A stretch of 64,000 nucleotides of DNA from positions 372,001 to 436,000 of the forward strand of contig NZ_LBHJ01000003.1 of assembly GCF_001006305.1 (NCBI RefSeq), written 5' to 3'. The notes below the pieces were generated by a model. The model was given only the letters and a program-made list of their open reading frames with translations, ran no database searches and had not been told where the DNA came from. Below are positions 1 to 64,000 of this stretch, one piece after another. Position 1 is the first letter of the stretch, and each line of letters begins with the position of its first letter. The stretch is from Silvibacterium bohemicum. Its GTDB lineage: Bacteria > Acidobacteriota > Terriglobia > Terriglobales > Acidobacteriaceae. The position numbers and the translations under genes were made by a program.

Positions 1-11
1 GTGTTTCCCTG

Positions 12-311
12 TTATAGCGAAAGCTGGAGGCCGGTCGATTCAATGAAGGCTGGCCGCAGTTGTTCGCAGTCGATCCCCTCGACTCGGGTTTAAAAGTAGA
101 CCTTTAGACCCCGGCATCGCAAGAACGTCACGTCGTAGAGGTCCTGCCCGTTCAGCTCGACGCGAACGCGGTTGATTCCATTGCGCGCGAAGTTTGAGGG
201 AAGTTGGAATGAGAGCGCGTTGGGCTGAGCGAGCACAAACTTCGCACCCGTCATCACCACAAAGCGTTGCCCGCCTGATTGAGGACGGATAACTTCCCGG
301 AGGACGACTCG
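12..311 (-). pseudogene. Broken conserved island protein (internal stop)
   Basis: One minus-strand frame reads through two blocks separated by a single TAA at 90-92. The first block contains LPSNFARNGINRVRVELNG and DLYDVTFLRCRGLKVYF; after the stop the same frame resumes with EQLRPAFIESTGLQLSL and ends at 12-14. The two halves look like one small protein of about 100 residues interrupted by a nonsense change. The overall pattern resembles, from memory, short uncharacterised proteins of integrative elements; no function is known to me. A further in-frame stop at 312-314 and no good start codon upstream suggest that the 5' end is also lost. It marks the edge of the decayed island that continues after 2.3 kb. 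Confidence 0.5.
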
Positions 312-471
312 TTACCAATCCGTCGTCGGTGAGTGATATGGGGATGATGCATCATTCTGGATTCATATGCGGAGACGTGGGTTTTGTTACTCATTCATTT
401 CGGACCAAGAAATTGCGCAGTCTAGAGACTGTTGTACGTACTGTCGAAGGTACGCTGGAGTTTCCTCAGGA

Positions 472-1410
472 TTACGAGGAAATAGAACCGGCTGAAGCAG
501 AAGCTCGGACATGGCAATACTGACGCGGAGAACAGCCTATCTCCCGCCTAAAGGCAAAGCTAAACGCACTGTCGGATTCGTAGCCGAGAGAAAGCGCAAT
601 GTCTGAGACAGAATCGTGCGAGTTCATAAGCCGGTCGCCTGCCAGAAGCATTCGCCATCGAGTCAGGTACTCCATAACGGAGATTCCTACCTTCTTCTTG
701 AAGCGTAGCGCAAAGGCTGACCGCGACATGCCAGCTCGGTTGGCGAGTTTCTGCAAGGTCCATCGATAGCCGGGTCTCTCGTGCATTGCCGTCATGGCGA
801 CGCTCAACTGCCGATCGGAGAGCGCGAAGAGCCAACCGACTCTTTCCGTTTCTTTCTGTGTCACATGCAGCCGGAGCAACTCGATCAGCATCATCTGCGA
901 GAGATATTCGCCGAGGAGCACGCTTCCGGGCTGCGGATTCCGCAACACCACCATCATGCGTTCCAAATACCACTGCATCACAGCACGGTCTGCATGACTC
1001 CGAATATGCACAGGCGGCGGCAACAAACCCAGCAGGATGTTTGCGTGTTCTGCGGCAAAGGTAAAGAAAGCTGTGAGCCCCAGACATGCTCCGCCGCCTT
1101 GCCACGTAACAATACCCCCATTCAGTGGCCCGGTAATCACAGATCGGACGTCAACCGGAGAGACGGCGAGATCGCTTGCGAGGCGGAACGCCGGCCCATG
1201 CGGTAGCGACACAAAATCTCCCGCTGCCAGCTCTGTCGGCTCATCGACATCCTCAATCAAAAGCCAGCAGTGGCCTGAGACCAGCGCAAAGCACATAAAG
1301 CAGTTGCTTCGCTCGAACTGAAACGACCAATCTCCTCCCGCGTCGATTCCCCCGGACATAAAGCTGCGCGGCTTGAGGAGCGAGAGGACGTCGGAGAGCG
1401 GATCAGCCAT
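472..1410 (-). CDS. AraC-family transcriptional regulator, cupin N-terminus
   Basis: This 312-residue protein has the layout of AraC regulators with an N-terminal cupin-like sensing domain (about residues 10-180) and two helix-turn-helix motifs in the last 100 residues (LQKLANRAGMSRSAFALRF, then VSDIALSLGYESDSAFSFAF). It would bind DNA in the cytoplasm and respond to an unknown small ligand. The start at 1410 (MADPL) was preferred over an upstream ATG at 1446 because family members begin close to this sequence; the upstream start would add 12 residues. It is divergent from the NmrA-like gene at 1501, a common pairing in which the regulator controls the oxidoreductase. No truncation is visible. 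Confidence 0.9.
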   Translation of the reverse strand: MADPLSDVLSLLKPRSFMSGGIDAGGDWSFQFERSNCFMCFALVSGHCWLLIEDVDEPTELAAGDFVSLPHGPAFRLASDLAVSPVDVRSVITGPLNGGIVTWQGGGACLGLTAFFTFAAEHANILLGLLPPPVHIRSHADRAVMQWYLERMMVVLRNPQPGSVLLGEYLSQMMLIELLRLHVTQKETERVGWLFALSDRQLSVAMTAMHERPGYRWTLQKLANRAGMSRSAFALRFKKKVGISVMEYLTRWRMLLAGDRLMNSHDSVSDIALSLGYESDSAFSFAFRREIGCSPRQYCHVRASASAGSISS

Positions 1411-1452
1411 AATCCTGGACGATCTCGACATAATTGAAGACTTCATCGCATA

Positions 1453-1473
1453 GATTGTATCGGCCTGACAATC
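1453..1473. promoter_or_regulatory. Inverted repeat in the AraC/NmrA divergent promoter
   Basis: A perfect 6-bp inverted repeat, gattgt and acaatc with a 9-bp spacer, lies in the 90-bp gap between the two divergent genes. Its place suggests an operator for the AraC regulator. Only its symmetry and position support it. Confidence 0.3.
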
Positions 1474-1500
1474 CTAATATGGGGAGAGGAGACCTGGGAT

Positions 1501-2442
1501 ATGGCAACAAGAATAGTCACGGTGGTGGGAGCTTCGGGAACCCTGGGGTCGGAGATTGTCCGGGCCCTCCTCGAAAAAGGGGCCAAAGTCAGGGCCATGG
1601 TTCGGGCGACCAGCGACCGCACGAAACTCGAATCCCTCGGGGTGACAGAATTTGTGGTGGCCGACCTCAGGGATGCCAATTCTCTGCAGCTGGCACTGAC
1701 AGCCGAACCCCGGGCCGTGGCTGTGGTTGCCAGCGCCGCGGGCTTCAGCGCCCACACTGCTCGCACGAAGGGAGATAACTCCCAGACAGACACCGAAGGG
1801 TATCGGAATCTGGTGGACGCAGCAAAGGATGCGGGCATCCCACGATTCATCCTGATTTCAATTCTCGAGTGCGACAAAGCACCCGATGTGCCCCATTTCT
1901 CTCAAAAGTTCTTGACCGAGAAATACCTGGCCGAGAAACGCCAGCCGTACCTCGCCCTGCGCGCCGGGGCCTTCCTTGACCGAGCCCAGGACGTCGTGGC
2001 CCAGAGGGTTCGGAAAGGAGTCTTCCCCGACATTGTTCCTGGGGGCGCCCTCGACATGATCTACTCCCCGGATCTCGCTCGGTATGCCGCCGAGGCCGCC
2101 CTCGACCTGCCGGCCTCGGCTCTGAACCAGAGCGTAGATGTACGTTGTAATGTTCCCGCCACCGGACCAATGGTGGCTGCGGCCTTCACCCGAGCCTTGG
2201 GCCGATCGGTGGTTGCCAAACCCGTAATTTCTCCCCTCTTAGTCCCGATGCTTCCGATGGTGGCTTGGTTCGTCCCGCGCCTCCGTGACCAGATCAAAGC
2301 GCTGGGGTGGATCCGAAAGGGAGGCTATATCAGCCATGAGAGCCAAAAACAGAAGGACCTGTTCGGCGAACTGCCAACGATCGAGGACTCGGTGGCCCGG
2401 TACTGCCGGGACCGAGGTCTGATCAAGCCGACAGCGTCCTGA
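1501..2442 (+). CDS. NmrA-like NAD(P)-binding oxidoreductase
   Basis: The 313-residue product begins with a Rossmann nucleotide-binding strand and the glycine motif VVGASGTLGSE, followed by VRAMVRATSDRTKLESLGV, typical of NmrA-like atypical short-chain dehydrogenases that bind NAD(P) and often act as redox sensors or reductases. The canonical YxxxK catalytic pair is not obvious, as in many NmrA proteins, so an enzymatic role is not certain. A purine-rich stretch (ggagaggag) precedes the ATG. It faces the AraC regulator across a short promoter region, which suggests that it is the regulator's target. The gene is intact although it lies between remnants of an integrative island. Confidence 0.85.
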   Translation: MATRIVTVVGASGTLGSEIVRALLEKGAKVRAMVRATSDRTKLESLGVTEFVVADLRDANSLQLALTAEPRAVAVVASAAGFSAHTARTKGDNSQTDTEGYRNLVDAAKDAGIPRFILISILECDKAPDVPHFSQKFLTEKYLAEKRQPYLALRAGAFLDRAQDVVAQRVRKGVFPDIVPGGALDMIYSPDLARYAAEAALDLPASALNQSVDVRCNVPATGPMVAAAFTRALGRSVVAKPVISPLLVPMLPMVAWFVPRLRDQIKALGWIRKGGYISHESQKQKDLFGELPTIEDSVARYCRDRGLIKPTAS

Positions 2443-2774
2443 CGGCCGTACCACTGAAGATAAGGAAGCCGATTAAATAATGGATCGAAGAGATTTTCTG
2501 AATAGGTAAGTCGTCTTACTTCTCCTCCCCGCAGGCACCGCAAATCTCGCATTGGGTAGCGAAGATAGGTGCGCGGAAAAACGCCCAGCCGGCTATTCGA
2601 TTTCTTCTTCTTTCGCCTGCCGATGCGTTCTGAGGCTGCGAGGATATTCAGCTCATCGTAGACTTCGCGATACGGCTTTCCGGTCGCAATGGCGATGGCA
2701 CGCGTGACGCAATCGCCGGTTTGGCCCTGAAATCCGGCGGCAGTACGGCCGCCGTCGTCGAATCGGTATCTCAT
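2325..2774 (-). pseudogene. Truncated conserved island protein
   Basis: The N-terminal 65 residues (MRYRFDDGGRTAAGFQGQTG, then DCVTRAIAIATGKPYREVY) look like a conserved protein carried by integrative elements, with a Cys/His-type fold that may be papain-like (GDCVTRAIA); I know no assigned function. After about 2560 the sequence no longer resembles it and simply runs on into the 3' end of the NmrA gene on the other strand. The gene has therefore lost its C-terminal half. It follows the GHKL gene on the same strand with a 114-bp gap, so it probably belonged to the same island operon. Confidence 0.55.
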
Positions 2775-2888
2775 GGCATTTGTCCGTTTGTAGAGGTCGA
2801 AGGCAGGGAAGAGAGGGATCGCCGGAGAAGGTGATCTGATCGCAACTTCTCCGTGCGATTCCCCTCGCCATGCGCTCAGAGGAGCGGG

Positions 2889-4613
2889 TTACATGGCTTC
2901 GAGAGGCTGCTCTTGGTCGTCCGGGAAGACGAGTTCAATCTTCCATCCATCCGCGGCTGCACCATTCGTCTTGAAGCGGATTTCCTGGACACCTACCTGT
3001 TTCGCGTACCTCCGGGCGTCCCAGGAGAGGCTGTTCTCGAGGATTCCCATCAGTGCGGCGCGCGGTCCCCGGAAGTAATCGTCGACCTCGCGTTGCACAT
3101 GCGCGTCGTAGTAGTCCCTCTGAGTGTCCCAGCTATCGGCTTCGACATCTTCCGAGGAACGAAACGTCGCATCGAAGAGAAACTGGGCGATATCAAAGGG
3201 ACCGGCGAGCGCATCGTTGTCCCACGGGCTGTTCCGGACGGCAACGAAGACCGGCGCTTCATCTCCCCAATCCACGTCATCACCATCGACAACATGGATC
3301 GCTGCGGGAAGATCAACCACTGCGTCGGCCGTATCGGACTGTTTGATGATGGCCGTGACGACGATCTTCTCGGGGCGGGGTAAGGATTTCTTCTCCCACT
3401 CGGCGTATGGCAATCCTTCAACCGTGACTCTGGTGTCCTTCAGTAGCGGAAGCGCGTCGTACCAGGAGTAGCCGGCATAGTGGTCGGCCGCCTGATACAG
3501 CTCGCGGTCCAGAAGCGAGTCCTCTTGAAGGGCCGCTTCGAGTGTGTGCTGGTTCGGAAGGCATCGGGATACGAGAAGGACTTCGTCGAGAGACGGCAGG
3601 AAGTGCTCCTCGATAGATCCGAAGAACGGATCGATTCCATCGTCCAGGGGTGCCGCATGCCAGGTCTTCAACAATGGAGCGGCTTCGCGCAGTGCGACAC
3701 CGAGAGATTGGGCTTCTGTCCAATGAGCGAACGCCAGAGCGTGGTGATCCTGGGTTCCGAAGAACCGGTATGCGGCAGCTCGCACCTTCCGCTCGAATTC
3801 CCGAAGCCGTTCGTCCTGTACGATTGCCCGACGATCCGGGAGTTGGAGTTTCACACGCCCGACTTCGAGGACGTTGAAGCGGGCCCGCAACGACTCTGTC
3901 TGCCAGCGGCCGAACTGATCAAGCCGCAGTAAGCCTGGGATGGAATCAAACGCCTCGCGAATCAGCGCACCGTGAAAGTTCCAGTTCTCATCGTTGAACC
4001 CAAATTGCCAGCGGAAGGAAGTGCCGAAGCCGACATCTATACCGTCGATGATCTCGCGGTGCTGCGCACCCTCAAGGAAATCATGGCGGTCGACCTGGTC
4101 GCTGTTGATGAAGACTTCAATCGGGCCGAACTCGCTGACCCTCCTCGCTGCGCTTACGAGCAGATTCACGCTCGCGTCACGAGTGAAGACAATGCGGGTA
4201 CCGGGCACTTTTTTCTTGGTCGACACCACCTGTGCTTCCAAGCTGCCGAGAAATACGTCTCGCGAGAGAACGACTCGTTGATGGCCGCTCCAGACTTCCA
4301 CCGCTGAATGGCACAAGGAAAAGAAGCCCATGCCAGCAGGATCTTCGGCATCGCGGACGTCGGTGGTCCAATCGGAGTCACCTAGAGTCAGAAGCTTCTG
4401 GAAATCATCGATTCCGCCGCCGTTGTCGTGGAAGGTGACTCTCGACACGCATGCATCGCCAGGCAGTTGCTCGATGCGAATGTCAACACGATTAGCGCCC
4501 GCTCTTCGGGCGTTCTGGAGAAGTTCGACGAAGACGCCCGCATCGTCGTTGCGGAAGAGACGGTCGGCCTTCGATAGGATGGTTGGACTGATTTGAGCGC
4601 GAATGGTGGACAT
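2889..4613 (-). CDS. GHKL/Hsp90-type ATP-binding protein
   Basis: This 574-residue protein carries an N-terminal GHKL ATPase fold. The Bergerat motifs are visible: ELLQNARRAGANRVDI (helix with the Glu-Asn that binds Mg-ATP), FHDNGGGIDDFQKLL (Asp-Gly box) and DPAGMGFFSLCHSAVE (glycine lid). The rest, about 380 residues, has no motif I recognise. The start at 4613 (MSTIRA) precedes the first conserved helix; the longer frame upstream is low-complexity read-through of a decayed neighbour. Such stand-alone Hsp90-like ATPases occur on integrative elements, and some GHKL proteins act in phage defence, but no partner here shows which. The IS3 copy lies just upstream and may have separated it from its promoter. 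Confidence 0.75.
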   Translation of the reverse strand: MSTIRAQISPTILSKADRLFRNDDAGVFVELLQNARRAGANRVDIRIEQLPGDACVSRVTFHDNGGGIDDFQKLLTLGDSDWTTDVRDAEDPAGMGFFSLCHSAVEVWSGHQRVVLSRDVFLGSLEAQVVSTKKKVPGTRIVFTRDASVNLLVSAARRVSEFGPIEVFINSDQVDRHDFLEGAQHREIIDGIDVGFGTSFRWQFGFNDENWNFHGALIREAFDSIPGLLRLDQFGRWQTESLRARFNVLEVGRVKLQLPDRRAIVQDERLREFERKVRAAAYRFFGTQDHHALAFAHWTEAQSLGVALREAAPLLKTWHAAPLDDGIDPFFGSIEEHFLPSLDEVLLVSRCLPNQHTLEAALQEDSLLDRELYQAADHYAGYSWYDALPLLKDTRVTVEGLPYAEWEKKSLPRPEKIVVTAIIKQSDTADAVVDLPAAIHVVDGDDVDWGDEAPVFVAVRNSPWDNDALAGPFDIAQFLFDATFRSSEDVEADSWDTQRDYYDAHVQREVDDYFRGPRAALMGILENSLSWDARRYAKQVGVQEIRFKTNGAAADGWKIELVFPDDQEQPLEAM

Positions 4614-4689
4614 GGATAAACCTCGAATGAGAGTGGTGAGTGTTGGAAGGCGCGACGAAGCGACAGACAACGCAACCGCGGCGCCTGTG

Positions 4690-4799
4690 CTTTCGGAAGA
4701 GGATCCATTGCCGATGGTGATTGCAACGGAAGGATGTCTCGCGGGTCGAGGGATTCTATTCGTCAGGCACTGGGAGCAGCGCGGGTACTTGGGTGGACC
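4690..4799 (-). pseudogene. Remnant of a methyltransferase-like C-terminus
   Basis: One minus-strand frame reads PVPDE, a stop, then NPSTRETSFRCNHHRQWILF. This matches the end of the methyltransferase-like protein encoded at 8052 (SVPEEYKPENGETMFRC and so on, ending LLF), and the two DNA stretches align without gaps at roughly two thirds identity. The stop and the missing body show that it is a dead second copy. It ends exactly where the IS3 element begins, so insertion followed by deletion could have removed the rest. Confidence 0.5.
4796..4799. repeat. IS3 target duplication, left copy
   Basis: The 4-bp sequence gacc directly precedes the left inverted repeat and recurs directly after the right one at 6040-6043, as expected for a 4-bp target duplication. 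Confidence 0.7.
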
Positions 4800-4880
4800 T
4801 GATGGGCCTGGCGAAAACGGTACCAAAGGAAAGGTTAGTCTTTCGGCATAGCGAGGCCATGTAGATGGCTTGGAGGGAAG

Positions 4881-5147
4881 ATGCCGAAGAAGAAGTTTTC
4901 TGTGGAGCAGATTGTTGGGGTGTTGAAGCAGGCCGAGGTTGGGGTACCGGTAGCAGAGTTAATCCGTAAGACCGGAATCACCGAGCAGACCTTTTATCGC
5001 TGGAAGTCGAAGTACGCAGGTCTGGAAGTGGATCAGGTCCGTCAGATCAAGCAGCTCAAGGAAGAGAACACGAAGTTGAAGCAGTTAGTAGCTGAGCTGA
5101 CGCTGGACAAGACGATGTTGCAGGATGTTCTGCGAAAAAAGTTGTAA
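4881..5147 (+). CDS. IS3-family transposase OrfA (helix-turn-helix)
   Basis: The 88-residue OrfA has the IS3-family HTH_8 fold (FSVEQIVGVLKQAEVGVPV, then TEQTFYRWKSKYAGLEV) followed by a leucine-zipper-like coiled coil (QLKEENTKLKQLVAELTLDK) used for multimerisation. It ends just after a run of six A and a G at 5135-5141. In the OrfA frame this reads A AAA AAG, the classic -1 slippery heptamer; slipping back one base joins OrfA to the OrfB frame to make the fused OrfAB transposase. OrfA alone normally acts as a regulator of transposition. Confidence 0.9.
   Translation: MPKKKFSVEQIVGVLKQAEVGVPVAELIRKTGITEQTFYRWKSKYAGLEVDQVRQIKQLKEENTKLKQLVAELTLDKTMLQDVLRKKL
5135..5141 (+). promoter_or_regulatory. 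Programmed -1 frameshift heptamer A AAA AAG
   Basis: The heptamer lies six bases before the OrfA stop, in the phase required for tandem -1 slippage. The -1 frame is open from here into OrfB, so a fused transposase can be produced. Confidence 0.75.
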
Positions 5148-5179
5148 AGCCCTCGCGGCGCCGCCCACTGGTCGAGCAT

Positions 5180-6013
5180 TTGAAAGCATGCTATCGGGTG
5201 AGCGAACGGCACGTCTGCAAGGTTCTTGAGATCGGGCGAACAACGTACCGGTACGAAGGCCGCCAGGAGCAGTGGGTGGAGCTTCGCTTGCGGATGCGGG
5301 AGATAGCGCAGACTCGAGTACGCTATGGATACCGGAAGATCCGCGTGCTGTTGAACCGCGAGGGCTGGCAGGTTGGCAAGGATCTGGTGTACCGGCTGTA
5401 CAAGGAAGAGGGTCTTGGGTTGCGCAAACGGCCCACAGGGCGGAGGCGCGCTGTGGTGCATCGGCAGGAGCGGTTCCGTCCGACGGGGCCGAATCAGGTA
5501 TGGGCGATGGATTTCGTCGCCGATCAACTCAGCGATGGAAGGCGTTTCCGTTCGCTGGCGGTAGTGGACATTTACACGCGGGAAAGCCTGGCGATCGAAT
5601 GCGGGCAGAGCCTGCGGGGAGAAGACGTGGTGCGCGTACTCAATCGAGTAAAAGAACAGCGGGGGCTTCCGCAACTGTTGTTCTGTGACAATGGGAGCGA
5701 GTTCACAGGGCAGATAATGGATCTATGGGCTTATCGCAATGGCGTGAAGATCGACTTCTCCCGGCCCGGCAAGCCGACCGACAACGCCTTCTGCGAATCG
5801 TTCAATGGAACCTTCCGGGCAGAATGCCTGGATACGAACTGGTTCCAATCCCTGGCCGAAGCTAAGCAAGTAATCGAGGCTTGGCGAGAGGAATACAATG
5901 TGAGTCGTCCTCACAGGGCTCTGGCCGACCGCACGCCGGCCGAGTTCGCCAGTCAGATCGCGCTTAAGCGCGATCTGACTGAAACAAAAACAGGCCAAAG
6001 ACTAACCCAATAG
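5180..6013 (+). CDS. IS3-family transposase OrfB (DDE integrase core)
   Basis: The product has the IS3 OrfB layout: an N-terminal HTH_21 segment (VRYGYRKIRVLLNREGWQV), then an rve integrase core. The three catalytic acidic residues are visible in AMDFVAD, LLFCDNGSEF and FCESFNGTFRAE, with the usual 35-residue spacing between the second Asp and the Glu. The TTG at 5180 is only the first in-frame start codon; the real product is probably the OrfAB fusion made by frameshifting at 5135. It is 277 residues from this start, normal for the family, and looks active. Confidence 0.9.
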   Translation: MKACYRVSERHVCKVLEIGRTTYRYEGRQEQWVELRLRMREIAQTRVRYGYRKIRVLLNREGWQVGKDLVYRLYKEEGLGLRKRPTGRRRAVVHRQERFRPTGPNQVWAMDFVADQLSDGRRFRSLAVVDIYTRESLAIECGQSLRGEDVVRVLNRVKEQRGLPQLLFCDNGSEFTGQIMDLWAYRNGVKIDFSRPGKPTDNAFCESFNGTFRAECLDTNWFQSLAEAKQVIEAWREEYNVSRPHRALADRTPAEFASQIALKRDLTETKTGQRLTQ

Positions 6014-6039
6014 TTGGCACTGTTTTTCCGGGCCCGTCA

Positions 6040-6043
6040 GACC
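6040..6043. repeat. IS3 target duplication, right copy
   Basis: gacc follows the right end of the element and matches the bases at 4796-4799. Confidence 0.7.
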
Positions 6044-6137
6044 CGCAACACTTGATTTGCCCGCTGGACCAAGAAAGGCGGGGCAGGGCACACAGTGGAC
6101 CCTGAACGTTATCTGGAATGCCGAGTGTGCTCGGCGC

Positions 6138-7253
6138 CTATTGACGAATCTCGTCGATCACGGCCTCGTACTCAGGGGTCAGCTTGTATTTGCGTGATTT
6201 TTTCGCGGTGTTGGTCATCTCGATAAAGCCGTCTTCGACCCACTCCTGGCAGAGCCGGGCTGCAGCACGGGCCTGGTATCCAAACAGGGCTGCTATATCC
6301 CTGGCCGTCAACTCCATCGAGTTCCGGAATAGGACAAGGGCTTTACGCTGTTTCGGGTCGAGCCGCCGAAGCACCTTCGACTGGTCCTTAGCCCCCGATT
6401 CCGCTTCGGTCCTGGTTTGTTGATGGACCCTGTCGAAGGAAGCCGCCATGCCGTCGATAAAGTAGGAGACCCATTGGGTAATCTCGGCATCTGCCCGCCC
6501 CATGTAGTAGTTATGCGATGTGCCGACGGCCAGCGCGTCATAGTACCCCTTGAGGTTGCGCGCATAGTATTCCTCAAGGGAGTAAAGACCTTTTAAGTCA
6601 TAGCTCCCAAGGTGCAGGATCAGCGTCGTGAGCAATCGCGCGGTTCGTCCGTTGCCGTCATAGTAAGGGTGGATGGTGGCGAACTGATAGTGGGCAATCG
6701 CGGCTTTGAGCGGCACGGGTAGCTCGTCCTTCTGGTCGATCCAGTGGATAAGCTCTCCCATGAGTTTGGAAACATCCTTGGCCTCGGGCGGCATATATAC
6801 GATGGATTTCGTCCGGCTGTCTCGAATGACATTCTGCCCGTCGCGGTAGGGTGTTGGTTTCACCCTCGTCTTGCCGCCGCCCATTACCAGGGCATGGAGC
6901 TTCTGGACGATGCGCTCCGAGACTGGCTCAGATTGTGCGGCCAGCCGCTCCGCTTCATCGAGGGCGGCATAGTACCCCCGAACTTCGGCTTCGTCGCGCT
7001 CCCGGCCCGGAAAGTGGCTGTCGTCGACGATGACACGGCCGACCTCTTCCTGTGTCAGCCGGTTTCCCTCGATCATGGTGGAATAGTGTGTCGAAAACAG
7101 GCGAGCCGTTTCGCGCAGATGCGCCAGCACTCTGGGTGTTATGGGCAGCGTCTGGATCGACTGCTTCACGGCCTCGATCTGCATAAGGCTCTTCGCGACA
7201 GCAGGCGTTATCGTAAAGAGAGGCGCAAAGCCGCGCCGCTTCGTCTTGCTCAT
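6138..7253 (-). CDS. Fic-domain AMP-transferase, self-inhibited
   Basis: The 371-residue protein holds a complete Fic motif, HPYYDGNGRTAR, at residues 195-206. The His would deprotonate the target hydroxyl and the Asn/Arg would bind ATP phosphates, so it should transfer AMP (or a related group) to a Tyr, Ser or Thr of a target. An N-terminal helix carries the inhibitory motif S58-TMI-E62-G63, which places it among Fic proteins with intramolecular inhibition and explains the lack of a separate antitoxin gene. The C-terminus has a winged-helix-like stretch (LTARDIAALFGYQARAAARL). It is transcribed with the other island genes on the minus strand and separated from the next one by 74 bp. The target is unknown. 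Confidence 0.9.
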   Translation of the reverse strand: MSKTKRRGFAPLFTITPAVAKSLMQIEAVKQSIQTLPITPRVLAHLRETARLFSTHYSTMIEGNRLTQEEVGRVIVDDSHFPGRERDEAEVRGYYAALDEAERLAAQSEPVSERIVQKLHALVMGGGKTRVKPTPYRDGQNVIRDSRTKSIVYMPPEAKDVSKLMGELIHWIDQKDELPVPLKAAIAHYQFATIHPYYDGNGRTARLLTTLILHLGSYDLKGLYSLEEYYARNLKGYYDALAVGTSHNYYMGRADAEITQWVSYFIDGMAASFDRVHQQTRTEAESGAKDQSKVLRRLDPKQRKALVLFRNSMELTARDIAALFGYQARAAARLCQEWVEDGFIEMTNTAKKSRKYKLTPEYEAVIDEIRQ

Positions 7254-7327
7254 GGGGTCTCCTGATGGTCCGCAGCCCTGCCGATATATGACTATTATAC
7301 GTCGTTTATTGTGCTGATAACGTGCGG

Positions 7328-7921
7328 TTAAATGCCCCGCTGGTCGTCCAGCGCAGGATCATGGCCGTAGTACTTGCCAGTTCGCAGCGCCTCGGCAACC
7401 TTCTGCAGAGCCGTTTCTATCGACCAGTTCGAGGAGAGCCGGACACTCTTCTTGTCATTGCGGCAAACGATCGAATTGCCCTCGATCTGAATCTGGTTGG
7501 ACTTGTAGCTCGTAAACCGGATGGGCCTTCTTGTCGTCTTGTCGCGGGCAGCGACGATCTTCAGGTGGGCTCCGCCCGCTAGAAGAGACTCTACTTCGCG
7601 CTTTGCGGCCCCAAACAGGAAATGGCGCATCACCTGGCTGGCAAAGTAGTAGCCACGCGGCGGTTCATGGTTGCTTCGAAGAGGTAATCCGAGGAAGATG
7701 CCCATCTCACTGTTGTAAGGGAAACCACTTCCACCGTTAGCGATCTGAGCAGCGGCATAATTCGCCTGAGCTTTCTCGAGTTCCAGAGCGACCCGTGCAT
7801 ACTCGCCTTGAACCGCAGCCGCTTCATCTGCGCGGAGCATCTTCCATGCTGTCTTTTCATCTTCGCTACTGCGGGCTGTGATATAGGCCATAAGTGCCGG
7901 GTACTTCTCCTGAGGAGTCAT
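7328..7921 (-). CDS. Conserved hypothetical island protein
   Basis: The 197-residue protein is not assigned to a family I can name. It begins MTPQEKYPALMAYITARSSE and has a charged helical N-terminal third (ALELEKAQANYAAAQ), followed by a mixed region with LGLPLRSNHEPPRGYYFAS and a C-terminal part rich in basic residues. The start at 7921 was chosen because the frame upstream of it overlaps the non-coding end of the next gene and has no conserved look. It sits between the Fic gene and the methyltransferase-like gene, all on the minus strand, and its neighbours suggest an accessory role in an integrative element. No membrane segment or signal peptide is visible. Confidence 0.65.
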   Translation of the reverse strand: MTPQEKYPALMAYITARSSEDEKTAWKMLRADEAAAVQGEYARVALELEKAQANYAAAQIANGGSGFPYNSEMGIFLGLPLRSNHEPPRGYYFASQVMRHFLFGAAKREVESLLAGGAHLKIVAARDKTTRRPIRFTSYKSNQIQIEGNSIVCRNDKKSVRLSSNWSIETALQKVAEALRTGKYYGHDPALDDQRGI

Positions 7922-8051
7922 TGGATCGCGCCTCCGTGCGCAGGTAGTTTGTGGGAGCAACGCGTCGGAATCTTTGTGGCGATGCAAGATGGAGCAGACT
8001 GGAGAGCCGTGTGGGCTTCTTCGCTCGATGAGCAACGCGGAACGAACGGTC

Positions 8052-9047
8052 TTAGAAGAGGAGTCCCTGACCCCGGTCATCGCAACGAAACATTGTCTCC
8101 CCGTTCTCGGGCTTATATTCCTCGGGCACGGAGAGCGGCGCCGGCGGTGGCAGAGGAACTTCGACGCCCAGAACGTCCCCGGGAAGAGGAAATGCGAGCC
8201 AGGGAGCGTAGAGAGCGCCATTGATGCGGGTGATCATTGCGACGAGAGGATCGATGTCACAGCCATAGAGACAGTAGGAGAAATTACTCGCGTGGAGGAG
8301 CATCCGGCCGGTTCCAACGCAGGGATCAAGTACCGTTTCGAGGCGGGAATCGCGACCGCTGGAGGCCTCGCGTCCTGCCAGCATCATTTGAGTCATGCAC
8401 TCGACGACCGGATGTGGCGTCGGGAAGAATGCGTTTGGGTTCCAGCCATTGGTATGGCGCTCGGCAAGCATCCACCCGAGGTAGTCATGCGGGTTCAACA
8501 GAAGCGGCTCCAAGTTGAAGGTCCGGTACAGAGCCTCGTATGTTTCTTCCTTGAGGGGTGGCATCTCGCGCGAAACCGCAAGGCCCCAGGCAAGCCAATC
8601 CACCAGCCGATTGAACGAGGTCCAGGAGTAGTCCTCTTGATGGATCAACCGCAGACAATGCTCGAGCATCTTTCTCCCGGCGTCGAGATTCCACAATTCG
8701 AATTCAATGCGAGGAATGGCCTCGTCCAGAAGGCGCCCCGCTTCAAGCGTGCGAAGATAGTGCGTCCAGCGGCCGGGCAGCTGTGGGTGCGAATCGGCGA
8801 ATTGCACCTGATATAGGAGCCAGCCACGATATTGCCAAGGAGATACCTCGTCGCCAATCCTCGGCAATCTGCCAGTTTGAAGCACAAAAAGGTTGATGTC
8901 CGGCGCTTGAGGCGCGCCGGCCAGGGGCACAAGAGGTTCCATGCGGATTCCCCAATCGTGGAGAGATGGATGTCGATGAGCGAGGTGGGTGAGATTGCTC
9001 TGTAGGGGAGAAGTGAAGGTCAGGCAGCGATCTTCAATGGCTCGCAT
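8052..9047 (-). CDS. N6-methyltransferase-like protein lacking motif IV
   Basis: The 331-residue protein has a clear SAM-binding motif I (DPCVGTGRMLLHASN) and a motif II acidic loop (LYGCDIDPLVAMITRING), as in N6-adenine methylases. The catalytic [N/D/S]PP[Y/F] motif that should follow is absent: after LPGDVLGVE the protein ends with a proline-rich tail and GETMFRCDDRGQGLLF. I recall related proteins in integrative elements with the same ending, so this may be a natural non-catalytic form rather than damage. The N-terminal half (about 170 residues) has no motif I know. The start at 9047 overlaps the end of the XF1762-like frame, which implies translational coupling; the ATG encoding MEPLV is an alternative start. 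Confidence 0.7.
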   Translation of the reverse strand: MRAIEDRCLTFTSPLQSNLTHLAHRHPSLHDWGIRMEPLVPLAGAPQAPDINLFVLQTGRLPRIGDEVSPWQYRGWLLYQVQFADSHPQLPGRWTHYLRTLEAGRLLDEAIPRIEFELWNLDAGRKMLEHCLRLIHQEDYSWTSFNRLVDWLAWGLAVSREMPPLKEETYEALYRTFNLEPLLLNPHDYLGWMLAERHTNGWNPNAFFPTPHPVVECMTQMMLAGREASSGRDSRLETVLDPCVGTGRMLLHASNFSYCLYGCDIDPLVAMITRINGALYAPWLAFPLPGDVLGVEVPLPPPAPLSVPEEYKPENGETMFRCDDRGQGLLF

Positions 9048-9324
9048 GGGGTAAAGGCAAAACGAAATTGGATTGGAAGCTGGGTTGACTTCCAACGCTC
9101 CCATCGAACCTTGGGCCCAGTGGAGCGCTTGTCAGCTCGCTTCCGCCCTCGTCGATTCCATTTGCCGCCTCGTGAAGTTGCTACTGGCACGAACCCTGCC
9201 GCCCGTAATGACGAGCCGATCTCATGGCGCCGCGTGTAAGTGACGACGCGTTCGTACCCGTGTTCGAACGCCTCACGGCAGGCGTATCCGTAGAGCATCG
9301 AACACGCGTTCTCAACCAGCCCAT
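9020..9324 (-). pseudogene. XF1762-like protein, 5'-truncated
   Basis: The frame contains NACSMLYGYACREAFEHGY, VVTYTRRHEIGSSLRAAGF and RGGKWNRRGRKRADKRS, which match my recollection of the XF1762 family, a GNAT-like protein common on integrative elements. The normal N-terminal half is missing: upstream of 9324 the DNA belongs to an RND pump fragment on the other strand. The 3' end is intact and overlaps the methyltransferase-like gene by 28 bp. With no start codon in the conserved part it is probably not functional, though a chimeric start at 9412 is open. Confidence 0.6.
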
Positions 9325-9333
9325 GAGAACGCG
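9305..9333. repeat. 10-bp inverted repeat at a fragment junction
   Basis: cgcgttctca and tgagaacgcg form a perfect inverted repeat around a 9-base loop. It coincides with the boundary between the XF1762-like fragment (minus) and the RND fragment (plus); each fragment reads gagaacgcg in its own coding sense. It looks like a short-homology recombination joint. A terminator role is less likely because no T-run follows on either side. Confidence 0.6.
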
Positions 9334-9546
9334 ATCCTGATCGTCGAGTTTGCAAAACAGCGACAGGATCATGACGGTGTGGATGCTCAGGAAGCGGCTG
9401 TTCACGCGGCACATGTGCGCCTGCGTCCTATCCTGATGACATCTCTAGCGTTCATCGCAGGTGTGGGGCCACTGGTAGTCGCGCATGGTGCCGGAGCGGA
9501 AATGCGGCAATCACTCGGAACCACGGTATTCTCTGGAATGCTCGGC
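9325..9546 (+). pseudogene. RND efflux transporter fragment
   Basis: The frame reads NAILIVEFAKQ, then HVRLRPILMTSLAFIAGVGP and GAGAEMRQSLGTTVFSGMLG, which is the conserved stretch near the C-terminus of HAE1-type RND pumps (the AcrB/MexB family of inner-membrane drug exporters). Only about 74 codons remain, without start, the rest of the roughly 1040-residue protein, or the final transmembrane helix. It is opposite in direction to the surrounding island genes. Confidence 0.75.
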
Positions 9547-9635
9547 GTAACCGCAGTTACACGACGGAAACACGAGCCGTACTCGTCGGCGAGTGGTAAT
9601 GCGCTGATCCCCATCGGATTTGTAACGATATGTCG

Positions 9636-9698
9636 GCATGAGCCGTCAGCCCAGATACCGTGACAGAAAACGATGGTTGGTTTGAATTGTAATGACAT
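9636..9698 (-). pseudogene. Alpha/beta hydrolase N-terminal fragment
   Basis: An ATG at 9698 with a good ribosome site (aggag) begins MSLQFKPTIVFCHGIWADGS, the first strand and HG oxyanion loop of an alpha/beta hydrolase of the short esterase type. After about 21 codons the similarity stops and the frame runs through unrelated DNA into the antisense of the RND fragment, giving a chimeric 98-codon frame. The promoter side is preserved, so a useless short peptide could still be made. Confidence 0.55.
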
Positions 9699-9803
9699 GT
9701 GAATACACTCCTGGAGTTTGAATTCGGACGACACACGAGCGTTGTCCGTTAGCGATAGGTTCCTCCACATCACAAGCTTGTACAAATACTTTGATTATTT
9801 AAG

Positions 9804-9822
9804 CTATGCTTGCAAAGCATAG
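9804..9822. promoter_or_regulatory. Palindromic operator candidate
   Basis: ctatgctt and aagcatag form a perfect 8-bp inverted repeat with a 3-bp spacer in an AT-rich stretch about 105 bp upstream of the hydrolase fragment. The spacing and AT-richness fit a repressor site of the MarR/HxlR/TetR kind. No cognate regulator gene remains nearby. The rest of the 9699-9957 gap shows nothing else. Confidence 0.4.
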
Positions 9823-9957
9823 ATAAGAGGACAACAAGCACCGTTATGGGATCAAAGCAGGCCTCGCTAAAGTTGTGAACAGATTCACGGGCCAAACACC
9901 TTCCCGGCACATCGCAGTGCCGTATTTCCAGCCATGTAGAGTTCAATTCAGGCGCCT

Positions 9958-11313
9958 ATGTTCACAATTCTCGATGTCGTTCTGGAAGTAAATCCCGATA
10001 GCCACGATCTCCTGCAAAAACTCATTCTTGATGTGGTGCAGAAAGAGTCTCCCGACTTCCCTGATCTGCAGAAGGTCCCCCATTTGCACTTCATGTCGAT
10101 GCAGATCTTTGAAGATCCGCATTACGATCCTCTCTTTATCTTCGAGAACAACTTCGACGGCGACTCCGAAGCTTATTGGGCGGAAGTGCTAAAGGTTCTT
10201 GGAAGCGATCTGCGACAAATGTTTGCCTGCAGCAAGGCCGCTCTCGACCCTAAGTGGGCCAGCCTTTTCAAGACAGGCTCTAAGCTTTCCCTGATTCCTT
10301 TCATCAAGGAATTCTCAGTATCCCCCTCTGCTTCACATATAGGCGCGGTGGGAATCCCGGTTGCGCGGATCAAGCGAGATAGCGCGTTTTTCGACGAGGC
10401 GCAGAAAGAATTAGGCATCGCCAACGGTGTCTATGCGAGTGGCTCTATTTCGGACCTGCACCAGAATCTGCGCCAGTGGGCGGCGGGGAAGTTTCCATGG
10501 TTCAGCGAACCAGAGACTGCGCCGATAGGGAAAGGGCAGCAGAGGTACCGCTTCGCCAACCTAAAGACCTTGGTGCCGAAGGCGGGAGTAGTCCTACTTG
10601 TTTTTGCCGCCCTTCTCGTTGCTGCGGTTTTCATGCCGCGCCTCTCCCAAATTATTGGGATTGCTGCCGTGACCCTATTGGTAGTCGGGATAGCCTTTGC
10701 GTGGTGGTCTGTCGCTACCCTCAGGAGCCTGGAAAATACTGATTACAACCAAGCCAAACCAGCTCTCGACCCCGAGCAGTTGGCAGACTTTGCACGTTTC
10801 GAAGACCAGATTGTGCAAAATCATCTTGCGAGCATGGTGCTGGTTAAGCCGGGAACACTTCGGAGCATGATTATTCATGCTGCTTTGTATGCGCTCAAGC
10901 TATATGTGCCGTTCGCCAACTACGACGGCTATCTCGGAGCGATGCGTACCATCCACTTTGCTCATTGGACCCTGATTGGCAATGGAGGACGGTTACTCTT
11001 CTTCAGCAACTTCGACGGCAGCTGGCAGAGTTATTTAGATGATTTTGTCGACAAAGCTGCGGCGGGACTCACGTTGGCGTGGGGCAACTGCGTGGGATTT
11101 CCTGAGACAAAGTGGCTGGTGAAGGACGGTGCGGCGCATGGAACTCAGTTCAAAGCCTGGGCGCGTCAATCTCAAACGTTGAGTCCAATGTGGTACAGCG
11201 CTTATCGGACTCTCACGGTCAACCAGATCATACGAAATGCCGCGATCGTAGACGGTCTACGCAAAGCCGCGCTGACGAGCGAGGAGGCCAACAAATGGGC
11301 AACACTGCTGTAA
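9958..11313 (+). CDS. Membrane protein with duplicated NFDG domains
   Basis: The 451-residue protein is not of a named family I can cite, though it is the kind found next to DyP peroxidases. Two transmembrane helices (about residues 203-250: VPKAGVVLLVFAALLVAAVF and IIGIAAVTLLVVGIAF) separate two similar halves. The first half has LFIFENNFDGDSEAYWAEVL, the second LLFFSNFDGSWQSYLDDFV, each preceded by a His-Phe strand; this looks like an internal duplication of a ferredoxin-like alpha/beta domain, the fold from which DyP enzymes are built. No heme-binding His motif is evident. Its last codons overlap the DyP gene by 19 bp, so the two are co-translated. A membrane anchor or partner for the oxidases is a reasonable guess only. 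Confidence 0.75.
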   Translation: MFTILDVVLEVNPDSHDLLQKLILDVVQKESPDFPDLQKVPHLHFMSMQIFEDPHYDPLFIFENNFDGDSEAYWAEVLKVLGSDLRQMFACSKAALDPKWASLFKTGSKLSLIPFIKEFSVSPSASHIGAVGIPVARIKRDSAFFDEAQKELGIANGVYASGSISDLHQNLRQWAAGKFPWFSEPETAPIGKGQQRYRFANLKTLVPKAGVVLLVFAALLVAAVFMPRLSQIIGIAAVTLLVVGIAFAWWSVATLRSLENTDYNQAKPALDPEQLADFARFEDQIVQNHLASMVLVKPGTLRSMIIHAALYALKLYVPFANYDGYLGAMRTIHFAHWTLIGNGGRLLFFSNFDGSWQSYLDDFVDKAAAGLTLAWGNCVGFPETKWLVKDGAAHGTQFKAWARQSQTLSPMWYSAYRTLTVNQIIRNAAIVDGLRKAALTSEEANKWATLL

Positions 11314-12803
11314 CCCCTGCCGATAAAGCTGTACCCGCTCCAGCCCCGGCGGAGCGGGAGTGGAGTCCATCAGCTGTTGATCAGAAGGACATCCAGGGTT
11401 TGGTGGTCAGCGCCTATCCCAGCATGCTCTTTGCGCGGACTCTGCTCGTCCAGTTTGTGTCGAAGGATACTGCTGTTACGACCGATGCGAAAGGATGGAT
11501 CACGGATATCACTCCTCGCATTACCTACGCAACGGGAGAGGTGAATCCCTCCATCAACATCGCTTTCTCCGCGGCCGGTCTCACGGCTATTAAGATCGAC
11601 ACTGAAGTGCTGACTACGTTTTCAATGCCTTTTCAGCAGGGAATGACGGTCGCCACCCGTTCGAAATTTCTTGGCGATGTTGACGGCCAGGATCCCTCGA
11701 AGTGGCTATGGACCGACTGCGCCACCGATGTGCGAGGAATACACGCGCAACTGATGTTGTTCGCGAAAGACAGAAGCACGCTGGATCGCCTTACCGCGAC
11801 TGAATCTGCAAGCTTAGCCAGGTTTGGTCTGTCTGCGCCAATCGATATCTTGCAGCAGGTCAAGCTGGATGCGAACGGCATGCGACGAGAACACTTTGGG
11901 TTTGCTGATGGAATCTCTCAGCCCATCTTGATTGACGGCAGTGCTATTCCGGTCAAGGATCGCAAGTTGCACGAGATTGCCGTGGGTGAGGTTGTGCTAG
12001 GGCACACCAATACCTATGGGAGGCCCGCACCAGGGCCGTTTGTTTCCAGCGCCAGTCCCGCAGCCAGCGTGCTTCAGGATGGGATGCAGGCACAGATGAA
12101 GGATCTGGGTTTGAATGGAACCTATCTGGTGACGCGGCAACTGAAACAGGACGTCGCGGCGTTTTGGCAGAACATGCAGGCCGCCAGTGCGGGCTTACTG
12201 GACGAAAGCGGGGAAGCTGCGACCGCAGAGTGGCTCGCAGAAAAAGCAATTGGCAGAACCCAGGCGGGTTACATGCTGCAGGTTGATAGGCAGGAGGAGG
12301 CAAACCCTGTTCCGCCCGGGCAGATCCCGCCGAACGAGATGGCCTTCTTTGATTCCGATCCTGACGGTTACGGTTGTCCTGTCACTTCTCATGTGCGCCG
12401 CGCCAACCCGCGAGATGGCCTCTCGCCCGACAAAGACGATAAGGCTCTCATGGTTCAAGCGACCAACCGCCATCGCATCATTCGCCGGGGGCGCATCTAT
12501 GGCGAGCCCATCGCCAAGCCGATGATTGATGACGGCGTTGACCGCGGTTTGGTCTTCCAGTGCCTGAACAGCGAGATCGACCGGCAATTTGAGTTCGTTC
12601 AACATACGTGGCTACTCAACAGGATGTTTGGAGGGTCATATGAACAGACGGATCCACTCATCGGACCGAAGTGCCCGTTCAGCATTCCATCTCGACCGGT
12701 CCGCCAGCAGCCTGTGCTTGAAACGTACATCACGGCGCAAGGAGGAGGGTACTTCTTCGTACCCAGCCGGAGCGCCCTCCAGTACTTCGGGTCGATGAAA
12801 TGA
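11295..12803 (+). CDS. DyP-type heme peroxidase
   Basis: The 502-residue protein carries the DyP signatures: FGFADGISQP near residues 200-209 (GxxDG with the catalytic Asp), CPVTSHVRRANPRDG near residue 366 (proximal heme-ligand His) and IIRRGRIYGEP (distal Arg region). It should bind heme and oxidise organic substrates with H2O2. The start at 11295 overlaps the upstream gene; the longer open frame from 11112 lies inside that gene. No Tat or Sec signal is present, so it acts in the cytoplasm or at the inner face of the membrane. It is about 150 residues longer than typical bacterial DyPs of the A and B groups and fits the larger C/D-like groups. Its stop overlaps the P450 start (ATGA). Confidence 0.92.
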   Translation: MGNTAVTPADKAVPAPAPAEREWSPSAVDQKDIQGLVVSAYPSMLFARTLLVQFVSKDTAVTTDAKGWITDITPRITYATGEVNPSINIAFSAAGLTAIKIDTEVLTTFSMPFQQGMTVATRSKFLGDVDGQDPSKWLWTDCATDVRGIHAQLMLFAKDRSTLDRLTATESASLARFGLSAPIDILQQVKLDANGMRREHFGFADGISQPILIDGSAIPVKDRKLHEIAVGEVVLGHTNTYGRPAPGPFVSSASPAASVLQDGMQAQMKDLGLNGTYLVTRQLKQDVAAFWQNMQAASAGLLDESGEAATAEWLAEKAIGRTQAGYMLQVDRQEEANPVPPGQIPPNEMAFFDSDPDGYGCPVTSHVRRANPRDGLSPDKDDKALMVQATNRHRIIRRGRIYGEPIAKPMIDDGVDRGLVFQCLNSEIDRQFEFVQHTWLLNRMFGGSYEQTDPLIGPKCPFSIPSRPVRQQPVLETYITAQGGGYFFVPSRSALQYFGSMK

Positions 12804-14050
12804 CTATAGCCACCAACTTCGACGTTCTTCGTCCAGCGGCCCCGCCAGACAACTCCCTCAAAGGGAAGCTTCTTCAGTGGGGAATGAATCACATGGACGG
12901 ACTCTTCCGTGTTGTACGGAACGTGTGGCCCATTCCCGCCTTCGGCGACTTCGCCTTGGTGACTCGTGCCAGCGATGTGAAGGAGGTTCTGTCTCTCAGC
13001 GAAGTCATCGTCAACCCTTACAACGAGAAGCTCGACGTAATCATGGGAGGCCATCCGTTTTTTCTCGGGATGTCGGACACGGAAGAGTACACGCGTGATA
13101 CCACTAATATGCGCATGGTTGTTCGACGGCAAGACATTGAAGAGGTGCTCACCGCAGCTACGCAGTCCGAAGCCGAACGCCTGGTCGTGGCCTCAGGCGG
13201 ATGTATCGACGTCGTCGATATGGTGCGTTCGGTGGCCTTCAATGTTCTTTGCGATTACTTCGGTACGCCAGGACCGGAAAATGCAGACCTTCGCGTTTGG
13301 GCTACTCGGCTCTTTGAGTTTCAATTCGCTGATCAAGGCAACGATCCTGCCCTGCGGAAAGAGGTCGATGTTTTCGCCCCGCTGCTACGTCAGCATATTG
13401 ATGATCTACTGGTTGAGCCGCGCAGCCAGCCGGTGCGCGATGATGTTCTCGGGAGATGCCTGTTGCTGCAGCAGGCGGGAGCTCCGGGGATGGACGATGC
13501 CTCGATACGCACCAACCTTGTTGGCTTCATAGTAGGTGGCCTTCCTCAGCCACCGATGGTCGCACCCCAGGCAATAGAGCAGTTGCTGCGCAGGCCTGAA
13601 TGGCTGGCCCAAGCGCAGCAGGCGGCCCGCGCAAATGACGACAAACGTTTGGCCGCTCTGGTCTTCGAAGCCATGCGCTTTGATCCGTTGACACCCGGCC
13701 TCTTTCGAACCGCTGCCGAGGACTACAAGATCGCTGCGGGGACTCTAAGGGCACACAGTGTTCGCAAGGGAACCAGGGTGTTGGCTGCAACCCGCTCCGC
13801 AATGCATGATGGACGTCAGGTGCCAAAGCCTGAAGCGTTTGATCCGAGTCGGCGGCCCTATGAATACATGCACTTTGGATATGGGCTCCACACCTGTTTC
13901 GGCATCCACATCAACATGGCTTTGCTGCCGCTAATGCTGAAGCCACTGCTGCAACGCCAGGAGATGAAACGCGCTATCGGCTCGGACGGGCACCTTTCTA
14001 AGATGGGGATCTTCGCCGACCGGCTGGAAGTTACATTCAAACCCTATTGA
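12800..14050 (+). CDS. Cytochrome P450
   Basis: The 416-residue protein shows the heme-thiolate loop FGYGLHTCFGIHIN (Cys near residue 365) and the K-helix ExxR as EAMRF. It is a soluble class without membrane anchor. The I-helix reads FIVGGLPQPPMV, where oxygen-activating P450s normally have an acid-alcohol pair (A/G-G-x-D/E-T); both residues are missing and prolines break the helix. This suggests peroxide-dependent or otherwise unusual chemistry, in line with the adjacent DyP peroxidase. No ferredoxin or reductase gene is nearby. The ATG overlaps the DyP stop by four bases, and a weak hairpin at 14174-14190 may end the transcript. Confidence 0.93.
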   Translation: MTIATNFDVLRPAAPPDNSLKGKLLQWGMNHMDGLFRVVRNVWPIPAFGDFALVTRASDVKEVLSLSEVIVNPYNEKLDVIMGGHPFFLGMSDTEEYTRDTTNMRMVVRRQDIEEVLTAATQSEAERLVVASGGCIDVVDMVRSVAFNVLCDYFGTPGPENADLRVWATRLFEFQFADQGNDPALRKEVDVFAPLLRQHIDDLLVEPRSQPVRDDVLGRCLLLQQAGAPGMDDASIRTNLVGFIVGGLPQPPMVAPQAIEQLLRRPEWLAQAQQAARANDDKRLAALVFEAMRFDPLTPGLFRTAAEDYKIAAGTLRAHSVRKGTRVLAATRSAMHDGRQVPKPEAFDPSRRPYEYMHFGYGLHTCFGIHINMALLPLMLKPLLQRQEMKRAIGSDGHLSKMGIFADRLEVTFKPY

Positions 14051-14675
14051 GTCTGCTCGTGTCAGGGCCTAAACCTTCATACGTGCGCCAGAGTGATTGT
14101 CGTGGTTGCGCGCTGGACTAGAAGGGTTTAATAGCACCGAAGAGAACAGCAGGTTCGTCCACTGATCGTCTAAACGGGGTTCTGCCCCGTGCGGTGAGAG
14201 TCGCTGCGCTAGCACCCGCCAATCGTTAGCCATTGCTTTTGAGGATGAGGTCAGCTTTTCAACAATTCACCACGCGGCATGGTGCCCTCCTTCGCTAGAT
14301 CATTGCAATCCGAGCGTCTTTGTCCGAATGGCCCTGTTCGAAACAAGTACCTTATTGTATAGCGAATAAAAGGCGAAATCAATCTTCAGGTCTTATCTCC
14401 TGCGCCTCAACTTGAGAGCGGTGAGCTCCGATCGCGCTCGGCAAAAACAAGGCTGACCATTGGCTGGTCCGCAACCAAAGAAGGACTTGTCGTGTTCGAA
14501 ATCTATACCGATCGATCGACTACGTCTTATCGCCTGCCTCGGTTAATTGGCATGTGCAGGGATGTTCCTGAGGAAGTCATGTATCTCTCGTATTTTCAAT
14601 GACGTACAATTCTGGAGGAGGGCATCAGATCATAATAATTACCTGTAAAGTCCCATTTGTCCTTGGATGTGACGA
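14051..14675. other. Intergenic stretch before the integrase
   Basis: A GC hairpin (acgggg, 5-base loop, ccccgt at 14174-14190) may terminate the P450 operon, although no T-run follows. A 79-codon plus-strand frame from 14363 to 14602 lacks a credible start and resembles nothing I know. Base composition drops near 14340-14400 and 14620-14650 (gatcataataattacc), where an integrase promoter would fit. Confidence 0.35.
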
Positions 14676-15881
14676 ATGGTGTTGACGGATACGGCAATCC
14701 GGGAAACGAAGCCAAGACAAAAGCGATTCAAGATGTTTGACCGTGCTGGTCTGTTTCTTCTGGTTAATCCTGGCGGATCTAAACTTTGGCGTTGGCGTTA
14801 TCGCTTTGATAGCAAAGAAAAGCTTATGGCGTTGGGGGAGTATCCGTTTGTGAATCTCGAACAAGCCCGCGAACTCCACTTCGCAGCTCGCAGGACGCTG
14901 GTGGCCGGCATCGATCCGATGGCCGAACGCAAGGCAGAAGCCGAGGCCAAACAGCGTGAAGCACAAAACAGCTTTGAGAAGATAGCTCGTAGGTGGTGGG
15001 AATGGTGGGCCCACAACAAGTCTCCGCGTCATGCGGATACCGTTCTGCGCCGTCTGGAAGCGGACGTCTTCCCTGCATATGGTCACAAGCTCATTGACGC
15101 AGTGGGGGCTCCTGATATTCGGGAACTCATGCTTGCAGTCGAAAGACGCGAGGCAAGAGATGTAGCCAAACGTATCTACCAGACCACGGGACAGATTTTT
15201 AGGTATGCAGCTGCCAATGGTCTCGCCATGCGAAATCCTGCTGCGGGTTTCAACCCCCGTGACATTCTGGCCGGAACCAAGACAGAGAACTTTGCTCGTG
15301 TGGAGGCCAGGGAATTGCCGGAACTGCTGGCGAAGATGGACGATTGCAACGGGGTCGCAATCACGCGCTTTGCCATGAAGCTCATGGCATATACGTTTGT
15401 GCGGACCAGCGAGCTAATTGCAGCGCCGTGGGTGGAGTTCGACCTGGACAATGCACGCTGGATCATTCCCAAAGATCGCATGAAGATGGGCACTGCCCAT
15501 ATCGTCCCCTTGTCTCGTCAATCTGTGGAGGTATTGCGGGCTCTCAAACTGCTCACAGGCAATAGCAGGCTTGTATTCCCCGGCGCCAATGACAAGAACA
15601 AGCCCATGAGCAACAATACAATCCTGACTGCTCTGTACAGACTCGGTTATCAGGGGCGCATGACCGGGCACGGGTTCCGCGGACTGGCATCCACCATTCT
15701 CCATGAGAGTGGTTTTGATGAGGCTCATGTAGAAGTGCAACTATCCCATCTGAAGCGTAACAAGGCAGCAGCTGCTTACAATCATGCGAAGTATATAAAC
15801 CAGCGCACGGTCATGATGCAGTGGTGGGCTGACTATTTGGACGACGAGTTAAACAAGGGTAGGCGGTTATTGGCAGTCTGA
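14676..15881 (+). CDS. P4-type tyrosine recombinase / integrase
   Basis: The 401-residue protein has the P4-integrase order: an N-terminal arm-binding DUF4102 domain (LTDTAIRETKPRQKRFKMFD), a central core-binding domain, and a catalytic C-terminus with Arg in FVRTSELIAAPW, HGFR in TGHGFRGLAST, His in QLSHLKRNK and Tyr in AAAYNHAKY. All catalytic residues appear present, so it should cut and join att sites. Such integrases normally use the 3' end of a tRNA gene, but none is visible here. Direct repeats follow directly downstream. The island genes it may have mobilised lie on the left, beyond the DyP/P450 operon. Confidence 0.92.
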   Translation: MVLTDTAIRETKPRQKRFKMFDRAGLFLLVNPGGSKLWRWRYRFDSKEKLMALGEYPFVNLEQARELHFAARRTLVAGIDPMAERKAEAEAKQREAQNSFEKIARRWWEWWAHNKSPRHADTVLRRLEADVFPAYGHKLIDAVGAPDIRELMLAVERREARDVAKRIYQTTGQIFRYAAANGLAMRNPAAGFNPRDILAGTKTENFARVEARELPELLAKMDDCNGVAITRFAMKLMAYTFVRTSELIAAPWVEFDLDNARWIIPKDRMKMGTAHIVPLSRQSVEVLRALKLLTGNSRLVFPGANDKNKPMSNNTILTALYRLGYQGRMTGHGFRGLASTILHESGFDEAHVEVQLSHLKRNKAAAAYNHAKYINQRTVMMQWWADYLDDELNKGRRLLAV

Positions 15882-15891
15882 ACTCATTGTC

Positions 15892-16012
15892 TAGTCCGAG
15901 AAGGGCCGTGGGGGTGCGGTGAAATCCAGCCCTATTCTGGATACTCGATTGGCATCACATTTTTCTATTTATCTGTGTCTACCAAGTTCTTTAGATGCAA
16001 TGATTCAGCGCC
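15892..16012 (+). repeat. Diverged direct repeat, copy 1
   Basis: This unit starts tagtccgagaagggccgtgg and includes tgcggtgaaatcc and, near its end, aagttctttagatgcaatga. It begins 11 bp after the integrase stop codon. The second unit lies 161 bp further on in the same orientation. Confidence 0.5.
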
Positions 16013-16052
16013 TTCTTGAAGCATGCAAAACAGCAAACGCTCCTCTGTTGAT

Positions 16053-16166
16053 TAGTCCGAATAAGTCCGTTGGGGTACGGTGAAATCCGACACTATTCCG
16101 GGGTACAAATTCGGGGTATCATAGTTTCTGTGCTGGGAAGTCCTTTAGATGTAATGGTTGATCGCC
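16053..16166 (+). repeat. Diverged direct repeat, copy 2
   Basis: This unit starts tagtccgaataagtccgttg and includes tacggtgaaatcc and aagtcctttagatgtaatgg. The order of blocks is as in copy 1 with point differences and short length changes. It also contains cggggtac and cggggtat 14 bp apart, which could be arm-type integrase sites. Confidence 0.5.
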
Positions 16167-16261
16167 GTCTGCGAGGCAACCAGAATGACTGGGGGGCAAC
16201 CAGTTAGATCAACAAGTTACATCTTCATAAGAAGATCGATGTGGGGATTTTGAGGGACTTC

Positions 16262-16363
16262 TCAGAGATCCCTTGATTTCCGCGCGTTTCTCACAACGTG
16301 TAGGGCCTTCTTACCGATCCGCTGGCTGATGATCTCAGCTGCTCCGGCGATCTCGATGCACAT
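16262..16363 (-). CDS. Possible small protein (33 aa), function unknown
   Basis: An ATG at 16363 opens a 33-codon frame ending ALHVVRNARKSRDL, with IEIAGAAEIISQRIG before it. The same frame is open upstream to the stop of the SYLF gene (16460), so it may be the tail of a larger decayed protein. It has a helical, basic character. I vaguely recall similar text in other acidobacterial repeats but cannot name a family. No clear ribosome site is seen, so it could equally be chance. Confidence 0.25.
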   Translation of the reverse strand: MCIEIAGAAEIISQRIGKKALHVVRNARKSRDL

Positions 16364-16459
16364 ATGCCTTTGTGGCCGGTGATCCTTGAATGCCCCGTCT
16401 ACCCAACGGCCGGACAGGGCGGGAAAACTGATCTGCGACCTGCTTTCCCGCGTACTGTC

Positions 16460-17161
16460 TTAGTGAGTTTCGCGAACTCTTCCGCGCTTGAAAAGCTCAT
16501 TGACGGTTCTGACGAAGTGAACAGCGCTTGGCGGTGTGGGAACCCGGCCGCTCAGGATTACTCTGTAGGGGATATCTTTGCCATAAAAGGAATTGGTATC
16601 CGCAGTGTTCTGATGAACAACGTCGCCGTTGAGATCGATGCCAGCAAAGAGCCCTTTGCTGCGTGAGTAGGTGAGGAACTCGGCATTGGCAAGTTCGGTA
16701 GTCGAGACCTGAGAATTTCGGCCAATCGGGCCGGCCGCCACAGCGGCGTCTCCGCCCAGTTTGACTTTGTCCTTGAGCAGGTCATCGAGGCTGTGATGGG
16801 ATATTCCTACGAGAACTAGGTCAGTGGATTGACCGCCAATCTGAAAGCCGAAACTGGCGCCTTCCATCTGAACGAAAACTGGTGCGCTCCAGCCACGGGG
16901 TGTCCGGCAGGTGGCCACGCCCTGCCCATACTCAGCGCCTACGACGAAGGCGCCCTTTTTGAAACTCGGCACGACTGCGATGCATTGCGCTTTGGCGGCA
17001 ATATCCAGAGGTATGCCCTTGTCGGGCGTATCCATCAGCGCATGGAGGACTTCGTGAGCTGATTCGATGCGGTGATTAAGCTTGCCCATGCTGTCTTCCT
17101 GGGCAGGAGCGACTGCCGACATGGTGAACAGGAGAGCGGCGGCGACCAGATATTTATTCAT
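16460..17161 (-). CDS. Secreted SYLF-domain lipid-binding protein
   Basis: The 233-residue protein starts with a signal peptide (MNKYLVAAALLFTMSAVAPA, cleaved near AQEDS) and then has the SYLF/YSC84 layout: helical N-terminus, then CIAVVPSFKKGAFVVGAEYG, GWSAPVFVQMEGASFGFQIG and LTYSRSKGLFAGIDLNGDVV. Members bind phospholipids; bacterial ones are secreted or periplasmic and of unclear role. It stands alone on the minus strand between the integrase repeats and a stress-type gene. Length and motif order are normal. Confidence 0.92.
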   Translation of the reverse strand: MNKYLVAAALLFTMSAVAPAQEDSMGKLNHRIESAHEVLHALMDTPDKGIPLDIAAKAQCIAVVPSFKKGAFVVGAEYGQGVATCRTPRGWSAPVFVQMEGASFGFQIGGQSTDLVLVGISHHSLDDLLKDKVKLGGDAAVAAGPIGRNSQVSTTELANAEFLTYSRSKGLFAGIDLNGDVVHQNTADTNSFYGKDIPYRVILSGRVPTPPSAVHFVRTVNELFKRGRVRETH

Positions 17162-17326
17162 CAGTGGGGTCCATCCTTCGAAATTAGTTCCAATGCTTTG
17201 ATGTCGAATTTGACCACGACGTGAGACGCTGGGCGAATTTCTTTTGATTAGCTCTCTGCCGCCAGTTCCTATTTTGGGATAGAAGATGGCAAGCCAGACC
17301 GGTAGATGAAGAGCATCGGCGTGGTC

Positions 17327-17356
17327 TCCAAAACGAAAACCCCGCCGGAGCGGGGT
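17327..17356 (-). terminator. Intrinsic terminator of the YciE-like gene
   Basis: On the minus strand a 7-bp GC stem (accccgc/gcggggt on the plus strand, 17339-17345 with 17350-17356) with a 4-base loop is followed by TTTTCGTTTT. It begins 15 bp after the stop codon at 17372. Confidence 0.8.
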
Positions 17357-17371
17357 CTGAAAAGGATGCGA

Positions 17372-17965
17372 CTAGGCTGCGTCGCTGGATTGGTTGAGGT
17401 CGGGAGCGGCCTTCGCTTCATCCTCTTTGCTCTTCTTTGCCGAATACTTCTCCTTGCCCGTCTTGGGCTTCTTCGGCTCCTCCGGTTCAAGAGCGCTCTG
17501 CTTCAGGATAGGAACACCGGCGGCCGTAACCTTCTTCGCCGCGTTCAACTCCTCTTTCAGATTCGAATTCAAAAGCCGGACGACCTTGGGCAATTGCAGA
17601 GCTGTTGCCATCGAAATGCATGCCTCATAGCCGGCGATCTCATAGTGCTCCGTGCGCAGTGCCGCGCCAATTAAGCCGGAATCGAATGATGCGCCTTCTT
17701 CGTCCTTCTCCAGAGCCTCTTTGCCTTCCTCGATGACGCCTTCCATTCCGTTGCAGTGCTGTCCCGTGGGCTTCTCTCCAAGCTCAAGAAAAACCTTTTT
17801 GAGCCGTTCTACCTGCCCTTTTGTCTCTTCGAGGTGCGCAGAAAACAGCTGCTTCAGCTTGGGATTGATGGCACCTTTCGCCAGCTTTGGGAGGGCCTTT
17901 ACAAGCTGGTTTTCCGCGCTATACATATCGCGAAGTTCGTCGAGTAAAACATCCTTGAGTGCCAT
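17372..17965 (-). CDS. YciE/DUF892 ferritin-like protein
   Basis: The 197-residue protein opens with DVLLDELRDMYSAENQLVKA and has HLEETKGQVERLKKVFLELG, then RTEHYEIAGYEACISMATAL. These are the helix motifs of DUF892 proteins, four-helix ferritin-like folds whose Glu and His residues can bind a di-iron centre. E. coli YciE is stress-induced; the exact reaction is unknown. A Lys/Glu/Pro-rich tail of about 40 residues follows the domain and is typical of acidobacterial forms. A ribosome site (aaggag) precedes the ATG and a strong terminator follows the stop, so it is a single-gene unit. Confidence 0.92.
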   Translation of the reverse strand: MALKDVLLDELRDMYSAENQLVKALPKLAKGAINPKLKQLFSAHLEETKGQVERLKKVFLELGEKPTGQHCNGMEGVIEEGKEALEKDEEGASFDSGLIGAALRTEHYEIAGYEACISMATALQLPKVVRLLNSNLKEELNAAKKVTAAGVPILKQSALEPEEPKKPKTGKEKYSAKKSKEDEAKAAPDLNQSSDAA

Positions 17966-18066
17966 GATTCGTTCTCCTTGTACTTATTAAGGATGCAAAT
18001 CACGCATTCAACGCATAAGGAGCGAGGAATTATGTTCCCCAAGCTTGGCTATAAACCATCGCGTTG

Positions 18067-19266
18067 CTAGAGACCGGAGGCGTAGAGCCGGCAATGTTCG
18101 AGGTAGGCTGTCTCGTGATCAGCGATGAGCGCGACCACGCTCGACCAAAGCCAGCTTGGTGCGTCGAGGCTTTTGGAGTGCTGCTTCTTTAACGTAGAAA
18201 GCCAGGATGACCTGGTCTTCGAGTCCATCTGCCTTCCGTGGGCTTTGCCTACCACTCCGGCAAGATAGCGCGCCGCGGCCACTGCTTGTTCCTGCGTCAG
18301 ACGATCGAGATCGAACTTCAGATCCTGGGGCATGAGCTCTCGCATTACCAGGTCTTTGCCCCCAAGCTTGACGGCCAGCATACGCTCTCCAAGGTTGGGT
18401 GAGAGTTCACGAGCTCCAGTCACCACTCTTTGCGCGTTGTTGTGAACCCTCATCCTTCGTTGGGGAGCCGCTGCGGACGCTGCCTCTTTCAGATCGATGA
18501 GGCAGTAGCTTCGATCGTTTTTCTTGCCGATCCCAAGCAGGACGGCATATCGGAGGCGTCCCAGGGAGCTGCATCCCTTCATCCAATAGGCTGAGTCGAC
18601 AACCGCAATTGTTGTGCCCTTCTCACGTCCCTTGAATTCCAATATTTTTGCTGTGACAGCTTCTTCCTGGAAGAGCTTTTCGATGCCATCGCGCTCTTTC
18701 TTGTCGAGCGTCCAGAAGCGTTTGCCGAGAGGAATTTGGGGTTTGACATCCTCGATTCGCTCCTCCGCAAGATGATGCCAGCGCCGGCGGCGCGATTGCT
18801 CTAGAACAACCTGGATCGGCGTGAGGTCGTCGCCGTTTGCTTTTACTTCGGTTCGAGGAGCGGCAAGCGCGGATTCGTACCCCTCGATCATCTGCTCCAT
18901 CATCTTGACGACCGTGACGCCTGGCAGGTCCGAACCTCGTGCGGCAGTAGCAAGCGAAAGGGCAAGACGAACGAGATCGTGCGCAGGATTGCCCACCACT
19001 GTCTGATCGAGGTCCCGGATCTGAATCTCGATTTTTCCCTCGGAATCGGCCAAGGGACCGATATTACCGACATGGCAATCCCCGCAAATCCATATCGACG
19101 GTCCCTCGGGAATGGATCGTGAGGAGTGCTTCTTCAGCCATTCGTAGAAGTGAAGGGTATTTCCTCGCACGTAAGCGTGCGCCGATTGGGCCATCTTCAA
19201 TTGCCGATTTGCGATCAGAACGCGCGCCCGATCCCTCGGCTTGATGGAAACTACTGCATTTGCCAT
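18067..19266 (-). CDS. DUF2252 family protein
   Basis: The 399-residue protein matches DUF2252, a family with a protein-kinase-like fold. Characteristic stretches are RGNTLHFYEWLKK, WICGDCHVGNIGPLAD and DLDQTVVGNPAHDLVRLALS, placed as in the family, plus RELMPQDLKFDLD towards the end. The GDCHxGN motif resembles the catalytic loop of aminoglycoside kinases, so phosphotransfer is possible, but no substrate is known. No signal peptide. It lies on the same strand as the YciE-like gene, about 100 bp upstream, but the terminator and spacing suggest separate units. Confidence 0.88.
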   Translation of the reverse strand: MANAVVSIKPRDRARVLIANRQLKMAQSAHAYVRGNTLHFYEWLKKHSSRSIPEGPSIWICGDCHVGNIGPLADSEGKIEIQIRDLDQTVVGNPAHDLVRLALSLATAARGSDLPGVTVVKMMEQMIEGYESALAAPRTEVKANGDDLTPIQVVLEQSRRRRWHHLAEERIEDVKPQIPLGKRFWTLDKKERDGIEKLFQEEAVTAKILEFKGREKGTTIAVVDSAYWMKGCSSLGRLRYAVLLGIGKKNDRSYCLIDLKEAASAAAPQRRMRVHNNAQRVVTGARELSPNLGERMLAVKLGGKDLVMRELMPQDLKFDLDRLTQEQAVAAARYLAGVVGKAHGRQMDSKTRSSWLSTLKKQHSKSLDAPSWLWSSVVALIADHETAYLEHCRLYASGL

Positions 19267-19411
19267 CTGATATTTGTACAGGAAATGTGAACAAACGATG
19301 AATGAGGGTGCTCGGAAGGGCTGGCATAGGTCAATCCGCAGCTTGCATGGAATTCACGCCGGCCCACGATCGACGATTTCCTGGTGGGTGAACTGGAAAG
19401 CCTCAGCCGCG

Positions 19412-20593
19412 CTAGGAGAGCCTGACCGGCTCCGGGCCTCTATACTCGCTCGCACTTGCGGATTGGCTATCGGACAGCAACAACGCGTGCCGCATCGCTC
19501 GCGCCCGCTCCTGCCAGGTGCCCTTTTTGCTTGCTTCCCAGCGTGCGGCTTCATGCCCATCTCGAAAGCCTGCGGCGCGCAGTTTCCGCAGAGCATGAAT
19601 CATCTCCTCCGCATTGTCCGCGAGAGCAAGTAGAGGCTCTTTCTCCAGCAGTTCCGCGAAGCCTCGCGTGGCCACCATTGGACGCCCGGCGGCCAAGTGC
19701 TCATAAAATCTGGTCGAACTCCCTGAATAGGTGGGTTCCTTCTTGCGATAGGGAAGCACCGCGGCATCCACGCAGCGCGCATACTGCTGCAGTTCGCCGT
19801 ACGGCTTCATCCCCACGAAGCGCGCATTCGCCTTGACCCATTCGCGAGCGCCCCGCTGCTGAGCATCGGCAATCTGTCTGTCTGCCGGCCCCACGAATAA
19901 CCAGGAAAGCTCCTGCGTTCGCTGCACCACCTCGGCGATCAACTCCCAATCCATGTTTCCGGAGAGATCGCCGAGGACACCTACGATCGGCCGGGTTAAA
20001 TCGATTACGTCTGTCGGCAGCGGACCGGGCTCCTCACGGGGTCGGTCAGCGACATTGCTTTCTCGGGTCGCATTTGGAACGACCGTAATTTTGTGGCCCT
20101 CGCATTCCGCTTTCTCGATTAAGTATTTGGCAATGCGCCGCGAATTGGGACACACCACTCGAGCCGCTTTGCACATGCGCACATCCAGAGCGCGAACCTG
20201 GTCGGCATTCAATCCATCGTAGGCGGCCGTCAAATCGGTTACGTAGTAGATGATCGGGCCAGGCCAACGCTCGGCGACCGGTGCGTAGAACGGTGTCGAG
20301 CATATCAGTGGAGACTGCTCCGGCGACTGCGTCTGCGCCACCATTCTTTTGATCATCCCCGTCTCGTAAGGCACGAAGGATCTAATGGGAAATCGCGCGT
20401 ATCCACGCTGAAGAGGGAACTCCCGCATCTCAAGTGGAGGATTCTCACTTCTACGCGTTCGCTCCCACGTCAGGAACGCTCCCGCATTTTCGATCTTCGG
20501 TAGCCAGGCAACGACTGGCTCCATCTCCGCCAACGCTGAGGCAAATTCCTTCATCCAGATGCTTCCGACATCGAGAACTTGCCACGCGTTCAT
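19412..20593 (-). CDS. Glycosyltransferase, GT-B fold
   Basis: The 393-residue protein is a GT-B glycosyltransferase. The C-terminal nucleotide-sugar half has PIVGVLGDLSGNMDWELIA, LSWLFVGPA and SGSSTRFYEHLAAGRPMVAT, like TuaH-type enzymes of polysaccharide loci. The N-terminal half includes ICSTPFYAPVAERWPGPIIY and CKAARVVCPNSRRIAKYLIE. The start at 20593 (MNAWQ) is best because agagg lies eight bases upstream; an ATG at 20599 is the other choice. It is transcribed away from the main exopolysaccharide operon, from the same intergenic region as the XRE regulator, so it probably adds one sugar of that polymer. Donor and acceptor cannot be read from sequence. Confidence 0.87.
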   Translation of the reverse strand: MNAWQVLDVGSIWMKEFASALAEMEPVVAWLPKIENAGAFLTWERTRRSENPPLEMREFPLQRGYARFPIRSFVPYETGMIKRMVAQTQSPEQSPLICSTPFYAPVAERWPGPIIYYVTDLTAAYDGLNADQVRALDVRMCKAARVVCPNSRRIAKYLIEKAECEGHKITVVPNATRESNVADRPREEPGPLPTDVIDLTRPIVGVLGDLSGNMDWELIAEVVQRTQELSWLFVGPADRQIADAQQRGAREWVKANARFVGMKPYGELQQYARCVDAAVLPYRKKEPTYSGSSTRFYEHLAAGRPMVATRGFAELLEKEPLLALADNAEEMIHALRKLRAAGFRDGHEAARWEASKKGTWQERARAMRHALLLSDSQSASASEYRGPEPVRLS

Positions 20594-21257
20594 GCTCATG
20601 TCCTCTGTCCTGCAATTGCCTCCAAAGAAAACACGGCGGAGACAGGTCCTACTTACGGCCGGAATTTTCGTTGGGAAGAGCGGTGAAAATATAAGTACAC
20701 AATACAGGTACGAATCGGTCTTATTCTTCGGATTGAACAAATGTAAAACAGTCTCACGCAATAACAACGATAGATCGACCGCAATTAGAAATCTGCCATA
20801 GATATCACGGCCGCTGCTCAATAGCCGAAGTAACCATACCTTAAATTACTCTCTCGCTATAGATTAGGAGTTACTTTCGATATTTAAGGCTATTACTGGT
20901 CTAAACTTCACTCTAGTCAGGGCTGCCCGCATGTAGTTTGCTGAAAAATTTATGTCGCCTCTAGACAACAACACTAGACCACAGGGGTTGCCTGTGCATA
21001 TAACAGGGCATAACGATTGGTAAGTCTCGTGGCTTGCTCTTGATATTTTATTCTGACGCCACCATTGGATCGGTTCGGCACTGCATAGAAGACAAGTCTG
21101 TTGTCCCCCAAGGTTAAAACAGACTATGCACCCGTCCTACACAATTGAGTTCCGTTAATTCATCGGACACTTCTTTCATTTGTGTGATCATCCTCCTGCC
21201 GTAGATAGGATCACTCTCTTTGTGTACAAGGGCTCATACCCGAGGATAGGGTCGCTC
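20594..21257. other. Long divergent regulatory region
   Basis: This AT-rich stretch of 660 bp separates the minus-strand glycosyltransferase from the plus-strand XRE gene and should hold both promoters. It contains acagg and cctgt boxes in alternating orientation at about 20981-21007 (acaggggttgcctgt followed by another acagg) and tctaga-type boxes, which could be regulator sites. No protein-coding frame with a good start is seen. Confidence 0.4.
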
Positions 21258-21638
21258 ATGGTTCTTATAGTAAATACTTCATCGAACTCCGTACCCCGGA
21301 GCCGTACTCAGCAGTGGAATCGCGCCCACTCCTTCCGCGGCTATCAATACGCCCTTCACGATCTTCGGTTGCAGGCAGACAGAAAACGTCTCGTACGCGA
21401 CGAAGCTCCTATAGAAGACAATGGCGAAAATGACATAAGTAGCCGATTCGGGCGCAGACTCCGTCAACTACGCCAGGATCGCTGCCTCACCCAAACTGAA
21501 ATGGCGAGACGATTCGGAATCGATCGAAGCTACATCAGTGAACTGGAGCGAGGCCGGAAGTCCGTCTCTCTTCCAATGCTTGAAATCCTTGCACTTGGGT
21601 TGAAGATGAGCCTCTCCGACCTCTTTAACTCGATTTAG
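21258..21638 (+). CDS. XRE-family regulator, module 1
   Basis: The 126-residue protein has a disordered basic N-terminal half and a C-terminal lambda-repressor-type helix-turn-helix: SSRFGRRLRQLRQDRCLTQT, then FGIDRSYISELERGRKSVSL and ILALGLKMSLSDLFNSI. It should bind DNA as a dimer. The ATG at 21258 has a purine-rich site (aggataggg) upstream; an earlier in-frame start at 21180 is possible. It precedes the export/kinase genes, and a close paralog at 39990 precedes the second kinase, which points to local control of exopolysaccharide synthesis. Confidence 0.85.
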   Translation: MVLIVNTSSNSVPRSRTQQWNRAHSFRGYQYALHDLRLQADRKRLVRDEAPIEDNGENDISSRFGRRLRQLRQDRCLTQTEMARRFGIDRSYISELERGRKSVSLPMLEILALGLKMSLSDLFNSI

Positions 21639-21990
21639 GAGATGTCTCGTCAATGGCTCGAACCAGGATCATGCCATAAACAATTTACGAGATGAGCGCG
21701 AGGCCTCGCCAGCAGAGTTAAGGCACAGAAATATGAAATCAGAAAAGCTAGATACTAATTAGTCCAACTTATCGGCATTTAGTCAAAATTAAAAGTAAGT
21801 ATTGATATTTAAAGACAGGAGCAATCAAGGCGCCGCCTGTATCGTAGTTGAGCATGTTTTGCGGTCCTCTCCCCAAGGATCGAATTCTCCAATCTTTGAC
21901 TTATTAGAAATAGCCAGGAGCTTGTTGTCTCAAGGCGACAAGCGGAATCCAAGGCACCGGTTATTATCGTTTTTTGAATGTACTGTACTT
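21639..21990 (+). promoter_or_regulatory. AT-rich leader of the exopolysaccharide operon
   Basis: A 350-bp gap between the XRE gene and the export gene is strongly AT-rich at 21720-21815 (runs such as gtattgatatttaaag), unlike the surrounding DNA. It probably contains the operon promoter and a long leader. I saw no JUMPstart/ops element and no strong hairpin. Confidence 0.35.
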
Positions 21991-23010
21991 ATGAAACTGC
22001 CATCCTCCCAACTACTTGTTGCGGCATGTTTGCTGCTTATTATCTTGGAAAGTGCAGACAGTATCTGTGCAGCCCAGGCAGACGAGACTTCGCGGCTGCA
22101 GAGCGGCGGAGCATCTTCTGCCTCGGAAGCTACTGCGCCCTCCGACTATGTTCTTGGCGGAGGCGACCAGGTAGTTATCCACGTACAGGATATGGACGAA
22201 ATCCCTGCGTCCTCCTTGAGGATCGACCCCGATGGGGGCCTCGATCTGCCGCTCATCGGAAGGGTTCAGGCAACTGGTCTTACCCTGCAGCAATTTAAGG
22301 CTGTGCTGACCGCAAAGCTGAGCAAGTACATCAATTCGCCGCAGGTTGCTGTCAATCTAACGGAAAATCAAAGCCGCACAGTCTCGGTCATCGGAGAGGT
22401 GAACTCGCCGGGAATTCATCCCCTGCCACGGCCGCGCACTCTGATCGAAGTCATCTCGCTGGCTGGCGGCGTAAAGCCGGACGCCGGTTCCAAGGTGGTT
22501 TTAACGCGCGAACTTCGCCGCGGGTCACTGCCGCTGCCCGAGACTCATGTCGATGCCAGCGGAAGGTACACGACTGCATCGCTTTCTCTCGACAACATCT
22601 TGTCTGCGAAGCATCCGGCGGAAAATATTTTGATCGAGCCCGGCGACATCGTCTCCATCCCTAAAGGCGAAATCGTTTATGTCGTAGGCAATGTCCATCG
22701 GCCGGGAGGTTTCCCTCTCACCTCCCATGAGTCAATCACCCTTCTGCAGGCAGTCTCGCTGGCAGAGGGTCTGGCTCCGAATGCGGCCACGAAGGACGCC
22801 AAGATTCTGAGGCCCATCCCAGGAAGTGAAGACAAGCCGCGCGAAATTCCGGTCAATGTCAAAGAGATATTTGCGGGCAGGGCGCCGGACGTCCCGCTCT
22901 ATGCAAACGACGTCTTGTTTATACCGAATAGTGCGGCTAAGTCTGGCAGCCGTAAGGCGGCGGAGACCGTCTTGCAAGTCATCACGGGCGTAGCAATCTA
23001 CTCCCGCTAA
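21991..23010 (+). CDS. Polysaccharide export protein, Wza-like
   Basis: The 339-residue protein has an N-terminal signal peptide (LLVAACLLLIILESADSICA), a Poly_export domain (SDYVLGGGDQVVIHVQDMDE) and two SLBB repeats (VSVIGEVNSPGIHPLPRPRT and VYVVGNVHRPGGFPLTSHES). These form the periplasmic ring of the outer-membrane polysaccharide exporter that docks on the Wzc-like kinase encoded next. The start at 21991 was chosen because it puts the signal peptide at the N-terminus; the frame is open 63 codons upstream. The Cys near the cleavage site lacks a good lipobox, so a lipoprotein form is uncertain. Only one such gene serves two kinase genes in this locus. Confidence 0.9.
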   Translation: MKLPSSQLLVAACLLLIILESADSICAAQADETSRLQSGGASSASEATAPSDYVLGGGDQVVIHVQDMDEIPASSLRIDPDGGLDLPLIGRVQATGLTLQQFKAVLTAKLSKYINSPQVAVNLTENQSRTVSVIGEVNSPGIHPLPRPRTLIEVISLAGGVKPDAGSKVVLTRELRRGSLPLPETHVDASGRYTTASLSLDNILSAKHPAENILIEPGDIVSIPKGEIVYVVGNVHRPGGFPLTSHESITLLQAVSLAEGLAPNAATKDAKILRPIPGSEDKPREIPVNVKEIFAGRAPDVPLYANDVLFIPNSAAKSGSRKAAETVLQVITGVAIYSR

Positions 23011-23051
23011 CGGAAGCGACCTCCGAATCGAAGGCGCGAAAGGACGAAGCG

Positions 23052-25355
23052 ATGAAGCGATTTCCTGAGGATGCAGGCGATAGACCTCTCTATCCGCCCG
23101 TCTTACAGCCGCAAACGGCGTATGACCCCGCCGACTTGGCGCCGCTTCCTCCTGAAGCTGAAGAGCAAAGGAGCTTTCTGCTCGAGTACTATCGCACCGT
23201 CGCCAGGCATCGCTTCCTGATAATCTCGCTCGCCCTATGCGGCGTGCTGGCCAGCGTGATTCTCCATCTCACAACGCTGCCTGTTTATCGCACGCGCACC
23301 TCGCTCGAAATTCACAGCCTCAATGGCGACTTCATGAACATGCGGTCGATCGATCCTACTGAAGCTCCATCCACGGGCGAGACCAACATTCAAACCCAGA
23401 TCAAGCTTCTGGAAAGCGATTCGCTCATGGAACGCACCGGCGAGCGGCTTACTGCCGAAAATCATCCGGAGTTCGTCCAGCAGAACGACACTCTATCCAG
23501 ACTCAGGCGTCTGGTTGGTATTCCTGGGGGAAGCACAATCCCGTTCAATGATTTGCTGAACGAGACTTCCAAGAGCATGAAGGTAAAACAACTGGGCGTG
23601 ACCCGGTTAATTGAAATCACCTGCGATTCGTGGGATGCGTCGTTCGCGGCGCGCTTTTGCAACACGCTCGTCACCGAATATCAGTCGGAAGATCTGGAAA
23701 GCCGCGGCTCCGAGGCAAAGCGCACCAGCGACTGGCTGATGCGGCAGGCCTCCGATATCCGTCAGAAGGCTGAAGACGGCCAGCGGCGGCTGGTGGCGGC
23801 GACGGGCGGCGACGGTCTGGTTCTGAGCCAAGGAACCGACACAGTTGGCGAAGACCGTCTCCGCAAAATGCAATCCGAGCTGGTGAAAGCGCAGGCCGAC
23901 CGCATGGAGAAGGAGGCGCAGGTAAGCGTCGTTCGCTCCTCGCCCGCGGGCGTGCCCGGTGGCCTGGAGAGCGCGGCCTATGCCGCTGCGCAGGCCAAGC
24001 TGGCCGATCTGGAAGCGCGGGTCGCAGCCATTGTTCCGCCGCTCACAGAGGCTAATCCCAAGGTGATCCACCTTCGGGCAGAGATAAAAGAAGCGCAGGA
24101 TGGTCTTGAGAAAGAGCGGACCGCTGGTATCCAACGGCTGCAGAGTGAATACTCCGCCGCGAAGCATCGCGAGGAGCTCCTGGAAATGGCGTACAACAGG
24201 CAGGAGTCCAGCGTCTCTTCCGATCTTCAAAAGGGTTCGCAGGTTAATCTTCTTCGGCGCGAAGTCGAGTCCGAGCAGCAGCTCTATCAGACACTTCTGC
24301 AAAGAGCCAAAGAAGCCGGCTTCGCCTCCGCGATGCAGGCCTCAACGATTCGCGTGATTGACGAAGCGCGGCCGCCGCGCATCTCAATCTACCCAAATCG
24401 TATCGCCACCGGAATCACCAGTTTTATTGTCGGGGCTCTTCTCGGAGCTGCAATCGCCTTCTTCAAGGATCGGAATACGACGGTGCTGCGCGAGCCAGGC
24501 GAAAGCAAGAAGTTTCTCCACGTGGAGGAGCTAGGGGTGATCCCGTCTCCTGCTAAGGGCAAGTTTCTTCCGTCAGGCCGGCCGAAGAGCCAGATTCTCG
24601 ACATCGAGAACAGGCCATGTTCCGCCGAACTGCAGACGGCGCGCTGGAGTGACCACTGTTCGTTGGTCGCCGAAGCTTATCGAAACGCGACGTTGTCCAT
24701 CCTGCTCGCGAATCGCCCCGACCAGGCGCGAATCTATGTCATCTCATCACCCGGCGTCGGAGAGGGCAAGACTACGGTCACGTCCAACCTCGGAGTTGCG
24801 CTCAGTAAATCGGGGCTTCGCGTTGTGCTTATCGACGGAGACATGCGCAAGCCCAGCCTGCATCGCGCTCTCTCGGTTCCCAATACCTTCGGGCTTCGCA
24901 ATGTTCTGCGTGGTGAGGTGGATCTATCGTCCTCCTTGCCGGCTGGGCTGTGTAAGACGACCGCATTTCCGCAGCTGTCGGTCATTCCTTCCGGCGTAGG
25001 GAAGGAGCAGGCGGTCGAGCTTCTCCACTCTTCCAAGTTCGGAGACCTCCTCACGCGGCTTTCGCATGAGTTCGACGTAGTCCTGGTTGACACTCCGCCG
25101 GTGTTGCACATCTCAGACGCGCGCGTCTTCGCCCGGCAGGCTCACGGAGCGATTCTCATCGTCCGCTCCGGTGTCACGACGCGCGAGCAAGCTATGAATG
25201 CACGCGACATATTGGAGCGCGACCGTGTGCCGGTGATGGGAACGATCCTGAACGATTTCAACCCCGCAAAGGGCGGCAACTCCAGCTACTACAACTCCTA
25301 TTACGCATATCAGCAGCACTCGGAGTCGGAGAGCGATCTGGTGGTGAATTCTTGA
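23052..25355 (+). CDS. Wzc/GumC-like chain-length regulator and tyrosine kinase 1
   Basis: The 767-residue inner-membrane protein has a Wzz domain flanked by two transmembrane helices (about residues 55-75 and 445-465), long periplasmic coiled coils, and a C-terminal BY-kinase. Walker A reads SSPGVGEGKTTVTSNLG, Walker A' VVLIDGDMRKP and Walker B DVVLVDTPPV. The tail SSYYNSYYAYQQ is the autophosphorylated tyrosine cluster. It controls polymer length and export through cycles of phosphorylation with the Wza-like exporter. It follows that gene by 41 bp and its stop overlaps the next start (TTGA). A paralog lies at 40518. Confidence 0.95.
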   Translation: MKRFPEDAGDRPLYPPVLQPQTAYDPADLAPLPPEAEEQRSFLLEYYRTVARHRFLIISLALCGVLASVILHLTTLPVYRTRTSLEIHSLNGDFMNMRSIDPTEAPSTGETNIQTQIKLLESDSLMERTGERLTAENHPEFVQQNDTLSRLRRLVGIPGGSTIPFNDLLNETSKSMKVKQLGVTRLIEITCDSWDASFAARFCNTLVTEYQSEDLESRGSEAKRTSDWLMRQASDIRQKAEDGQRRLVAATGGDGLVLSQGTDTVGEDRLRKMQSELVKAQADRMEKEAQVSVVRSSPAGVPGGLESAAYAAAQAKLADLEARVAAIVPPLTEANPKVIHLRAEIKEAQDGLEKERTAGIQRLQSEYSAAKHREELLEMAYNRQESSVSSDLQKGSQVNLLRREVESEQQLYQTLLQRAKEAGFASAMQASTIRVIDEARPPRISIYPNRIATGITSFIVGALLGAAIAFFKDRNTTVLREPGESKKFLHVEELGVIPSPAKGKFLPSGRPKSQILDIENRPCSAELQTARWSDHCSLVAEAYRNATLSILLANRPDQARIYVISSPGVGEGKTTVTSNLGVALSKSGLRVVLIDGDMRKPSLHRALSVPNTFGLRNVLRGEVDLSSSLPAGLCKTTAFPQLSVIPSGVGKEQAVELLHSSKFGDLLTRLSHEFDVVLVDTPPVLHISDARVFARQAHGAILIVRSGVTTREQAMNARDILERDRVPVMGTILNDFNPAKGGNSSYYNSYYAYQQHSESESDLVVNS

Positions 25356-26989
25356 TCGTTCCCGCAATCCTGCCCGATCCGGCCGTGAACGGAGATCTTC
25401 CGCTCGACGTAGCTGTGCCGATTGCGGTCGCGCCCCAACGCATTCCTCGCCACGTCGTTCAGCAAGTTGCGAGCGGGACATCCGCTCTGGCGCTCGGTGT
25501 CTTCCTTGAGCGAGGCTGCGGATTCGTGGCTAACATCCTCGCGGCGCGTTTTGGAGGAACAGCTGTCTTTGGAGCCTATTCGCTCGCCGTCAGCACCGCG
25601 AACAATATCTCGACCTACGCTGCAGGCGGCATAGGCGCAACGGCCGCGCGATTCTCTGGAAAATATCCCCGCGGTACTCGTGGATACTCAACGCTGGCGC
25701 GCGCTCTTGTTATCGTTTCGTTGGTGTCAGCCGGGATAGCCGCGTCTGGATTGTGGCTTGGCGCGGCACCGATCGCGGCCCTGCTGCATAAAGCCAGCCT
25801 CACCGGTCTGCTGCGCTGGGCAGCTATCTCCGCTGCCGGAATCATTCTGCTCGAGTGCGCACGCGGTTTCTTCGTAGGCCAGCGTCGCCTGGCCGCCTTG
25901 GTCCTGCTATCGCTAATTGTCGGCGCCGGTATGGTTTCGCTTCTCCCACTCATGGCATCCATGCACCGGCCCTCGCGCATGATCGTAGCCCAGGGTGCGG
26001 TGACTCTTACTGCCGTTCTCATCTGCATAGCGCTGGCACGGCCACTCGGATTGATGCGCCGCCCGGAAGCCGACAGGCCTCTTCCGTTGATCCCCATGCT
26101 GAAGGAAGTCTGGTCCTTCGGCTTTATCCAGCTTGCCGGCGTTGTTGCTTCGAATCTCGCCGGATGGTGGCTTACCGCACTGGTGGCAAGAGCAGATGCC
26201 ACGCTAGCGCAGATGAGCTTCTTCGCCATCGCCAGCCAGTTGCGCAATCTTGCCGGCCTCGGCCCATCTCTCATCACCGAGGGAAGCTATGCAACGATGG
26301 CCGACCCCGAAGGAGAGCGCACCCGGACACCGCACAGCGTAATGGCGCTCTGCACCTATGCGTCGACGGCCGTCGCGCTCGTGCTCGCATCGCTGGGCAT
26401 CATTCTTGTTCCCTGGGGTTTGCATCTTCTGTACGGAAGCAGTTACAGCGGCGCCGCCATCACCGCTGTAGTCGCCCTCTCAATCGCAGTCGTACACATG
26501 GGGAATGCCCCCGTCGCGGCACGGCTGACGATCGTATCTATTCGCATGACCGGAGCGATCAATACTCTCTGGGCTATCTTCGTCGCGATCGCCGGATCGC
26601 TTCTGCTGCTTCATGGCGGCAGCGCCGCCGAAGCCATGACCATTTATCTTGCCGCTCATGTGCTCTCAGCCGGGCTCGTACTTGGCGTGCTTATCCACAA
26701 AGATCATGTGCCTGCGGGCATGCTGCAACTGTTCCTTCTCAGCACGTCGACCGTCGTCGCACTCGCGGGAATGGCCGTCGCTCGCCAAGTCTATCAGGCA
26801 CACACCGCACTCCTCTCGTCGATGATGCTGCTTACGTTTTGTCTCTCGCTCGCCCTGCTCTTTCTCCTCGGGAGACGCCATCACTGGCTGCCCACTCCAT
26901 CGGCGGTTCGTCAATTCTTCTTGCGCACTGGACCTTCGATGCTCGGCTTCGCGGGCATTCGCAATGGAAGGATCGGCCATGGCGATTGA
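25352..26989 (+). CDS. Wzx-like lipid-linked oligosaccharide flippase
   Basis: This 545-residue hydrophobic protein has the MATE/MVF-type layout of polysaccharide translocases, with about 12-14 membrane helices and an N-terminal stretch SGTSALALGVFLERGCGFVA followed by ARFGGTAVFGAYSLAVS. It should move the undecaprenyl-linked repeat unit across the inner membrane. Translation starts at TTG 25352, overlapping the kinase stop by four bases; an internal start is possible because the first 30 residues are not conserved. Position between the kinase and the first glycosyltransferase is normal for a Wzx/Wzy pathway. Confidence 0.85.
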   Translation: MIVPAILPDPAVNGDLPLDVAVPIAVAPQRIPRHVVQQVASGTSALALGVFLERGCGFVANILAARFGGTAVFGAYSLAVSTANNISTYAAGGIGATAARFSGKYPRGTRGYSTLARALVIVSLVSAGIAASGLWLGAAPIAALLHKASLTGLLRWAAISAAGIILLECARGFFVGQRRLAALVLLSLIVGAGMVSLLPLMASMHRPSRMIVAQGAVTLTAVLICIALARPLGLMRRPEADRPLPLIPMLKEVWSFGFIQLAGVVASNLAGWWLTALVARADATLAQMSFFAIASQLRNLAGLGPSLITEGSYATMADPEGERTRTPHSVMALCTYASTAVALVLASLGIILVPWGLHLLYGSSYSGAAITAVVALSIAVVHMGNAPVAARLTIVSIRMTGAINTLWAIFVAIAGSLLLLHGGSAAEAMTIYLAAHVLSAGLVLGVLIHKDHVPAGMLQLFLLSTSTVVALAGMAVARQVYQAHTALLSSMMLLTFCLSLALLFLLGRRHHWLPTPSAVRQFFLRTGPSMLGFAGIRNGRIGHGD

Positions 26990-28193
26990 TTCCTGCATCC
27001 TCGATCGCCCCGGCAAGACCGCGCAAATGCAATCTCCTGCCGCCACTGCGCAAACCTCGAATCCCTTAAATCTGCTCGCTTATGTGCATCTGAGAAACAT
27101 CCACGGCTCTACCGGAGCCGGTCGCACCGCGAGGCAGATCGTAGAGCATCTGGGCAAACGCAGCGATATACACATGCGAATCCTTGCCGATGCAGGAGAT
27201 CAGCGGCGCATCCTGCCGCTGGTACAGGCGCCATGGACTGGCTATCGTTATCACACTTTCTCCGCTGACACATCGCGCCAGCAGGCGAGGTGGTTTTGGC
27301 TTGACCATCCCAAAGCCGAAACATTTTGGGAGGACGCCCGCCTCGTTTACTGCACCGCGGAGTCCTACGTTCCGGTTGCGAAAGCTCGTCTTGCCGTTAC
27401 CGCGCATGACGCAGGCTATTTTGAAAACGGCGCGCATCATCGCGATGCGGGCTATTGGAAGCAGCGGCTGAAATGGCGTCTTCTCTTCCAGAAACTCAGC
27501 AAACGTGTCGATCTCTTTCACACCGTGTCCGAATTCTCGGCCAGTCGCCTCGCCCACTTTTTTCCAGAGATTGCGTCGCGCATCCGCTGCGTGCACAACG
27601 GGGTTACCCCGCATTTCTTCGCTCCTGTCACCGATGCCGGCCGCATCTTCCTGTCGGAATCTGGTCTTGGCACGAGGCAATTTGTTCTGGTGCCAGGAGG
27701 CCTGCACTTTCGCAAAAATGCCGAACTCATTCTGGAAGCGTCCCGCGTGTTGCTCGAGCGCTTTCCCGATCTCGTGATCGCGGTAGTGAATCACTCGCAC
27801 CCCTGCTACATCGCGCAGGCCGAATCTCTAGGTGAGCGTTTCAGGCTTCTGGGCTTTGTCTCTGATGAGGCGCTGCATGCCTGCTACTCGGCGGCCCAGC
27901 TCGTCTGGTTTCCTTCTCGGTACGAAGGCTTTGGGCTTCCAGTAGTAGAAGCCATGGCCTGCGGCACGGCGGTTGTCGCAAGCGATTCATCGTCGATCCC
28001 CGAGATCGCAGGCGCCGCCGCTTTGCTTGTCGATCCATCGCAAATGGATGCGCACGTAGAAGCAGTCTCAACCCTACTCACCAACGATCAGTGGCGGCAG
28101 CACTATGCCGAGTTGGGTAAGGATCGTTCGAAGCAATTCACGTGGGACAAGTCAGCAGCAGATTTGAAGCAGCATTTCGACGGATTGCTTTAG
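26979..28193 (+). CDS. Glycosyltransferase family 4 type
   Basis: The 404-residue protein has the GT-B fold with the retaining-enzyme motif YEGFGLPVVEAMACGTAVVA (E-x7-E) near residues 305-325 and FVLVPGGLHFRKNAELILEA at the start of the donor-binding half. It should transfer a sugar from a nucleotide donor to the growing lipid-linked repeat at the cytoplasmic face. The start at 26979 has aagga upstream and overlaps the flippase end by 11 bp. Sugar specificity cannot be deduced. Confidence 0.9.
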   Translation: MAIDSCILDRPGKTAQMQSPAATAQTSNPLNLLAYVHLRNIHGSTGAGRTARQIVEHLGKRSDIHMRILADAGDQRRILPLVQAPWTGYRYHTFSADTSRQQARWFWLDHPKAETFWEDARLVYCTAESYVPVAKARLAVTAHDAGYFENGAHHRDAGYWKQRLKWRLLFQKLSKRVDLFHTVSEFSASRLAHFFPEIASRIRCVHNGVTPHFFAPVTDAGRIFLSESGLGTRQFVLVPGGLHFRKNAELILEASRVLLERFPDLVIAVVNHSHPCYIAQAESLGERFRLLGFVSDEALHACYSAAQLVWFPSRYEGFGLPVVEAMACGTAVVASDSSSIPEIAGAAALLVDPSQMDAHVEAVSTLLTNDQWRQHYAELGKDRSKQFTWDKSAADLKQHFDGLL

Positions 28194-28217
28194 ACCCCGT
28201 CGCGGAGAAAGCGCATC

Positions 28218-29585
28218 ATGCCTCTTCTTGAGCAGGCACCCACAACCCGGAAACAGGCCGCCTCAGTCGAGAGCTTCGCCAGCGGACCTCTTGCAAATGT
28301 CCGGCCTTCCCGTGCGGTGGTCGTGCACAGCGGCGCGCGCGACGGCTACCAGCTGGCGCTCGCTCTGGAAGAGGCCGGGCTGCTGGAATGTCTAGTCACA
28401 GATTTGTTTTGGTCCCAGGACAGCCGCATAGCAAAAACTTTCAGCCGGGATCTTCCGAAAAAAGCGTTGGCTGCGCTGCTGCGCCGTAGTGTTCCGGGGC
28501 TGCCCGGGCGCAGACTCTTGCCATGTTCTAAGACCGGTCTGTGCGGGCTGTTGCTCGAAAAGCTGCCGCATATCCCGGTTGGCGTGCGCCGCAGCTTCAT
28601 GCGCTACGCGGATGGTGTGCTGGGTCGCACTGCAGGCCGCAGGGCAAGGAAGAAAGGCGCCGCGCTGGTTAGCTACAGCTACTACGGCTATGACGCGTTC
28701 AAGGCCTATGGCGCAGGCGGAATGCTCTTCCAGGTTCATCCACATCCCGCGACCATGCGCCGCATTCTCCTTGAAGAGCTGAAGCTCCATCCTGAATGTG
28801 CTGACTCGCTCAAGCTGGAGTGGGAACTCGCGCTTCCCGAACAGGACTTTCAGCACCTCGTGCAGGAGACCGAGATGGCCTCGCGCTATCTCGTTGCCTC
28901 TTCGTTCTCGCGGGACAGTCTCGTCGAACATGGCGCTTCGAAGAAATCCATCAACGTCATCCCCTACGGCATCGATCTCGATCGATTTCATCCAGATCCG
29001 GCGAAGTCCCGCAGTCGTAGCTCCAAGCTGCGCCTGCTTTTTGTGGGACGCATCAACCAGCGCAAAGGCGTGAAGTATCTGCTCGACGCGCTCCGCCTTC
29101 TCGATACGGATTCGGTGGAACTCACCGTGTGCGGCCGCGTCGTTGATGGGCTCGACCTCTTCCGCCCATTCGCCTCGCGCGTCGAGATTCGGCCCTCGGT
29201 GAGCGATGCCGATCTTGTGGCCGCCTACCAATCCGCCGACCTCTTCGTGTTTCCATCTTTAGGCGAAGGGTTCGGTCATGTGCTCCTGGAGGCGATGGCG
29301 TGCGGGCTCCCATTTCTTTCCACCACTCATACCGCCGCCCCGGATCTGATCGATGACGGAGTGCAGGGCTTCATCGTGCAGCCGCGGCGTCCCGACTTGC
29401 TTGCTGCCCGCATTGAATGGGCAATCCGGCACCGTGGCCAGCTGGAGGAGATGGGGACTCTCTCGCGAGATCGCGCACAGCATTTCACCTGGCAGCGCTT
29501 TCGCCGCGCTGCGGCCGAAGAAGTGCGAAGCTTCATGTTGGGAGAGGCCCTGCATGGCAAGGACCGGGGGCTGAAGGATGTTTGA
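28218..29585 (+). CDS. Glycosyltransferase family 4 type
   Basis: The 455-residue protein carries GT-B motifs: VVVHSGARDGYQLALALEEA at the acceptor half, LRLLFVGRINQRKGVKYLLD opening the donor half and LGEGFGHVLLEAMACGLPFL as the E-x7-E motif. A ribosome site (ggagaaag) precedes the ATG. It ends by overlapping the polymerase gene by eight bases. The N-terminal 30 residues are variable and may be dispensable. Its substrate is unknown, but the fucose genes of this locus make GDP-sugars plausible donors for at least one of these enzymes. Confidence 0.9.
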   Translation: MPLLEQAPTTRKQAASVESFASGPLANVRPSRAVVVHSGARDGYQLALALEEAGLLECLVTDLFWSQDSRIAKTFSRDLPKKALAALLRRSVPGLPGRRLLPCSKTGLCGLLLEKLPHIPVGVRRSFMRYADGVLGRTAGRRARKKGAALVSYSYYGYDAFKAYGAGGMLFQVHPHPATMRRILLEELKLHPECADSLKLEWELALPEQDFQHLVQETEMASRYLVASSFSRDSLVEHGASKKSINVIPYGIDLDRFHPDPAKSRSRSSKLRLLFVGRINQRKGVKYLLDALRLLDTDSVELTVCGRVVDGLDLFRPFASRVEIRPSVSDADLVAAYQSADLFVFPSLGEGFGHVLLEAMACGLPFLSTTHTAAPDLIDDGVQGFIVQPRRPDLLAARIEWAIRHRGQLEEMGTLSRDRAQHFTWQRFRRAAAEEVRSFMLGEALHGKDRGLKDV

Positions 29586-30945
29586 GATTCTGCTTGCCGC
29601 CGCAGCCGCACTCAGCATACTCGCGATCCTCTGCGCGCTCGATGTCAGCCAGGATGTCTTCCACCCTCTGGTCTTCGTCGGCCCCATGCTCGGCTTTCTC
29701 TACGCCTGGATGCCGTGGAAGCTCATCACTCTCGGCGGCCTCGATCTCTACTTTGACAACGACCAGCTTGTCTTTGTGCAGACATTGAACGTGCTTGGCA
29801 TCCTGGCGTTCGTAGCCTGCTGCCTTGGCGCCGGCGTGCGCATTCCTCGCCGGCAGAAGAGACGCGCAGCGCGGCTCTCCCAAAAAACGGTGCAGCGCCT
29901 CTTGATCGGCGGAAGCATCGCGGGCGGCATTGGCCTGCTCTGCTGGGCCATCACGATCGTCAATGTCGGTGGCTTCGTCAACGCCTACAGCGCGTCCTAT
30001 TCAGGTGGATGGGACGACAGCGGCTACATCCGCGACGGAAGCCTTCTGCTTCTCCTCGGTGTGCTCATGGCGGTCACCACGCGTTCTGCCGGTGGACCGC
30101 GCTGGCCCAGCTATACGATGATGGCGGTCTTCGGTCTTCCCTGGCTTTCATCCGCTTTGCTGATGGCGCGCCGCGGGCCGACCTTCGCGCTGGCCGCAAT
30201 TCTGCTCATGGGCTGGTATATCAACCGTACCAAGCGCCCGCCCCTCGTCGCCGTGGGCTTAGCCGGAGCCTGCCTCGGCTGGCTGGTGCTCTTTCTCGTA
30301 ACCAATCGCCAAAGCATCTATCTGGGCTCGAACTTCGACATGAAGACGGATGTCGGTGACATCATTGAAAAACCCGACACCGGCAACGAATGGATCTATG
30401 GAGCAGGCACGGTCCTGAGTTCACAGCAGCGCGGCCACTATTTCTGGATGCGACGCTACCTCGCGCAAGTTCTGGTCCGGCCCATTCCAAGCGCCATCTG
30501 GCCGACCAAGTATGAAGACTTCGGAGTACCGGAGCTTCTTCATAATGCCGGCACCGGTGAAGGCTTTACCGACGCTCTCAGCTGGGATGGCGCTGTAGGT
30601 TCGGCCCCCGGGATCGTCGCCGATCTATGGGTCGAAGTATGGTGGCTCGCCATTCCGTTCATGGGCCTTCTGGGCTGGATATATGGCTACGTGTGGAAGA
30701 AATCAGTCACACGCGGAGGCCCCTGGTCCAGTCAATTTGTTTTACTCTCCGCCTTATCCATTTACATGGTGATGCAGACCATGGAAGCAGTGATCTTCCG
30801 TACGCTACTGCTTTCTATTCCTTGTTGGCTGACCTGGCGATGGGCTCTTGCCCAGCCAGCGACGCGACGGCGGCCTGCTGTTCGCCATTTTGCACCAGCA
30901 TTCAGAACACAACCCTTGGTTTTGAGGAGTACCGATCGTGTTTAA
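29578..30945 (+). CDS. Wzy-like exopolysaccharide polymerase (membrane)
   Basis: The 455-residue protein is strongly hydrophobic with roughly 10-12 membrane helices and a large extracytoplasmic loop around residues 230-330 that includes NEWIYGAGTVLSSQQRGHYF and PSAIWPTKYEDFG. This is the shape of O-antigen polymerases, whose primary sequences are poorly conserved, so the call rests on topology and on its place among glycosyltransferases downstream of Wzx. It would link repeat units in the periplasm. Both ends overlap its neighbours by eight bases. Confidence 0.75.
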   Translation: MFEILLAAAAALSILAILCALDVSQDVFHPLVFVGPMLGFLYAWMPWKLITLGGLDLYFDNDQLVFVQTLNVLGILAFVACCLGAGVRIPRRQKRRAARLSQKTVQRLLIGGSIAGGIGLLCWAITIVNVGGFVNAYSASYSGGWDDSGYIRDGSLLLLLGVLMAVTTRSAGGPRWPSYTMMAVFGLPWLSSALLMARRGPTFALAAILLMGWYINRTKRPPLVAVGLAGACLGWLVLFLVTNRQSIYLGSNFDMKTDVGDIIEKPDTGNEWIYGAGTVLSSQQRGHYFWMRRYLAQVLVRPIPSAIWPTKYEDFGVPELLHNAGTGEGFTDALSWDGAVGSAPGIVADLWVEVWWLAIPFMGLLGWIYGYVWKKSVTRGGPWSSQFVLLSALSIYMVMQTMEAVIFRTLLLSIPCWLTWRWALAQPATRRRPAVRHFAPAFRTQPLVLRSTDRV

Positions 30946-32176
30946 CTCTCGACTTATTGGATTTGATGACCAAACTCACTCGCGGTGCCGAGCTGTGGTT
31001 CTCTGGATCGATTGGTACCCGTACCATGTAGCGCGATTCAAGGGGCTTCAGGCAGCCTTCGGCGTGAATGGCAAAGTGCGCGGGATCGAGTTAGTCGGAG
31101 GCATCGGTGTCCATGCGGGGCTGAAGTTTCGCGAAGAGCTGCCGCCCGGCCTTCCAGTCGATACGTTGCTTCCCGAGAGAAGCTGGCAGGAGGCAAGCAA
31201 GCTGGCCCTAGCCTTTGCTGTATGGCGCAAGCTGCAGGAACTCGGCCCGGAGATGGTTCTCGTACCTGGCTACTACACGCTGCCGGCGATCGCGGCAGCC
31301 GTCTGGGCAAAGGCGCACCGGCGCACCAGTGTCCTGATGACAGAGAGCGGTGCAGCGGACCACGTTCGAACAGCGTGGAAGGAAAAAGCGAAATCAATCC
31401 TGATCCGCACGTTATTCGATTGGATGGTGGCCGGTGGCGCCGCCCATGTGCGCTATCTCCGAGAGCTCGGCATCCAGGCGAATCGTATTCTCAATTTTTA
31501 TGATGTCGTCGACAACGACGAGCTGCGCAACCGCAGCATGGGGCTTCGACGCTCTTCCAGCGGAGCCGGCCATAACCTCCCGAAGAAATATTTTCTGTAC
31601 GTCGGTCGATTGGCGCCTGAGAAAAACGTGACCGGATTGCTGAATGCCTGGCTGAACTACCGTGCCAGCGGCGGCCAATGGTCACTTGTGCTCGCAGGAG
31701 ATGGGCCGGAAGCTTCGTCCCTGAAGAGTCTGGCATCCCAATCGTGTTTCGCTGCCGACGTCATCTTCGCCGGTCATAGAAATCAGTCCGCCCTGTCGCC
31801 CTTCTTCAGCTTTGCCAAGTGCTTCGTGCTGCCCAGCGTCCGTGAACCCTGGGGCCTCGTAGTCAATGAAGCTATGGCGGTAGGACTGCCGCTCATCGTG
31901 TCAAACCGGTGCGGGTGCGCTGAAGATCTCGTTGAAAAGGGAAGAAACGGTCTGCTGTTTGATCCTGAAGATAACGAGCAGTTGGCAGCTTGTCTCCATG
32001 AAATAGAAGAGACTTCGCCCCCCGAACTCACTCGCATGGGAGAACGGTCCCTGGAAATCATCGCCCGTTTTTCGCCTGAGAATTTCGGGAACGAGATCGT
32101 CAATATCGCCAATCGACTCGAGCACCGGGATGTACGGCCGGTGCGAAAGACAGCCTCGCCGGAGCGCGTCGCATGA
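30938..32176 (+). CDS. Glycosyltransferase family 4 type
   Basis: The 412-residue protein has a GT-B fold with FLYVGRLAPEKNVTGLLNAW at the start of the donor domain and SVREPWGLVVNEAMAVGLPL as the E-x7-E motif. It begins at GTG 30938, inside the end of the polymerase gene, and ends in an ATGA overlap with the next glycosyltransferase. Both features show tight translational coupling. Its sugar substrates are unknown. Confidence 0.88.
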   Translation: MFNSRLIGFDDQTHSRCRAVVLWIDWYPYHVARFKGLQAAFGVNGKVRGIELVGGIGVHAGLKFREELPPGLPVDTLLPERSWQEASKLALAFAVWRKLQELGPEMVLVPGYYTLPAIAAAVWAKAHRRTSVLMTESGAADHVRTAWKEKAKSILIRTLFDWMVAGGAAHVRYLRELGIQANRILNFYDVVDNDELRNRSMGLRRSSSGAGHNLPKKYFLYVGRLAPEKNVTGLLNAWLNYRASGGQWSLVLAGDGPEASSLKSLASQSCFAADVIFAGHRNQSALSPFFSFAKCFVLPSVREPWGLVVNEAMAVGLPLIVSNRCGCAEDLVEKGRNGLLFDPEDNEQLAACLHEIEETSPPELTRMGERSLEIIARFSPENFGNEIVNIANRLEHRDVRPVRKTASPERVA

Positions 32177-33414
32177 TAAATCCTGTCGAATCGCTGGCGG
32201 AGCAGCCGCAGCTATCGGCGCTGCCTGAGTCGCGGGGAAGATGGGTGCATGCTCTGACCCATCTCGATCCGAAATATGGTGGCCTGAGCGCCGCCGTTCC
32301 GCAGCTTGCGTCCAGCCTCGCTCTCGCGCATGGATTCTCCATCGACATCGCTGCCTTCACCGATCCCGAGGAAGACGCAACACTGCCGCAACATCCCGAG
32401 GTGCCTGTCTCGACATGGTCTGCCGATAGAAAACGATGGTTCCCGGGGGCGACAGCATCCCGGCGGTTTCGCGACCAGATGCGCGGAGCTGCGGGCGTGC
32501 ATATTCACGGGCTATGGGAAGCAAGCACCAACGTGAGCGCGCACACGGCGCGTTCGTTGCGAATCCCATATGTCGTCTCTGCGCATGGCATGCTCGAACC
32601 CTGGGCTCTCGCTAATAAGGGATTTAAGAAGCGAATCTATGCAAACCTGATCGAGCGGGAAAATGTGAATGGCGCCGCGTGCCTGCACGCTCTGACTCGC
32701 GCAGAGGCGCAAAATTACCGCACGTTCGGAAGCAGGCGATCGATCGCCATCATTCCGAATGGAGTACGCCTGCCTCACACTATCGATGGTTCCATCTTTT
32801 ACCATCGTTTTCCCAACCTCCGCGGCCAGCGTATCGTTCTTTTTCTGGGGCGCATTCATCTTAAGAAGGGCCTCCGGATTCTGATCGAATCCTGGGCGAA
32901 AGTTGCCACCCGGTTTCCCGATGCGACGCTAGTCCTCGCCGGCCCCGATTGCGAGAACTCACTGTCCGCTTTGCAGGAGTTGATCGCAGGGAAGCACATC
33001 ACGAATCGCGTCGTGTTTACCGGCATGCTGGTCAACGAGATGAAGTGGAGTGCTTTGGCCTCTGCCCATGCCTTCGTCCTGCCCTCTTATTCCGAAGGCC
33101 TGAGCGTTGCCACTCTCGAAGCAATGGGCATGGGGCTTCCCGTGATCATCTCTGAGCAATGTCATCTGCCCGAGGTGAAGGATCGAGATACAGGCTGGAT
33201 CGTTCAGACCGACGCGTCTTCGCTCGAGACCGCATTGGACAACATGTTGAGTAACTCTCCGGCAGTGAACGGCGAGATTGGCAATCGCGGGCGGCGTCTG
33301 ATCCACGAACGCTACAACTGGAAGGCCGTTTCTCGTCAGATGGCCGAACTCTATCTCTGGATCGCCGGAGGAAACGAGCCGCACACCTTTGAATTACTGA
33401 AGGGGCGAAGATGA
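32173..33414 (+). CDS. Glycosyltransferase family 4 type
   Basis: The 413-residue protein has typical GT4 features: GGLSAAVPQLASSLALAHGF near the N-terminus, RIVLFLGRIHLKKGLRILIE opening the donor half and YSEGLSVATLEAMGMGLPVI as the E-x7-E motif. Start and stop each share four bases (ATGA) with neighbours. It lies directly before the WcaF-like acetyltransferase, an order seen in colanic-acid-like clusters. Confidence 0.9.
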   Translation: MINPVESLAEQPQLSALPESRGRWVHALTHLDPKYGGLSAAVPQLASSLALAHGFSIDIAAFTDPEEDATLPQHPEVPVSTWSADRKRWFPGATASRRFRDQMRGAAGVHIHGLWEASTNVSAHTARSLRIPYVVSAHGMLEPWALANKGFKKRIYANLIERENVNGAACLHALTRAEAQNYRTFGSRRSIAIIPNGVRLPHTIDGSIFYHRFPNLRGQRIVLFLGRIHLKKGLRILIESWAKVATRFPDATLVLAGPDCENSLSALQELIAGKHITNRVVFTGMLVNEMKWSALASAHAFVLPSYSEGLSVATLEAMGMGLPVIISEQCHLPEVKDRDTGWIVQTDASSLETALDNMLSNSPAVNGEIGNRGRRLIHERYNWKAVSRQMAELYLWIAGGNEPHTFELLKGRR

Positions 33415-34007
33415 ACTCTCCCATCCAGCTTCGCAACTATGACAATTCCTGGTATTTGTCAGGGCGTTCCAAGGCATGGCGTATCGCGTGGATTTTTGCG
33501 GGCCTCCCTTTTTTTCGTTGCTCTCTTCTGCCTTTCTCATCGCTGCGAGTTGGCCTGCTGCGCCTCTTCGGCGCGCGCATCGGTGCCCGCGTCGTAATCC
33601 ATTCCGAAGTCACGGTCAAATATCCTTGGCACCTGACGATTGGCGATGACTGCTGGATCGGGGAACGCGCGTGGATCGACAATCTCACCGCCGTATGCCT
33701 CGGCAACAATGTATGTATCTCGCAAGGCGTATACCTCTGCACCGGAAACCACGACTGGAGCGACCCCGCCTTCGGACTCAAGATCGCTCCCATTTTCTTG
33801 CACGACGGAGCATGGGCCGCCGCAATGTGCAGACTCTTGCCTGGTGCGATTTTGCATGAGGGCGCAATCGCAGCCGCAGGCAGCGTGATCGCAGGAGAGG
33901 TGCCCGCGTGGGAAATCTTCAGCGGGAATCCCGCCGCCTTCGTGCGCCGACGTCACGTCCACGATGTGACTCACGCCGATCGGGAAGCGAGGATGGTCGC
34001 GTCATGA
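33411..34007 (+). CDS. WcaF-like O-acetyltransferase (hexapeptide repeat)
   Basis: The 198-residue protein has left-handed beta-helix hexapeptide repeats (IGARVVIHSEVTVKYPWHLT, then IGDDCWIGERAWIDN) and the WcaF-type CTGNHDWSDPAFGLKIAPI with the catalytic-type His in the GNHDW loop. It should acetylate a sugar of the exopolysaccharide repeat using acetyl-CoA. The N-terminal SWYLSGRSKAWRIAW segment is typical of WcaF. ATGA overlaps occur at both ends. Confidence 0.9.
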   Translation: MNSPIQLRNYDNSWYLSGRSKAWRIAWIFAGLPFFRCSLLPFSSLRVGLLRLFGARIGARVVIHSEVTVKYPWHLTIGDDCWIGERAWIDNLTAVCLGNNVCISQGVYLCTGNHDWSDPAFGLKIAPIFLHDGAWAAAMCRLLPGAILHEGAIAAAGSVIAGEVPAWEIFSGNPAAFVRRRHVHDVTHADREARMVAS

Positions 34008-35239
34008 GAATTCTGCTGCTCAACCAGTTCTTCTGGCCCGATTCGTCACCGACCAGCCAACTCCTCACCGACGTGGCGAAGGAGTTCGTGCGCGAGGGGC
34101 ACGAGGTATCCGTTATATGCGCCGATGGCAACTATGCGGTTGCCGATCAGGGAGAACCGCCCGCTGTAAAAGTCATTCGCGTCAAAGCTCTGCCTTTCGT
34201 GCGCGGCAGCGTGGGAAGGGTATTGTCCTACGCGTCGTTCTATGTTGCCGCGATCTGGCGCAGCATGGCTCTCGATAAGCCAGAGCTGGTCATCACGCTC
34301 ACCACGCCTCCGCTGCTTTCGCTGTTAGGCAATCTCCTCAAGATTCTGCGTGGCAGTCGCCACTTCATCTGGGAGATGGATATCTATCCCGATGTCGCCG
34401 TCGAGCTTGGCTATTTTCGCAGAGGAGGAATCGTCGCTCGTTTCACCGGCATTCTCGCCGATTGGTCACGGCGCCGCGCAGATGGAATTATCGCGCTCGG
34501 CGAGTGCATGAAGCAGAGACTCGTCGCTCGCGGTATCCCTCCAGAGCGCATAGCCGTCGCGGAGAACTGGGCAGATAGCGAAGCCATCGCGGTGCAGCCG
34601 CGGCTTAGGCAGTCATCAAACATCGTCGTGCTCTATTCCGGTAACTTCGGCCTCGCGCATGACATGGAGACAATTCTTAGCGCTATCCGCAATCTTGATC
34701 GGGATGCGCGCTTCCGATTTCGTTTCGTTGGAGGGGGCGCGCGCCACAAGGATCTCGCCAGGCATGTGTCGGAGGAGCATCTGCAGTCGGTTGAGTTGCG
34801 ATCGTATGTGCCGCGCGAACTGCTCGGCGATTCACTGGCAGCGGCGGATATTGGTCTGGTCACTCAAAGCGACGTTTGCTGTGGGGCTGTGGTTCCAAGT
34901 AAGGTTTACGGTTTGCTTGCCGCGGGCCGTCCCGTTCTTTACATCGGCCCGTCCGAAGCAACACCTGCGCGGATCGTGAGGCAGTTCGGTTGTGGATGGC
35001 ACATTCCTTGCGGCCAGGCCGGAGTGTTGACCGATCTGCTGCGCCATCTCGCAGATCATCCAGATGAGGTTCATACCGCGGGGCAGCGCGCACGAGAGGC
35101 GCTGCTCCTTCATTTCGATCGCCCTCTCGGCGTAGCACGTATCGCCGGCATCGTTGGCGCAAAGTCGCAGTCACCGGTTCCACGGATAATGCCCGTGGCG
35201 CTCGACACTGCGGCGTTACGTTCGCAAGCACGTCCGTAG
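34004..35239 (+). CDS. WcaI/WbuB-like glycosyltransferase
   Basis: From the ATG at 34004 the 411-residue protein begins MRILLLNQFFWPDSSPTSQL, the start of WcaI/WbuB-type GT4 enzymes. The donor half has VVLYSGNFGLAHDMETILSA and VVPSKVYGLLAAGRPVLYIG. The classic E-x7-E motif is replaced by this SKVYGxLAAGRP form, normal for the subfamily. The start overlaps the acetyltransferase stop by four bases, which settles it against the open frame further upstream. WcaI is a proposed fucosyltransferase of colanic acid, which fits the gmd/fcl pair at 44.7 kb. Confidence 0.88.
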   Translation: MRILLLNQFFWPDSSPTSQLLTDVAKEFVREGHEVSVICADGNYAVADQGEPPAVKVIRVKALPFVRGSVGRVLSYASFYVAAIWRSMALDKPELVITLTTPPLLSLLGNLLKILRGSRHFIWEMDIYPDVAVELGYFRRGGIVARFTGILADWSRRRADGIIALGECMKQRLVARGIPPERIAVAENWADSEAIAVQPRLRQSSNIVVLYSGNFGLAHDMETILSAIRNLDRDARFRFRFVGGGARHKDLARHVSEEHLQSVELRSYVPRELLGDSLAAADIGLVTQSDVCCGAVVPSKVYGLLAAGRPVLYIGPSEATPARIVRQFGCGWHIPCGQAGVLTDLLRHLADHPDEVHTAGQRAREALLLHFDRPLGVARIAGIVGAKSQSPVPRIMPVALDTAALRSQARP

Positions 35240-35270
35240 AACCCGGAAGGCTTTTACCCGGAGAAGTGCT

Positions 35271-36677
35271 ATGTACACCATCCTTGGCATCACAGCATTT
35301 GTTCTATGCCTCATTCTTACTCCGCTGTGCCGCGATCTTGCTCTGCGATTCGACATCGTCGACCGGCCGGACAGTAAGCGCAAGCTGCATGAGACGCCGA
35401 TCCCGCGGATTGGGGGCGTCGCCATCATGCTCGCTTATTCCATCGCCCTGGTCTCCGTATATCTGTTGACGCCGCCCAGCCAGAGGATCTACATCCGTCA
35501 TCACGAATTGTTCCTTGCGCTCGCGCCGGCCACGGCCATCATCTTTTTAACTGGGCTGCTCGACGACCTCATCGATCTCAAGCCCTGGCAAAAGCTCGCC
35601 GGCCAGGCCCTCGGCGCCGTTGTCGCCGTTGGATTGGGATCGCGCACCTCGCCGCACGAGCTATCCCTCGCCGCGCACCAGTCGATTCTGGCCTCGCCTT
35701 GGCTCAATCTTCCTCTGAGCGTGGTGTGGTTGCTCGGCTGCTCGAACGCGGTGAATCTGATCGATGGCCTCGATGGTCTCGCCTCCGGAATTGGTCTCCT
35801 CGCCACGCTCACCACCCTTGTGGCCGGAATCCTTAGTGGCAATGTTGGACTGGTGCTGGCCACCATTCCGCTCGCAGGCTGCCTGCTCGGCTTCCTGCGC
35901 TATAACTTTCATCCCGCTTCCATCTATCTCGGAGATTGCGGCAGCCTAACCATCGGCTTCCTGCTCGGCTGCTTTGGCTTGGTATGGGGTCAACGCAGCG
36001 GCACGCTTCTCGGGATGGCCGCTCCTATGATGGCGCTCGCCCTTCCGCTCATCGATGTGGGCTTAGCTATCTGCCGCCGTTATTTGCGCCGCGTACCCAT
36101 CTTCGCTGGGGATCGCGGCCACATCCATCACATCATGCTGGCGCGCGGATTCCGCACCAAAGATACTGCGCTGATTCTCTACGGCGTCTGCGCCATCGCC
36201 GCTTCGCTGGCCCTCATGCAGAGCTTCAGCGGTCTTTATCTTCACATCCCCGTCATCATCTTATTTGTCTTTTTAACTTGGATCGGCGTCCGCTCCCTGA
36301 ACTACATCGAATTCGGCGCTGCGCGTCGAGTCTTCTCGAAGCAGCACATCCTCGGTACCCTGCAGGAGGAAATCTACCTGAAAGATCTGGACCGCTCCCT
36401 CGCCCAGGCGCGAACGATCGAGAACTCCTGGGTGGTGGTCTGCAAGGCATGCAAAGAGATGCAGATCGCGACCGTGCAGATGCAGATCAGGAATACCAAC
36501 TTCGAGACTGTAATCGATTCTCGCGGCGGTCCTCAGCAATGGAAGATCACCGTCTCCCTCGGAGAGGACGGCCACCTGACCCTCAGTCGCTTCGGAGATG
36601 GTAAGCCACCCAAGCTTATGATCCCGGTTCTGGATCGATTGCAGAACGCCCTCGCCGCGCCTGCCGAGCGGGAGTAA
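35271..36677 (+). CDS. WecA-like polyprenyl-phosphate sugar-1-phosphate transferase with C-terminal extension
   Basis: The first 340 residues form a multi-helix MraY/WecA transferase: GLLDDLIDLKPWQK (the DDxxD site), NAVNLIDGLDGLASG, YLGDCGSLTIGF and AGDRGHIHH are all present. It should attach the first sugar phosphate, probably GlcNAc-1-P, to undecaprenyl phosphate. About 120 extra residues follow, with a segment VVVCKACKEMQIATVQMQI and a predicted alpha/beta pattern but no named domain; it may be a cytosolic regulatory domain. It is 31 bp from the upstream gene and ends the main run of same-strand biosynthetic genes. Confidence 0.9.
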   Translation: MYTILGITAFVLCLILTPLCRDLALRFDIVDRPDSKRKLHETPIPRIGGVAIMLAYSIALVSVYLLTPPSQRIYIRHHELFLALAPATAIIFLTGLLDDLIDLKPWQKLAGQALGAVVAVGLGSRTSPHELSLAAHQSILASPWLNLPLSVVWLLGCSNAVNLIDGLDGLASGIGLLATLTTLVAGILSGNVGLVLATIPLAGCLLGFLRYNFHPASIYLGDCGSLTIGFLLGCFGLVWGQRSGTLLGMAAPMMALALPLIDVGLAICRRYLRRVPIFAGDRGHIHHIMLARGFRTKDTALILYGVCAIAASLALMQSFSGLYLHIPVIILFVFLTWIGVRSLNYIEFGAARRVFSKQHILGTLQEEIYLKDLDRSLAQARTIENSWVVVCKACKEMQIATVQMQIRNTNFETVIDSRGGPQQWKITVSLGEDGHLTLSRFGDGKPPKLMIPVLDRLQNALAAPAERE

Positions 36678-36873
36678 GCTGCGCTCCAGGCTGTATCGAA
36701 AGATTCGTCTGCGCCTCGAAGATGGTCTACTGCCCCATTGGAGCATCGGGAATAAATAACAGCCCACTGTGTCTTAATATAGGGACCATGCATCATGGTT
36801 TCGAGCGGACAGCTGCCTATCGTTTTGTATCCACAACTGACGGCAAGTGACCAGCCAGGCGCTGTAGGAGCGT

Positions 36874-37575
36874 ATGACAACAAAGCGAAAGAGCGTCCTG
36901 GAACGCTATTTCTATCTCTTCATGTCGTTGTTGATTACGGTCGTTGTTGTCTATGGCTTTAGCTATACCATCAACCAGAATCTGCTCCATCCTCGTATTC
37001 AGCCTCCGCAGGTCGTTTACCTGCACTCTTTTGTCTTTTCTGCGTGGCTGCTCTTTTTCATCTTGCAATCTGCCCTTGTACGCTCGCACAATGTGCGCCT
37101 GCATCGCACCCTAGGCTGGGTGGGGACAGCCTTCGCCGTCGCCATCGTCGTCCTCGGCTATACGACGTCGACGGCCGTGCTGAGATTGGCTGTTCAGCTC
37201 CGGCTTCCATTCCCCACCGTATCTTTCCTCTTCGTTGAAATAATGGAGCTGGTCTGCTTTGCGGTTCCATTTGCTCTGGCGATTTATTGGCGCAAGCGTC
37301 CGGATTTTCATCGCCGCCTTATGCTGATCGCCACATGCGCACTCACGGAAGCAGCTTTCGGACGCATCCCGAGCCTGCCCAACCTCTTCGCCCCCGCTGG
37401 GGTGGATGCTTTGATTCTCTTAGGCGTGCTTCGAGACATTCTCGTGGAGCGCCGTATCCACAAGGTCTATCTCTACGCGATCCCCGCGATGATCTTTTTG
37501 CAAATCTTCGCAGAGTATACGTCCGTTCACCAATCCTCCTGGTGGATTGGAATCGGCAACTCTCTCATACAATGA
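36874..37575 (+). CDS. Multi-pass membrane protein, unknown function
   Basis: The 233-residue protein has about six or seven membrane helices and a conserved-looking central motif VRLHRTLGWVG after the third helix, as in DUF2306-like and related membrane proteins. No catalytic residues can be assigned. It follows the priming transferase by about 200 bp on the same strand, so it may be the last gene of the exopolysaccharide operon or an independent gene. No ribosome site stands out; the ATG at 36874 gives a short cytoplasmic N-terminus before the first helix. Confidence 0.7.
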   Translation: MTTKRKSVLERYFYLFMSLLITVVVVYGFSYTINQNLLHPRIQPPQVVYLHSFVFSAWLLFFILQSALVRSHNVRLHRTLGWVGTAFAVAIVVLGYTTSTAVLRLAVQLRLPFPTVSFLFVEIMELVCFAVPFALAIYWRKRPDFHRRLMLIATCALTEAAFGRIPSLPNLFAPAGVDALILLGVLRDILVERRIHKVYLYAIPAMIFLQIFAEYTSVHQSSWWIGIGNSLIQ

Positions 37576-37649
37576 TGGACGTTTACAGTCGGCGGCATCA
37601 GATCCCATGCGTGGGAGGCTTGCGTCGATCGGCAGTTCACCCTGAGCCT

Positions 37650-39404
37650 CTAGTGTGACGAATCCGCCGGGCTGGGCTTCCACGTGCCCGCACTCCGATA
37701 CATTGCGACGATCGTGGGATCGTTCGCCTGCCAGTAGTCCGCGTGTCCCATCAGCACATCGCCGGTCCTGACCGAGTTCACAAGCTGGGATTCGGCAGCC
37801 GCGAGTTTCTCGGCGTCGACATCGTTGACCATGTTGACGCTGAACGCATCCGGATAATAGCTTCGCACGATCGGATCGGTCCCAAGATCGCCATGATCGA
37901 TAAAGCTGAGAAATGGAGCCGTGTATCCATAGTGCTTGGGCGTGGCCTCTTCGGGCATGATCAGTGAATCGGGCAGCGCTGCGGCGAGCTTTTGAAAGAT
38001 ATCCGCGTCGAGAATCGCGCCATCCTGCTCCACGCTCGAGTCCACGTAGAACAGGGTCGCTCCCCATCTGTCATGGGCAAAGCGCATCTTGCCTAGCAAT
38101 TCGCTGAAAGTCTCGGTGTCCTGAAGATAGACCTGCTGCGCCGTCCCGCCGGCACCGGGAGTAAAGTGCTGGGGCCGCACGCAGACGCCTACACGAAAGC
38201 CGGCGCTCGTCATGATCTTGAAGTAGGCATCGTCGAGTTTCATCCCCTTATAAGGCGAGGCGCGATCGGTGATCGTCGTCTCCATCTCCGGAGCGATCTG
38301 CGCGATGTTGTCAGGCTCACAGACATAACTCGTACTTTGCGGATATTCTTCGCCTTCGATGTCCCACGTAATGGCGCCCTGAGCATCCATCTTCTGCAGA
38401 TTCGCGACGTTGTCAGAAGCCTGTTGCAGGATGCGAGCCTGGAACGCTGCAATCCCGGCCGCTGTTCTCACATCGAAGTCCGAAGCGGTATCGTCGTCGA
38501 AATACCGGCGCGGATTGTTAGGAAATCCCCCGGCCTTTTGTGGATCTCCCGCTGGGGAGCTGGCTAGAAAGACCGTGCCGATCGCTCGCCTGTCATTCCA
38601 ATGCAGTGTCGCGGGCCATGCCTTGGCCCAGTTCGCGAACACATCCGAAGCCACTTTCACCGCTGATGTTCCGGATGGAGCAAACCTCAGCGACACCGTG
38701 AATGTAATGGTCTGGTTAGGCTTCACCGTGCGATCGTTGTGAGGCTGAAACACCGCCAGGCCATCAGGCGCCGTGCCGCTGATGATCGGAGAGTAAGCGA
38801 TCCCGCTTCCGGCCGGCAAAAATCCGCTGTACAGGGGAGAAGTCGCGTCCGGAACGGCGGCCGTCACCTGTCCTGATCCGTAGTCGGCAACGGTAACGCT
38901 CGGCCCTGTCGTGTTGAAAGCAAGCTGGGGGTAGCTGGGGTTGCCGAAGCTCGCAGGCAACTTCGGCAGGTGAAGCGCGAAGGGATAGATCACTGCTCCG
39001 TCGAGAATCACACCCGACCCGGCCCGGTTCATCTCCGTCACAGTCATATCCAGGTTCGCGCCTTTCTGCGCAAACTTCACTTGGATCTCGCCCCACTCAA
39101 AACGGTAGGTCCAGGTATTAGTACTGGAGTTCCAACTCTTGCCGTCGTTGTTCTCGCCCCATCCATACTGTCCCTCCGAAAGGACTTTGCCTGAGAGGTC
39201 GGTCATCTTCATGTGCCATATATGGAAAGCATCGGATGGGTTTTGAGCCAGATCTTCAAGTACTACGCTGTTGTAAACGAGCCGTTGCACTCCCGACGGC
39301 CCATATGTGATCGAAAGCCCCGATTGGGCAGTCAACCATCTTCCCATTACGAAGGCTAGGCAAAGACCCGTCACCGCCAATGGAGGAAGCGATCTGAGTT
39401 TCAT
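37650..39404 (-). CDS. Secreted glycosidase-like protein, unassigned family
   Basis: From the ATG at 39404 a signal peptide (LPPLAVTGLCLAFVMGRWLT, cleaved near AQS) leads a 584-residue secreted protein. The first 250 residues are beta-rich (YGPSGVQRLVYNSVVLEDL, TYRFEWGEIQVKFAQKG). The second half looks like a TIM barrel, with DAQGAITWDIEGEEYP, KLDDAYFKIMTSAGFRVGVC and RWGATLFYVDSSVEQDGAIL, each placing acidic residues at strand ends as in glycoside hydrolases. I cannot name a family. It is the only minus-strand gene inside the polysaccharide locus before the sortase pair, which suggests polymer trimming or release. A longer frame to 39437 exists. Confidence 0.7.
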   Translation of the reverse strand: MKLRSLPPLAVTGLCLAFVMGRWLTAQSGLSITYGPSGVQRLVYNSVVLEDLAQNPSDAFHIWHMKMTDLSGKVLSEGQYGWGENNDGKSWNSSTNTWTYRFEWGEIQVKFAQKGANLDMTVTEMNRAGSGVILDGAVIYPFALHLPKLPASFGNPSYPQLAFNTTGPSVTVADYGSGQVTAAVPDATSPLYSGFLPAGSGIAYSPIISGTAPDGLAVFQPHNDRTVKPNQTITFTVSLRFAPSGTSAVKVASDVFANWAKAWPATLHWNDRRAIGTVFLASSPAGDPQKAGGFPNNPRRYFDDDTASDFDVRTAAGIAAFQARILQQASDNVANLQKMDAQGAITWDIEGEEYPQSTSYVCEPDNIAQIAPEMETTITDRASPYKGMKLDDAYFKIMTSAGFRVGVCVRPQHFTPGAGGTAQQVYLQDTETFSELLGKMRFAHDRWGATLFYVDSSVEQDGAILDADIFQKLAAALPDSLIMPEEATPKHYGYTAPFLSFIDHGDLGTDPIVRSYYPDAFSVNMVNDVDAEKLAAAESQLVNSVRTGDVLMGHADYWQANDPTIVAMYRSAGTWKPSPADSSH

Positions 39405-39989
39405 AGAGAAACCTGTAACCGGGATTTGAGAAATCATCTGGACCCGAGCTATCAGGGTCCAAGCCGGAGCGATTCGATCGAGCTGTACAGGAACTATAAA
39501 CGCCTGGAGTATGCAAAAAACCAGAACCTTTGAGAAGCTTCATGGCATAACAACGTTCTTCTGGACGCATCGGCTTCGTTGTTGGATTTCACACTACTTG
39601 CCGAAGTAAAAATTCTTCGGAAAAGCCGCTCCGGACCCAATCACCTGCGGGCCAAAAGGGAGGCTAATTCCGACCCGGAAATACTATCCGGTTACTTTTT
39701 ACATATTGCCCGATTACCTGGGAAGCCGTCTCAAAGCCGTCCGTAAAACCATGGTTAGTTACTACGTTAGCTGATTTACTTACACCAAAATTCGCGTCCG
39801 ATTAGCTTGAACGACATTACTTTCAAGTCAACCTTTCTTGATGTGGGTGCATACAATCGATTGCAACCGATAACATCCCGCGGCGCACGACGCGCGGGCA
39901 AGGCACCCCGGTCCGATCGATGGCTACCGGCAACTAGATATTTGGCACGGCAGTAAAGAACGTCAAGCATCCGGTTTAAAAGGGGACTT
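39405..39989. other. Divergent regulatory region of XRE module 2
   Basis: The 585-bp gap separates the secreted glycosidase-like gene from the second XRE gene. It contains an inverted repeat ccgaag-8-cttcgg at 39601-39620 and a GC-rich one (cccgcg and cgcggg) near 39877-39898. It resembles the long leader of the first XRE gene in length and AT-rich patches but not in detail. No convincing coding frame is present. Confidence 0.4.
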
Positions 39990-40361
39990 ATGAATTCGCC
40001 ATCGCAGCTTCACCGTTTTACGCCCGCATCCAGCTTCGATCGCTGGCCGCACGCATCCCAGACTCGTCCCTATGCTGAAGCGAAGGCAAACCCCGGAGTC
40101 AGCGCAGACAAGACACTTGCTCATCGCGATCTTGTCGTCCCTGCTCCGGCGAATGACGTCAGCAGTCGCTTTGGCAGGCGGCTGCGTGAGCTGCGGCGGA
40201 ATAGTTCCCTCACACAATCGGGTATGGCTAAAAAGTTCGGGATCGACAGGAGCTATATCAGCGATGTCGAACGCGGCCGCAAATCGATCTCTCTTCCTAT
40301 TCTGGAAGTCATTGCTTTGGGACTGCGGATCAGCCTCTCGGATCTCTTTCGCGATATTTAG
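39990..40361 (+). CDS. XRE-family regulator, module 2
   Basis: The 123-residue protein is a paralog of the one at 21258: SSRFGRRLRELRRNSSLTQS, FGIDRSYISDVERGRKSISL and VIALGLRISLSDLFRDI match it nearly position by position, while the N-terminal half differs. It should be a DNA-binding dimer. A purine-rich site (aaaagggga) precedes the ATG. It is followed after 156 bp by the second tyrosine-kinase gene, repeating the arrangement of module 1 without a Wza gene. Confidence 0.87.
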   Translation: MNSPSQLHRFTPASSFDRWPHASQTRPYAEAKANPGVSADKTLAHRDLVVPAPANDVSSRFGRRLRELRRNSSLTQSGMAKKFGIDRSYISDVERGRKSISLPILEVIALGLRISLSDLFRDI

Positions 40362-40517
40362 CTTCTAACCACATCGGCCGAACGCGCCTGTTGTCAAGAC
40401 TCAAGCCGATCATGGACACGCCACCGCCATGGCGGCTCCCGGGTGGCAAGTTGAGAATTGCAGCTCGATCCTGAACAGCCGCGTCTCTTTCCGACGCAGA
40501 AATATCGAGGCTCTGCG

Positions 40518-42785
40518 ATGAAACTATCGGCATGGGATACGGGAAACAGTCAACCGCATCTTGCCAGCGAACTCGATATCGAACTTGTTGACGGCGCTGA
40601 GGAATCGCAAGAAGATCCGGTGCAGGAATCGGCGGTCCTCAGGCTGGTCGCCGAAGGCCGTCTTACTATGTTTCGGCATCATCGCCTCGTCCTGCTCTGG
40701 GCAGTCGCAGGCTTGCTCGCTGGAATTCTCATTCAGCTTCCCCTGCAGCCAGTCTACCGAGCCCGCGTATTCCTTCAGGTCCAGTCTCCAGCTTTCGCCG
40801 CCAATCATTCGGACACTCCTCCATCCACCGTCAGTCTGGAAACTCACATCAGACTCGTCGGGAGCAATGAAACTCTAGCAGGTGTCGAACAAGGCTTGAT
40901 CGAAGATCCGCAGGCGGTACCTGTTCAGCGTAGAGACTGGCTCTCGCGATTACAGCGGGTGCTTCAAATCGGCGGAAAAGATTCCATTCCGCTTTCAGCC
41001 CTCATCGATCAGTCAGCAAGAAGTATGCGCGGCTGGCGAGTGGGGAGTACGCCGATGATCGAGGTGAGCTGTAGTTCCTGGAATCCGGAGTTCGCAGCAA
41101 AGTACTGCAACATGCTGACCGCCGAAGTCCAACGCGAAGACATTCAGAGTCGCGGGGCAATGGCTACGATGACCAGCGACCTGCTCATACGTGAGGCAGC
41201 CATCGTCCAGGCCAGGTTGAAAGACGCGGAACGCAGACAGAAAGAGAAGACCGGCCGGGATCGTTACACTTCGCCGCAGACGGCCGCTAACGCTGGTCAG
41301 GATCTCCTCCAGCATTTGCAGGCCGAGTTGATCAAAGCGCAGGCCGAGCGCATGGCCCGGCGGGCGCAGATGCAGGCTGCCACTTCAAGCGATACCTCCG
41401 AGATCGCGGACCCAACGGCCTATGCAGCCTCCCAGTCTCGTCTGACCAAGCTGCAGATAGCCCTCAACGAGATGCCGTCCAAGACGCGCACTCAGGATGC
41501 AAAGCGTCTTCGTCTGAATGCGGAAATCAAACGTGTCGAAGCGGAAATCTCCGCGGAGCGTGAAGCGGCCATGCAGCGCCTCCAGGCCCAATACGAGGCA
41601 GCAGAGCATCGCGAGGATCTCCTTACCCTCTCCCTGCGGACACTTGAGTCGAGGCAGCCGCCCAATTCGCAAAACACGCCGGAGGAACAGCTGCGCCAGG
41701 AAGTCGCAAACGGCAGGCAGCTTTATCAGGCATTGCTTGAGCATGCCAGAGAAGCAGGGTTCAGCTCTGCGGCTCAAACGTCATTTGTGCGCGTGGTCGA
41801 GCGGGCCACAACTCCGCGGTCTGCGGTTTATCCCCATCGCCTGCCCTTTGCTGTTGCTGGATCAGCCTTCGGTGCATGCGTCGGTTTAGGATTGGCTTTC
41901 TTCAAGGACCGCAATCGAGCTGTGCTGCGCCTGCCCGGCGAAAGCACGAAGCTGCTTGGCGTAGAGGAGCTGGGCGTGATTCCTGCGGCAACGAAAGAGC
42001 CGCTCTTGCCGCACAGGAAGGCTGTTCACCCGCTTGCCCCTTCGCATACGAGATCTCCATCAGCCGCTCTGAGAACCGCACGCTGGGACCAGGATTTCTC
42101 TCTGGCCGCTGAAGCTTACCGCAACGCGATGTTGTCCATCCTGCTCGCCAAGCCTGAAAGGAAACGGCAAGTCTATATCGTCTCCTCACCCGGCACGGGC
42201 GAAGGCAAAAGCACCATCGCCACCAACCTCGGCGTAGCCCTCAGTAAATCTGGCTTGCGGGTGGTTCTCATCGATGGCGACCTGCGCAGACCCTGTCTCC
42301 ATCGCACGCTCGGGGTGCCCAATGGGCTTGGCCTGAGAAATATCCTGCGAGGCGAGGTGAATCTCGAGAGCGCCGTCTCGCTCTACTGCAAGGCTACTGT
42401 ATTTCCTAAGCTCTGCGTAATTCCGGCCGGCAGCGGAAGGGAACAGATCGCTGAATTGTTTCCTACCATGCTCTTCGGCGCGCTGGTGGAGCGCCTCGCG
42501 CGTGATTACGACATAATCCTCGTCGATACGCCACCCATCGGTCCTAGCGATGACGCCCACATCCTCGCTCAGAACACGAGCGGCGCCATCCTCGTACTTC
42601 GCTCCGACTTTACCCCTCGTGAAGACGCGGTTCGTGCGCGCGAAGTTCTTGAGCAGCATCACGTAACTATCATCGGGACGATCCTCAACGACTTCAATCC
42701 GTCGAAGGAAGGCAGATACGACTACTACGGCTCCTACTACGCCTACGAGCACAAGATAAAAGAAAGCCCGAACGCCGGCTCCTGA
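40518..42785 (+). CDS. Wzc/GumC-like chain-length regulator and tyrosine kinase 2
   Basis: The 755-residue protein repeats the architecture of the kinase at 23052: a Wzz domain with flanking membrane helices, coiled coils, then a BY-kinase with Walker A SSPGTGEGKSTIATNLG, Walker A' VVLIDGDLRRP and Walker B DIILVDTPPI, and a tyrosine tail YDYYGSYYAYEH. The catalytic motifs are intact, so it is not a dead copy. The start at 40518 (MKLSAWD) was preferred to the 20-codon longer frame, which has no conserved features. Its periplasmic part is more diverged from kinase 1 than its kinase part, consistent with a different partner or polymer length. Confidence 0.93.
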   Translation: MKLSAWDTGNSQPHLASELDIELVDGAEESQEDPVQESAVLRLVAEGRLTMFRHHRLVLLWAVAGLLAGILIQLPLQPVYRARVFLQVQSPAFAANHSDTPPSTVSLETHIRLVGSNETLAGVEQGLIEDPQAVPVQRRDWLSRLQRVLQIGGKDSIPLSALIDQSARSMRGWRVGSTPMIEVSCSSWNPEFAAKYCNMLTAEVQREDIQSRGAMATMTSDLLIREAAIVQARLKDAERRQKEKTGRDRYTSPQTAANAGQDLLQHLQAELIKAQAERMARRAQMQAATSSDTSEIADPTAYAASQSRLTKLQIALNEMPSKTRTQDAKRLRLNAEIKRVEAEISAEREAAMQRLQAQYEAAEHREDLLTLSLRTLESRQPPNSQNTPEEQLRQEVANGRQLYQALLEHAREAGFSSAAQTSFVRVVERATTPRSAVYPHRLPFAVAGSAFGACVGLGLAFFKDRNRAVLRLPGESTKLLGVEELGVIPAATKEPLLPHRKAVHPLAPSHTRSPSAALRTARWDQDFSLAAEAYRNAMLSILLAKPERKRQVYIVSSPGTGEGKSTIATNLGVALSKSGLRVVLIDGDLRRPCLHRTLGVPNGLGLRNILRGEVNLESAVSLYCKATVFPKLCVIPAGSGREQIAELFPTMLFGALVERLARDYDIILVDTPPIGPSDDAHILAQNTSGAILVLRSDFTPREDAVRAREVLEQHHVTIIGTILNDFNPSKEGRYDYYGSYYAYEHKIKESPNAGS

Positions 42786-42818
42786 CGTGCCACATGGCTG
42801 ACCGACGGCAGAGTAAAA

Positions 42819-43484
42819 CTAGCCTTTATCGGGAGCAGCCGAGAGCAGGTGCGCGTGTACGATAAAACGCCGCGGCGCCGCGCCAATGTAGTTGAAGGGA
42901 TAGCAGGTGATGAGGGTCAGCATCGGCTGCGCGGCGATGTTCAGCACTTTGACCTCATCAGGATCGACGATCTCTGTCGAGTCGACACGGTACCAGTAAG
43001 CGCCTCCGGCCCCGGTCACCTTGATCTGCATGCCCGCGCGAATCTGCCGCAACGGGCGGAAGAAGGTGTCGCGATGGCCCGCGATGCCCATGGTGCCAAG
43101 CCCCCCTGGAAACGCCGTTCCGGGTACATGGCCGGCTCCGCGCAGCAATCCTTCTTTCGTGATATCCGCCGTAATCGGTACAGCGAGACCAATCTGTGCA
43201 ATCTCCATCCGCCCGATCACAGCGGTAGGATCGCCCTCCGGCCCCAGGCTCGCGGCGGGAACGATCTCCTCCCGCGCGTCTTGAGATGAGGGCCGAGAAG
43301 GGGATGAGGACTGTGAAGGCTGCCCGATCGCAGCCGCGGCCTTTTGCGACGCGTGCATCTGCAAGCCGGCCCACCCGCAATAGAGCATTGCGAGCAGGCC
43401 GGCTGAAGTCAGCAGCAGTTGCGCTGCACGCGCAACCTGGCGGCCTCTGTGTTTAGGCCTGTTCTCAGGCAGCATCATCTGCAC
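42819..43484 (-). CDS. Sortase (Gram-negative, class D-like)
   Basis: The 221-residue protein has an N-terminal membrane anchor (about residues 20-40), a Ser/Pro-rich linker and a sortase beta-barrel. The catalytic residues are His137 in GIAGHRDTFF, Cys194 in LTLITCYPF and Arg206 in APRRFIVHAH. It would cut an LPxT-type signal in the periplasm and form an acyl-enzyme that passes the protein to an amine acceptor. In Gram-negative bacteria the acceptor is unknown. Its start overlaps the end of the LPHTA-bearing gene by 20 bp, so the two are co-translated and the upstream protein is the likely substrate. Class assignment is tentative. Confidence 0.92.
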   Translation of the reverse strand: MQMMLPENRPKHRGRQVARAAQLLLTSAGLLAMLYCGWAGLQMHASQKAAAAIGQPSQSSSPSRPSSQDAREEIVPAASLGPEGDPTAVIGRMEIAQIGLAVPITADITKEGLLRGAGHVPGTAFPGGLGTMGIAGHRDTFFRPLRQIRAGMQIKVTGAGGAYWYRVDSTEIVDPDEVKVLNIAAQPMLTLITCYPFNYIGAAPRRFIVHAHLLSAAPDKG

Positions 43485-44274
43485 GGCGGCTAAAACTCAA
43501 AACTCCAGCCGCGAAGAGCGACAACAGACCACCGATCAGAATCAGCGGCAGGTTGCTGGCAGTGTGCGGCAACTTTGCCAGCACCGGCTTGCGCCTCACG
43601 CTAAGAGACTGGGGTGCGGGTGCAGGCGGAGCTGCAGGGGGCTCGTTCTGCGCAACCTCCTGGGGCGGCGCCGGTTGAGCGGTCTGCGGTGCCTGATAGC
43701 GTGCCGCCTGGATTGCCGGCTGCGTCGCATCCTTCGGTCCAACCGTTGTCGGCGTGAGGGTCCAGAGTGTGACCATCGCCATGTCTTCCTTCGAGAGGGT
43801 GTTGTCCTTCACGACCATTCCTTCGGAGGCAGGATCGATGGCGGGCACCGTTCCGCCGCTCTTCTTGGCAATCGCCACAGCCTGGTCTTTGGGATAAACA
43901 AATTCGACCGCGCCACCCCCAGGGAATGAGAAGCCGCGCAGAGCGCCCTCGTGATCGGAGGACAAATTCCAGGAGATAGGACCTGCGACCCCGCTGCTCA
44001 GCCCGGAATTCGGCACTCCGAGGAAGGTGGAATGCAATTTTCCCTTGGCGTCATCGACGCGCAGCACGATGCGATCAGAAAGGTGATCGACAACAGTAAT
44101 GGAGTAGCTTCCGGGTTTGAGCTTGTCGTTAGGAATCTCCGTCGGAGACGTGACGGAAAATGTGGAGGTGAGGGAAACGGCGGCTGGATCTGCGGGAGCC
44201 AAAGGAGCAGCGATTAAGGATGCGGCTGAACCTACGCTAACTATTACTCCCCAAACCGATGGATGAAGTCGCAT
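43465..44274 (-). CDS. Secreted sortase substrate with LPHTA signal
   Basis: The 269-residue protein has a signal peptide (VWGVIVSVGSAASLIAAPLA), a beta-rich domain of about 150 residues (TSPTEIPNDKLKPGSYSITV near its start), a Pro/Ala/Gln-rich linker and a complete cell-wall-type sorting signal: LPHTA at residues 235-239, a hydrophobic helix LPLILIGGLLSLFAAGV and the basic tail SFSRR. The mature domain resembles small secreted proteins common in this phylum; no catalytic role is evident. The start at 44274 has aagga eight bases upstream. The gene leads a two-gene operon with the sortase. Confidence 0.88.
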   Translation of the reverse strand: MRLHPSVWGVIVSVGSAASLIAAPLAPADPAAVSLTSTFSVTSPTEIPNDKLKPGSYSITVVDHLSDRIVLRVDDAKGKLHSTFLGVPNSGLSSGVAGPISWNLSSDHEGALRGFSFPGGGAVEFVYPKDQAVAIAKKSGGTVPAIDPASEGMVVKDNTLSKEDMAMVTLWTLTPTTVGPKDATQPAIQAARYQAPQTAQPAPPQEVAQNEPPAAPPAPAPQSLSVRRKPVLAKLPHTASNLPLILIGGLLSLFAAGVLSFSRRADDAA

Positions 44275-44737
44275 GGCATGTCCTTTAAGTGAGAGCGTTC
44301 GTGCAGGCTGTAACTCAGGCTGGGGAAACCGCAGAAAGCACCGCACATGGCCTACTAGGATGCGCTGACCTTCCAAGTGGCGAAGAATGTTGGCAATAGC
44401 CGACATTCTTCACGTGAGCAAAAACTGTACTCGCAGAACGAACAAATCCGGGATGGTCTGTTCATAATCTTGAAGGTGGGAGCGTTTCGTAAGCTAGTCT
44501 AGAGATGCTGGACAAAGAGTGCAGGATATACCTGACATAGAGTAGTAATTCTCTGGAATTTGGTACCAAAAATCGCTCTGCTTACGCCTACCCACTTGTT
44601 ACAAGCACAATGTTATGTTCCGATAGAAGCCACTTGATGGGCCGCGTCAAAAGGCGTGGTCTGCTGCGGTTTTAAACGACGGCCCGGTTTCTGCCAATAG
44701 ATTGCACTAATTCCAAAACTTTTAGAGGTGCGAATCA
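44275..44737. other. Divergent region between the sortase operon and gmd
   Basis: This 463-bp stretch should hold promoters for both sides. Besides the hairpin at 44382-44411 it contains the short palindrome cttgttacaag near 44594 and an AT-rich stretch ahead of gmd (attccaaaacttttagaggtg). Base composition is lower in GC than the flanking genes. No open frame of interest was seen. Confidence 0.4.
44382..44411. promoter_or_regulatory. 13-bp near-perfect inverted repeat
   Basis: gaagaatgttggc and gccgacattcttc flank the four bases aata; 12 of 13 positions pair and the last is a G-U wobble in RNA. It lies 108 bp upstream of the sortase-substrate start. It could be an operator or a leader hairpin; no T-run makes it a terminator on either strand. 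Confidence 0.4.
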
Positions 44738-45823
44738 TTGAAGAAAGCTCTGATCACCGGAGTAACGGGTCAAGATGGCGCATATCTCGCCGATTTCCTG
44801 CTCAAAAAGGGTTACGAGGTTCACGGCATTAAGCGCCGGAGTTCACTGTTCAACACCGATCGTATCGATCACATTTACGAAGACCCACATATTGAAGGGC
44901 GTCGTTTCATCCTCCACTATGGCGATCTCACCGACTCCACTTCGCTGATTCATATCGTGCAAAAAGTGCAGCCGGATGAGATCTATAATCTGGGGGCGCA
45001 AAGTCACGTAAAAGTTTCCTTTGAAGAGCCCGAGTACACCGCCAATTGCGATGCGCTTGGACCTCTGCGTCTCCTTGAAGCTATCCGCATCCTCGGCATG
45101 GAGAAGAAGACCCGCTTTTATCAGGCGTCGACCTCTGAGCTTTACGGTCTCGTTCGCGAAGTTCCTCAAAAAGAGAGCACGCCCTTCTATCCGCGGTCAC
45201 CCTACGCAGTCGCCAAAATGTATGCCTTCTGGATCACGGTCAATTATCGCGAAGCTTATGGCATGTATGCCTGTAACGGAATTCTCTTCAATCACGAGTC
45301 TCCGATGCGCGGGGAAACTTTCGTGACGCGAAAAATTACGCGCGCCCTTGCGCGCATTAAAGCCGGCCTGCAGGAAACGCTGTTTCTTGGCAATATTGAT
45401 GCGCTGCGCGATTGGGGTCACGCACGCGACTACGTAGAAATGCAATGGTTGATGCTGCAGCAGCAAGAAGCAAAAGATTATGTCATTGCGACGGGCGAGC
45501 AACATAGTGTGCGGGACTTCGTGAACCTGAGCGCCGGCATGCTCGATTTCAAGTTGCATTGGCAGGGGTCCGGTGTTGACGAACGCGCTTACGATGATCG
45601 GAATCGGTTGGTCGTGGCAGTAGATCCGCGTTATTTTCGTCCTACTGAAGTCGAAACACTGCTGGGCGATCCATCGAAAGCCAAGCGAGAGTTGGGCTGG
45701 GAGCCTCAAACCAGCTTTCTTCAGCTCGTTCAAGAGATGGTCGCAGCCGATTTCGAGTCAGCGAAGCGAGATGCGCTTGTGAAGCGTCATGGCTTCACTG
45801 CGTATAATTTTCATGAGTCCTGA
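44738..45823 (+). CDS. gmd: GDP-mannose 4,6-dehydratase
   Basis: The 361-residue protein is a short-chain dehydrogenase-type dehydratase: NAD(P) motif [19 protein letters not shown] at the start, [18 protein letters not shown] typical of Gmd, STSELYG, and the YxxxK pair in [11 protein letters not shown]. It converts GDP-D-mannose to GDP-4-keto-6-deoxymannose, the first step to GDP-L-fucose. The TTG at 44738 is the likely start because gaggtg lies seven bases upstream and the nucleotide-binding motif begins at residue 7. It is followed after 12 bp by fcl. No manC or manB is in the window, so GDP-mannose must come from elsewhere. Confidence 0.96.
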
Positions 45824-45838
45824 GGTGCAGAGCTATTG

Positions 45839-46807
45839 ATGCGGAGCTCCGAAAAAATCTTTGTAGCGGGGCACCGTGGGTTGGTAGGCAGCGCCATCTG
45901 CCGCGAGCTGGAGCGCCAGGGTTATCACGACGTTCTGCTTCGATCACGGCTCGAATTAGACTTGACGGACAGGACTGCAACCCGTCTTTTTTTTGAGCGA
46001 GAACGTCCTGATTATGTCTTTCTCGCGGCGGCAAAAGTTGGTGGTATCGCTGCCAACCGTGCATATCCCGCGGATTTCATTCGCGAAAATCTTGAAATTC
46101 AGACCAGCGTAATCGATGCCGCCTACCGCTGCGGAGTGCAGCGTCTGCTTTTTCTCGGCTCGAGTTGTATCTATCCTAAGCTTTGCCCCCAGCCAATCAA
46201 GGAAGAGTATTTGTTGACCGGGCCGCTTGAGCCCACGAACAAAGCGTATGCACTAGCCAAGATCGCGGGCATCGAAATGTGCTGGTCATACAACCAGCAA
46301 TACAAAACACAATTTGTGGCTGCCATGCCTACCAACCTGTATGGTCCGAATGACAACTTTGACCCTACGAATTCCCATGTGCTGCCGGCCCTGATTAGAA
46401 AAACAATTGAGGCGAAGGCTTCAGGACAACCCAGTATTACTGTTTGGGGAACAGGTGAACCACACAGGGAATTTCTCTTCAGCGATGACCTGGCGCAGGC
46501 GTGCATCTTTCTGATGAACCTGCCTGACGCGGAGTTCAACAGTCTTTTGACCTCTGAAGCACCGCCGCTCGTTAATGTTGGTTCAGGCACAGATCTGACA
46601 GTCCGCGAGTTGGCGGAGTTGGTTTGCAGAATAGTAGGTTTCGATGGCGAGCTGGTTTTCGATACGACGCGGCCTGATGGAACTCCGCGCAAGCTTTTGG
46701 ATGTCAGCCGTATTCATTCACTCGGGTGGGAAGCGAAAACTAACCTCGAGGACGGGATTCGCCGCACTGTCCTAGGTTTGGAAGATCGATTCCGCCCCGT
46801 CTCTTAG
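45839..46807 (+). CDS. fcl: GDP-L-fucose synthase
   Basis: The 322-residue protein has the epimerase/reductase features of WcaG/Fcl: AGHRGLVGSAICRELERQG, FLAAAKVGGIAANRAYPADF, LFLGSSCIYPKLCPQPIKEE and the YxxxK pair in AYALAKIAG. It turns GDP-4-keto-6-deoxymannose into GDP-L-fucose by epimerisation and NADPH reduction. The ATG at 45839 is preferred over the adjacent TTG. With gmd it provides an activated deoxysugar for the exopolysaccharide. It ends the biosynthetic locus; the next genes run toward it on the other strand. Confidence 0.96.
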   Translation: MRSSEKIFVAGHRGLVGSAICRELERQGYHDVLLRSRLELDLTDRTATRLFFERERPDYVFLAAAKVGGIAANRAYPADFIRENLEIQTSVIDAAYRCGVQRLLFLGSSCIYPKLCPQPIKEEYLLTGPLEPTNKAYALAKIAGIEMCWSYNQQYKTQFVAAMPTNLYGPNDNFDPTNSHVLPALIRKTIEAKASGQPSITVWGTGEPHREFLFSDDLAQACIFLMNLPDAEFNSLLTSEAPPLVNVGSGTDLTVRELAELVCRIVGFDGELVFDTTRPDGTPRKLLDVSRIHSLGWEAKTNLEDGIRRTVLGLEDRFRPVS

Positions 46808-47009
46808 AAGAGAAATTTAAGCTGGCTTCTGCCCGGTGCAATTGTGAAATCTTGTACGTGCTAGGCGGTCTGTTTGTGTCCGGGCGCTGGCGCACGAAGG
46901 GCATCCGCCGTGTATTGCGCCCTGAATGCCGCCACGACTCAGCTCGAACACTCGTCTATATCGCCCGTACGAAATTCTCAACACAGCCTTTTCTAAAGTC
47001 GAGAGGGAA

Positions 47010-47633
47010 TCAGTTTTGGATGAAGCCTCGATTCAGCGCGATTGTGACTGCGTGAGTGCGATCATTCGCTCCGAGCTTCGAGAGAATGCTCTTCATGTGG
47101 CCTTTGACCGTAGCTTCGGAAATCGCAAGCTTTTCCGCGATAAGCTTGTTTGAATTTCCGGCAGCAACGCTTCGCAGCACATCGATCTCACGATCGGAGA
47201 GCACATCGTCGCCCAGGTGCTCGGCGAGCTTCGCCGCGACGACTGGAGGAATGACACGCTTTCCACTGTTAACGACTCGGATGGTGTCCAGCAAGTCCTT
47301 ACGCAGCATATTCTTCAAGAGATACCCTGCGGCGCCGGCCCGGATCGCGCGCAGTGCCTGAGCGTCCCCCTGATACGTGGTTAATATGATGAAGCGGGAT
47401 CCGGGGAATTCGCTGCGTATGGCGTTCATCGTATCGACGCCATCCATGCCGGGCATCTGAATATCCATCAATGTGACATCCGGACGGTGTATGCGGAAGC
47501 CTTCGATCGCCTCCTGCCCATTGGTTGCCTCGGCTACCAGCTCCATGTCAGGTTCTCCCTGAATAACCGCCGCGATACCTTCGCGCAGAAGAGGATGATC
47601 GTCCACCGCAAAAACCTTTATCGTTTTGGTCAT
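47010..47633 (-). CDS. NarL/LuxR-type response regulator
   Basis: The 207-residue protein has a receiver domain with the acidic pair D11/D12, the phospho-acceptor D57 in TLMDIQMPGMDG, the conserved Thr in IILTTYQGD and Lys in GYLLKNML. A C-terminal LuxR helix-turn-helix follows (VLSDREIDVLRSVAAGNSNK, then ISEATVKGHMKSILSKLGA). It should bind DNA when phosphorylated by the kinase encoded immediately upstream, five bases away. It is convergent with fcl, so it is not in the exopolysaccharide operon, though it could regulate it. Confidence 0.95.
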   Translation of the reverse strand: MTKTIKVFAVDDHPLLREGIAAVIQGEPDMELVAEATNGQEAIEGFRIHRPDVTLMDIQMPGMDGVDTMNAIRSEFPGSRFIILTTYQGDAQALRAIRAGAAGYLLKNMLRKDLLDTIRVVNSGKRVIPPVVAAKLAEHLGDDVLSDREIDVLRSVAAGNSNKLIAEKLAISEATVKGHMKSILSKLGANDRTHAVTIALNRGFIQN

Positions 47634-47638
47634 AGTAT

Positions 47639-50600
47639 CTACTCCGATTGTCTTGCTACGCGCCGCTTGAACTCATTCCAGCCCGATTTTTTATGCGGTT
47701 GCCGGTAAGCGACCTTCGCGGGGATGAACAGATCTATTTCCGTTCCGGCTCCGCCGTGGCTCCAGATATTCAACTGCGCGCCGATTTGTTGAGAACGCTC
47801 CCGCATGCCGGATAAGCCCCAATGGCCGGAGCGGCCGCGCTCGAGGATTTCATTGTCCATCCCCGCACCGTCATCTCGAACAACTAACCTTACGCTTTTG
47901 CGATCGTAAGTGATCTCCATCTCGATCTGTTTCGCATAGGCATGGAGAAAGGCATTGTTTAGTGCTTCGCGCCCGATCTGGTAGACCTCATCGGATACCG
48001 CAGGGTCAAGAGGTTGAGGAGTACCGACGATTGCCGCGGTGAACCTGGTGTCACGGCTCTGGGCAAGTTCATTTCCCCAACGCGCCAGATTTTCCCATGG
48101 TCCATTGCCCGGCATACCTTCTTCGCGAAGATTATGTACGCGTTGCCTTCCTTCCAGCAACACCTCGTCCGCGCGATCGAGGGCGGTCTCCATCATTCTT
48201 CGCGCGGCAGCTTCAGGCGGTATGTTTTTCAATACAGATTGGAACCGCAGCATGAGCCCGTGAAAGCCCTGCAGCAGGGTATCGTGAAGTTCGCGTGCGA
48301 TCCGCTCCCGTTCTTCTACACGGGTTGCTAGTTGCTCCTGTATGCGCCGGGTTACTTGCTTCAGATGGATCAGGTAGATCATGTACAAACCGCTGACGGC
48401 GGCAATCGCACAAAGAAAGAGGAACCACGAGGTTTGATAGAACGCGGGTACGACGTAGAACGAGGTTGTTGCGGCGCTCTCGTTCCATACCCCGTCGTTA
48501 TTCGAGGCGATCACTCGGAATTGATAGTTGCCAGGAGGCAGGTCTGTATAAAATGCCTGTCTTCTTGTCCCCGAATCCTGCCAATCCTTGTCGTACCCAT
48601 CCAGACGATAGCGGAAGCGAACTTTTTGCGGGGCGACGAAGCTCAACGCCGTGTAGTCGATCTGCAAATTCCTGGTGAGCGGTGGAAGCCTGGCCAGTCC
48701 ATCTGCGGGATAATTCCTTCGATCCGCAACTATCTCCTCCACATGCACTGGAGGAGGGATTGGGTTTCGGATCAGATTGGCTGGGTCGATCATCTGCAGG
48801 ACGCTGCCATTTGCAAACCATAAGCGGCCGTCTTTCGATCTGGCAGCTGGTTGGTAGTAGGCGTTTCCCGGCAGCACGCCATCAAGCGCATCCATGTATT
48901 TGAACTGTACTGTGCTTTCCGAATGCCGCCACCATCGCTGCAGCTCTGCTTGCTCTATCTCAACCAGTCCGCAGGCGGTATGCAGCCAAAGATTTCTGTG
49001 TGAATCCCATATCAGGCCGTTGATTCCATCGCATGGAAGACCATTACGCGTTCCAAGAGTAGATTGCTGTCCATCTCTCCATGCAATCACTCCAGCCGTC
49101 GTCGCGGCCAGCACAGATCCGTCCGGGTTGGCTACTACCTGCCGTATGCGGGTGCCGGCGGCCAGTGGAGAGTGAATCACCTCGGTGTGTCCGTCCCGGA
49201 AGCGTGCGAGATCCCCAGTCTTGAGGCCCAGCCATAGATTGCCTTCTGCATCGGCTGCCAGCTCGCGCCCCGAAGAGATGTCCGGCAGGCGAAACTGTTC
49301 CACTACCTTGAAATCACGAATCCGTAGAAGTTCTTTGTCCCATCCCGATTCGATCCATAGATTGTTCTGCGGATCTTCGGTGATATCTCTGACCGGTCCA
49401 ATGGAAGAACCATCCGGCCTGCTTATTTTTCTGAAATGGCCATTCTGCAACACGGTCAAATCGTTATCGACGCCAACCCAAAGCCGATTCTCACGATCTT
49501 CAAACACCGATCGCACTTGATTGCCTGGCAGACCTTTGCCCGCGCGAATCGATGACACGTTGCCATCTTTGATCGAGTCCAGGCCTCCGGCATTGCCAAT
49601 CCAGACCGTGCCATCGTGAGCCGCAGCTACCGAGACGACGTTGTCCGTTGTAAGCCCCTCGCGAGCCGACCAGGTCACAACGCTCAGATTGTGGAAACTG
49701 TCGACACCTTGAGGGGTGATCACCCACACCGTGCCTTCTTTATCTTCAAAGAAGCGGGAAACGAAGTCGCTCGAGAGCCCGTCGCTTCTGCGAAATCGAT
49801 CGACCCTGCCGTGATAGTAGTGGTAGATTCCCTGGTCCGCGGTCCCAATCCACAGAGCTCCATCGCGATCGAGGAGCAGGTCAGTGACATCCAGAGTGCT
49901 GCCATCCAATTGTGGCGTGAGAAGCGGCTTCCAGGCTCCATCGATCAAATGTTCCAGACCCAGGCCATGGCCGGGCACAGCCATTCCGGCCCACAGGGAC
50001 CCATCTGGTGAAGCGGCGAGCCCGTCGACTCCGATGCTGCTGTTGGATTCAAGCCCCTGCGGCTTATAGATTGCCGGCGAACCATTTTTCCAGCGGAGCA
50101 ACAGGTTGTTAGTGCCCATCCAAAGGTTGTCCGCTGCGTCCTCGATCAAGGATTCGATCACCGAGATGCCGGCTGGAATACCATCTGCTCCAGTCAGGCA
50201 CCGCGCTCGCTCGTTGCTTATTCGGCAAATTGGCCCGGCAGTATCATCGGCGCTTCGTGCAGCCCAGATGACTCCCTTGCCATCCTCGACGATCCCGCCT
50301 CCGATCGGACCGGGAACATGGGAAACGCGAGTCAGTTTCTCGTCCTTCCAGCGAAACAAACCGTCCCGGTTACCAATCCAGAGACTTCCATCGCGTGAAC
50401 CGAGCAGGGCATGAATATCACTATGCGGCAGCCTCGTCCCATCGGCGGGTGCCCAGGGCGTAAAGCGAACCCCATCAAAGCGCAACAGCCCGGTGTTGGT
50501 TCCGAACCACAGGTAGCCGTCGGTTGTCTGCGCCATTCCGTTGACTCTGCCGTTGAAGAATCCATCCTGCATGCGCCAGGCGGAGTGTGCATACTGCGAG

Positions 50601-50722
50601 ATGTTCCGATCGGGATTCAGCGCGAGCGCAGGAGCGCAAAGAAGCGCAAGCCCAACCAGGTTCGTGAGCAGATCCACAAGCAACTCGAGTTGAGGGATGA
50701 CCGCTTTCCGGGCTGGGCGCAT
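47639..50722 (-). CDS. Propeller-type hybrid sensor histidine kinase
   Basis: The 1027-residue protein has a signal/anchor segment, then a long periplasmic part with Reg_prop repeats (TDGYLWFGTNTGLLRFDGV, DGSLWIGNRDGLFRW and many similar W-I-G units) that fold into two beta-propellers, and a Y_Y_Y domain (YRLDGYDKDWQDSGTRRQAF). A membrane helix (SWFLFLCAIAAVSGLYMIYL) leads to a HisKA_3 domain with the phospho-acceptor His near residue 812 in ARELHDTLLQGFHG and a HATPase (VRLVVRDDGAGMDNEILERG). In Bacteroidota such sensors detect sugars. It is paired with the NarL-type regulator. No receiver domain is fused to it. Confidence 0.94.
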   Translation of the reverse strand: MRPARKAVIPQLELLVDLLTNLVGLALLCAPALALNPDRNISQYAHSAWRMQDGFFNGRVNGMAQTTDGYLWFGTNTGLLRFDGVRFTPWAPADGTRLPHSDIHALLGSRDGSLWIGNRDGLFRWKDEKLTRVSHVPGPIGGGIVEDGKGVIWAARSADDTAGPICRISNERARCLTGADGIPAGISVIESLIEDAADNLWMGTNNLLLRWKNGSPAIYKPQGLESNSSIGVDGLAASPDGSLWAGMAVPGHGLGLEHLIDGAWKPLLTPQLDGSTLDVTDLLLDRDGALWIGTADQGIYHYYHGRVDRFRRSDGLSSDFVSRFFEDKEGTVWVITPQGVDSFHNLSVVTWSAREGLTTDNVVSVAAAHDGTVWIGNAGGLDSIKDGNVSSIRAGKGLPGNQVRSVFEDRENRLWVGVDNDLTVLQNGHFRKISRPDGSSIGPVRDITEDPQNNLWIESGWDKELLRIRDFKVVEQFRLPDISSGRELAADAEGNLWLGLKTGDLARFRDGHTEVIHSPLAAGTRIRQVVANPDGSVLAATTAGVIAWRDGQQSTLGTRNGLPCDGINGLIWDSHRNLWLHTACGLVEIEQAELQRWWRHSESTVQFKYMDALDGVLPGNAYYQPAARSKDGRLWFANGSVLQMIDPANLIRNPIPPPVHVEEIVADRRNYPADGLARLPPLTRNLQIDYTALSFVAPQKVRFRYRLDGYDKDWQDSGTRRQAFYTDLPPGNYQFRVIASNNDGVWNESAATTSFYVVPAFYQTSWFLFLCAIAAVSGLYMIYLIHLKQVTRRIQEQLATRVEERERIARELHDTLLQGFHGLMLRFQSVLKNIPPEAAARRMMETALDRADEVLLEGRQRVHNLREEGMPGNGPWENLARWGNELAQSRDTRFTAAIVGTPQPLDPAVSDEVYQIGREALNNAFLHAYAKQIEMEITYDRKSVRLVVRDDGAGMDNEILERGRSGHWGLSGMRERSQQIGAQLNIWSHGGAGTEIDLFIPAKVAYRQPHKKSGWNEFKRRVARQSE

Positions 50723-50859
50723 GAGGTTGGGACGGAGAAAAATATTGTGACGCCTATCATATGCCAGAGTGCGGGCCTAGGCATCGATCCAAAAGGATTG
50801 CCCGTGAACCCTTCTTATGGGGGTTGTTCCACCTTTTTTGCAACACTAATCTCGGAGTT

Positions 50860-51228
50860 GTGCAAAGACTGTTCTCCATGTTTCCTACGGGAACATCAGG
50901 CGCCGCTCTCTTGATTTTGCGGATTTCAGTAGCTGCCACCCTGGTTGTGGACGGAATGGCAAGTTGGGTAACGGTAGCTTCGCTCGGGCTGGTGGTCTTT
51001 CTACTGCCCGCCGCTTCTCTGGTTGTTGGTTTTCTCACACCCTACGGATCGATTCTCTGCTGCATCCTTCAATTTGCGATTCTCCTCAAAACCGGCGGGA
51101 GCAATGGCTTTCACGTAGCCATGTCAATTCTGAGTGGCGGCGCGGTTGCTCTTCTGGGGCCTGGGGCATATTCGGTGGATGCTCGTATATTCGGCAGACA
51201 TCTCCTCTCTATTCCTCCCCGCAGCTAA
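50860..51228 (+). CDS. DoxX-like small membrane protein
   Basis: The 122-residue protein starts VQRLFSMFPTGTSGAALLIL and has about four membrane helices, as in DoxX-like proteins of this phylum. GTG at 50860 is the likely start: ggag lies a few bases upstream and family members begin with QRLFS. The next ATG, at 50878, would remove six residues. DoxX proteins are small quinone-related or redox-associated membrane proteins of uncertain role. It is divergent from the sensor kinase. Confidence 0.8.
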   Translation: MQRLFSMFPTGTSGAALLILRISVAATLVVDGMASWVTVASLGLVVFLLPAASLVVGFLTPYGSILCCILQFAILLKTGGSNGFHVAMSILSGGAVALLGPGAYSVDARIFGRHLLSIPPRS

Positions 51229-51455
51229 TCCTGTCGGGGCTTGTCCACCAACATAGTAGGAACGGGCCGCAGACCAGCGCTCGTCAATGCAGTAGCGCGG
51301 CTGCGCGCCCTTCCTTGGATTGGGAGTGCCTCATAGCTGTGCAAAATAGGTGGCTCTATTCAATCCCGATGAGGCTTGTGCCTTATCAGGCATAGCGGGG
51401 AGACTATGAGGCATTCCGCTTCTAAATCCCACCATTGCACGACCGGGAGAGAAAA

Positions 51456-52517
51456 ATGATGTCCCTGTCTTACGCACCCCGATTGCAACAAATGTTGCTG
51501 CGCATGTTGCTCGTCGCTCTATTTGCAGCCCTTTCAGCGCCTTTGACGCATGGTCAAGCGGCCACCCAGGTTACGCAGCAGGTAGATACCAGATTCGTCA
51601 CGCCTCTGAAGGGTTCGGTACATCCGCTGGTGCGCCACGGCGCAATCGACCTTGGCGCTGTCTCGAATGACACGCCAACCGGACGAATCACATTGCTGCT
51701 GAAGCGTCCTCCAGAGCAGGAGCAAGCGCTGCAGCAGTTTCTGAGCGAGGTGCATCGCAAGGGCTCTCCCACTTACCACAAATGGTTGACAACGGCACAG
51801 TTCGGTCAGCAGTTCGGCGTGGCTGATTCCGATATAAGCGCGGTCGTCTCATGGCTTGAGTCGCAGGGTCTGAAGGTTGAGAAGATGCCCTCCGGAAAGA
51901 ATGTCATTCAATTCTCAGGCACGGCTGGTCAGGTTGGTTCAGCCCTCCACACCTCGCTCCATGCCTATTCCGTCAACGGAGAGGTGCATCACGCGAACTC
52001 ATCGGAACTGCAGATCCCCGCGGCGTTGAGCCCGGTTATTGCCGCCGTGGGACCGCTGAACGATTTCCACCCCAAACCGCTTTCCCACCTGATGGGTACC
52101 GCGGAGCTCAATCCGAAAAACCATCAACTCACGCCACAGTTCACTCTTTCGGTGCCCAATTATAACCTCGGCCTCGCGCCGGAAGACCTTGCCACGCAGT
52201 ACGACATCACACCCCTTTACAACCAGGGGGTGACCGGTAGCGGGCAGACCATCGGGATCATCAACGAGAGCAACATCGATCTCAACCTGGTAGCGGCCTA
52301 TCGCAAACTCTTCGAGCTCGATGCAAATCCATTGAATCCAAACCTGCCACAGGTGGTGGTTGATGGGAATGATCCCGGCGTGAGTGGGGCTTCGGGCGAA
52401 GCCTATCTGGATGTTGAAATCTCAGGAGCAATCGCGCCGCAGGCCACCATCCGCTTGTACATTTCGGGGGGAGCGATTACAGCGACGGACTCAGCCTGGC
52501 GATCGTGCGCGCGGTAG
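51456..52517 (+). pseudogene. Sedolisin (S53) protease, N-terminal part before frameshift
   Basis: The frame gives a signal peptide (LLRMLLVALFAALSAPLTHG), a pro-kumamolisin activation domain (ITLLLKRPPEQEQALQQFLS, SPTYHKWLTTAQFGQQFGV) and the beginning of the S53 catalytic domain with the Glu/Asp pair in GEAYLDVEISGAIAP. At a run of six G (52466-52471) the frame shifts and soon stops at 52515-52517. With seven G the reading would continue as SGGSDYSDGLSLAIVRAVED into the downstream frame, giving a 1285-residue protein. The break is therefore a one-base loss or a sequencing error in a homopolymer. The protease would have been secreted. Confidence 0.85.
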
Positions 52518-55312
52518 AGGACGACTCGGCCAGCGTGCTCAGCATCAGCTTCGGCAGCTGTGAAGCCCTCAACGCTCCGTTCGGCAATGCTTTCTACAAC
52601 AGCGAATGGGAACAGGCCGCGGCTCAAGGGCAGACGGTTATGGTATCCAGCGGTGACTCCGATTCTGCCGGTTGTGACAGCGCAGGGATTGCGTTCGCTG
52701 AATTCGGGCGGCAAGTGAATGGATTAGCCTCCACGCCATGGAATATCGCGGTCGGTGGCACTGACTTCTACTATCCGGGAGGCCTGAGTTCAGTCTTCAA
52801 TTTCTGGAGCCAGACCAACGATGGCAAGAACGGCTCGCTGCTGCAGTCACTTCCCGAGCAGCCGTGGAACAACAGCATCTATGGGAAAAACCTTGGCGAC
52901 TTAGGTGGGGCCGCCGGCGGAGGTGGCGGCCAGAGCGCCTGCGCTATCCCCGGCTCTGGCAGCGATCCGCTTACCGGCATCACAACAACCATCGGTGGCA
53001 GCACAGCAGTCTTCGATTGCGCACAGTATGCTGGTTACTCCAAACCCGCCTGGCAATCCGGTCCAGGTGTACTCGCAGACGGCGTTCGGGACCTTCCGGA
53101 TATTTCCATGTTCGCAGCCAATGGCGATAACGGCAGCTCCTATGTAGTCTGCGAATCACCGGGTGACTGCACGAGCGACACCCTCAGTGGGACCCAGATA
53201 CAAGTGAGTCAGATCGGTGGAACTTCGGCGGCCGCGCCTGTCTTCGCAGGTGTCATGGCCCTGGTAAACCAGCGCTACGGACCGCAGGGACAGGCGAATA
53301 CCGTACTTTATCCTTTGGCGCAGCAGTTTCCGGCTGCTTTTCACGATGTGGTGGTGGGTAGCAACGACGCACCTTGCAGCCCCACAACTCAGTTCTCCAT
53401 TGAGTGCGTTCCCGACGCTTCCGGTGGAACATACTCGATCGGCGGCTGGGATACAACGCCCGGCTATGATCTGGCCAGCGGCCTTGGTTCGGTGGACGTG
53501 AATCAGTTAGTGGCGGACTGGGATCGGCTCACCTTCGAAAATACTCGTACCGCTCTCGGCGCCTCGTCCACCGTGCTCGCTCATGGCCAGCCTGTCACGT
53601 TGTATACAGACGTCACGGGGAATCGCAACGGTGGCACGCCAACAGGAAATGTTGCGCTCCTCACAAGCCTTCCACAGTATGCTTCCCGGGGCCTCGGCAC
53701 TGTCACTCTCAACGCAGCAGGAGATGGATCTGTAACCACGAACCTGCTTCCGGGAGGAACTTACTCGTTAACCGCACAATATGCCGGGAACACAACATAC
53801 AGCGGAAGCCAATCGGCGCCCCTTTCCTTTACTATCAGCCCGGAACGAAGCGTCATTCGCCCCACCACGCATGCCTATGCGGTCTCTTACCCGAGCTCCA
53901 CGATCACACCTGAGAAGCCGGGCAGCACGCCTGTATTAACGGATCTCGGACCGATTGCGGAAGGAGCAGCCTATCCTTCCGACACCGTTTTCGTCGTCGA
54001 TCTGCAGATCACAGGGAGCAAAGCCGCAGCAGGTGCCTCCGTTACACCGGCCACCGGTTCTACCACCATTTTTGACCACGGAGTTCCGCTTTCAACGAAT
54101 GCCATCGACGTGACCGGCTCAAGCTCTTATCAAACTATCGCGCTCCCCGCGGGCAGGCATAGCCTCCAATACGCTTACAGCGGCGATTCCAGCTATCTGC
54201 CCACGTCGCAAACTTCTCCAGCTGGTCCACTCAATTTCACGGTGATCCGGGCGTCAACGGTCATCACTTCAATTGAGACGCAACCAGTTTCCACCAATAT
54301 TGGATCCTCCTTCCTTTACCAAGTATTGGTGAGTGGAGTTGGAGGCGGCGCACCGCCCTCCGGAGAAGTGACCTTCACTCTGGGTAATCTGCCGCCGCAG
54401 GTCGTGACCCTGAGGCCGCAACTCGGTGGAGATTTCGAACCGGGAAGCGGAGTTTCTTACGCATCGGTTCTTCTCACCAACCTCCCCGCTGGCAGTTACA
54501 CCATCGAGACCTCCTATTCCGGAGATCAAAATTGGGAACCCTCCGTCTTATCCGGAGAAAGTGTGACCGTTGCGGGCGCCAGAGCGCAGCTTCCTTCCTT
54601 CACCACGGCCACACTAACCTCCAGTTCCGGCTCTGGACCGATCGAACCATCAACCGTCCTGACGCTCAACGTCTCAGTCTCTGGCGGCAAAGGAGCTACC
54701 ATTCCGCCATCGGGATTCTTCGTGATCTTCGACGAAGGAACACTGATCCCCCCGTATCTATTTTCCTTGACCCCGTCATCGAGTGGAGCAACATCAACAG
54801 CCACCCTTACGTTCCGAGGCTCCCAACTCTATGGTGGCACTAACCAATTCGGAGTGATCTACGCAGGCGACTCCAACTATCAATCGTCCTACGCACCACT
54901 CGTCAGTTATACCGAGCAGACAAAAGACTTCACACTTGCGGCAACCACCCAGAATGTGACCGTTCATTCCGGAGATCCAGGATTGGCATTCCTGCAATTG
55001 CAGGGACTGGACCAGTTTAGCGGCGGTGTCAGTCTCAGCTGTAAGGTGACCGGCGGTCCGACTGGCAACGTTGTCTTGCCCCGTTGTATCGTGCCTCCCG
55101 TTGCGATCATCCAGAGCGTCCGGTCCTCCACTGCCATTGTGCGGTTCGATACAGAATTGGTTGATCGAAATTCTTCCGGTATAGAAACTCCTGATCGCCA
55201 CGGGAAATCGGTTCCCCCAGGAACCTACACCGCTGTTGTCACCGGAACCACGGGCATAGCATCGCACGATGTAACGATGACCCTTGTTGTGCAGGACCCA
55301 GCCTACCGCTAA
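52505..55312 (+). pseudogene. Sedolisin (S53) protease, C-terminal part with Ig-like repeats
   Basis: This frame continues the catalytic domain (SVLSISFGSCEALNAPFGNA, TVMVSSGDSDSAGCDS) and holds the nucleophile Ser in GGTSAAAPVFAGVMAL plus the calcium-site end GGWDTTPGYDLASGLGSVDV. After that come four or five bacterial Ig-like (Big_3-type) repeats of about 95 residues, recognised by phrases such as LLPGGTYSLTAQYAGNTTYS, LPAGRHSLQYAYSGDSSYLP and LPAGSYTIETSYSGDQNWEP. The repeats probably bind surfaces or polymers. The GTG at 52505 is only a formal start; without the upstream part there is no signal peptide and no catalytic Glu/Asp. Confidence 0.85.
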
Positions 55313-55427
55313 GAGCTGTGTACGGGGCGCAGAGAAGCATTCTGCGCTCCGCATACCGTTTGGCGGAAGGATCTGAGCAGTCGATAGACATTAGCCCTCT
55401 CCATAAAAAAAGTCAGGAGTAAACACC

Positions 55428-55919
55428 ATGGCAACTTCCTTCGCGTCTGTATCCTTTATCCCATCACCGGCAAGCGCATCGTGGTGCTTTCTGATGCTCG
55501 AGTATTTGGATGAATTCGCAACGCTGGCGTGGTATCTCGTGGCCGATGGCAAGCTGGTCGAAGATACATTCGCGCGCACGATGGCGAAGCTCGATATCAC
55601 GGCATTCGAATCTTCGATTCCATCACTTGCTTACACTCAGGCAAGAGACGTCCTCATCACCGAGGCGATTGCGGTGTTGTCGGATGCGCGCAGAGAGGAC
55701 GATGACAACGGGTCTTTTCAGCCTTGTTCTATCGGCAGCTTGCCCGATCGTCCCCGCCTGGCATTCATGCTGCGATTGATCATTCGTTCATCGGAAGCAG
55801 AAGTCGCAAAGTTTCTCGGCGTTTCATCCTTCGAGGTGCAAGGACTCGTCAAGCACGCGGTTGATCGGCTCAGCATAGCTCCGCCTATCTTTGCAGCGAC
55901 AGGCTGTTATGACGCATAA
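55428..55919 (+). CDS. Sigma-factor-like protein of unknown role
   Basis: The 163-residue protein has a helical layout like a reduced ECF sigma factor. The segment VADGKLVEDTFARTMAKLDI resembles region 2, and LPDRPRLAFMLRLIIRSSEA followed by VAKFLGVSSFEVQGLVKHAV resembles the region 4 helix-turn-helix. The conserved promoter -10 recognition residues are not evident, so true sigma activity is doubtful. A good ribosome site (caggag) lies ten bases before the ATG. It follows the sedolisin gene on the same strand and may be a small regulator or a member of a degenerate sigma-like family frequent in this phylum. Confidence 0.6.
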   Translation: MATSFASVSFIPSPASASWCFLMLEYLDEFATLAWYLVADGKLVEDTFARTMAKLDITAFESSIPSLAYTQARDVLITEAIAVLSDARREDDDNGSFQPCSIGSLPDRPRLAFMLRLIIRSSEAEVAKFLGVSSFEVQGLVKHAVDRLSIAPPIFAATGCYDA

Positions 55920-55999
55920 GTAGCCGGTGGTCGGTATTCAACGCGCCAGCAATTTCAAGGCAGTCATCTTGAAGTTATGGAGCAGGGGAGCGGGGTGAT

Positions 56000-56629
56000 T
56001 CATTTCGTCCTTTCTGCTTTCCAGGGTGCGTGCTGACCGTTTACTCCGTACATGCCCGACATGCCTTCCGCTGTAATCTCGCCGCGGAAGGTGAGCACCT
56101 CGCGCGTGTCGGTGCTGAACTCGATGTGATTGCCGTTGACCCAGCCCTGAAGCTTGCCGTGCTGATGCGGCCCGTGGAATTTGCCAGAGATGATATTTCC
56201 GATCTGGCTGATCTCGATTGTCTTGAGGGATGACCCCGGCTCCCGGGTGTTGTATGCAAAGATGGTCCAGGTTCCTGATAGATCGAGAGGAGCCGCGACC
56301 GGCGCCGGTGCAGCTGCCGCAGTCGGCGGCGCGAACTCCGATGCATTTCCGTTCTTGTCGGCCTGATCAGCTGCGAACTGCAGCTCTTCATTTGCCTGAC
56401 TCAAAAACTCTTTGGCGCGCTGCGCATGTCCGCCGAGATGAGCAGCATTGGTCCGCTGTGCCTGCACAATTTGTGCATAGGCCTGAACAATCTGTTCCTG
56501 CGCTGCAGCTAGGTCGCCATGCTGTTGCGCATCGATGGTCACAACCGGAGCCTGAGCCCATGCGCTGGAAGCAGCTGCAAAAAACAAGCTGAGAACAAAA
56601 ACGTAAAGTAGTTTGTCTGCCTTGAGCAT
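56000..56629 (-). CDS. Secreted hypothetical protein
   Basis: From the ATG at 56629 (ggagaaaag upstream) the 209-residue product has a signal peptide (KLLYVFVLSLFFAAASSAWA, cleaved at AQA), a helical Gln/Ala-rich segment (AAAQEQIVQAYAQIVQAQRT), a Pro/Ala linker and a C-terminal beta domain starting DLSGTWTIFAYNTREPGSSL. That last part resembles small lipocalin-like or bacterial secreted beta-barrel modules that begin with GTW. No enzymatic motif. It is divergent from the multicopper oxidase gene, with a 257-bp gap. Confidence 0.75.
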   Translation of the reverse strand: MLKADKLLYVFVLSLFFAAASSAWAQAPVVTIDAQQHGDLAAAQEQIVQAYAQIVQAQRTNAAHLGGHAQRAKEFLSQANEELQFAADQADKNGNASEFAPPTAAAAPAPVAAPLDLSGTWTIFAYNTREPGSSLKTIEISQIGNIISGKFHGPHQHGKLQGWVNGNHIEFSTDTREVLTFRGEITAEGMSGMYGVNGQHAPWKAERTK

Positions 56630-56886
56630 ACCTTTTCTCCTGGAATTCTCTTGGCTCACGATGGTATGACCGCTGGCGGTGAAGCACAATCCCTTAGTAA
56701 TGGTTGGCGATGCTGACATTTCGATCGAGGACGCCGGCCGATCCTTTCCAAATTACGCGCTGCAGCCACGGAAGACTCGTGAACGGCTTGAGGCTGCGGC
56801 GGCCTGCGTCTGGTAGTTTCCGGGTCAATTCACGCTGCTTTAACGTGGTCCGCGCATACATTGGATCTATGGTCAGCGAGCTTCCC

Positions 56887-58725
56887 ATGAAGCGTTTTAT
56901 CGATCCACGGGCCTTTCGACGAATTCTCCTCTCCCAGTTTCTTCTCGCAGCGGTCAGCGCGTTGTCTCTTACCCTTTGCCATCGGCCGCTCTATGCATCG
57001 CCATCGTCCGCGGCATCGCCTGCGGACACATGCGCTCGCCCCGCAGCCGGCAGCGTCGTTAGCGAGCCTCCCGACCTGCGCAGCAAGAATGGGATTCTCG
57101 AAATCAGCCTGACTGCCCTTAATGTTGCCCAAAGCGACGGAAGCACTCGCTACTGCTTCACTGACGGCGATGGACGCGAGTCTCCCAACCTGCGCGTGCA
57201 TCCCGGGGATACGGTCGTCATCCATCTGCGCGATGCGATGACCGATCTCTCCCACGCTTCAGCAGACGCGTCGCATGCGCACGCGCCTTCTCAGGCCGCT
57301 GGATTATGCACCGGTGGAATGACCATGAGCCTCGTTTCCACCAACCTGCACTTTCACGGATTGACCATCCCTCCCACCTGCCATCAGGACGATGTTCTGA
57401 AGACCTCGCTCCAGCCCGGCGACCCGTCCTTCGAGTATCGCTTCCGCATTCCCGACGATGAGCCGCCGGGACTTTATTGGTATCACCCGCATATTCACGG
57501 ATTCAGCAAGCAGCAGCTGCTGGGTGGCGCATCCGGAGCGCTGATTGTCGAGGGCATCGAGCGCGCCAAGCAGGAAGCAGCCGGACTGCCGGAGCGGGTA
57601 TTTATCATTCGCGACCAGGATCTCGTCAATCCCAATGCGCCGCCGGCGAAGTCCGAGCCGGTGGTGCCGAAGTTCATGATCGACCGCGACGGAGACGCTG
57701 CGAATAACGGCACAGGCTTCGGCAAGCCGGCCAAGGATCTCTCCATCAACTATGTGCCCGTTCCTTATCCCGACTATCCGCCCGCCGAGATTCGGATGAA
57801 GCCGGGAGAGCGGCAGTTATGGCGGGTTTTGAACGCCTCGGCGATCACTTATCTGAATCTTGAAGTCCTCATCGGACATACGCCGCAGCCGCTGGGACTC
57901 ATCGCGATGGATGGCGTGCCGATCGGCTACGGGCTGCGCGGTCAGGTTGGCGCGGCAAACTCGCAGACCCACCTCGGAGTTCCTCCCGGAGCCCGCGTGG
58001 AATTCATCGTGCAAGGACCTCCCGATGGCGAAACCGGATTGCTCGTGACTCGCACTGTGGACACCGGCCCGGGCGGAGAGAACGATCCCAATCGGATGCT
58101 GGCCAAGATCGTTCCCGCAACGGATGCTCCGGAGCCTCGATCGACATTGGCCGCTTCACCCCCTCCGCTTGCTCCGCCTGATCGAACGTGGCTGGGAGAG
58201 GTAGCGCCGGTACGTGTCCGCCGGCTGTACTTCTCGGAAAAGCTGGTCGATCCCAACGATCCTACCAGCGCCGTCGAGTTCTATCTGACGGAAGAAGGGC
58301 AAACGCCGAAGATGTTCGACATGAGCTCGACCGTCCCCAACATCGTCGCCCAGCAGGGAACTGTGGAGGATTGGATCATCGAGAACCGCTCTCAGGAACT
58401 GCACGCATTTCACATTCATCAGCTTCATTTCCTGCTGGTCGAGTACATGGGCAGGGCCGTGAACGAAAACTTCCTTCGCGACACGGTCAACGTGCCTTAC
58501 GCCAAGGGCCAGCTCCTCGCCTATCCCAGCATTCGCGTCCGCGTGGATTTTCGGGACTCCAACACTGTCGGCACGTTTCCGTACCATTGTCATCTTCTCG
58601 AACATGAAGACAAGGGAATGATGGGAACTATCCGCGTCGAACCTGGCAATCGGACACCAGGCCAACCTGTTTCGACCGCATCGACTAAGGCTGGGCGTCG
58701 AGCTTCTGACGGCTCGATGAAGTAA
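56887..58725 (+). CDS. Multicopper oxidase
   Basis: The 612-residue secreted protein has all four copper motifs: LHFHGLTIPP (HxH), YWYHPHIHGFS (HxH), HAFHIHQLHF (HxxHxH) and FPYHCHLLEHEDKGM (HCHxxxHxxxxM, with the type-1 Met ligand). It should oxidise phenolics or metal ions and reduce O2 to water in the periplasm. The start at 56887 (MKRFIDPRAF) gives a standard signal peptide; starts at 56869 and 56704 are also open and cannot be excluded. It is about 100 residues longer than CueO, largely from insertions between the first two cupredoxin domains, such as a His/Ala-rich stretch near residue 125. Confidence 0.92.
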   Translation: MKRFIDPRAFRRILLSQFLLAAVSALSLTLCHRPLYASPSSAASPADTCARPAAGSVVSEPPDLRSKNGILEISLTALNVAQSDGSTRYCFTDGDGRESPNLRVHPGDTVVIHLRDAMTDLSHASADASHAHAPSQAAGLCTGGMTMSLVSTNLHFHGLTIPPTCHQDDVLKTSLQPGDPSFEYRFRIPDDEPPGLYWYHPHIHGFSKQQLLGGASGALIVEGIERAKQEAAGLPERVFIIRDQDLVNPNAPPAKSEPVVPKFMIDRDGDAANNGTGFGKPAKDLSINYVPVPYPDYPPAEIRMKPGERQLWRVLNASAITYLNLEVLIGHTPQPLGLIAMDGVPIGYGLRGQVGAANSQTHLGVPPGARVEFIVQGPPDGETGLLVTRTVDTGPGGENDPNRMLAKIVPATDAPEPRSTLAASPPPLAPPDRTWLGEVAPVRVRRLYFSEKLVDPNDPTSAVEFYLTEEGQTPKMFDMSSTVPNIVAQQGTVEDWIIENRSQELHAFHIHQLHFLLVEYMGRAVNENFLRDTVNVPYAKGQLLAYPSIRVRVDFRDSNTVGTFPYHCHLLEHEDKGMMGTIRVEPGNRTPGQPVSTASTKAGRRASDGSMK

Positions 58726-58855
58726 TCGTCATTCTCGAGGCATTTTGGAATAAACCTACAACCAATTGAACTATTCCCTGAAATTGCAATAATTCATGGT
58801 TAATTCACAGGCGAGACACCTCACAAATATTCTTGGAACTCTATCCTCGCTGCGT

Positions 58856-58873
58856 TGAAGGCAAACGCCTTCA
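58856..58873 (+). promoter_or_regulatory. Leader hairpin before the phosphoesterase ribosome site
   Basis: tgaaggc and gccttca form a perfect 7-bp stem with the loop aaac, ending five bases before the aggaggaagt ribosome site of the phosphoesterase. It might protect the 5' end of the mRNA or modulate translation. Confidence 0.4.
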
Positions 58874-58887
58874 GCACAGGAGGAAGT

Positions 58888-60945
58888 ATGACCCCCACGC
58901 AAGTCGTATCTTCAGTTTTGCGTACTGTACGCGCCGGACTTATAGCGGCCGCCGTGTTCCAGTTCGCAGTTGGCAATTCTTTTCTCGAGGCGCAATCTCA
59001 GCCCAAATCCCGCGATAACGACACCGCCACTCCCATCAAGCACGTAATTGTCATCATTGGCGAAAACCGGAGCTTCGATCACGTCTTCGCCACTTATGTC
59101 CCGAAGAAAGGTGAAAGCGTCTGGAACCTTCTTTCCGAAGGCATCATCAATGCTGACGGAACACCCGGCAAGAACTTCGACAAGGCCGAGCAGACTGCCG
59201 CTTACGACGAGGCGCCCGATGCTTTCCTGCTCAGCCCCGCCAAGACCACTTTCCCCGGAGACGTGCTGCCCGCCCCGCTGGTGGGTGGTCCGCAGGACTC
59301 CTATATTAAGGACGACAGCCTGACCCTCGCCCAGCAGTCGGAGAATGGCCTTCCCGCCGATTACTATGCGTATCTGGTCACCGGGGGCACCGGGCAGACT
59401 TCGGGAACGCCTGATGCCCGCATCAAGAACGTGAGCGATCTTCGCCCTGGTCCGTTCCAGCTGACGAATGGCGACACCTTCACCTATAACGACTATGCGC
59501 AGAGCCCGGTGCATCGCTTCTACCAGATGTGGCAGCAGCTGAATTGCGATGCCGCCAAGGCCACCAATAAGAACCCCTCGGGCTGCAATGCGGGTCTGTT
59601 CTCCTGGGTGGAAACAACGGTAGGCGCGGGCGCGAACGGCATCAAGCAGCCGGCGACCTTCAGCACCGAATACTCGGCTGGCGCTGTAACCACCGGTGAG
59701 GGCTCGAGCGCACTGGGCTTCTACAACGTCCAGAACGGCGATGCTCCTTACTTCAAGAGCCTGGCCGATGAGTACGCGATGAGCGACAACTTCCACCAGT
59801 CCGTGAACGGTGGCACCGGCGCCAACCACATCATGTTCGGTCACGGCGACGCGATCTGGTTCAGCGACGGCAAGGGTCATGCCGAAGTTCCTCCTCATGA
59901 TGTTGCAACCAGCTCGGCCACGGTTCTGGATGAAGTCGAGAACCCGAATCCTGCTCCGCACACCAATAACTGGTACACCGACGACGGCTACGGTGGCGGT
60001 TCCTTCGGATCGCCGGCTTACGGCGGCGGCTCCTACAGCGACTGCTCTGACGATAAGCAGCCCGGCGTTGCGCCGATCGTGAACTACCTCAAGTCCCTGC
60101 CCACGCCGATCTCGCCCCGCTGCGAGAAGGGCCACTACTACCTGCTGAACAACTACAACCCTGGATACTTCGGCAACGGCAACAACGCCTTCACCGATAC
60201 CAGCTCCAACAACACCGTCTTCACCATCCCGCCATCGTCCACTCGCAGCATCGGCGACTCGCTGATCGCGGCGAACATCTCCTGGAAGTACTACGGCGAC
60301 CAGTGGAACAATTACGTGCCCGATCCGTATCAGCTGAACTATGGCGCGATCGGGAGCAAGACGGATGAATACTGCAACATCTGCAACCCCTTCCAGTACG
60401 ACACCTCGATCATGGCCAATGCCTCGGTCCGCACTGCGCATATCCAGGACACCGCCAACCTGTACGAAGACATCAAGAACGGAACGCTGCCGGCCGTCTC
60501 GATCATCAAGCCCAGCGGACTGGTCGATGGCCACCCGAACTCTTCCAAGCTGGATCTCTTCGAAGGCTTCACCAAGAAAATCGTGGATGAAGTGAAGAAG
60601 AATCCCAAGCTGTGGAAGGACACGGCGATCTTCATCACCGAGGATGAAGGCGGCGGCTACTATGACTCCGGATATGTACAGCCGCTCGATTTCTTCGGCG
60701 ACGGTACGCGTATTCCGCTGATCGTGGTTTCTCCCTACACCAAGGCCGGTCACATCTCGCACGAGTATGCTGACCACGTCTCGATCCTGAAGTTTATCGA
60801 GCGGAACTGGGGCCTGGAGACGGTCACAACCCGCAGCCGTGACAACTTCCCCAACCCCATCGCTGCGCCCGGCAATCCTTATGTGCCGGTCAACAGCCCT
60901 GCCATCGATGATCTCTTCAGCCTGTTTACTTTCTCCAACTACTAA
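58888..60945 (+). CDS. Secreted phosphoesterase (AcpA/phospholipase C family)
   Basis: The 685-residue protein has a signal peptide (about residues 1-36) and the Phosphoesterase-family start KHVIVIIGENRSFDHVFATY, whose Glu-Asn and Ser/Asp positions bind metal and phosphate. Further motifs are GANHIMFGHGDAIWF, SWKYYGDQWNNY and IFITEDEGGGYYDSGYV (metal-binding Glu-Asp), then YTKAGHISHEYADHVSILKF. It should hydrolyse phosphomonoesters or phospholipids outside the cytoplasm. Start: the ATG at 58888 follows a near-perfect aggaggaagt; the frame is open from TTG 58855. Codons are strongly biased to C-ending forms, unlike its neighbours, which suggests high expression. A very strong terminator follows. 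Confidence 0.93.
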   Translation: MTPTQVVSSVLRTVRAGLIAAAVFQFAVGNSFLEAQSQPKSRDNDTATPIKHVIVIIGENRSFDHVFATYVPKKGESVWNLLSEGIINADGTPGKNFDKAEQTAAYDEAPDAFLLSPAKTTFPGDVLPAPLVGGPQDSYIKDDSLTLAQQSENGLPADYYAYLVTGGTGQTSGTPDARIKNVSDLRPGPFQLTNGDTFTYNDYAQSPVHRFYQMWQQLNCDAAKATNKNPSGCNAGLFSWVETTVGAGANGIKQPATFSTEYSAGAVTTGEGSSALGFYNVQNGDAPYFKSLADEYAMSDNFHQSVNGGTGANHIMFGHGDAIWFSDGKGHAEVPPHDVATSSATVLDEVENPNPAPHTNNWYTDDGYGGGSFGSPAYGGGSYSDCSDDKQPGVAPIVNYLKSLPTPISPRCEKGHYYLLNNYNPGYFGNGNNAFTDTSSNNTVFTIPPSSTRSIGDSLIAANISWKYYGDQWNNYVPDPYQLNYGAIGSKTDEYCNICNPFQYDTSIMANASVRTAHIQDTANLYEDIKNGTLPAVSIIKPSGLVDGHPNSSKLDLFEGFTKKIVDEVKKNPKLWKDTAIFITEDEGGGYYDSGYVQPLDFFGDGTRIPLIVVSPYTKAGHISHEYADHVSILKFIERNWGLETVTTRSRDNFPNPIAAPGNPYVPVNSPAIDDLFSLFTFSNY

Positions 60946-60969
60946 ACAGCAGCCTCGCTGCAGAGAGCA

Positions 60970-61003
60970 AAGGCCAAGGCGATCGACGCCTTGGCCTTTT
61001 TCT
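60970..61003 (+). terminator. Strong intrinsic terminator
   Basis: aaggccaaggcg and cgccttggcctt form a perfect 12-bp stem around atcga, followed by tttttc. It begins 25 bp after the phosphoesterase stop and would end its transcript; tex converges from the other side. Confidence 0.93.
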
Positions 61004-61093
61004 TTATGCCGTCGGTTTGCGCCAAGTTAGAACTCTAAGCGCAACGGTGGCCGCAGGAATTTTTGATCGAGCAGACAAGGGCCGCGTTCGGCG

Positions 61094-63424
61094 CTATCGA
61101 ACCTTCCATTTCATCGATAGCGCGGAAAGCTTGTCATTCATCGTCTGCGCCGGTTTCGGCGCAGGCGCGGGCTTTGGAGCAGCAGCAGGAGCCGGTTTTG
61201 TAGCGGATACAGCCGCCGGTTTCTGAGCGGGTTTACTATTCGCTTTCACAGGACGCGGGGAAGGTTCGAGCAGCGCTTTGATGGAGAGAGCGATGCGCTT
61301 GGTCTTGGTATCGGCGCTCAGCACTTTCACCTTGACGATCTGGCCGGTCTTCACCGCCTCCGATGGCTCCTTGATGAAGCGATTGGACAGCTCGCTGATG
61401 TGGACCAGGCCATCCTGGTGCACGCCCACGTCGACGAACGCGCCGAACTTCGTGACATTGGTGACCACGCCTTCGAGCACCATACCAGCCTGCACATCGG
61501 AGAGCTCGCGCACCTGCTCGTGAAAGCTGGGCGCGACGAAGGTGTCGCGCGGATCGCGTCCCGGCTTGCGGAGCTCCTCGAGGATGTCGTTTACCGTGTA
61601 TGAGCCCGCGGAGAGCTGCTTCTTGTCGAGCTTCTCCAGAAGCGAAGGGTTGCGGATAATTTCCTCGACAGGAGCCTGCAGCGACTCGGCGATCTGTTCC
61701 ACCACCAGATAAGACTCGGGGTGGACGGCGGTCATGTCGAGCGGGTTGTCGCCATTGCGAATGCGGAGAAAGCCGGCCGCCTGCTCGAAGATCTTCGGAC
61801 CGATGCCGGATACCTCCAATACCTGTGTGCGGGAGCGGAAGCGTCCGTTCTGGTTGCGGTAGCTCACGATGTTGAGCGCGGTGCGCTCCGTTATACCTGC
61901 GATATATCGCATCAGGGTCCAGGACGAGGTGTTCAGGTCCACGCCGACGCGGTTCACGCAGCTCTCAATGACGCTCTCCAGCGACTCCTGCAGTTGACGC
62001 TGATCGACATCGTGCTGGTATTGGCCGACACCGATGGATTTAGGATCGACCTTGACCAGCTCGGAGAGCGGGTCCTGCAGACGGCGAGCGATGGAGATGG
62101 CTCCGCGAACGGTGAGGTCGAGATCGGGGAACTCCTGCCGCGCGATATCCGAAGCCGAGTAGACGCTCGCGCCCGATTCGCTGACGGTCACGGAAAAGAT
62201 GTCCTGAATATTTTTTTCGCGCAGGAAGTCGCGAACGAAGGCATCCGTTTCGCGCGATGCGGTTCCGTTGCCGATGGCAATGGCGCGGATGCTGTGTTGT
62301 TGAAGTAAAGCTTCAACCTTTTTCGCCGCTTCAGCGGTTCCATGCTTCGAGGTGTGCAGATAAATCACGTCGTGAGCCAGGAGCTTGCCGGTTTCATCGA
62401 CGACCGCGATCTTGCATCCGGTGCGCAGGCCGGGATCGATGCCCAGGACCGCGATGGGGCCTGCGGGTGCGGCCAGCAGGAGGTTATAGAGATTGTCGCG
62501 AAAGACCTGGATCGCTTCCGTATCCGATCGTTTTTTGAGTTCGAAGCGAACCTCGCCTTGAATGGATGAATTCAACAGGCGCTGCCAGGAATCTGCGATG
62601 GCCAGCTCGAGCTGGGGTGTCCAATCGCCCTGCGCGCGCAGGATATGCCGGCGTATCACGCCAAGAGGCCGCTCGGCTTCTAGCTCGAGGAGGAAGTAGA
62701 GTATGTTTTCGCTTTCGCCGCGCCGGATGGCCAGCATGCGATGGGAGGGAATCGACTTCACCGGCTCCCGGTACTCGTAATACATCTTGAATTTTTCCTG
62801 CTCATCGACCGCGTCCATAACCTTACGGCTGATGACGACGCCCTCGTCGAACGTAAGCTGGCGCAGCGCTTTGCGCAGGTCGGCGTCTTCGCTGATCCGC
62901 TCGGCAACGATGTGCCGCGCGCCTTCGAGCGCCTCTTCCACGGTGGCGACTCCCAGTTCGGCATTCACGAAGCTGGCAGCGAAAGTCTCCAGGGGCTCGG
63001 AAGCGGTCTGCTGAGACCAAAGGTAATCCGCCAAAGGTTCGAGCCCTTTTTCTCGCGCGATGGTCGCCTTGGTGCGCCGCTTGGGACGATATGGCAGGTA
63101 GAGGTCTTCCAGCTCACTCTTGTCGAGGGCCGCTTCAATGCGCGCTTTCAGCTCATTGGTCAGCTTGCCCTGCTCGGTAATCGAGGACAGGATGGTGGCG
63201 CGGCGATCTTCCAGCTCGCGGAAGTAGCCCAGCTTTTCCTCGATGTCGCGAATCTGGACCTCGTCCAGATTGCCGGTCACTTCCTTGCGGTAGCGCGCGA
63301 TGAACGGGACAGTCCCGCCGTCATCGAGCAGCTCGATTACGGCGACCAGGCCGCGCATGGGAAGGTTAAGAGTCTGGGCAATATGAAGAAGAATTTCAGG
63401 AGGGAGAGATTTTAAGTCGGCCAT
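61094..63424 (-). CDS. tex: Tex-like S1 RNA-binding transcription accessory protein
   Basis: The 776-residue protein has the full Tex order: N-terminal helical domain (TVPFIARYRKEVTGNLDEVQ), YqgF nuclease-like fold (VLGIDPGLRTGCKIAVVDET), helix-hairpin-helix DNA-binding segment (VLEVSGIGPKIFEQAAGFLR) and an S1 domain (VVTNVTKFGAFVDVGVHQDG). A Lys/Pro/Ala-rich tail of about 50 residues follows and is longer than in E. coli. Tex helps resolve transcription-related RNA structures. The ATG at 63424 matches the family's usual start; the longer frame to 63499 is not conserved. Confidence 0.95.
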   Translation of the reverse strand: MADLKSLPPEILLHIAQTLNLPMRGLVAVIELLDDGGTVPFIARYRKEVTGNLDEVQIRDIEEKLGYFRELEDRRATILSSITEQGKLTNELKARIEAALDKSELEDLYLPYRPKRRTKATIAREKGLEPLADYLWSQQTASEPLETFAASFVNAELGVATVEEALEGARHIVAERISEDADLRKALRQLTFDEGVVISRKVMDAVDEQEKFKMYYEYREPVKSIPSHRMLAIRRGESENILYFLLELEAERPLGVIRRHILRAQGDWTPQLELAIADSWQRLLNSSIQGEVRFELKKRSDTEAIQVFRDNLYNLLLAAPAGPIAVLGIDPGLRTGCKIAVVDETGKLLAHDVIYLHTSKHGTAEAAKKVEALLQQHSIRAIAIGNGTASRETDAFVRDFLREKNIQDIFSVTVSESGASVYSASDIARQEFPDLDLTVRGAISIARRLQDPLSELVKVDPKSIGVGQYQHDVDQRQLQESLESVIESCVNRVGVDLNTSSWTLMRYIAGITERTALNIVSYRNQNGRFRSRTQVLEVSGIGPKIFEQAAGFLRIRNGDNPLDMTAVHPESYLVVEQIAESLQAPVEEIIRNPSLLEKLDKKQLSAGSYTVNDILEELRKPGRDPRDTFVAPSFHEQVRELSDVQAGMVLEGVVTNVTKFGAFVDVGVHQDGLVHISELSNRFIKEPSEAVKTGQIVKVKVLSADTKTKRIALSIKALLEPSPRPVKANSKPAQKPAAVSATKPAPAAAPKPAPAPKPAQTMNDKLSALSMKWKVR

Positions 63425-63803
63425 GGATCTTTGTTTATGGTAACTGCGATCGATGAGGAAATCGGGGTCAAGGCGATAGCCGCAGGTTGATGAGGCCATC
63501 GCGAGGCTTTGACGGAGAGATCGGTTATGCAGTAAACCAAGGTGTGAGCTGCAGGGATGTGAACGGCAGGGTATGAGTGGCAGCGGAATTCCTGCAGACG
63601 GGTGAAGATAAGGCGCAACCGTGGACCACGGTTACGTATTTCGACCGCTCATCCTGTCGATGCCTGCGCCATTTTGAAATATTCCATCAAAACATGCCGC
63701 TGTCATTCCAGCCCCTCATGCGATATTGAGTCTTAAGTCGCCAACACACTTCCCCAACATTTTCTGCGAGACGCGATGGCCTCGCGTCCCTGGAGGTTAT
63801 TTC
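63425..63803. other. Divergent promoter region of tex and the terminal XRE gene
   Basis: The 379-bp gap contains no credible coding frame on either strand. It ends with tggagg ahead of the GTG start of the next gene. AT-rich hexamers near 63675-63730 (ttgaaatattcc, atattgag) are where a promoter for the rightward gene could lie. Confidence 0.35.
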
Positions 63804-64000
63804 GTGGACCGTATGGGAGCAAGACTTCGCGCGATTCGCACCGAGTGGGGGCTGTCCCTTCGGGAGGTCGAAGAGCAGAGCGGGCAACTCGCACAGGAAT
63901 GGGGCGACCAGGCGTACCAGATCTCTGCAAGCTGGCTGGCGCGGCTGGAGCGTGAAGACCATGAACTCACGGCGTCCAAGCTGTTTGTGCTGGCCGCGCT
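63804..64000 (+). CDS. XRE-family regulator, cut by window end
   Basis: Starting at GTG 63804 (ggagg eight bases upstream) or ATG 63813, the frame reads GARLRAIRTEWGLSLREVEE, then AQEWGDQAYQISASWLARLE and REDHELTASKLFVLAA. This is a lambda-repressor-type helix-turn-helix of the XRE family with a long insertion between the helices. The gene runs off the window end after about 65 codons, so its C-terminal part and any sensor domain are unknown. Confidence 0.75.
   Translation, partial: MDRMGARLRAIRTEWGLSLREVEEQSGQLAQEWGDQAYQISASWLARLEREDHELTASKLFVLAA

Follow-up and report, generated by a model that had tools for sequence, protein, structure and literature searches.

Introduction

Sortases are protein-anchoring enzymes and are usually a Gram-positive trait. 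Among the described systems, the class D sortase SrtC of B. anthracis is encoded in an operon with an LPNTA substrate and uses meso-diaminopimelate (m-DAP) as nucleophile (PMC3297441). Gram-negative hosts are represented by the proteobacterial class GN sortase (TIGR03784), which is dedicated to an LPXTG target (TIGR03788) encoded by the adjacent gene (PMC3237569), and by the PEP-CTERM/exosortase (EpsH) system, in which a C-terminal sorting signal is tied to exopolysaccharide (EPS) (PMC1569441). Gram-positive pilins carry the motif WxxxVxVYPKN, whose lysine is situated towards the C-terminal end of the N-terminal head domain and serves as nucleophile in polymerisation (PMC5536039).

Both Gram-negative sortases whose targets are encoded next to them and class D sortases of Bacillota are, accordingly, already known. 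No paper on acidobacterial sortases was found in the open-licence literature and, as far as this literature was searched, the combination of a class-D-like sortase and a substrate family dedicated to it, without a Pfam match and widespread in a diderm phylum, is new, as are a clade-specific linkage of such a pair to EPS genes and a lysine that depends on the sorting signal. Here, we describe a sortase and its substrate encoded in a window of 64,000 nucleotides, by which we mean the whole stretch of DNA that was analysed. With one enzyme and one detectable substrate in two adjacent genes, the system is unusually clean and makes the question of the role and the acceptor of sortases in outer-membrane bacteria directly testable.

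Results and discussion

The sortase and its substrate

The two open reading frames of the pair were found just where the first-pass annotation had placed them:

42819..43484, minus strand: class-D-like sortase of 221 aa with an N-terminal transmembrane (TM) helix and the catalytic residues H137, C194 and R206
43465..44274, minus strand: sortase substrate of 269 aa, counted from the ATG at 44274, with a signal peptide (about residues 1-24), a beta-rich region (about 34-192) that includes EFVYPK (E124-K129), a Pro/Ala-rich linker, LPHTA (235-239), a TM helix (242-268) and an Arg-Arg tail
43465..43484, minus strand: region shared by both genes, 20 bp long if the sortase starts at the GTG and 11-14 bp if it starts at one of the downstream ATGs

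The sortase is assigned to PF04203 at 98 bits (Pfam, cut-off 26.6, E 4.2e-28). Its AlphaFold2 model (pLDDT 88) shows a sortase-like beta domain preceded by a single long helix at the N-terminus, and solved sortases in the PDB match the model down to E 3e-13 in a structure search. His137, Cys194 and Arg206 are invariant across 34 aligned sortase homologues, in agreement with the catalytic triad that had been proposed for this protein. The substrate scores 23.1 bits against the LPXTG-type sorting signal profile Gram_pos_anchor (PF00746, cut-off 20), and its model shows a signal helix (5-21), the beta domain (about 34-192) at high confidence, the linker at lower confidence and the C-terminal helix (242-268). 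Profile and model together bear out the earlier description of this protein as having a signal peptide, LPHTA, a helix and a basic tail, the tail (...SRRADDAA) being modestly basic only. An alignment of 39 substrates, a sample chosen as signal-bearing, shows no variation at Pro243 or at the L, P and T of LPxT. A lipoprotein start was ruled out since the signal peptide has no lipobox Cys.

The beta domain of the substrate has no match in Pfam, a profile search of PDB sequences with the substrate came back empty, and a fold search of the domain against the PDB gave no Foldseek match below E 0.001 and VIA-align Z scores never above 4.6. We therefore deduce no function from the fold, and a missing match is not proof of a new one.

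The stop codon of the substrate gene (43465-43467) is situated inside the sortase reading frame, whose GTG is at 43484. Two ATGs just past this GTG, read by eye, would reduce the overlap to 14 or 11 bp, and by eye there is no Shine-Dalgarno sequence clear enough to favour either of them; the overlap of 20 bp noted before thus stands if the GTG is the start. Sigma-70 promoters and terminators predicted in the window were not above chance, and no Rfam match was obtained within it.

The host is a soil bacterium with a genome of 6.46 Mb on 25 contigs, and its nearest named relatives are Acidobacteriaceae/Terriglobus. The genome contains an LptD gene, which implies an LPS-type outer membrane and hence a diderm host, as the first-pass annotation had assumed in calling the bacterium Gram-negative. 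According to profile searches, on which these counts rest, the whole genome encodes one sortase, one Gram_pos_anchor protein above the cut-off and a single protein of the substrate family.

Class assignment and comparison with known systems

Class D scored best of all sortase classes for the sortase of the window, with values below the cut-offs of both the NCBIfam class D model (NF033746, 115.1 vs 165) and the SrtD LPxTATN model (NF058671, 129.6 vs 140), and we therefore label it class-D-like. A relative from Terriglobia (L074) exceeds the SrtD cut-off (147.1 vs 140). The class D trait of an LPxTA-type substrate next to the sortase is present, with LPHTAS in the window and LPxT[A/G] in relatives, and in two relatives from Bacillaceae an LPNTAS substrate adjoins the sortase. 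The pair thus resembles B. anthracis SrtC with BasI/BasH in its class D-type sequence, adjacent substrate gene and LPxTA signal, and differs from it in the LptD-containing diderm host, the unrelated beta domain and the lack of an sctRS-like regulator next door.

Other classes were considered and rejected. Class GN was ruled out by a TIGR03784 score of 76.5 bits (cut-off 158.25), and the substrate has no TIGR03788 match, although the two systems share a Gram-negative host and a sortase dedicated to the target in the adjacent gene. The sortase is also below the cut-offs of classes E and C; the lid motif of class C (DP[WFY]) before the catalytic domain is absent from 29/29 close-clade sortases, and none of the C-termini inspected in this clade resembles a TM helix. 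A PEP-CTERM/exosortase system at this locus was ruled out by the LPHTA signal and the PF04203 enzyme: exosortases are multi-TM proteins unrelated to the true sortase found here, which also shows no general EPS linkage.

Distribution and co-inheritance of the pair

Sortases were detected in 130 of 299 Terriglobia genomes (~43%), and in most of about 60 fully read sortase loci an LPxT[A/G] protein is encoded at most a few genes away. Since the pair recurs in dozens of genomes at roughly 40-66% sortase identity, it is not a product of chance. The clade of the window comprises 31 rows of the sortase tree (support 98/90). In this close clade, the substrate gene is located directly upstream of the sortase gene, overlapping it or within ~20 bp, and an adjacent LPxT[A/G] substrate is present in essentially all loci, the gene at L186 being without a recognised motif. 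Full-length members of the substrate family were found in 17/25 sortase-bearing vs 0/25 sortase-less genomes (Fisher 1e-7; 50 genomes not picked for phylogenetic independence). At the level of sequence, these comparisons show that a single-pass sortase with a full triad and one predicted secreted partner bearing LPHTA are inherited together.

We consider it very improbable that the pair is a non-functional relic. The patchy distribution, with a sortase in 2/9 genomes of the genus (several of the others incomplete), and the substrate gene of L032, which is split into two reading frames, would fit such a relic, but the reading frames are otherwise intact and the triad and the sorting motif are invariant at roughly 40-66% identity. 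The split gene (L032/L193), which is positioned upstream of the sortase, encodes a domain of 196 aa and a protein of 118 aa with LPQTAS, possibly as the result of a frameshift or an assembly error.

Three other arrangements recur in Terriglobia. In about 20 of 62 loci (L074, L112, L116, L122 and others), the order is LPxTA substrate, VWFA protein (TIGR03436) and sortase. The secreted VWFA protein encoded in the middle is reminiscent of the class GN target, also a VWFA protein, and has a weak similarity to TIGR03788 (34.5 bits); the pair of the window has no such gene between its members. Proteins of a second, unrelated substrate family, which combine two beta repeats in tandem with LPxT[A/G/S], are encoded downstream of the sortase in 8 loci (e.g. 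L117, L093, L105 and L077), and the member that was scanned has no Pfam match. The third arrangement includes a short protein with LPxxSS, in some cases followed by an oxidoreductase-like gene.

Proposed mechanism

On balance, we lean towards a dedicated two-gene sorting unit of class D type in a diderm bacterium, by which the substrate is anchored, likeliest to m-DAP of the peptidoglycan. The substrate would be exported by Sec, lose its signal peptide and stay tethered to the inner membrane through its C-terminal helix, whereupon Cys194 would cut LPHTA between Thr and Ala from the periplasmic side. The acyl-enzyme would then hand the substrate, via its new C-terminal Thr, to an amine. By analogy, this amine would most likely be on the side chain of m-DAP, in lipid II or in the peptidoglycan; we regard peptidoglycan as the leading acceptor because B. 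anthracis SrtC, with its LPNTA substrate and m-DAP as nucleophile, is the best available guide. The expected product is a beta-domain protein with its C-terminus fixed to the peptidoglycan, projecting into the periplasm.

The sortase could also act mainly as a processing protease, which cuts LPHTA at the same bond with water as acceptor, so that the beta-domain protein would end up free in the periplasm. The substrate domain has homologues among short and apparently free secreted proteins that lack a sorting signal, so a released form could function. As nothing in the sequence singles out hydrolysis, and both triad and sorting signal are as in transpeptidating relatives, we regard it as quite improbable.

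A lysine that accompanies the sorting signal

The substrates share the motif EFVYPK, in which Lys129 follows strand 122-125 of the model, within the N-terminal beta domain. This lysine is present in 94% of 34 non-redundant signal-bearing members vs 14% of 22 signal-less homologues (raw counts 50/52 vs 3/26), which is the largest difference among the substrate-domain columns compared. The test is post hoc, as the motif was noticed in six signal-less homologues and twenty further regions were fetched afterwards. Phe125 is invariant throughout, in signal-bearing and signal-less proteins alike, and most of them also have Tyr127; an alanine of the helix that follows EFVYPK is also differential. The signal-less homologues, which a single lysine separates from the signal-bearing members, provide natural controls for this system.

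The combination of a VYPK-like motif and a lysine conserved together with the sorting signal is reminiscent of the sortase-assembled pilins of Gram-positives, and plain anchoring to peptidoglycan leaves the lysine, as judged from these alignments, unexplained. This makes covalent polymerisation a rival to be reckoned with: Lys129 would accept the Thr of the LPHT of another subunit, and the resulting polymer would perhaps finally be anchored to peptidoglycan. The lysine is located in the N-terminal domain in both systems, and a homopolymer could arise from one sortase and one substrate. Several observations make us consider polymerisation rather unlikely nevertheless. Two substrates have Gln (L066) or Arg (L119) in place of Lys129 despite their sorting signal; the close-clade sortases lack the class C lid and, as far as inspected, TM-like C-termini; and, in difference to the Gram-positive pilins, no Cna or pilin domain was found (Pfam) in what is a single small substrate. 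In addition, the signal-less homologues often end near EFVYPK, without the following helix, so that the lysine could track this helix, and a fibre would have to cross the outer membrane or remain periplasmic. An intramolecular isopeptide bond between K129 and D/N67, with E124 as catalyst, was discarded as an explanation: the residues required are in place, but D/N67 is likewise found in the signal-less homologues.

Linkage to exopolysaccharide genes

In the window, the pair is surrounded by genes for EPS and sugar nucleotide synthesis:

21802..36677, plus strand: EPS cluster with Wza, Wzc, Wzx, glycosyltransferases, a hexapeptide transferase and a glycosyl transferase of family 4
29578-30945, plus strand: protein of 455 aa within this cluster, without a Pfam match
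37650..39437, minus strand: putative secreted protein associated with the EPS cluster, possibly hydrolase-like, without a match in Pfam or among PDB sequences
40458..42785, plus strand: Wzc-type bacterial tyrosine kinase/chain-length determinant, convergent with the sortase gene and 33 bp apart from it
44738..46807, plus strand: gmd and fcl for GDP-fucose synthesis, transcribed divergently from the substrate gene

The Wzc-type protein has a Tyr-rich tail and scores above the cut-off of TIGR01007 (126.7 bits), gmd is above the cut-off of TIGR01472 (581 bits) and fcl is below its cut-off (460.5 vs 500 bits). From this setting the first-pass annotation had suggested the EPS or its machinery as acceptor of the substrate and had proposed a survey of the linkage. 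Both the Wzc and the fucose genes do flank the pair in the window, but neither is a conserved neighbour; gmd and fcl were not found beside the pair in any close-clade relative.

Across the class, the survey did not support the proposal: EPS-type genes are present within 9 kb of 8/59 sortases vs 5/40 control loci, the latter being arbitrary loci drawn from the same genome set. These controls rule out a general EPS linkage of acidobacterial sortases, and we retain it for the clade of the window only. In this clade, EPS or EPS-type genes are located within 1.5 kb of 8/30 other pairs vs 3/40 controls, and 4/40 controls have EPS-type genes within 3-5 kb. If any EPS match within 3 kb is counted, clade and controls do not differ significantly (p 0.07); if a strong match or at least two genes are required, the counts are 8/30 vs 1/40 (p 0.004). 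Both p-values are indicative only, as three query proteins originated from loci that scored positive, the stricter requirement was chosen post hoc and the relatives are not independent.

Five of the eight EPS-adjoining pairs are accompanied by orthologues of the glycosyltransferases of the window and/or of the secreted protein at 37650-39437. L032, L175, L188 and L194 have kept the last genes of the EPS cluster beside the pair, with the orthologous glycosyltransferases in the same order as in the window, and L192 shares the secreted protein. This protein, which occurs in 13/398 genomes of the family and always together with the EPS cluster, directly adjoins the pair in four relatives; in L175 and L192, it follows the sortase on the same strand at distances of 72 bp and 47 bp, respectively. 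The pair of L088 adjoins a WbaP-like transferase, with a Wzc gene ~6 kb away, and those of L031 and L064 adjoin genes that are Wzz/CpsD-like by architecture and weak similarity (marginal support in Pfam). Counted by hand, the sortase tree has 14 deep branches that are informative, and EPS-linked pairs fall on ~7 of them, a pattern compatible with an old linkage that was later lost in places.

The 455-aa protein is a specific marker of the EPS cluster and identified 14/398 genomes of the family. A close-clade sortase is present in 8 of these 14 vs 23/384 other genomes (Fisher 1e-6, kinship ignored), and six of the eight adjoin the cluster. The remaining 6/14 genomes have no close-clade sortase, and at five cluster loci of such genomes (L219-L223) no sortase was found beside the EPS cluster. 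The same applies to L224, where the genome (G578) carries its close-clade pair on another contig. As the EPS cluster also occurs without the pair, the pair is not needed for this EPS and is accessory at most.

Attachment of the substrate to the EPS or its machinery, or a non-covalent action on the EPS after anchoring elsewhere, would account for the eight linked pairs on about half of the deep branches, for the co-occurrence of pair and cluster and for the gene order in L175 and L192. We nevertheless judge it improbable. Linkage is lacking across the class, most pairs, those of the close clade included, are situated away from EPS genes, and sortases require a primary amine, which most EPS sugars do not offer. 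What stands of the earlier proposal is a linkage and co-occurrence limited to the clade. A role of the pair beside EPS in some lineages is plausible, and under anchoring to peptidoglycan, which we favour, the fixed substrate may serve the envelope zone of the EPS machine in these lineages in a non-essential manner. A more speculative and in our estimate doubtful picture is that the class-D-like sortase builds a fibre or mesh through LPHT-Lys129 bonds in the Gram-negative envelope, in some lineages beside the EPS machine.

Farther along the window (51435-55312, plus strand), a Pro-kumamolisin activation domain and a subtilase with Ig repeats are encoded on two overlapping reading frames, possibly a single sedolisin-like gene with a frameshift.
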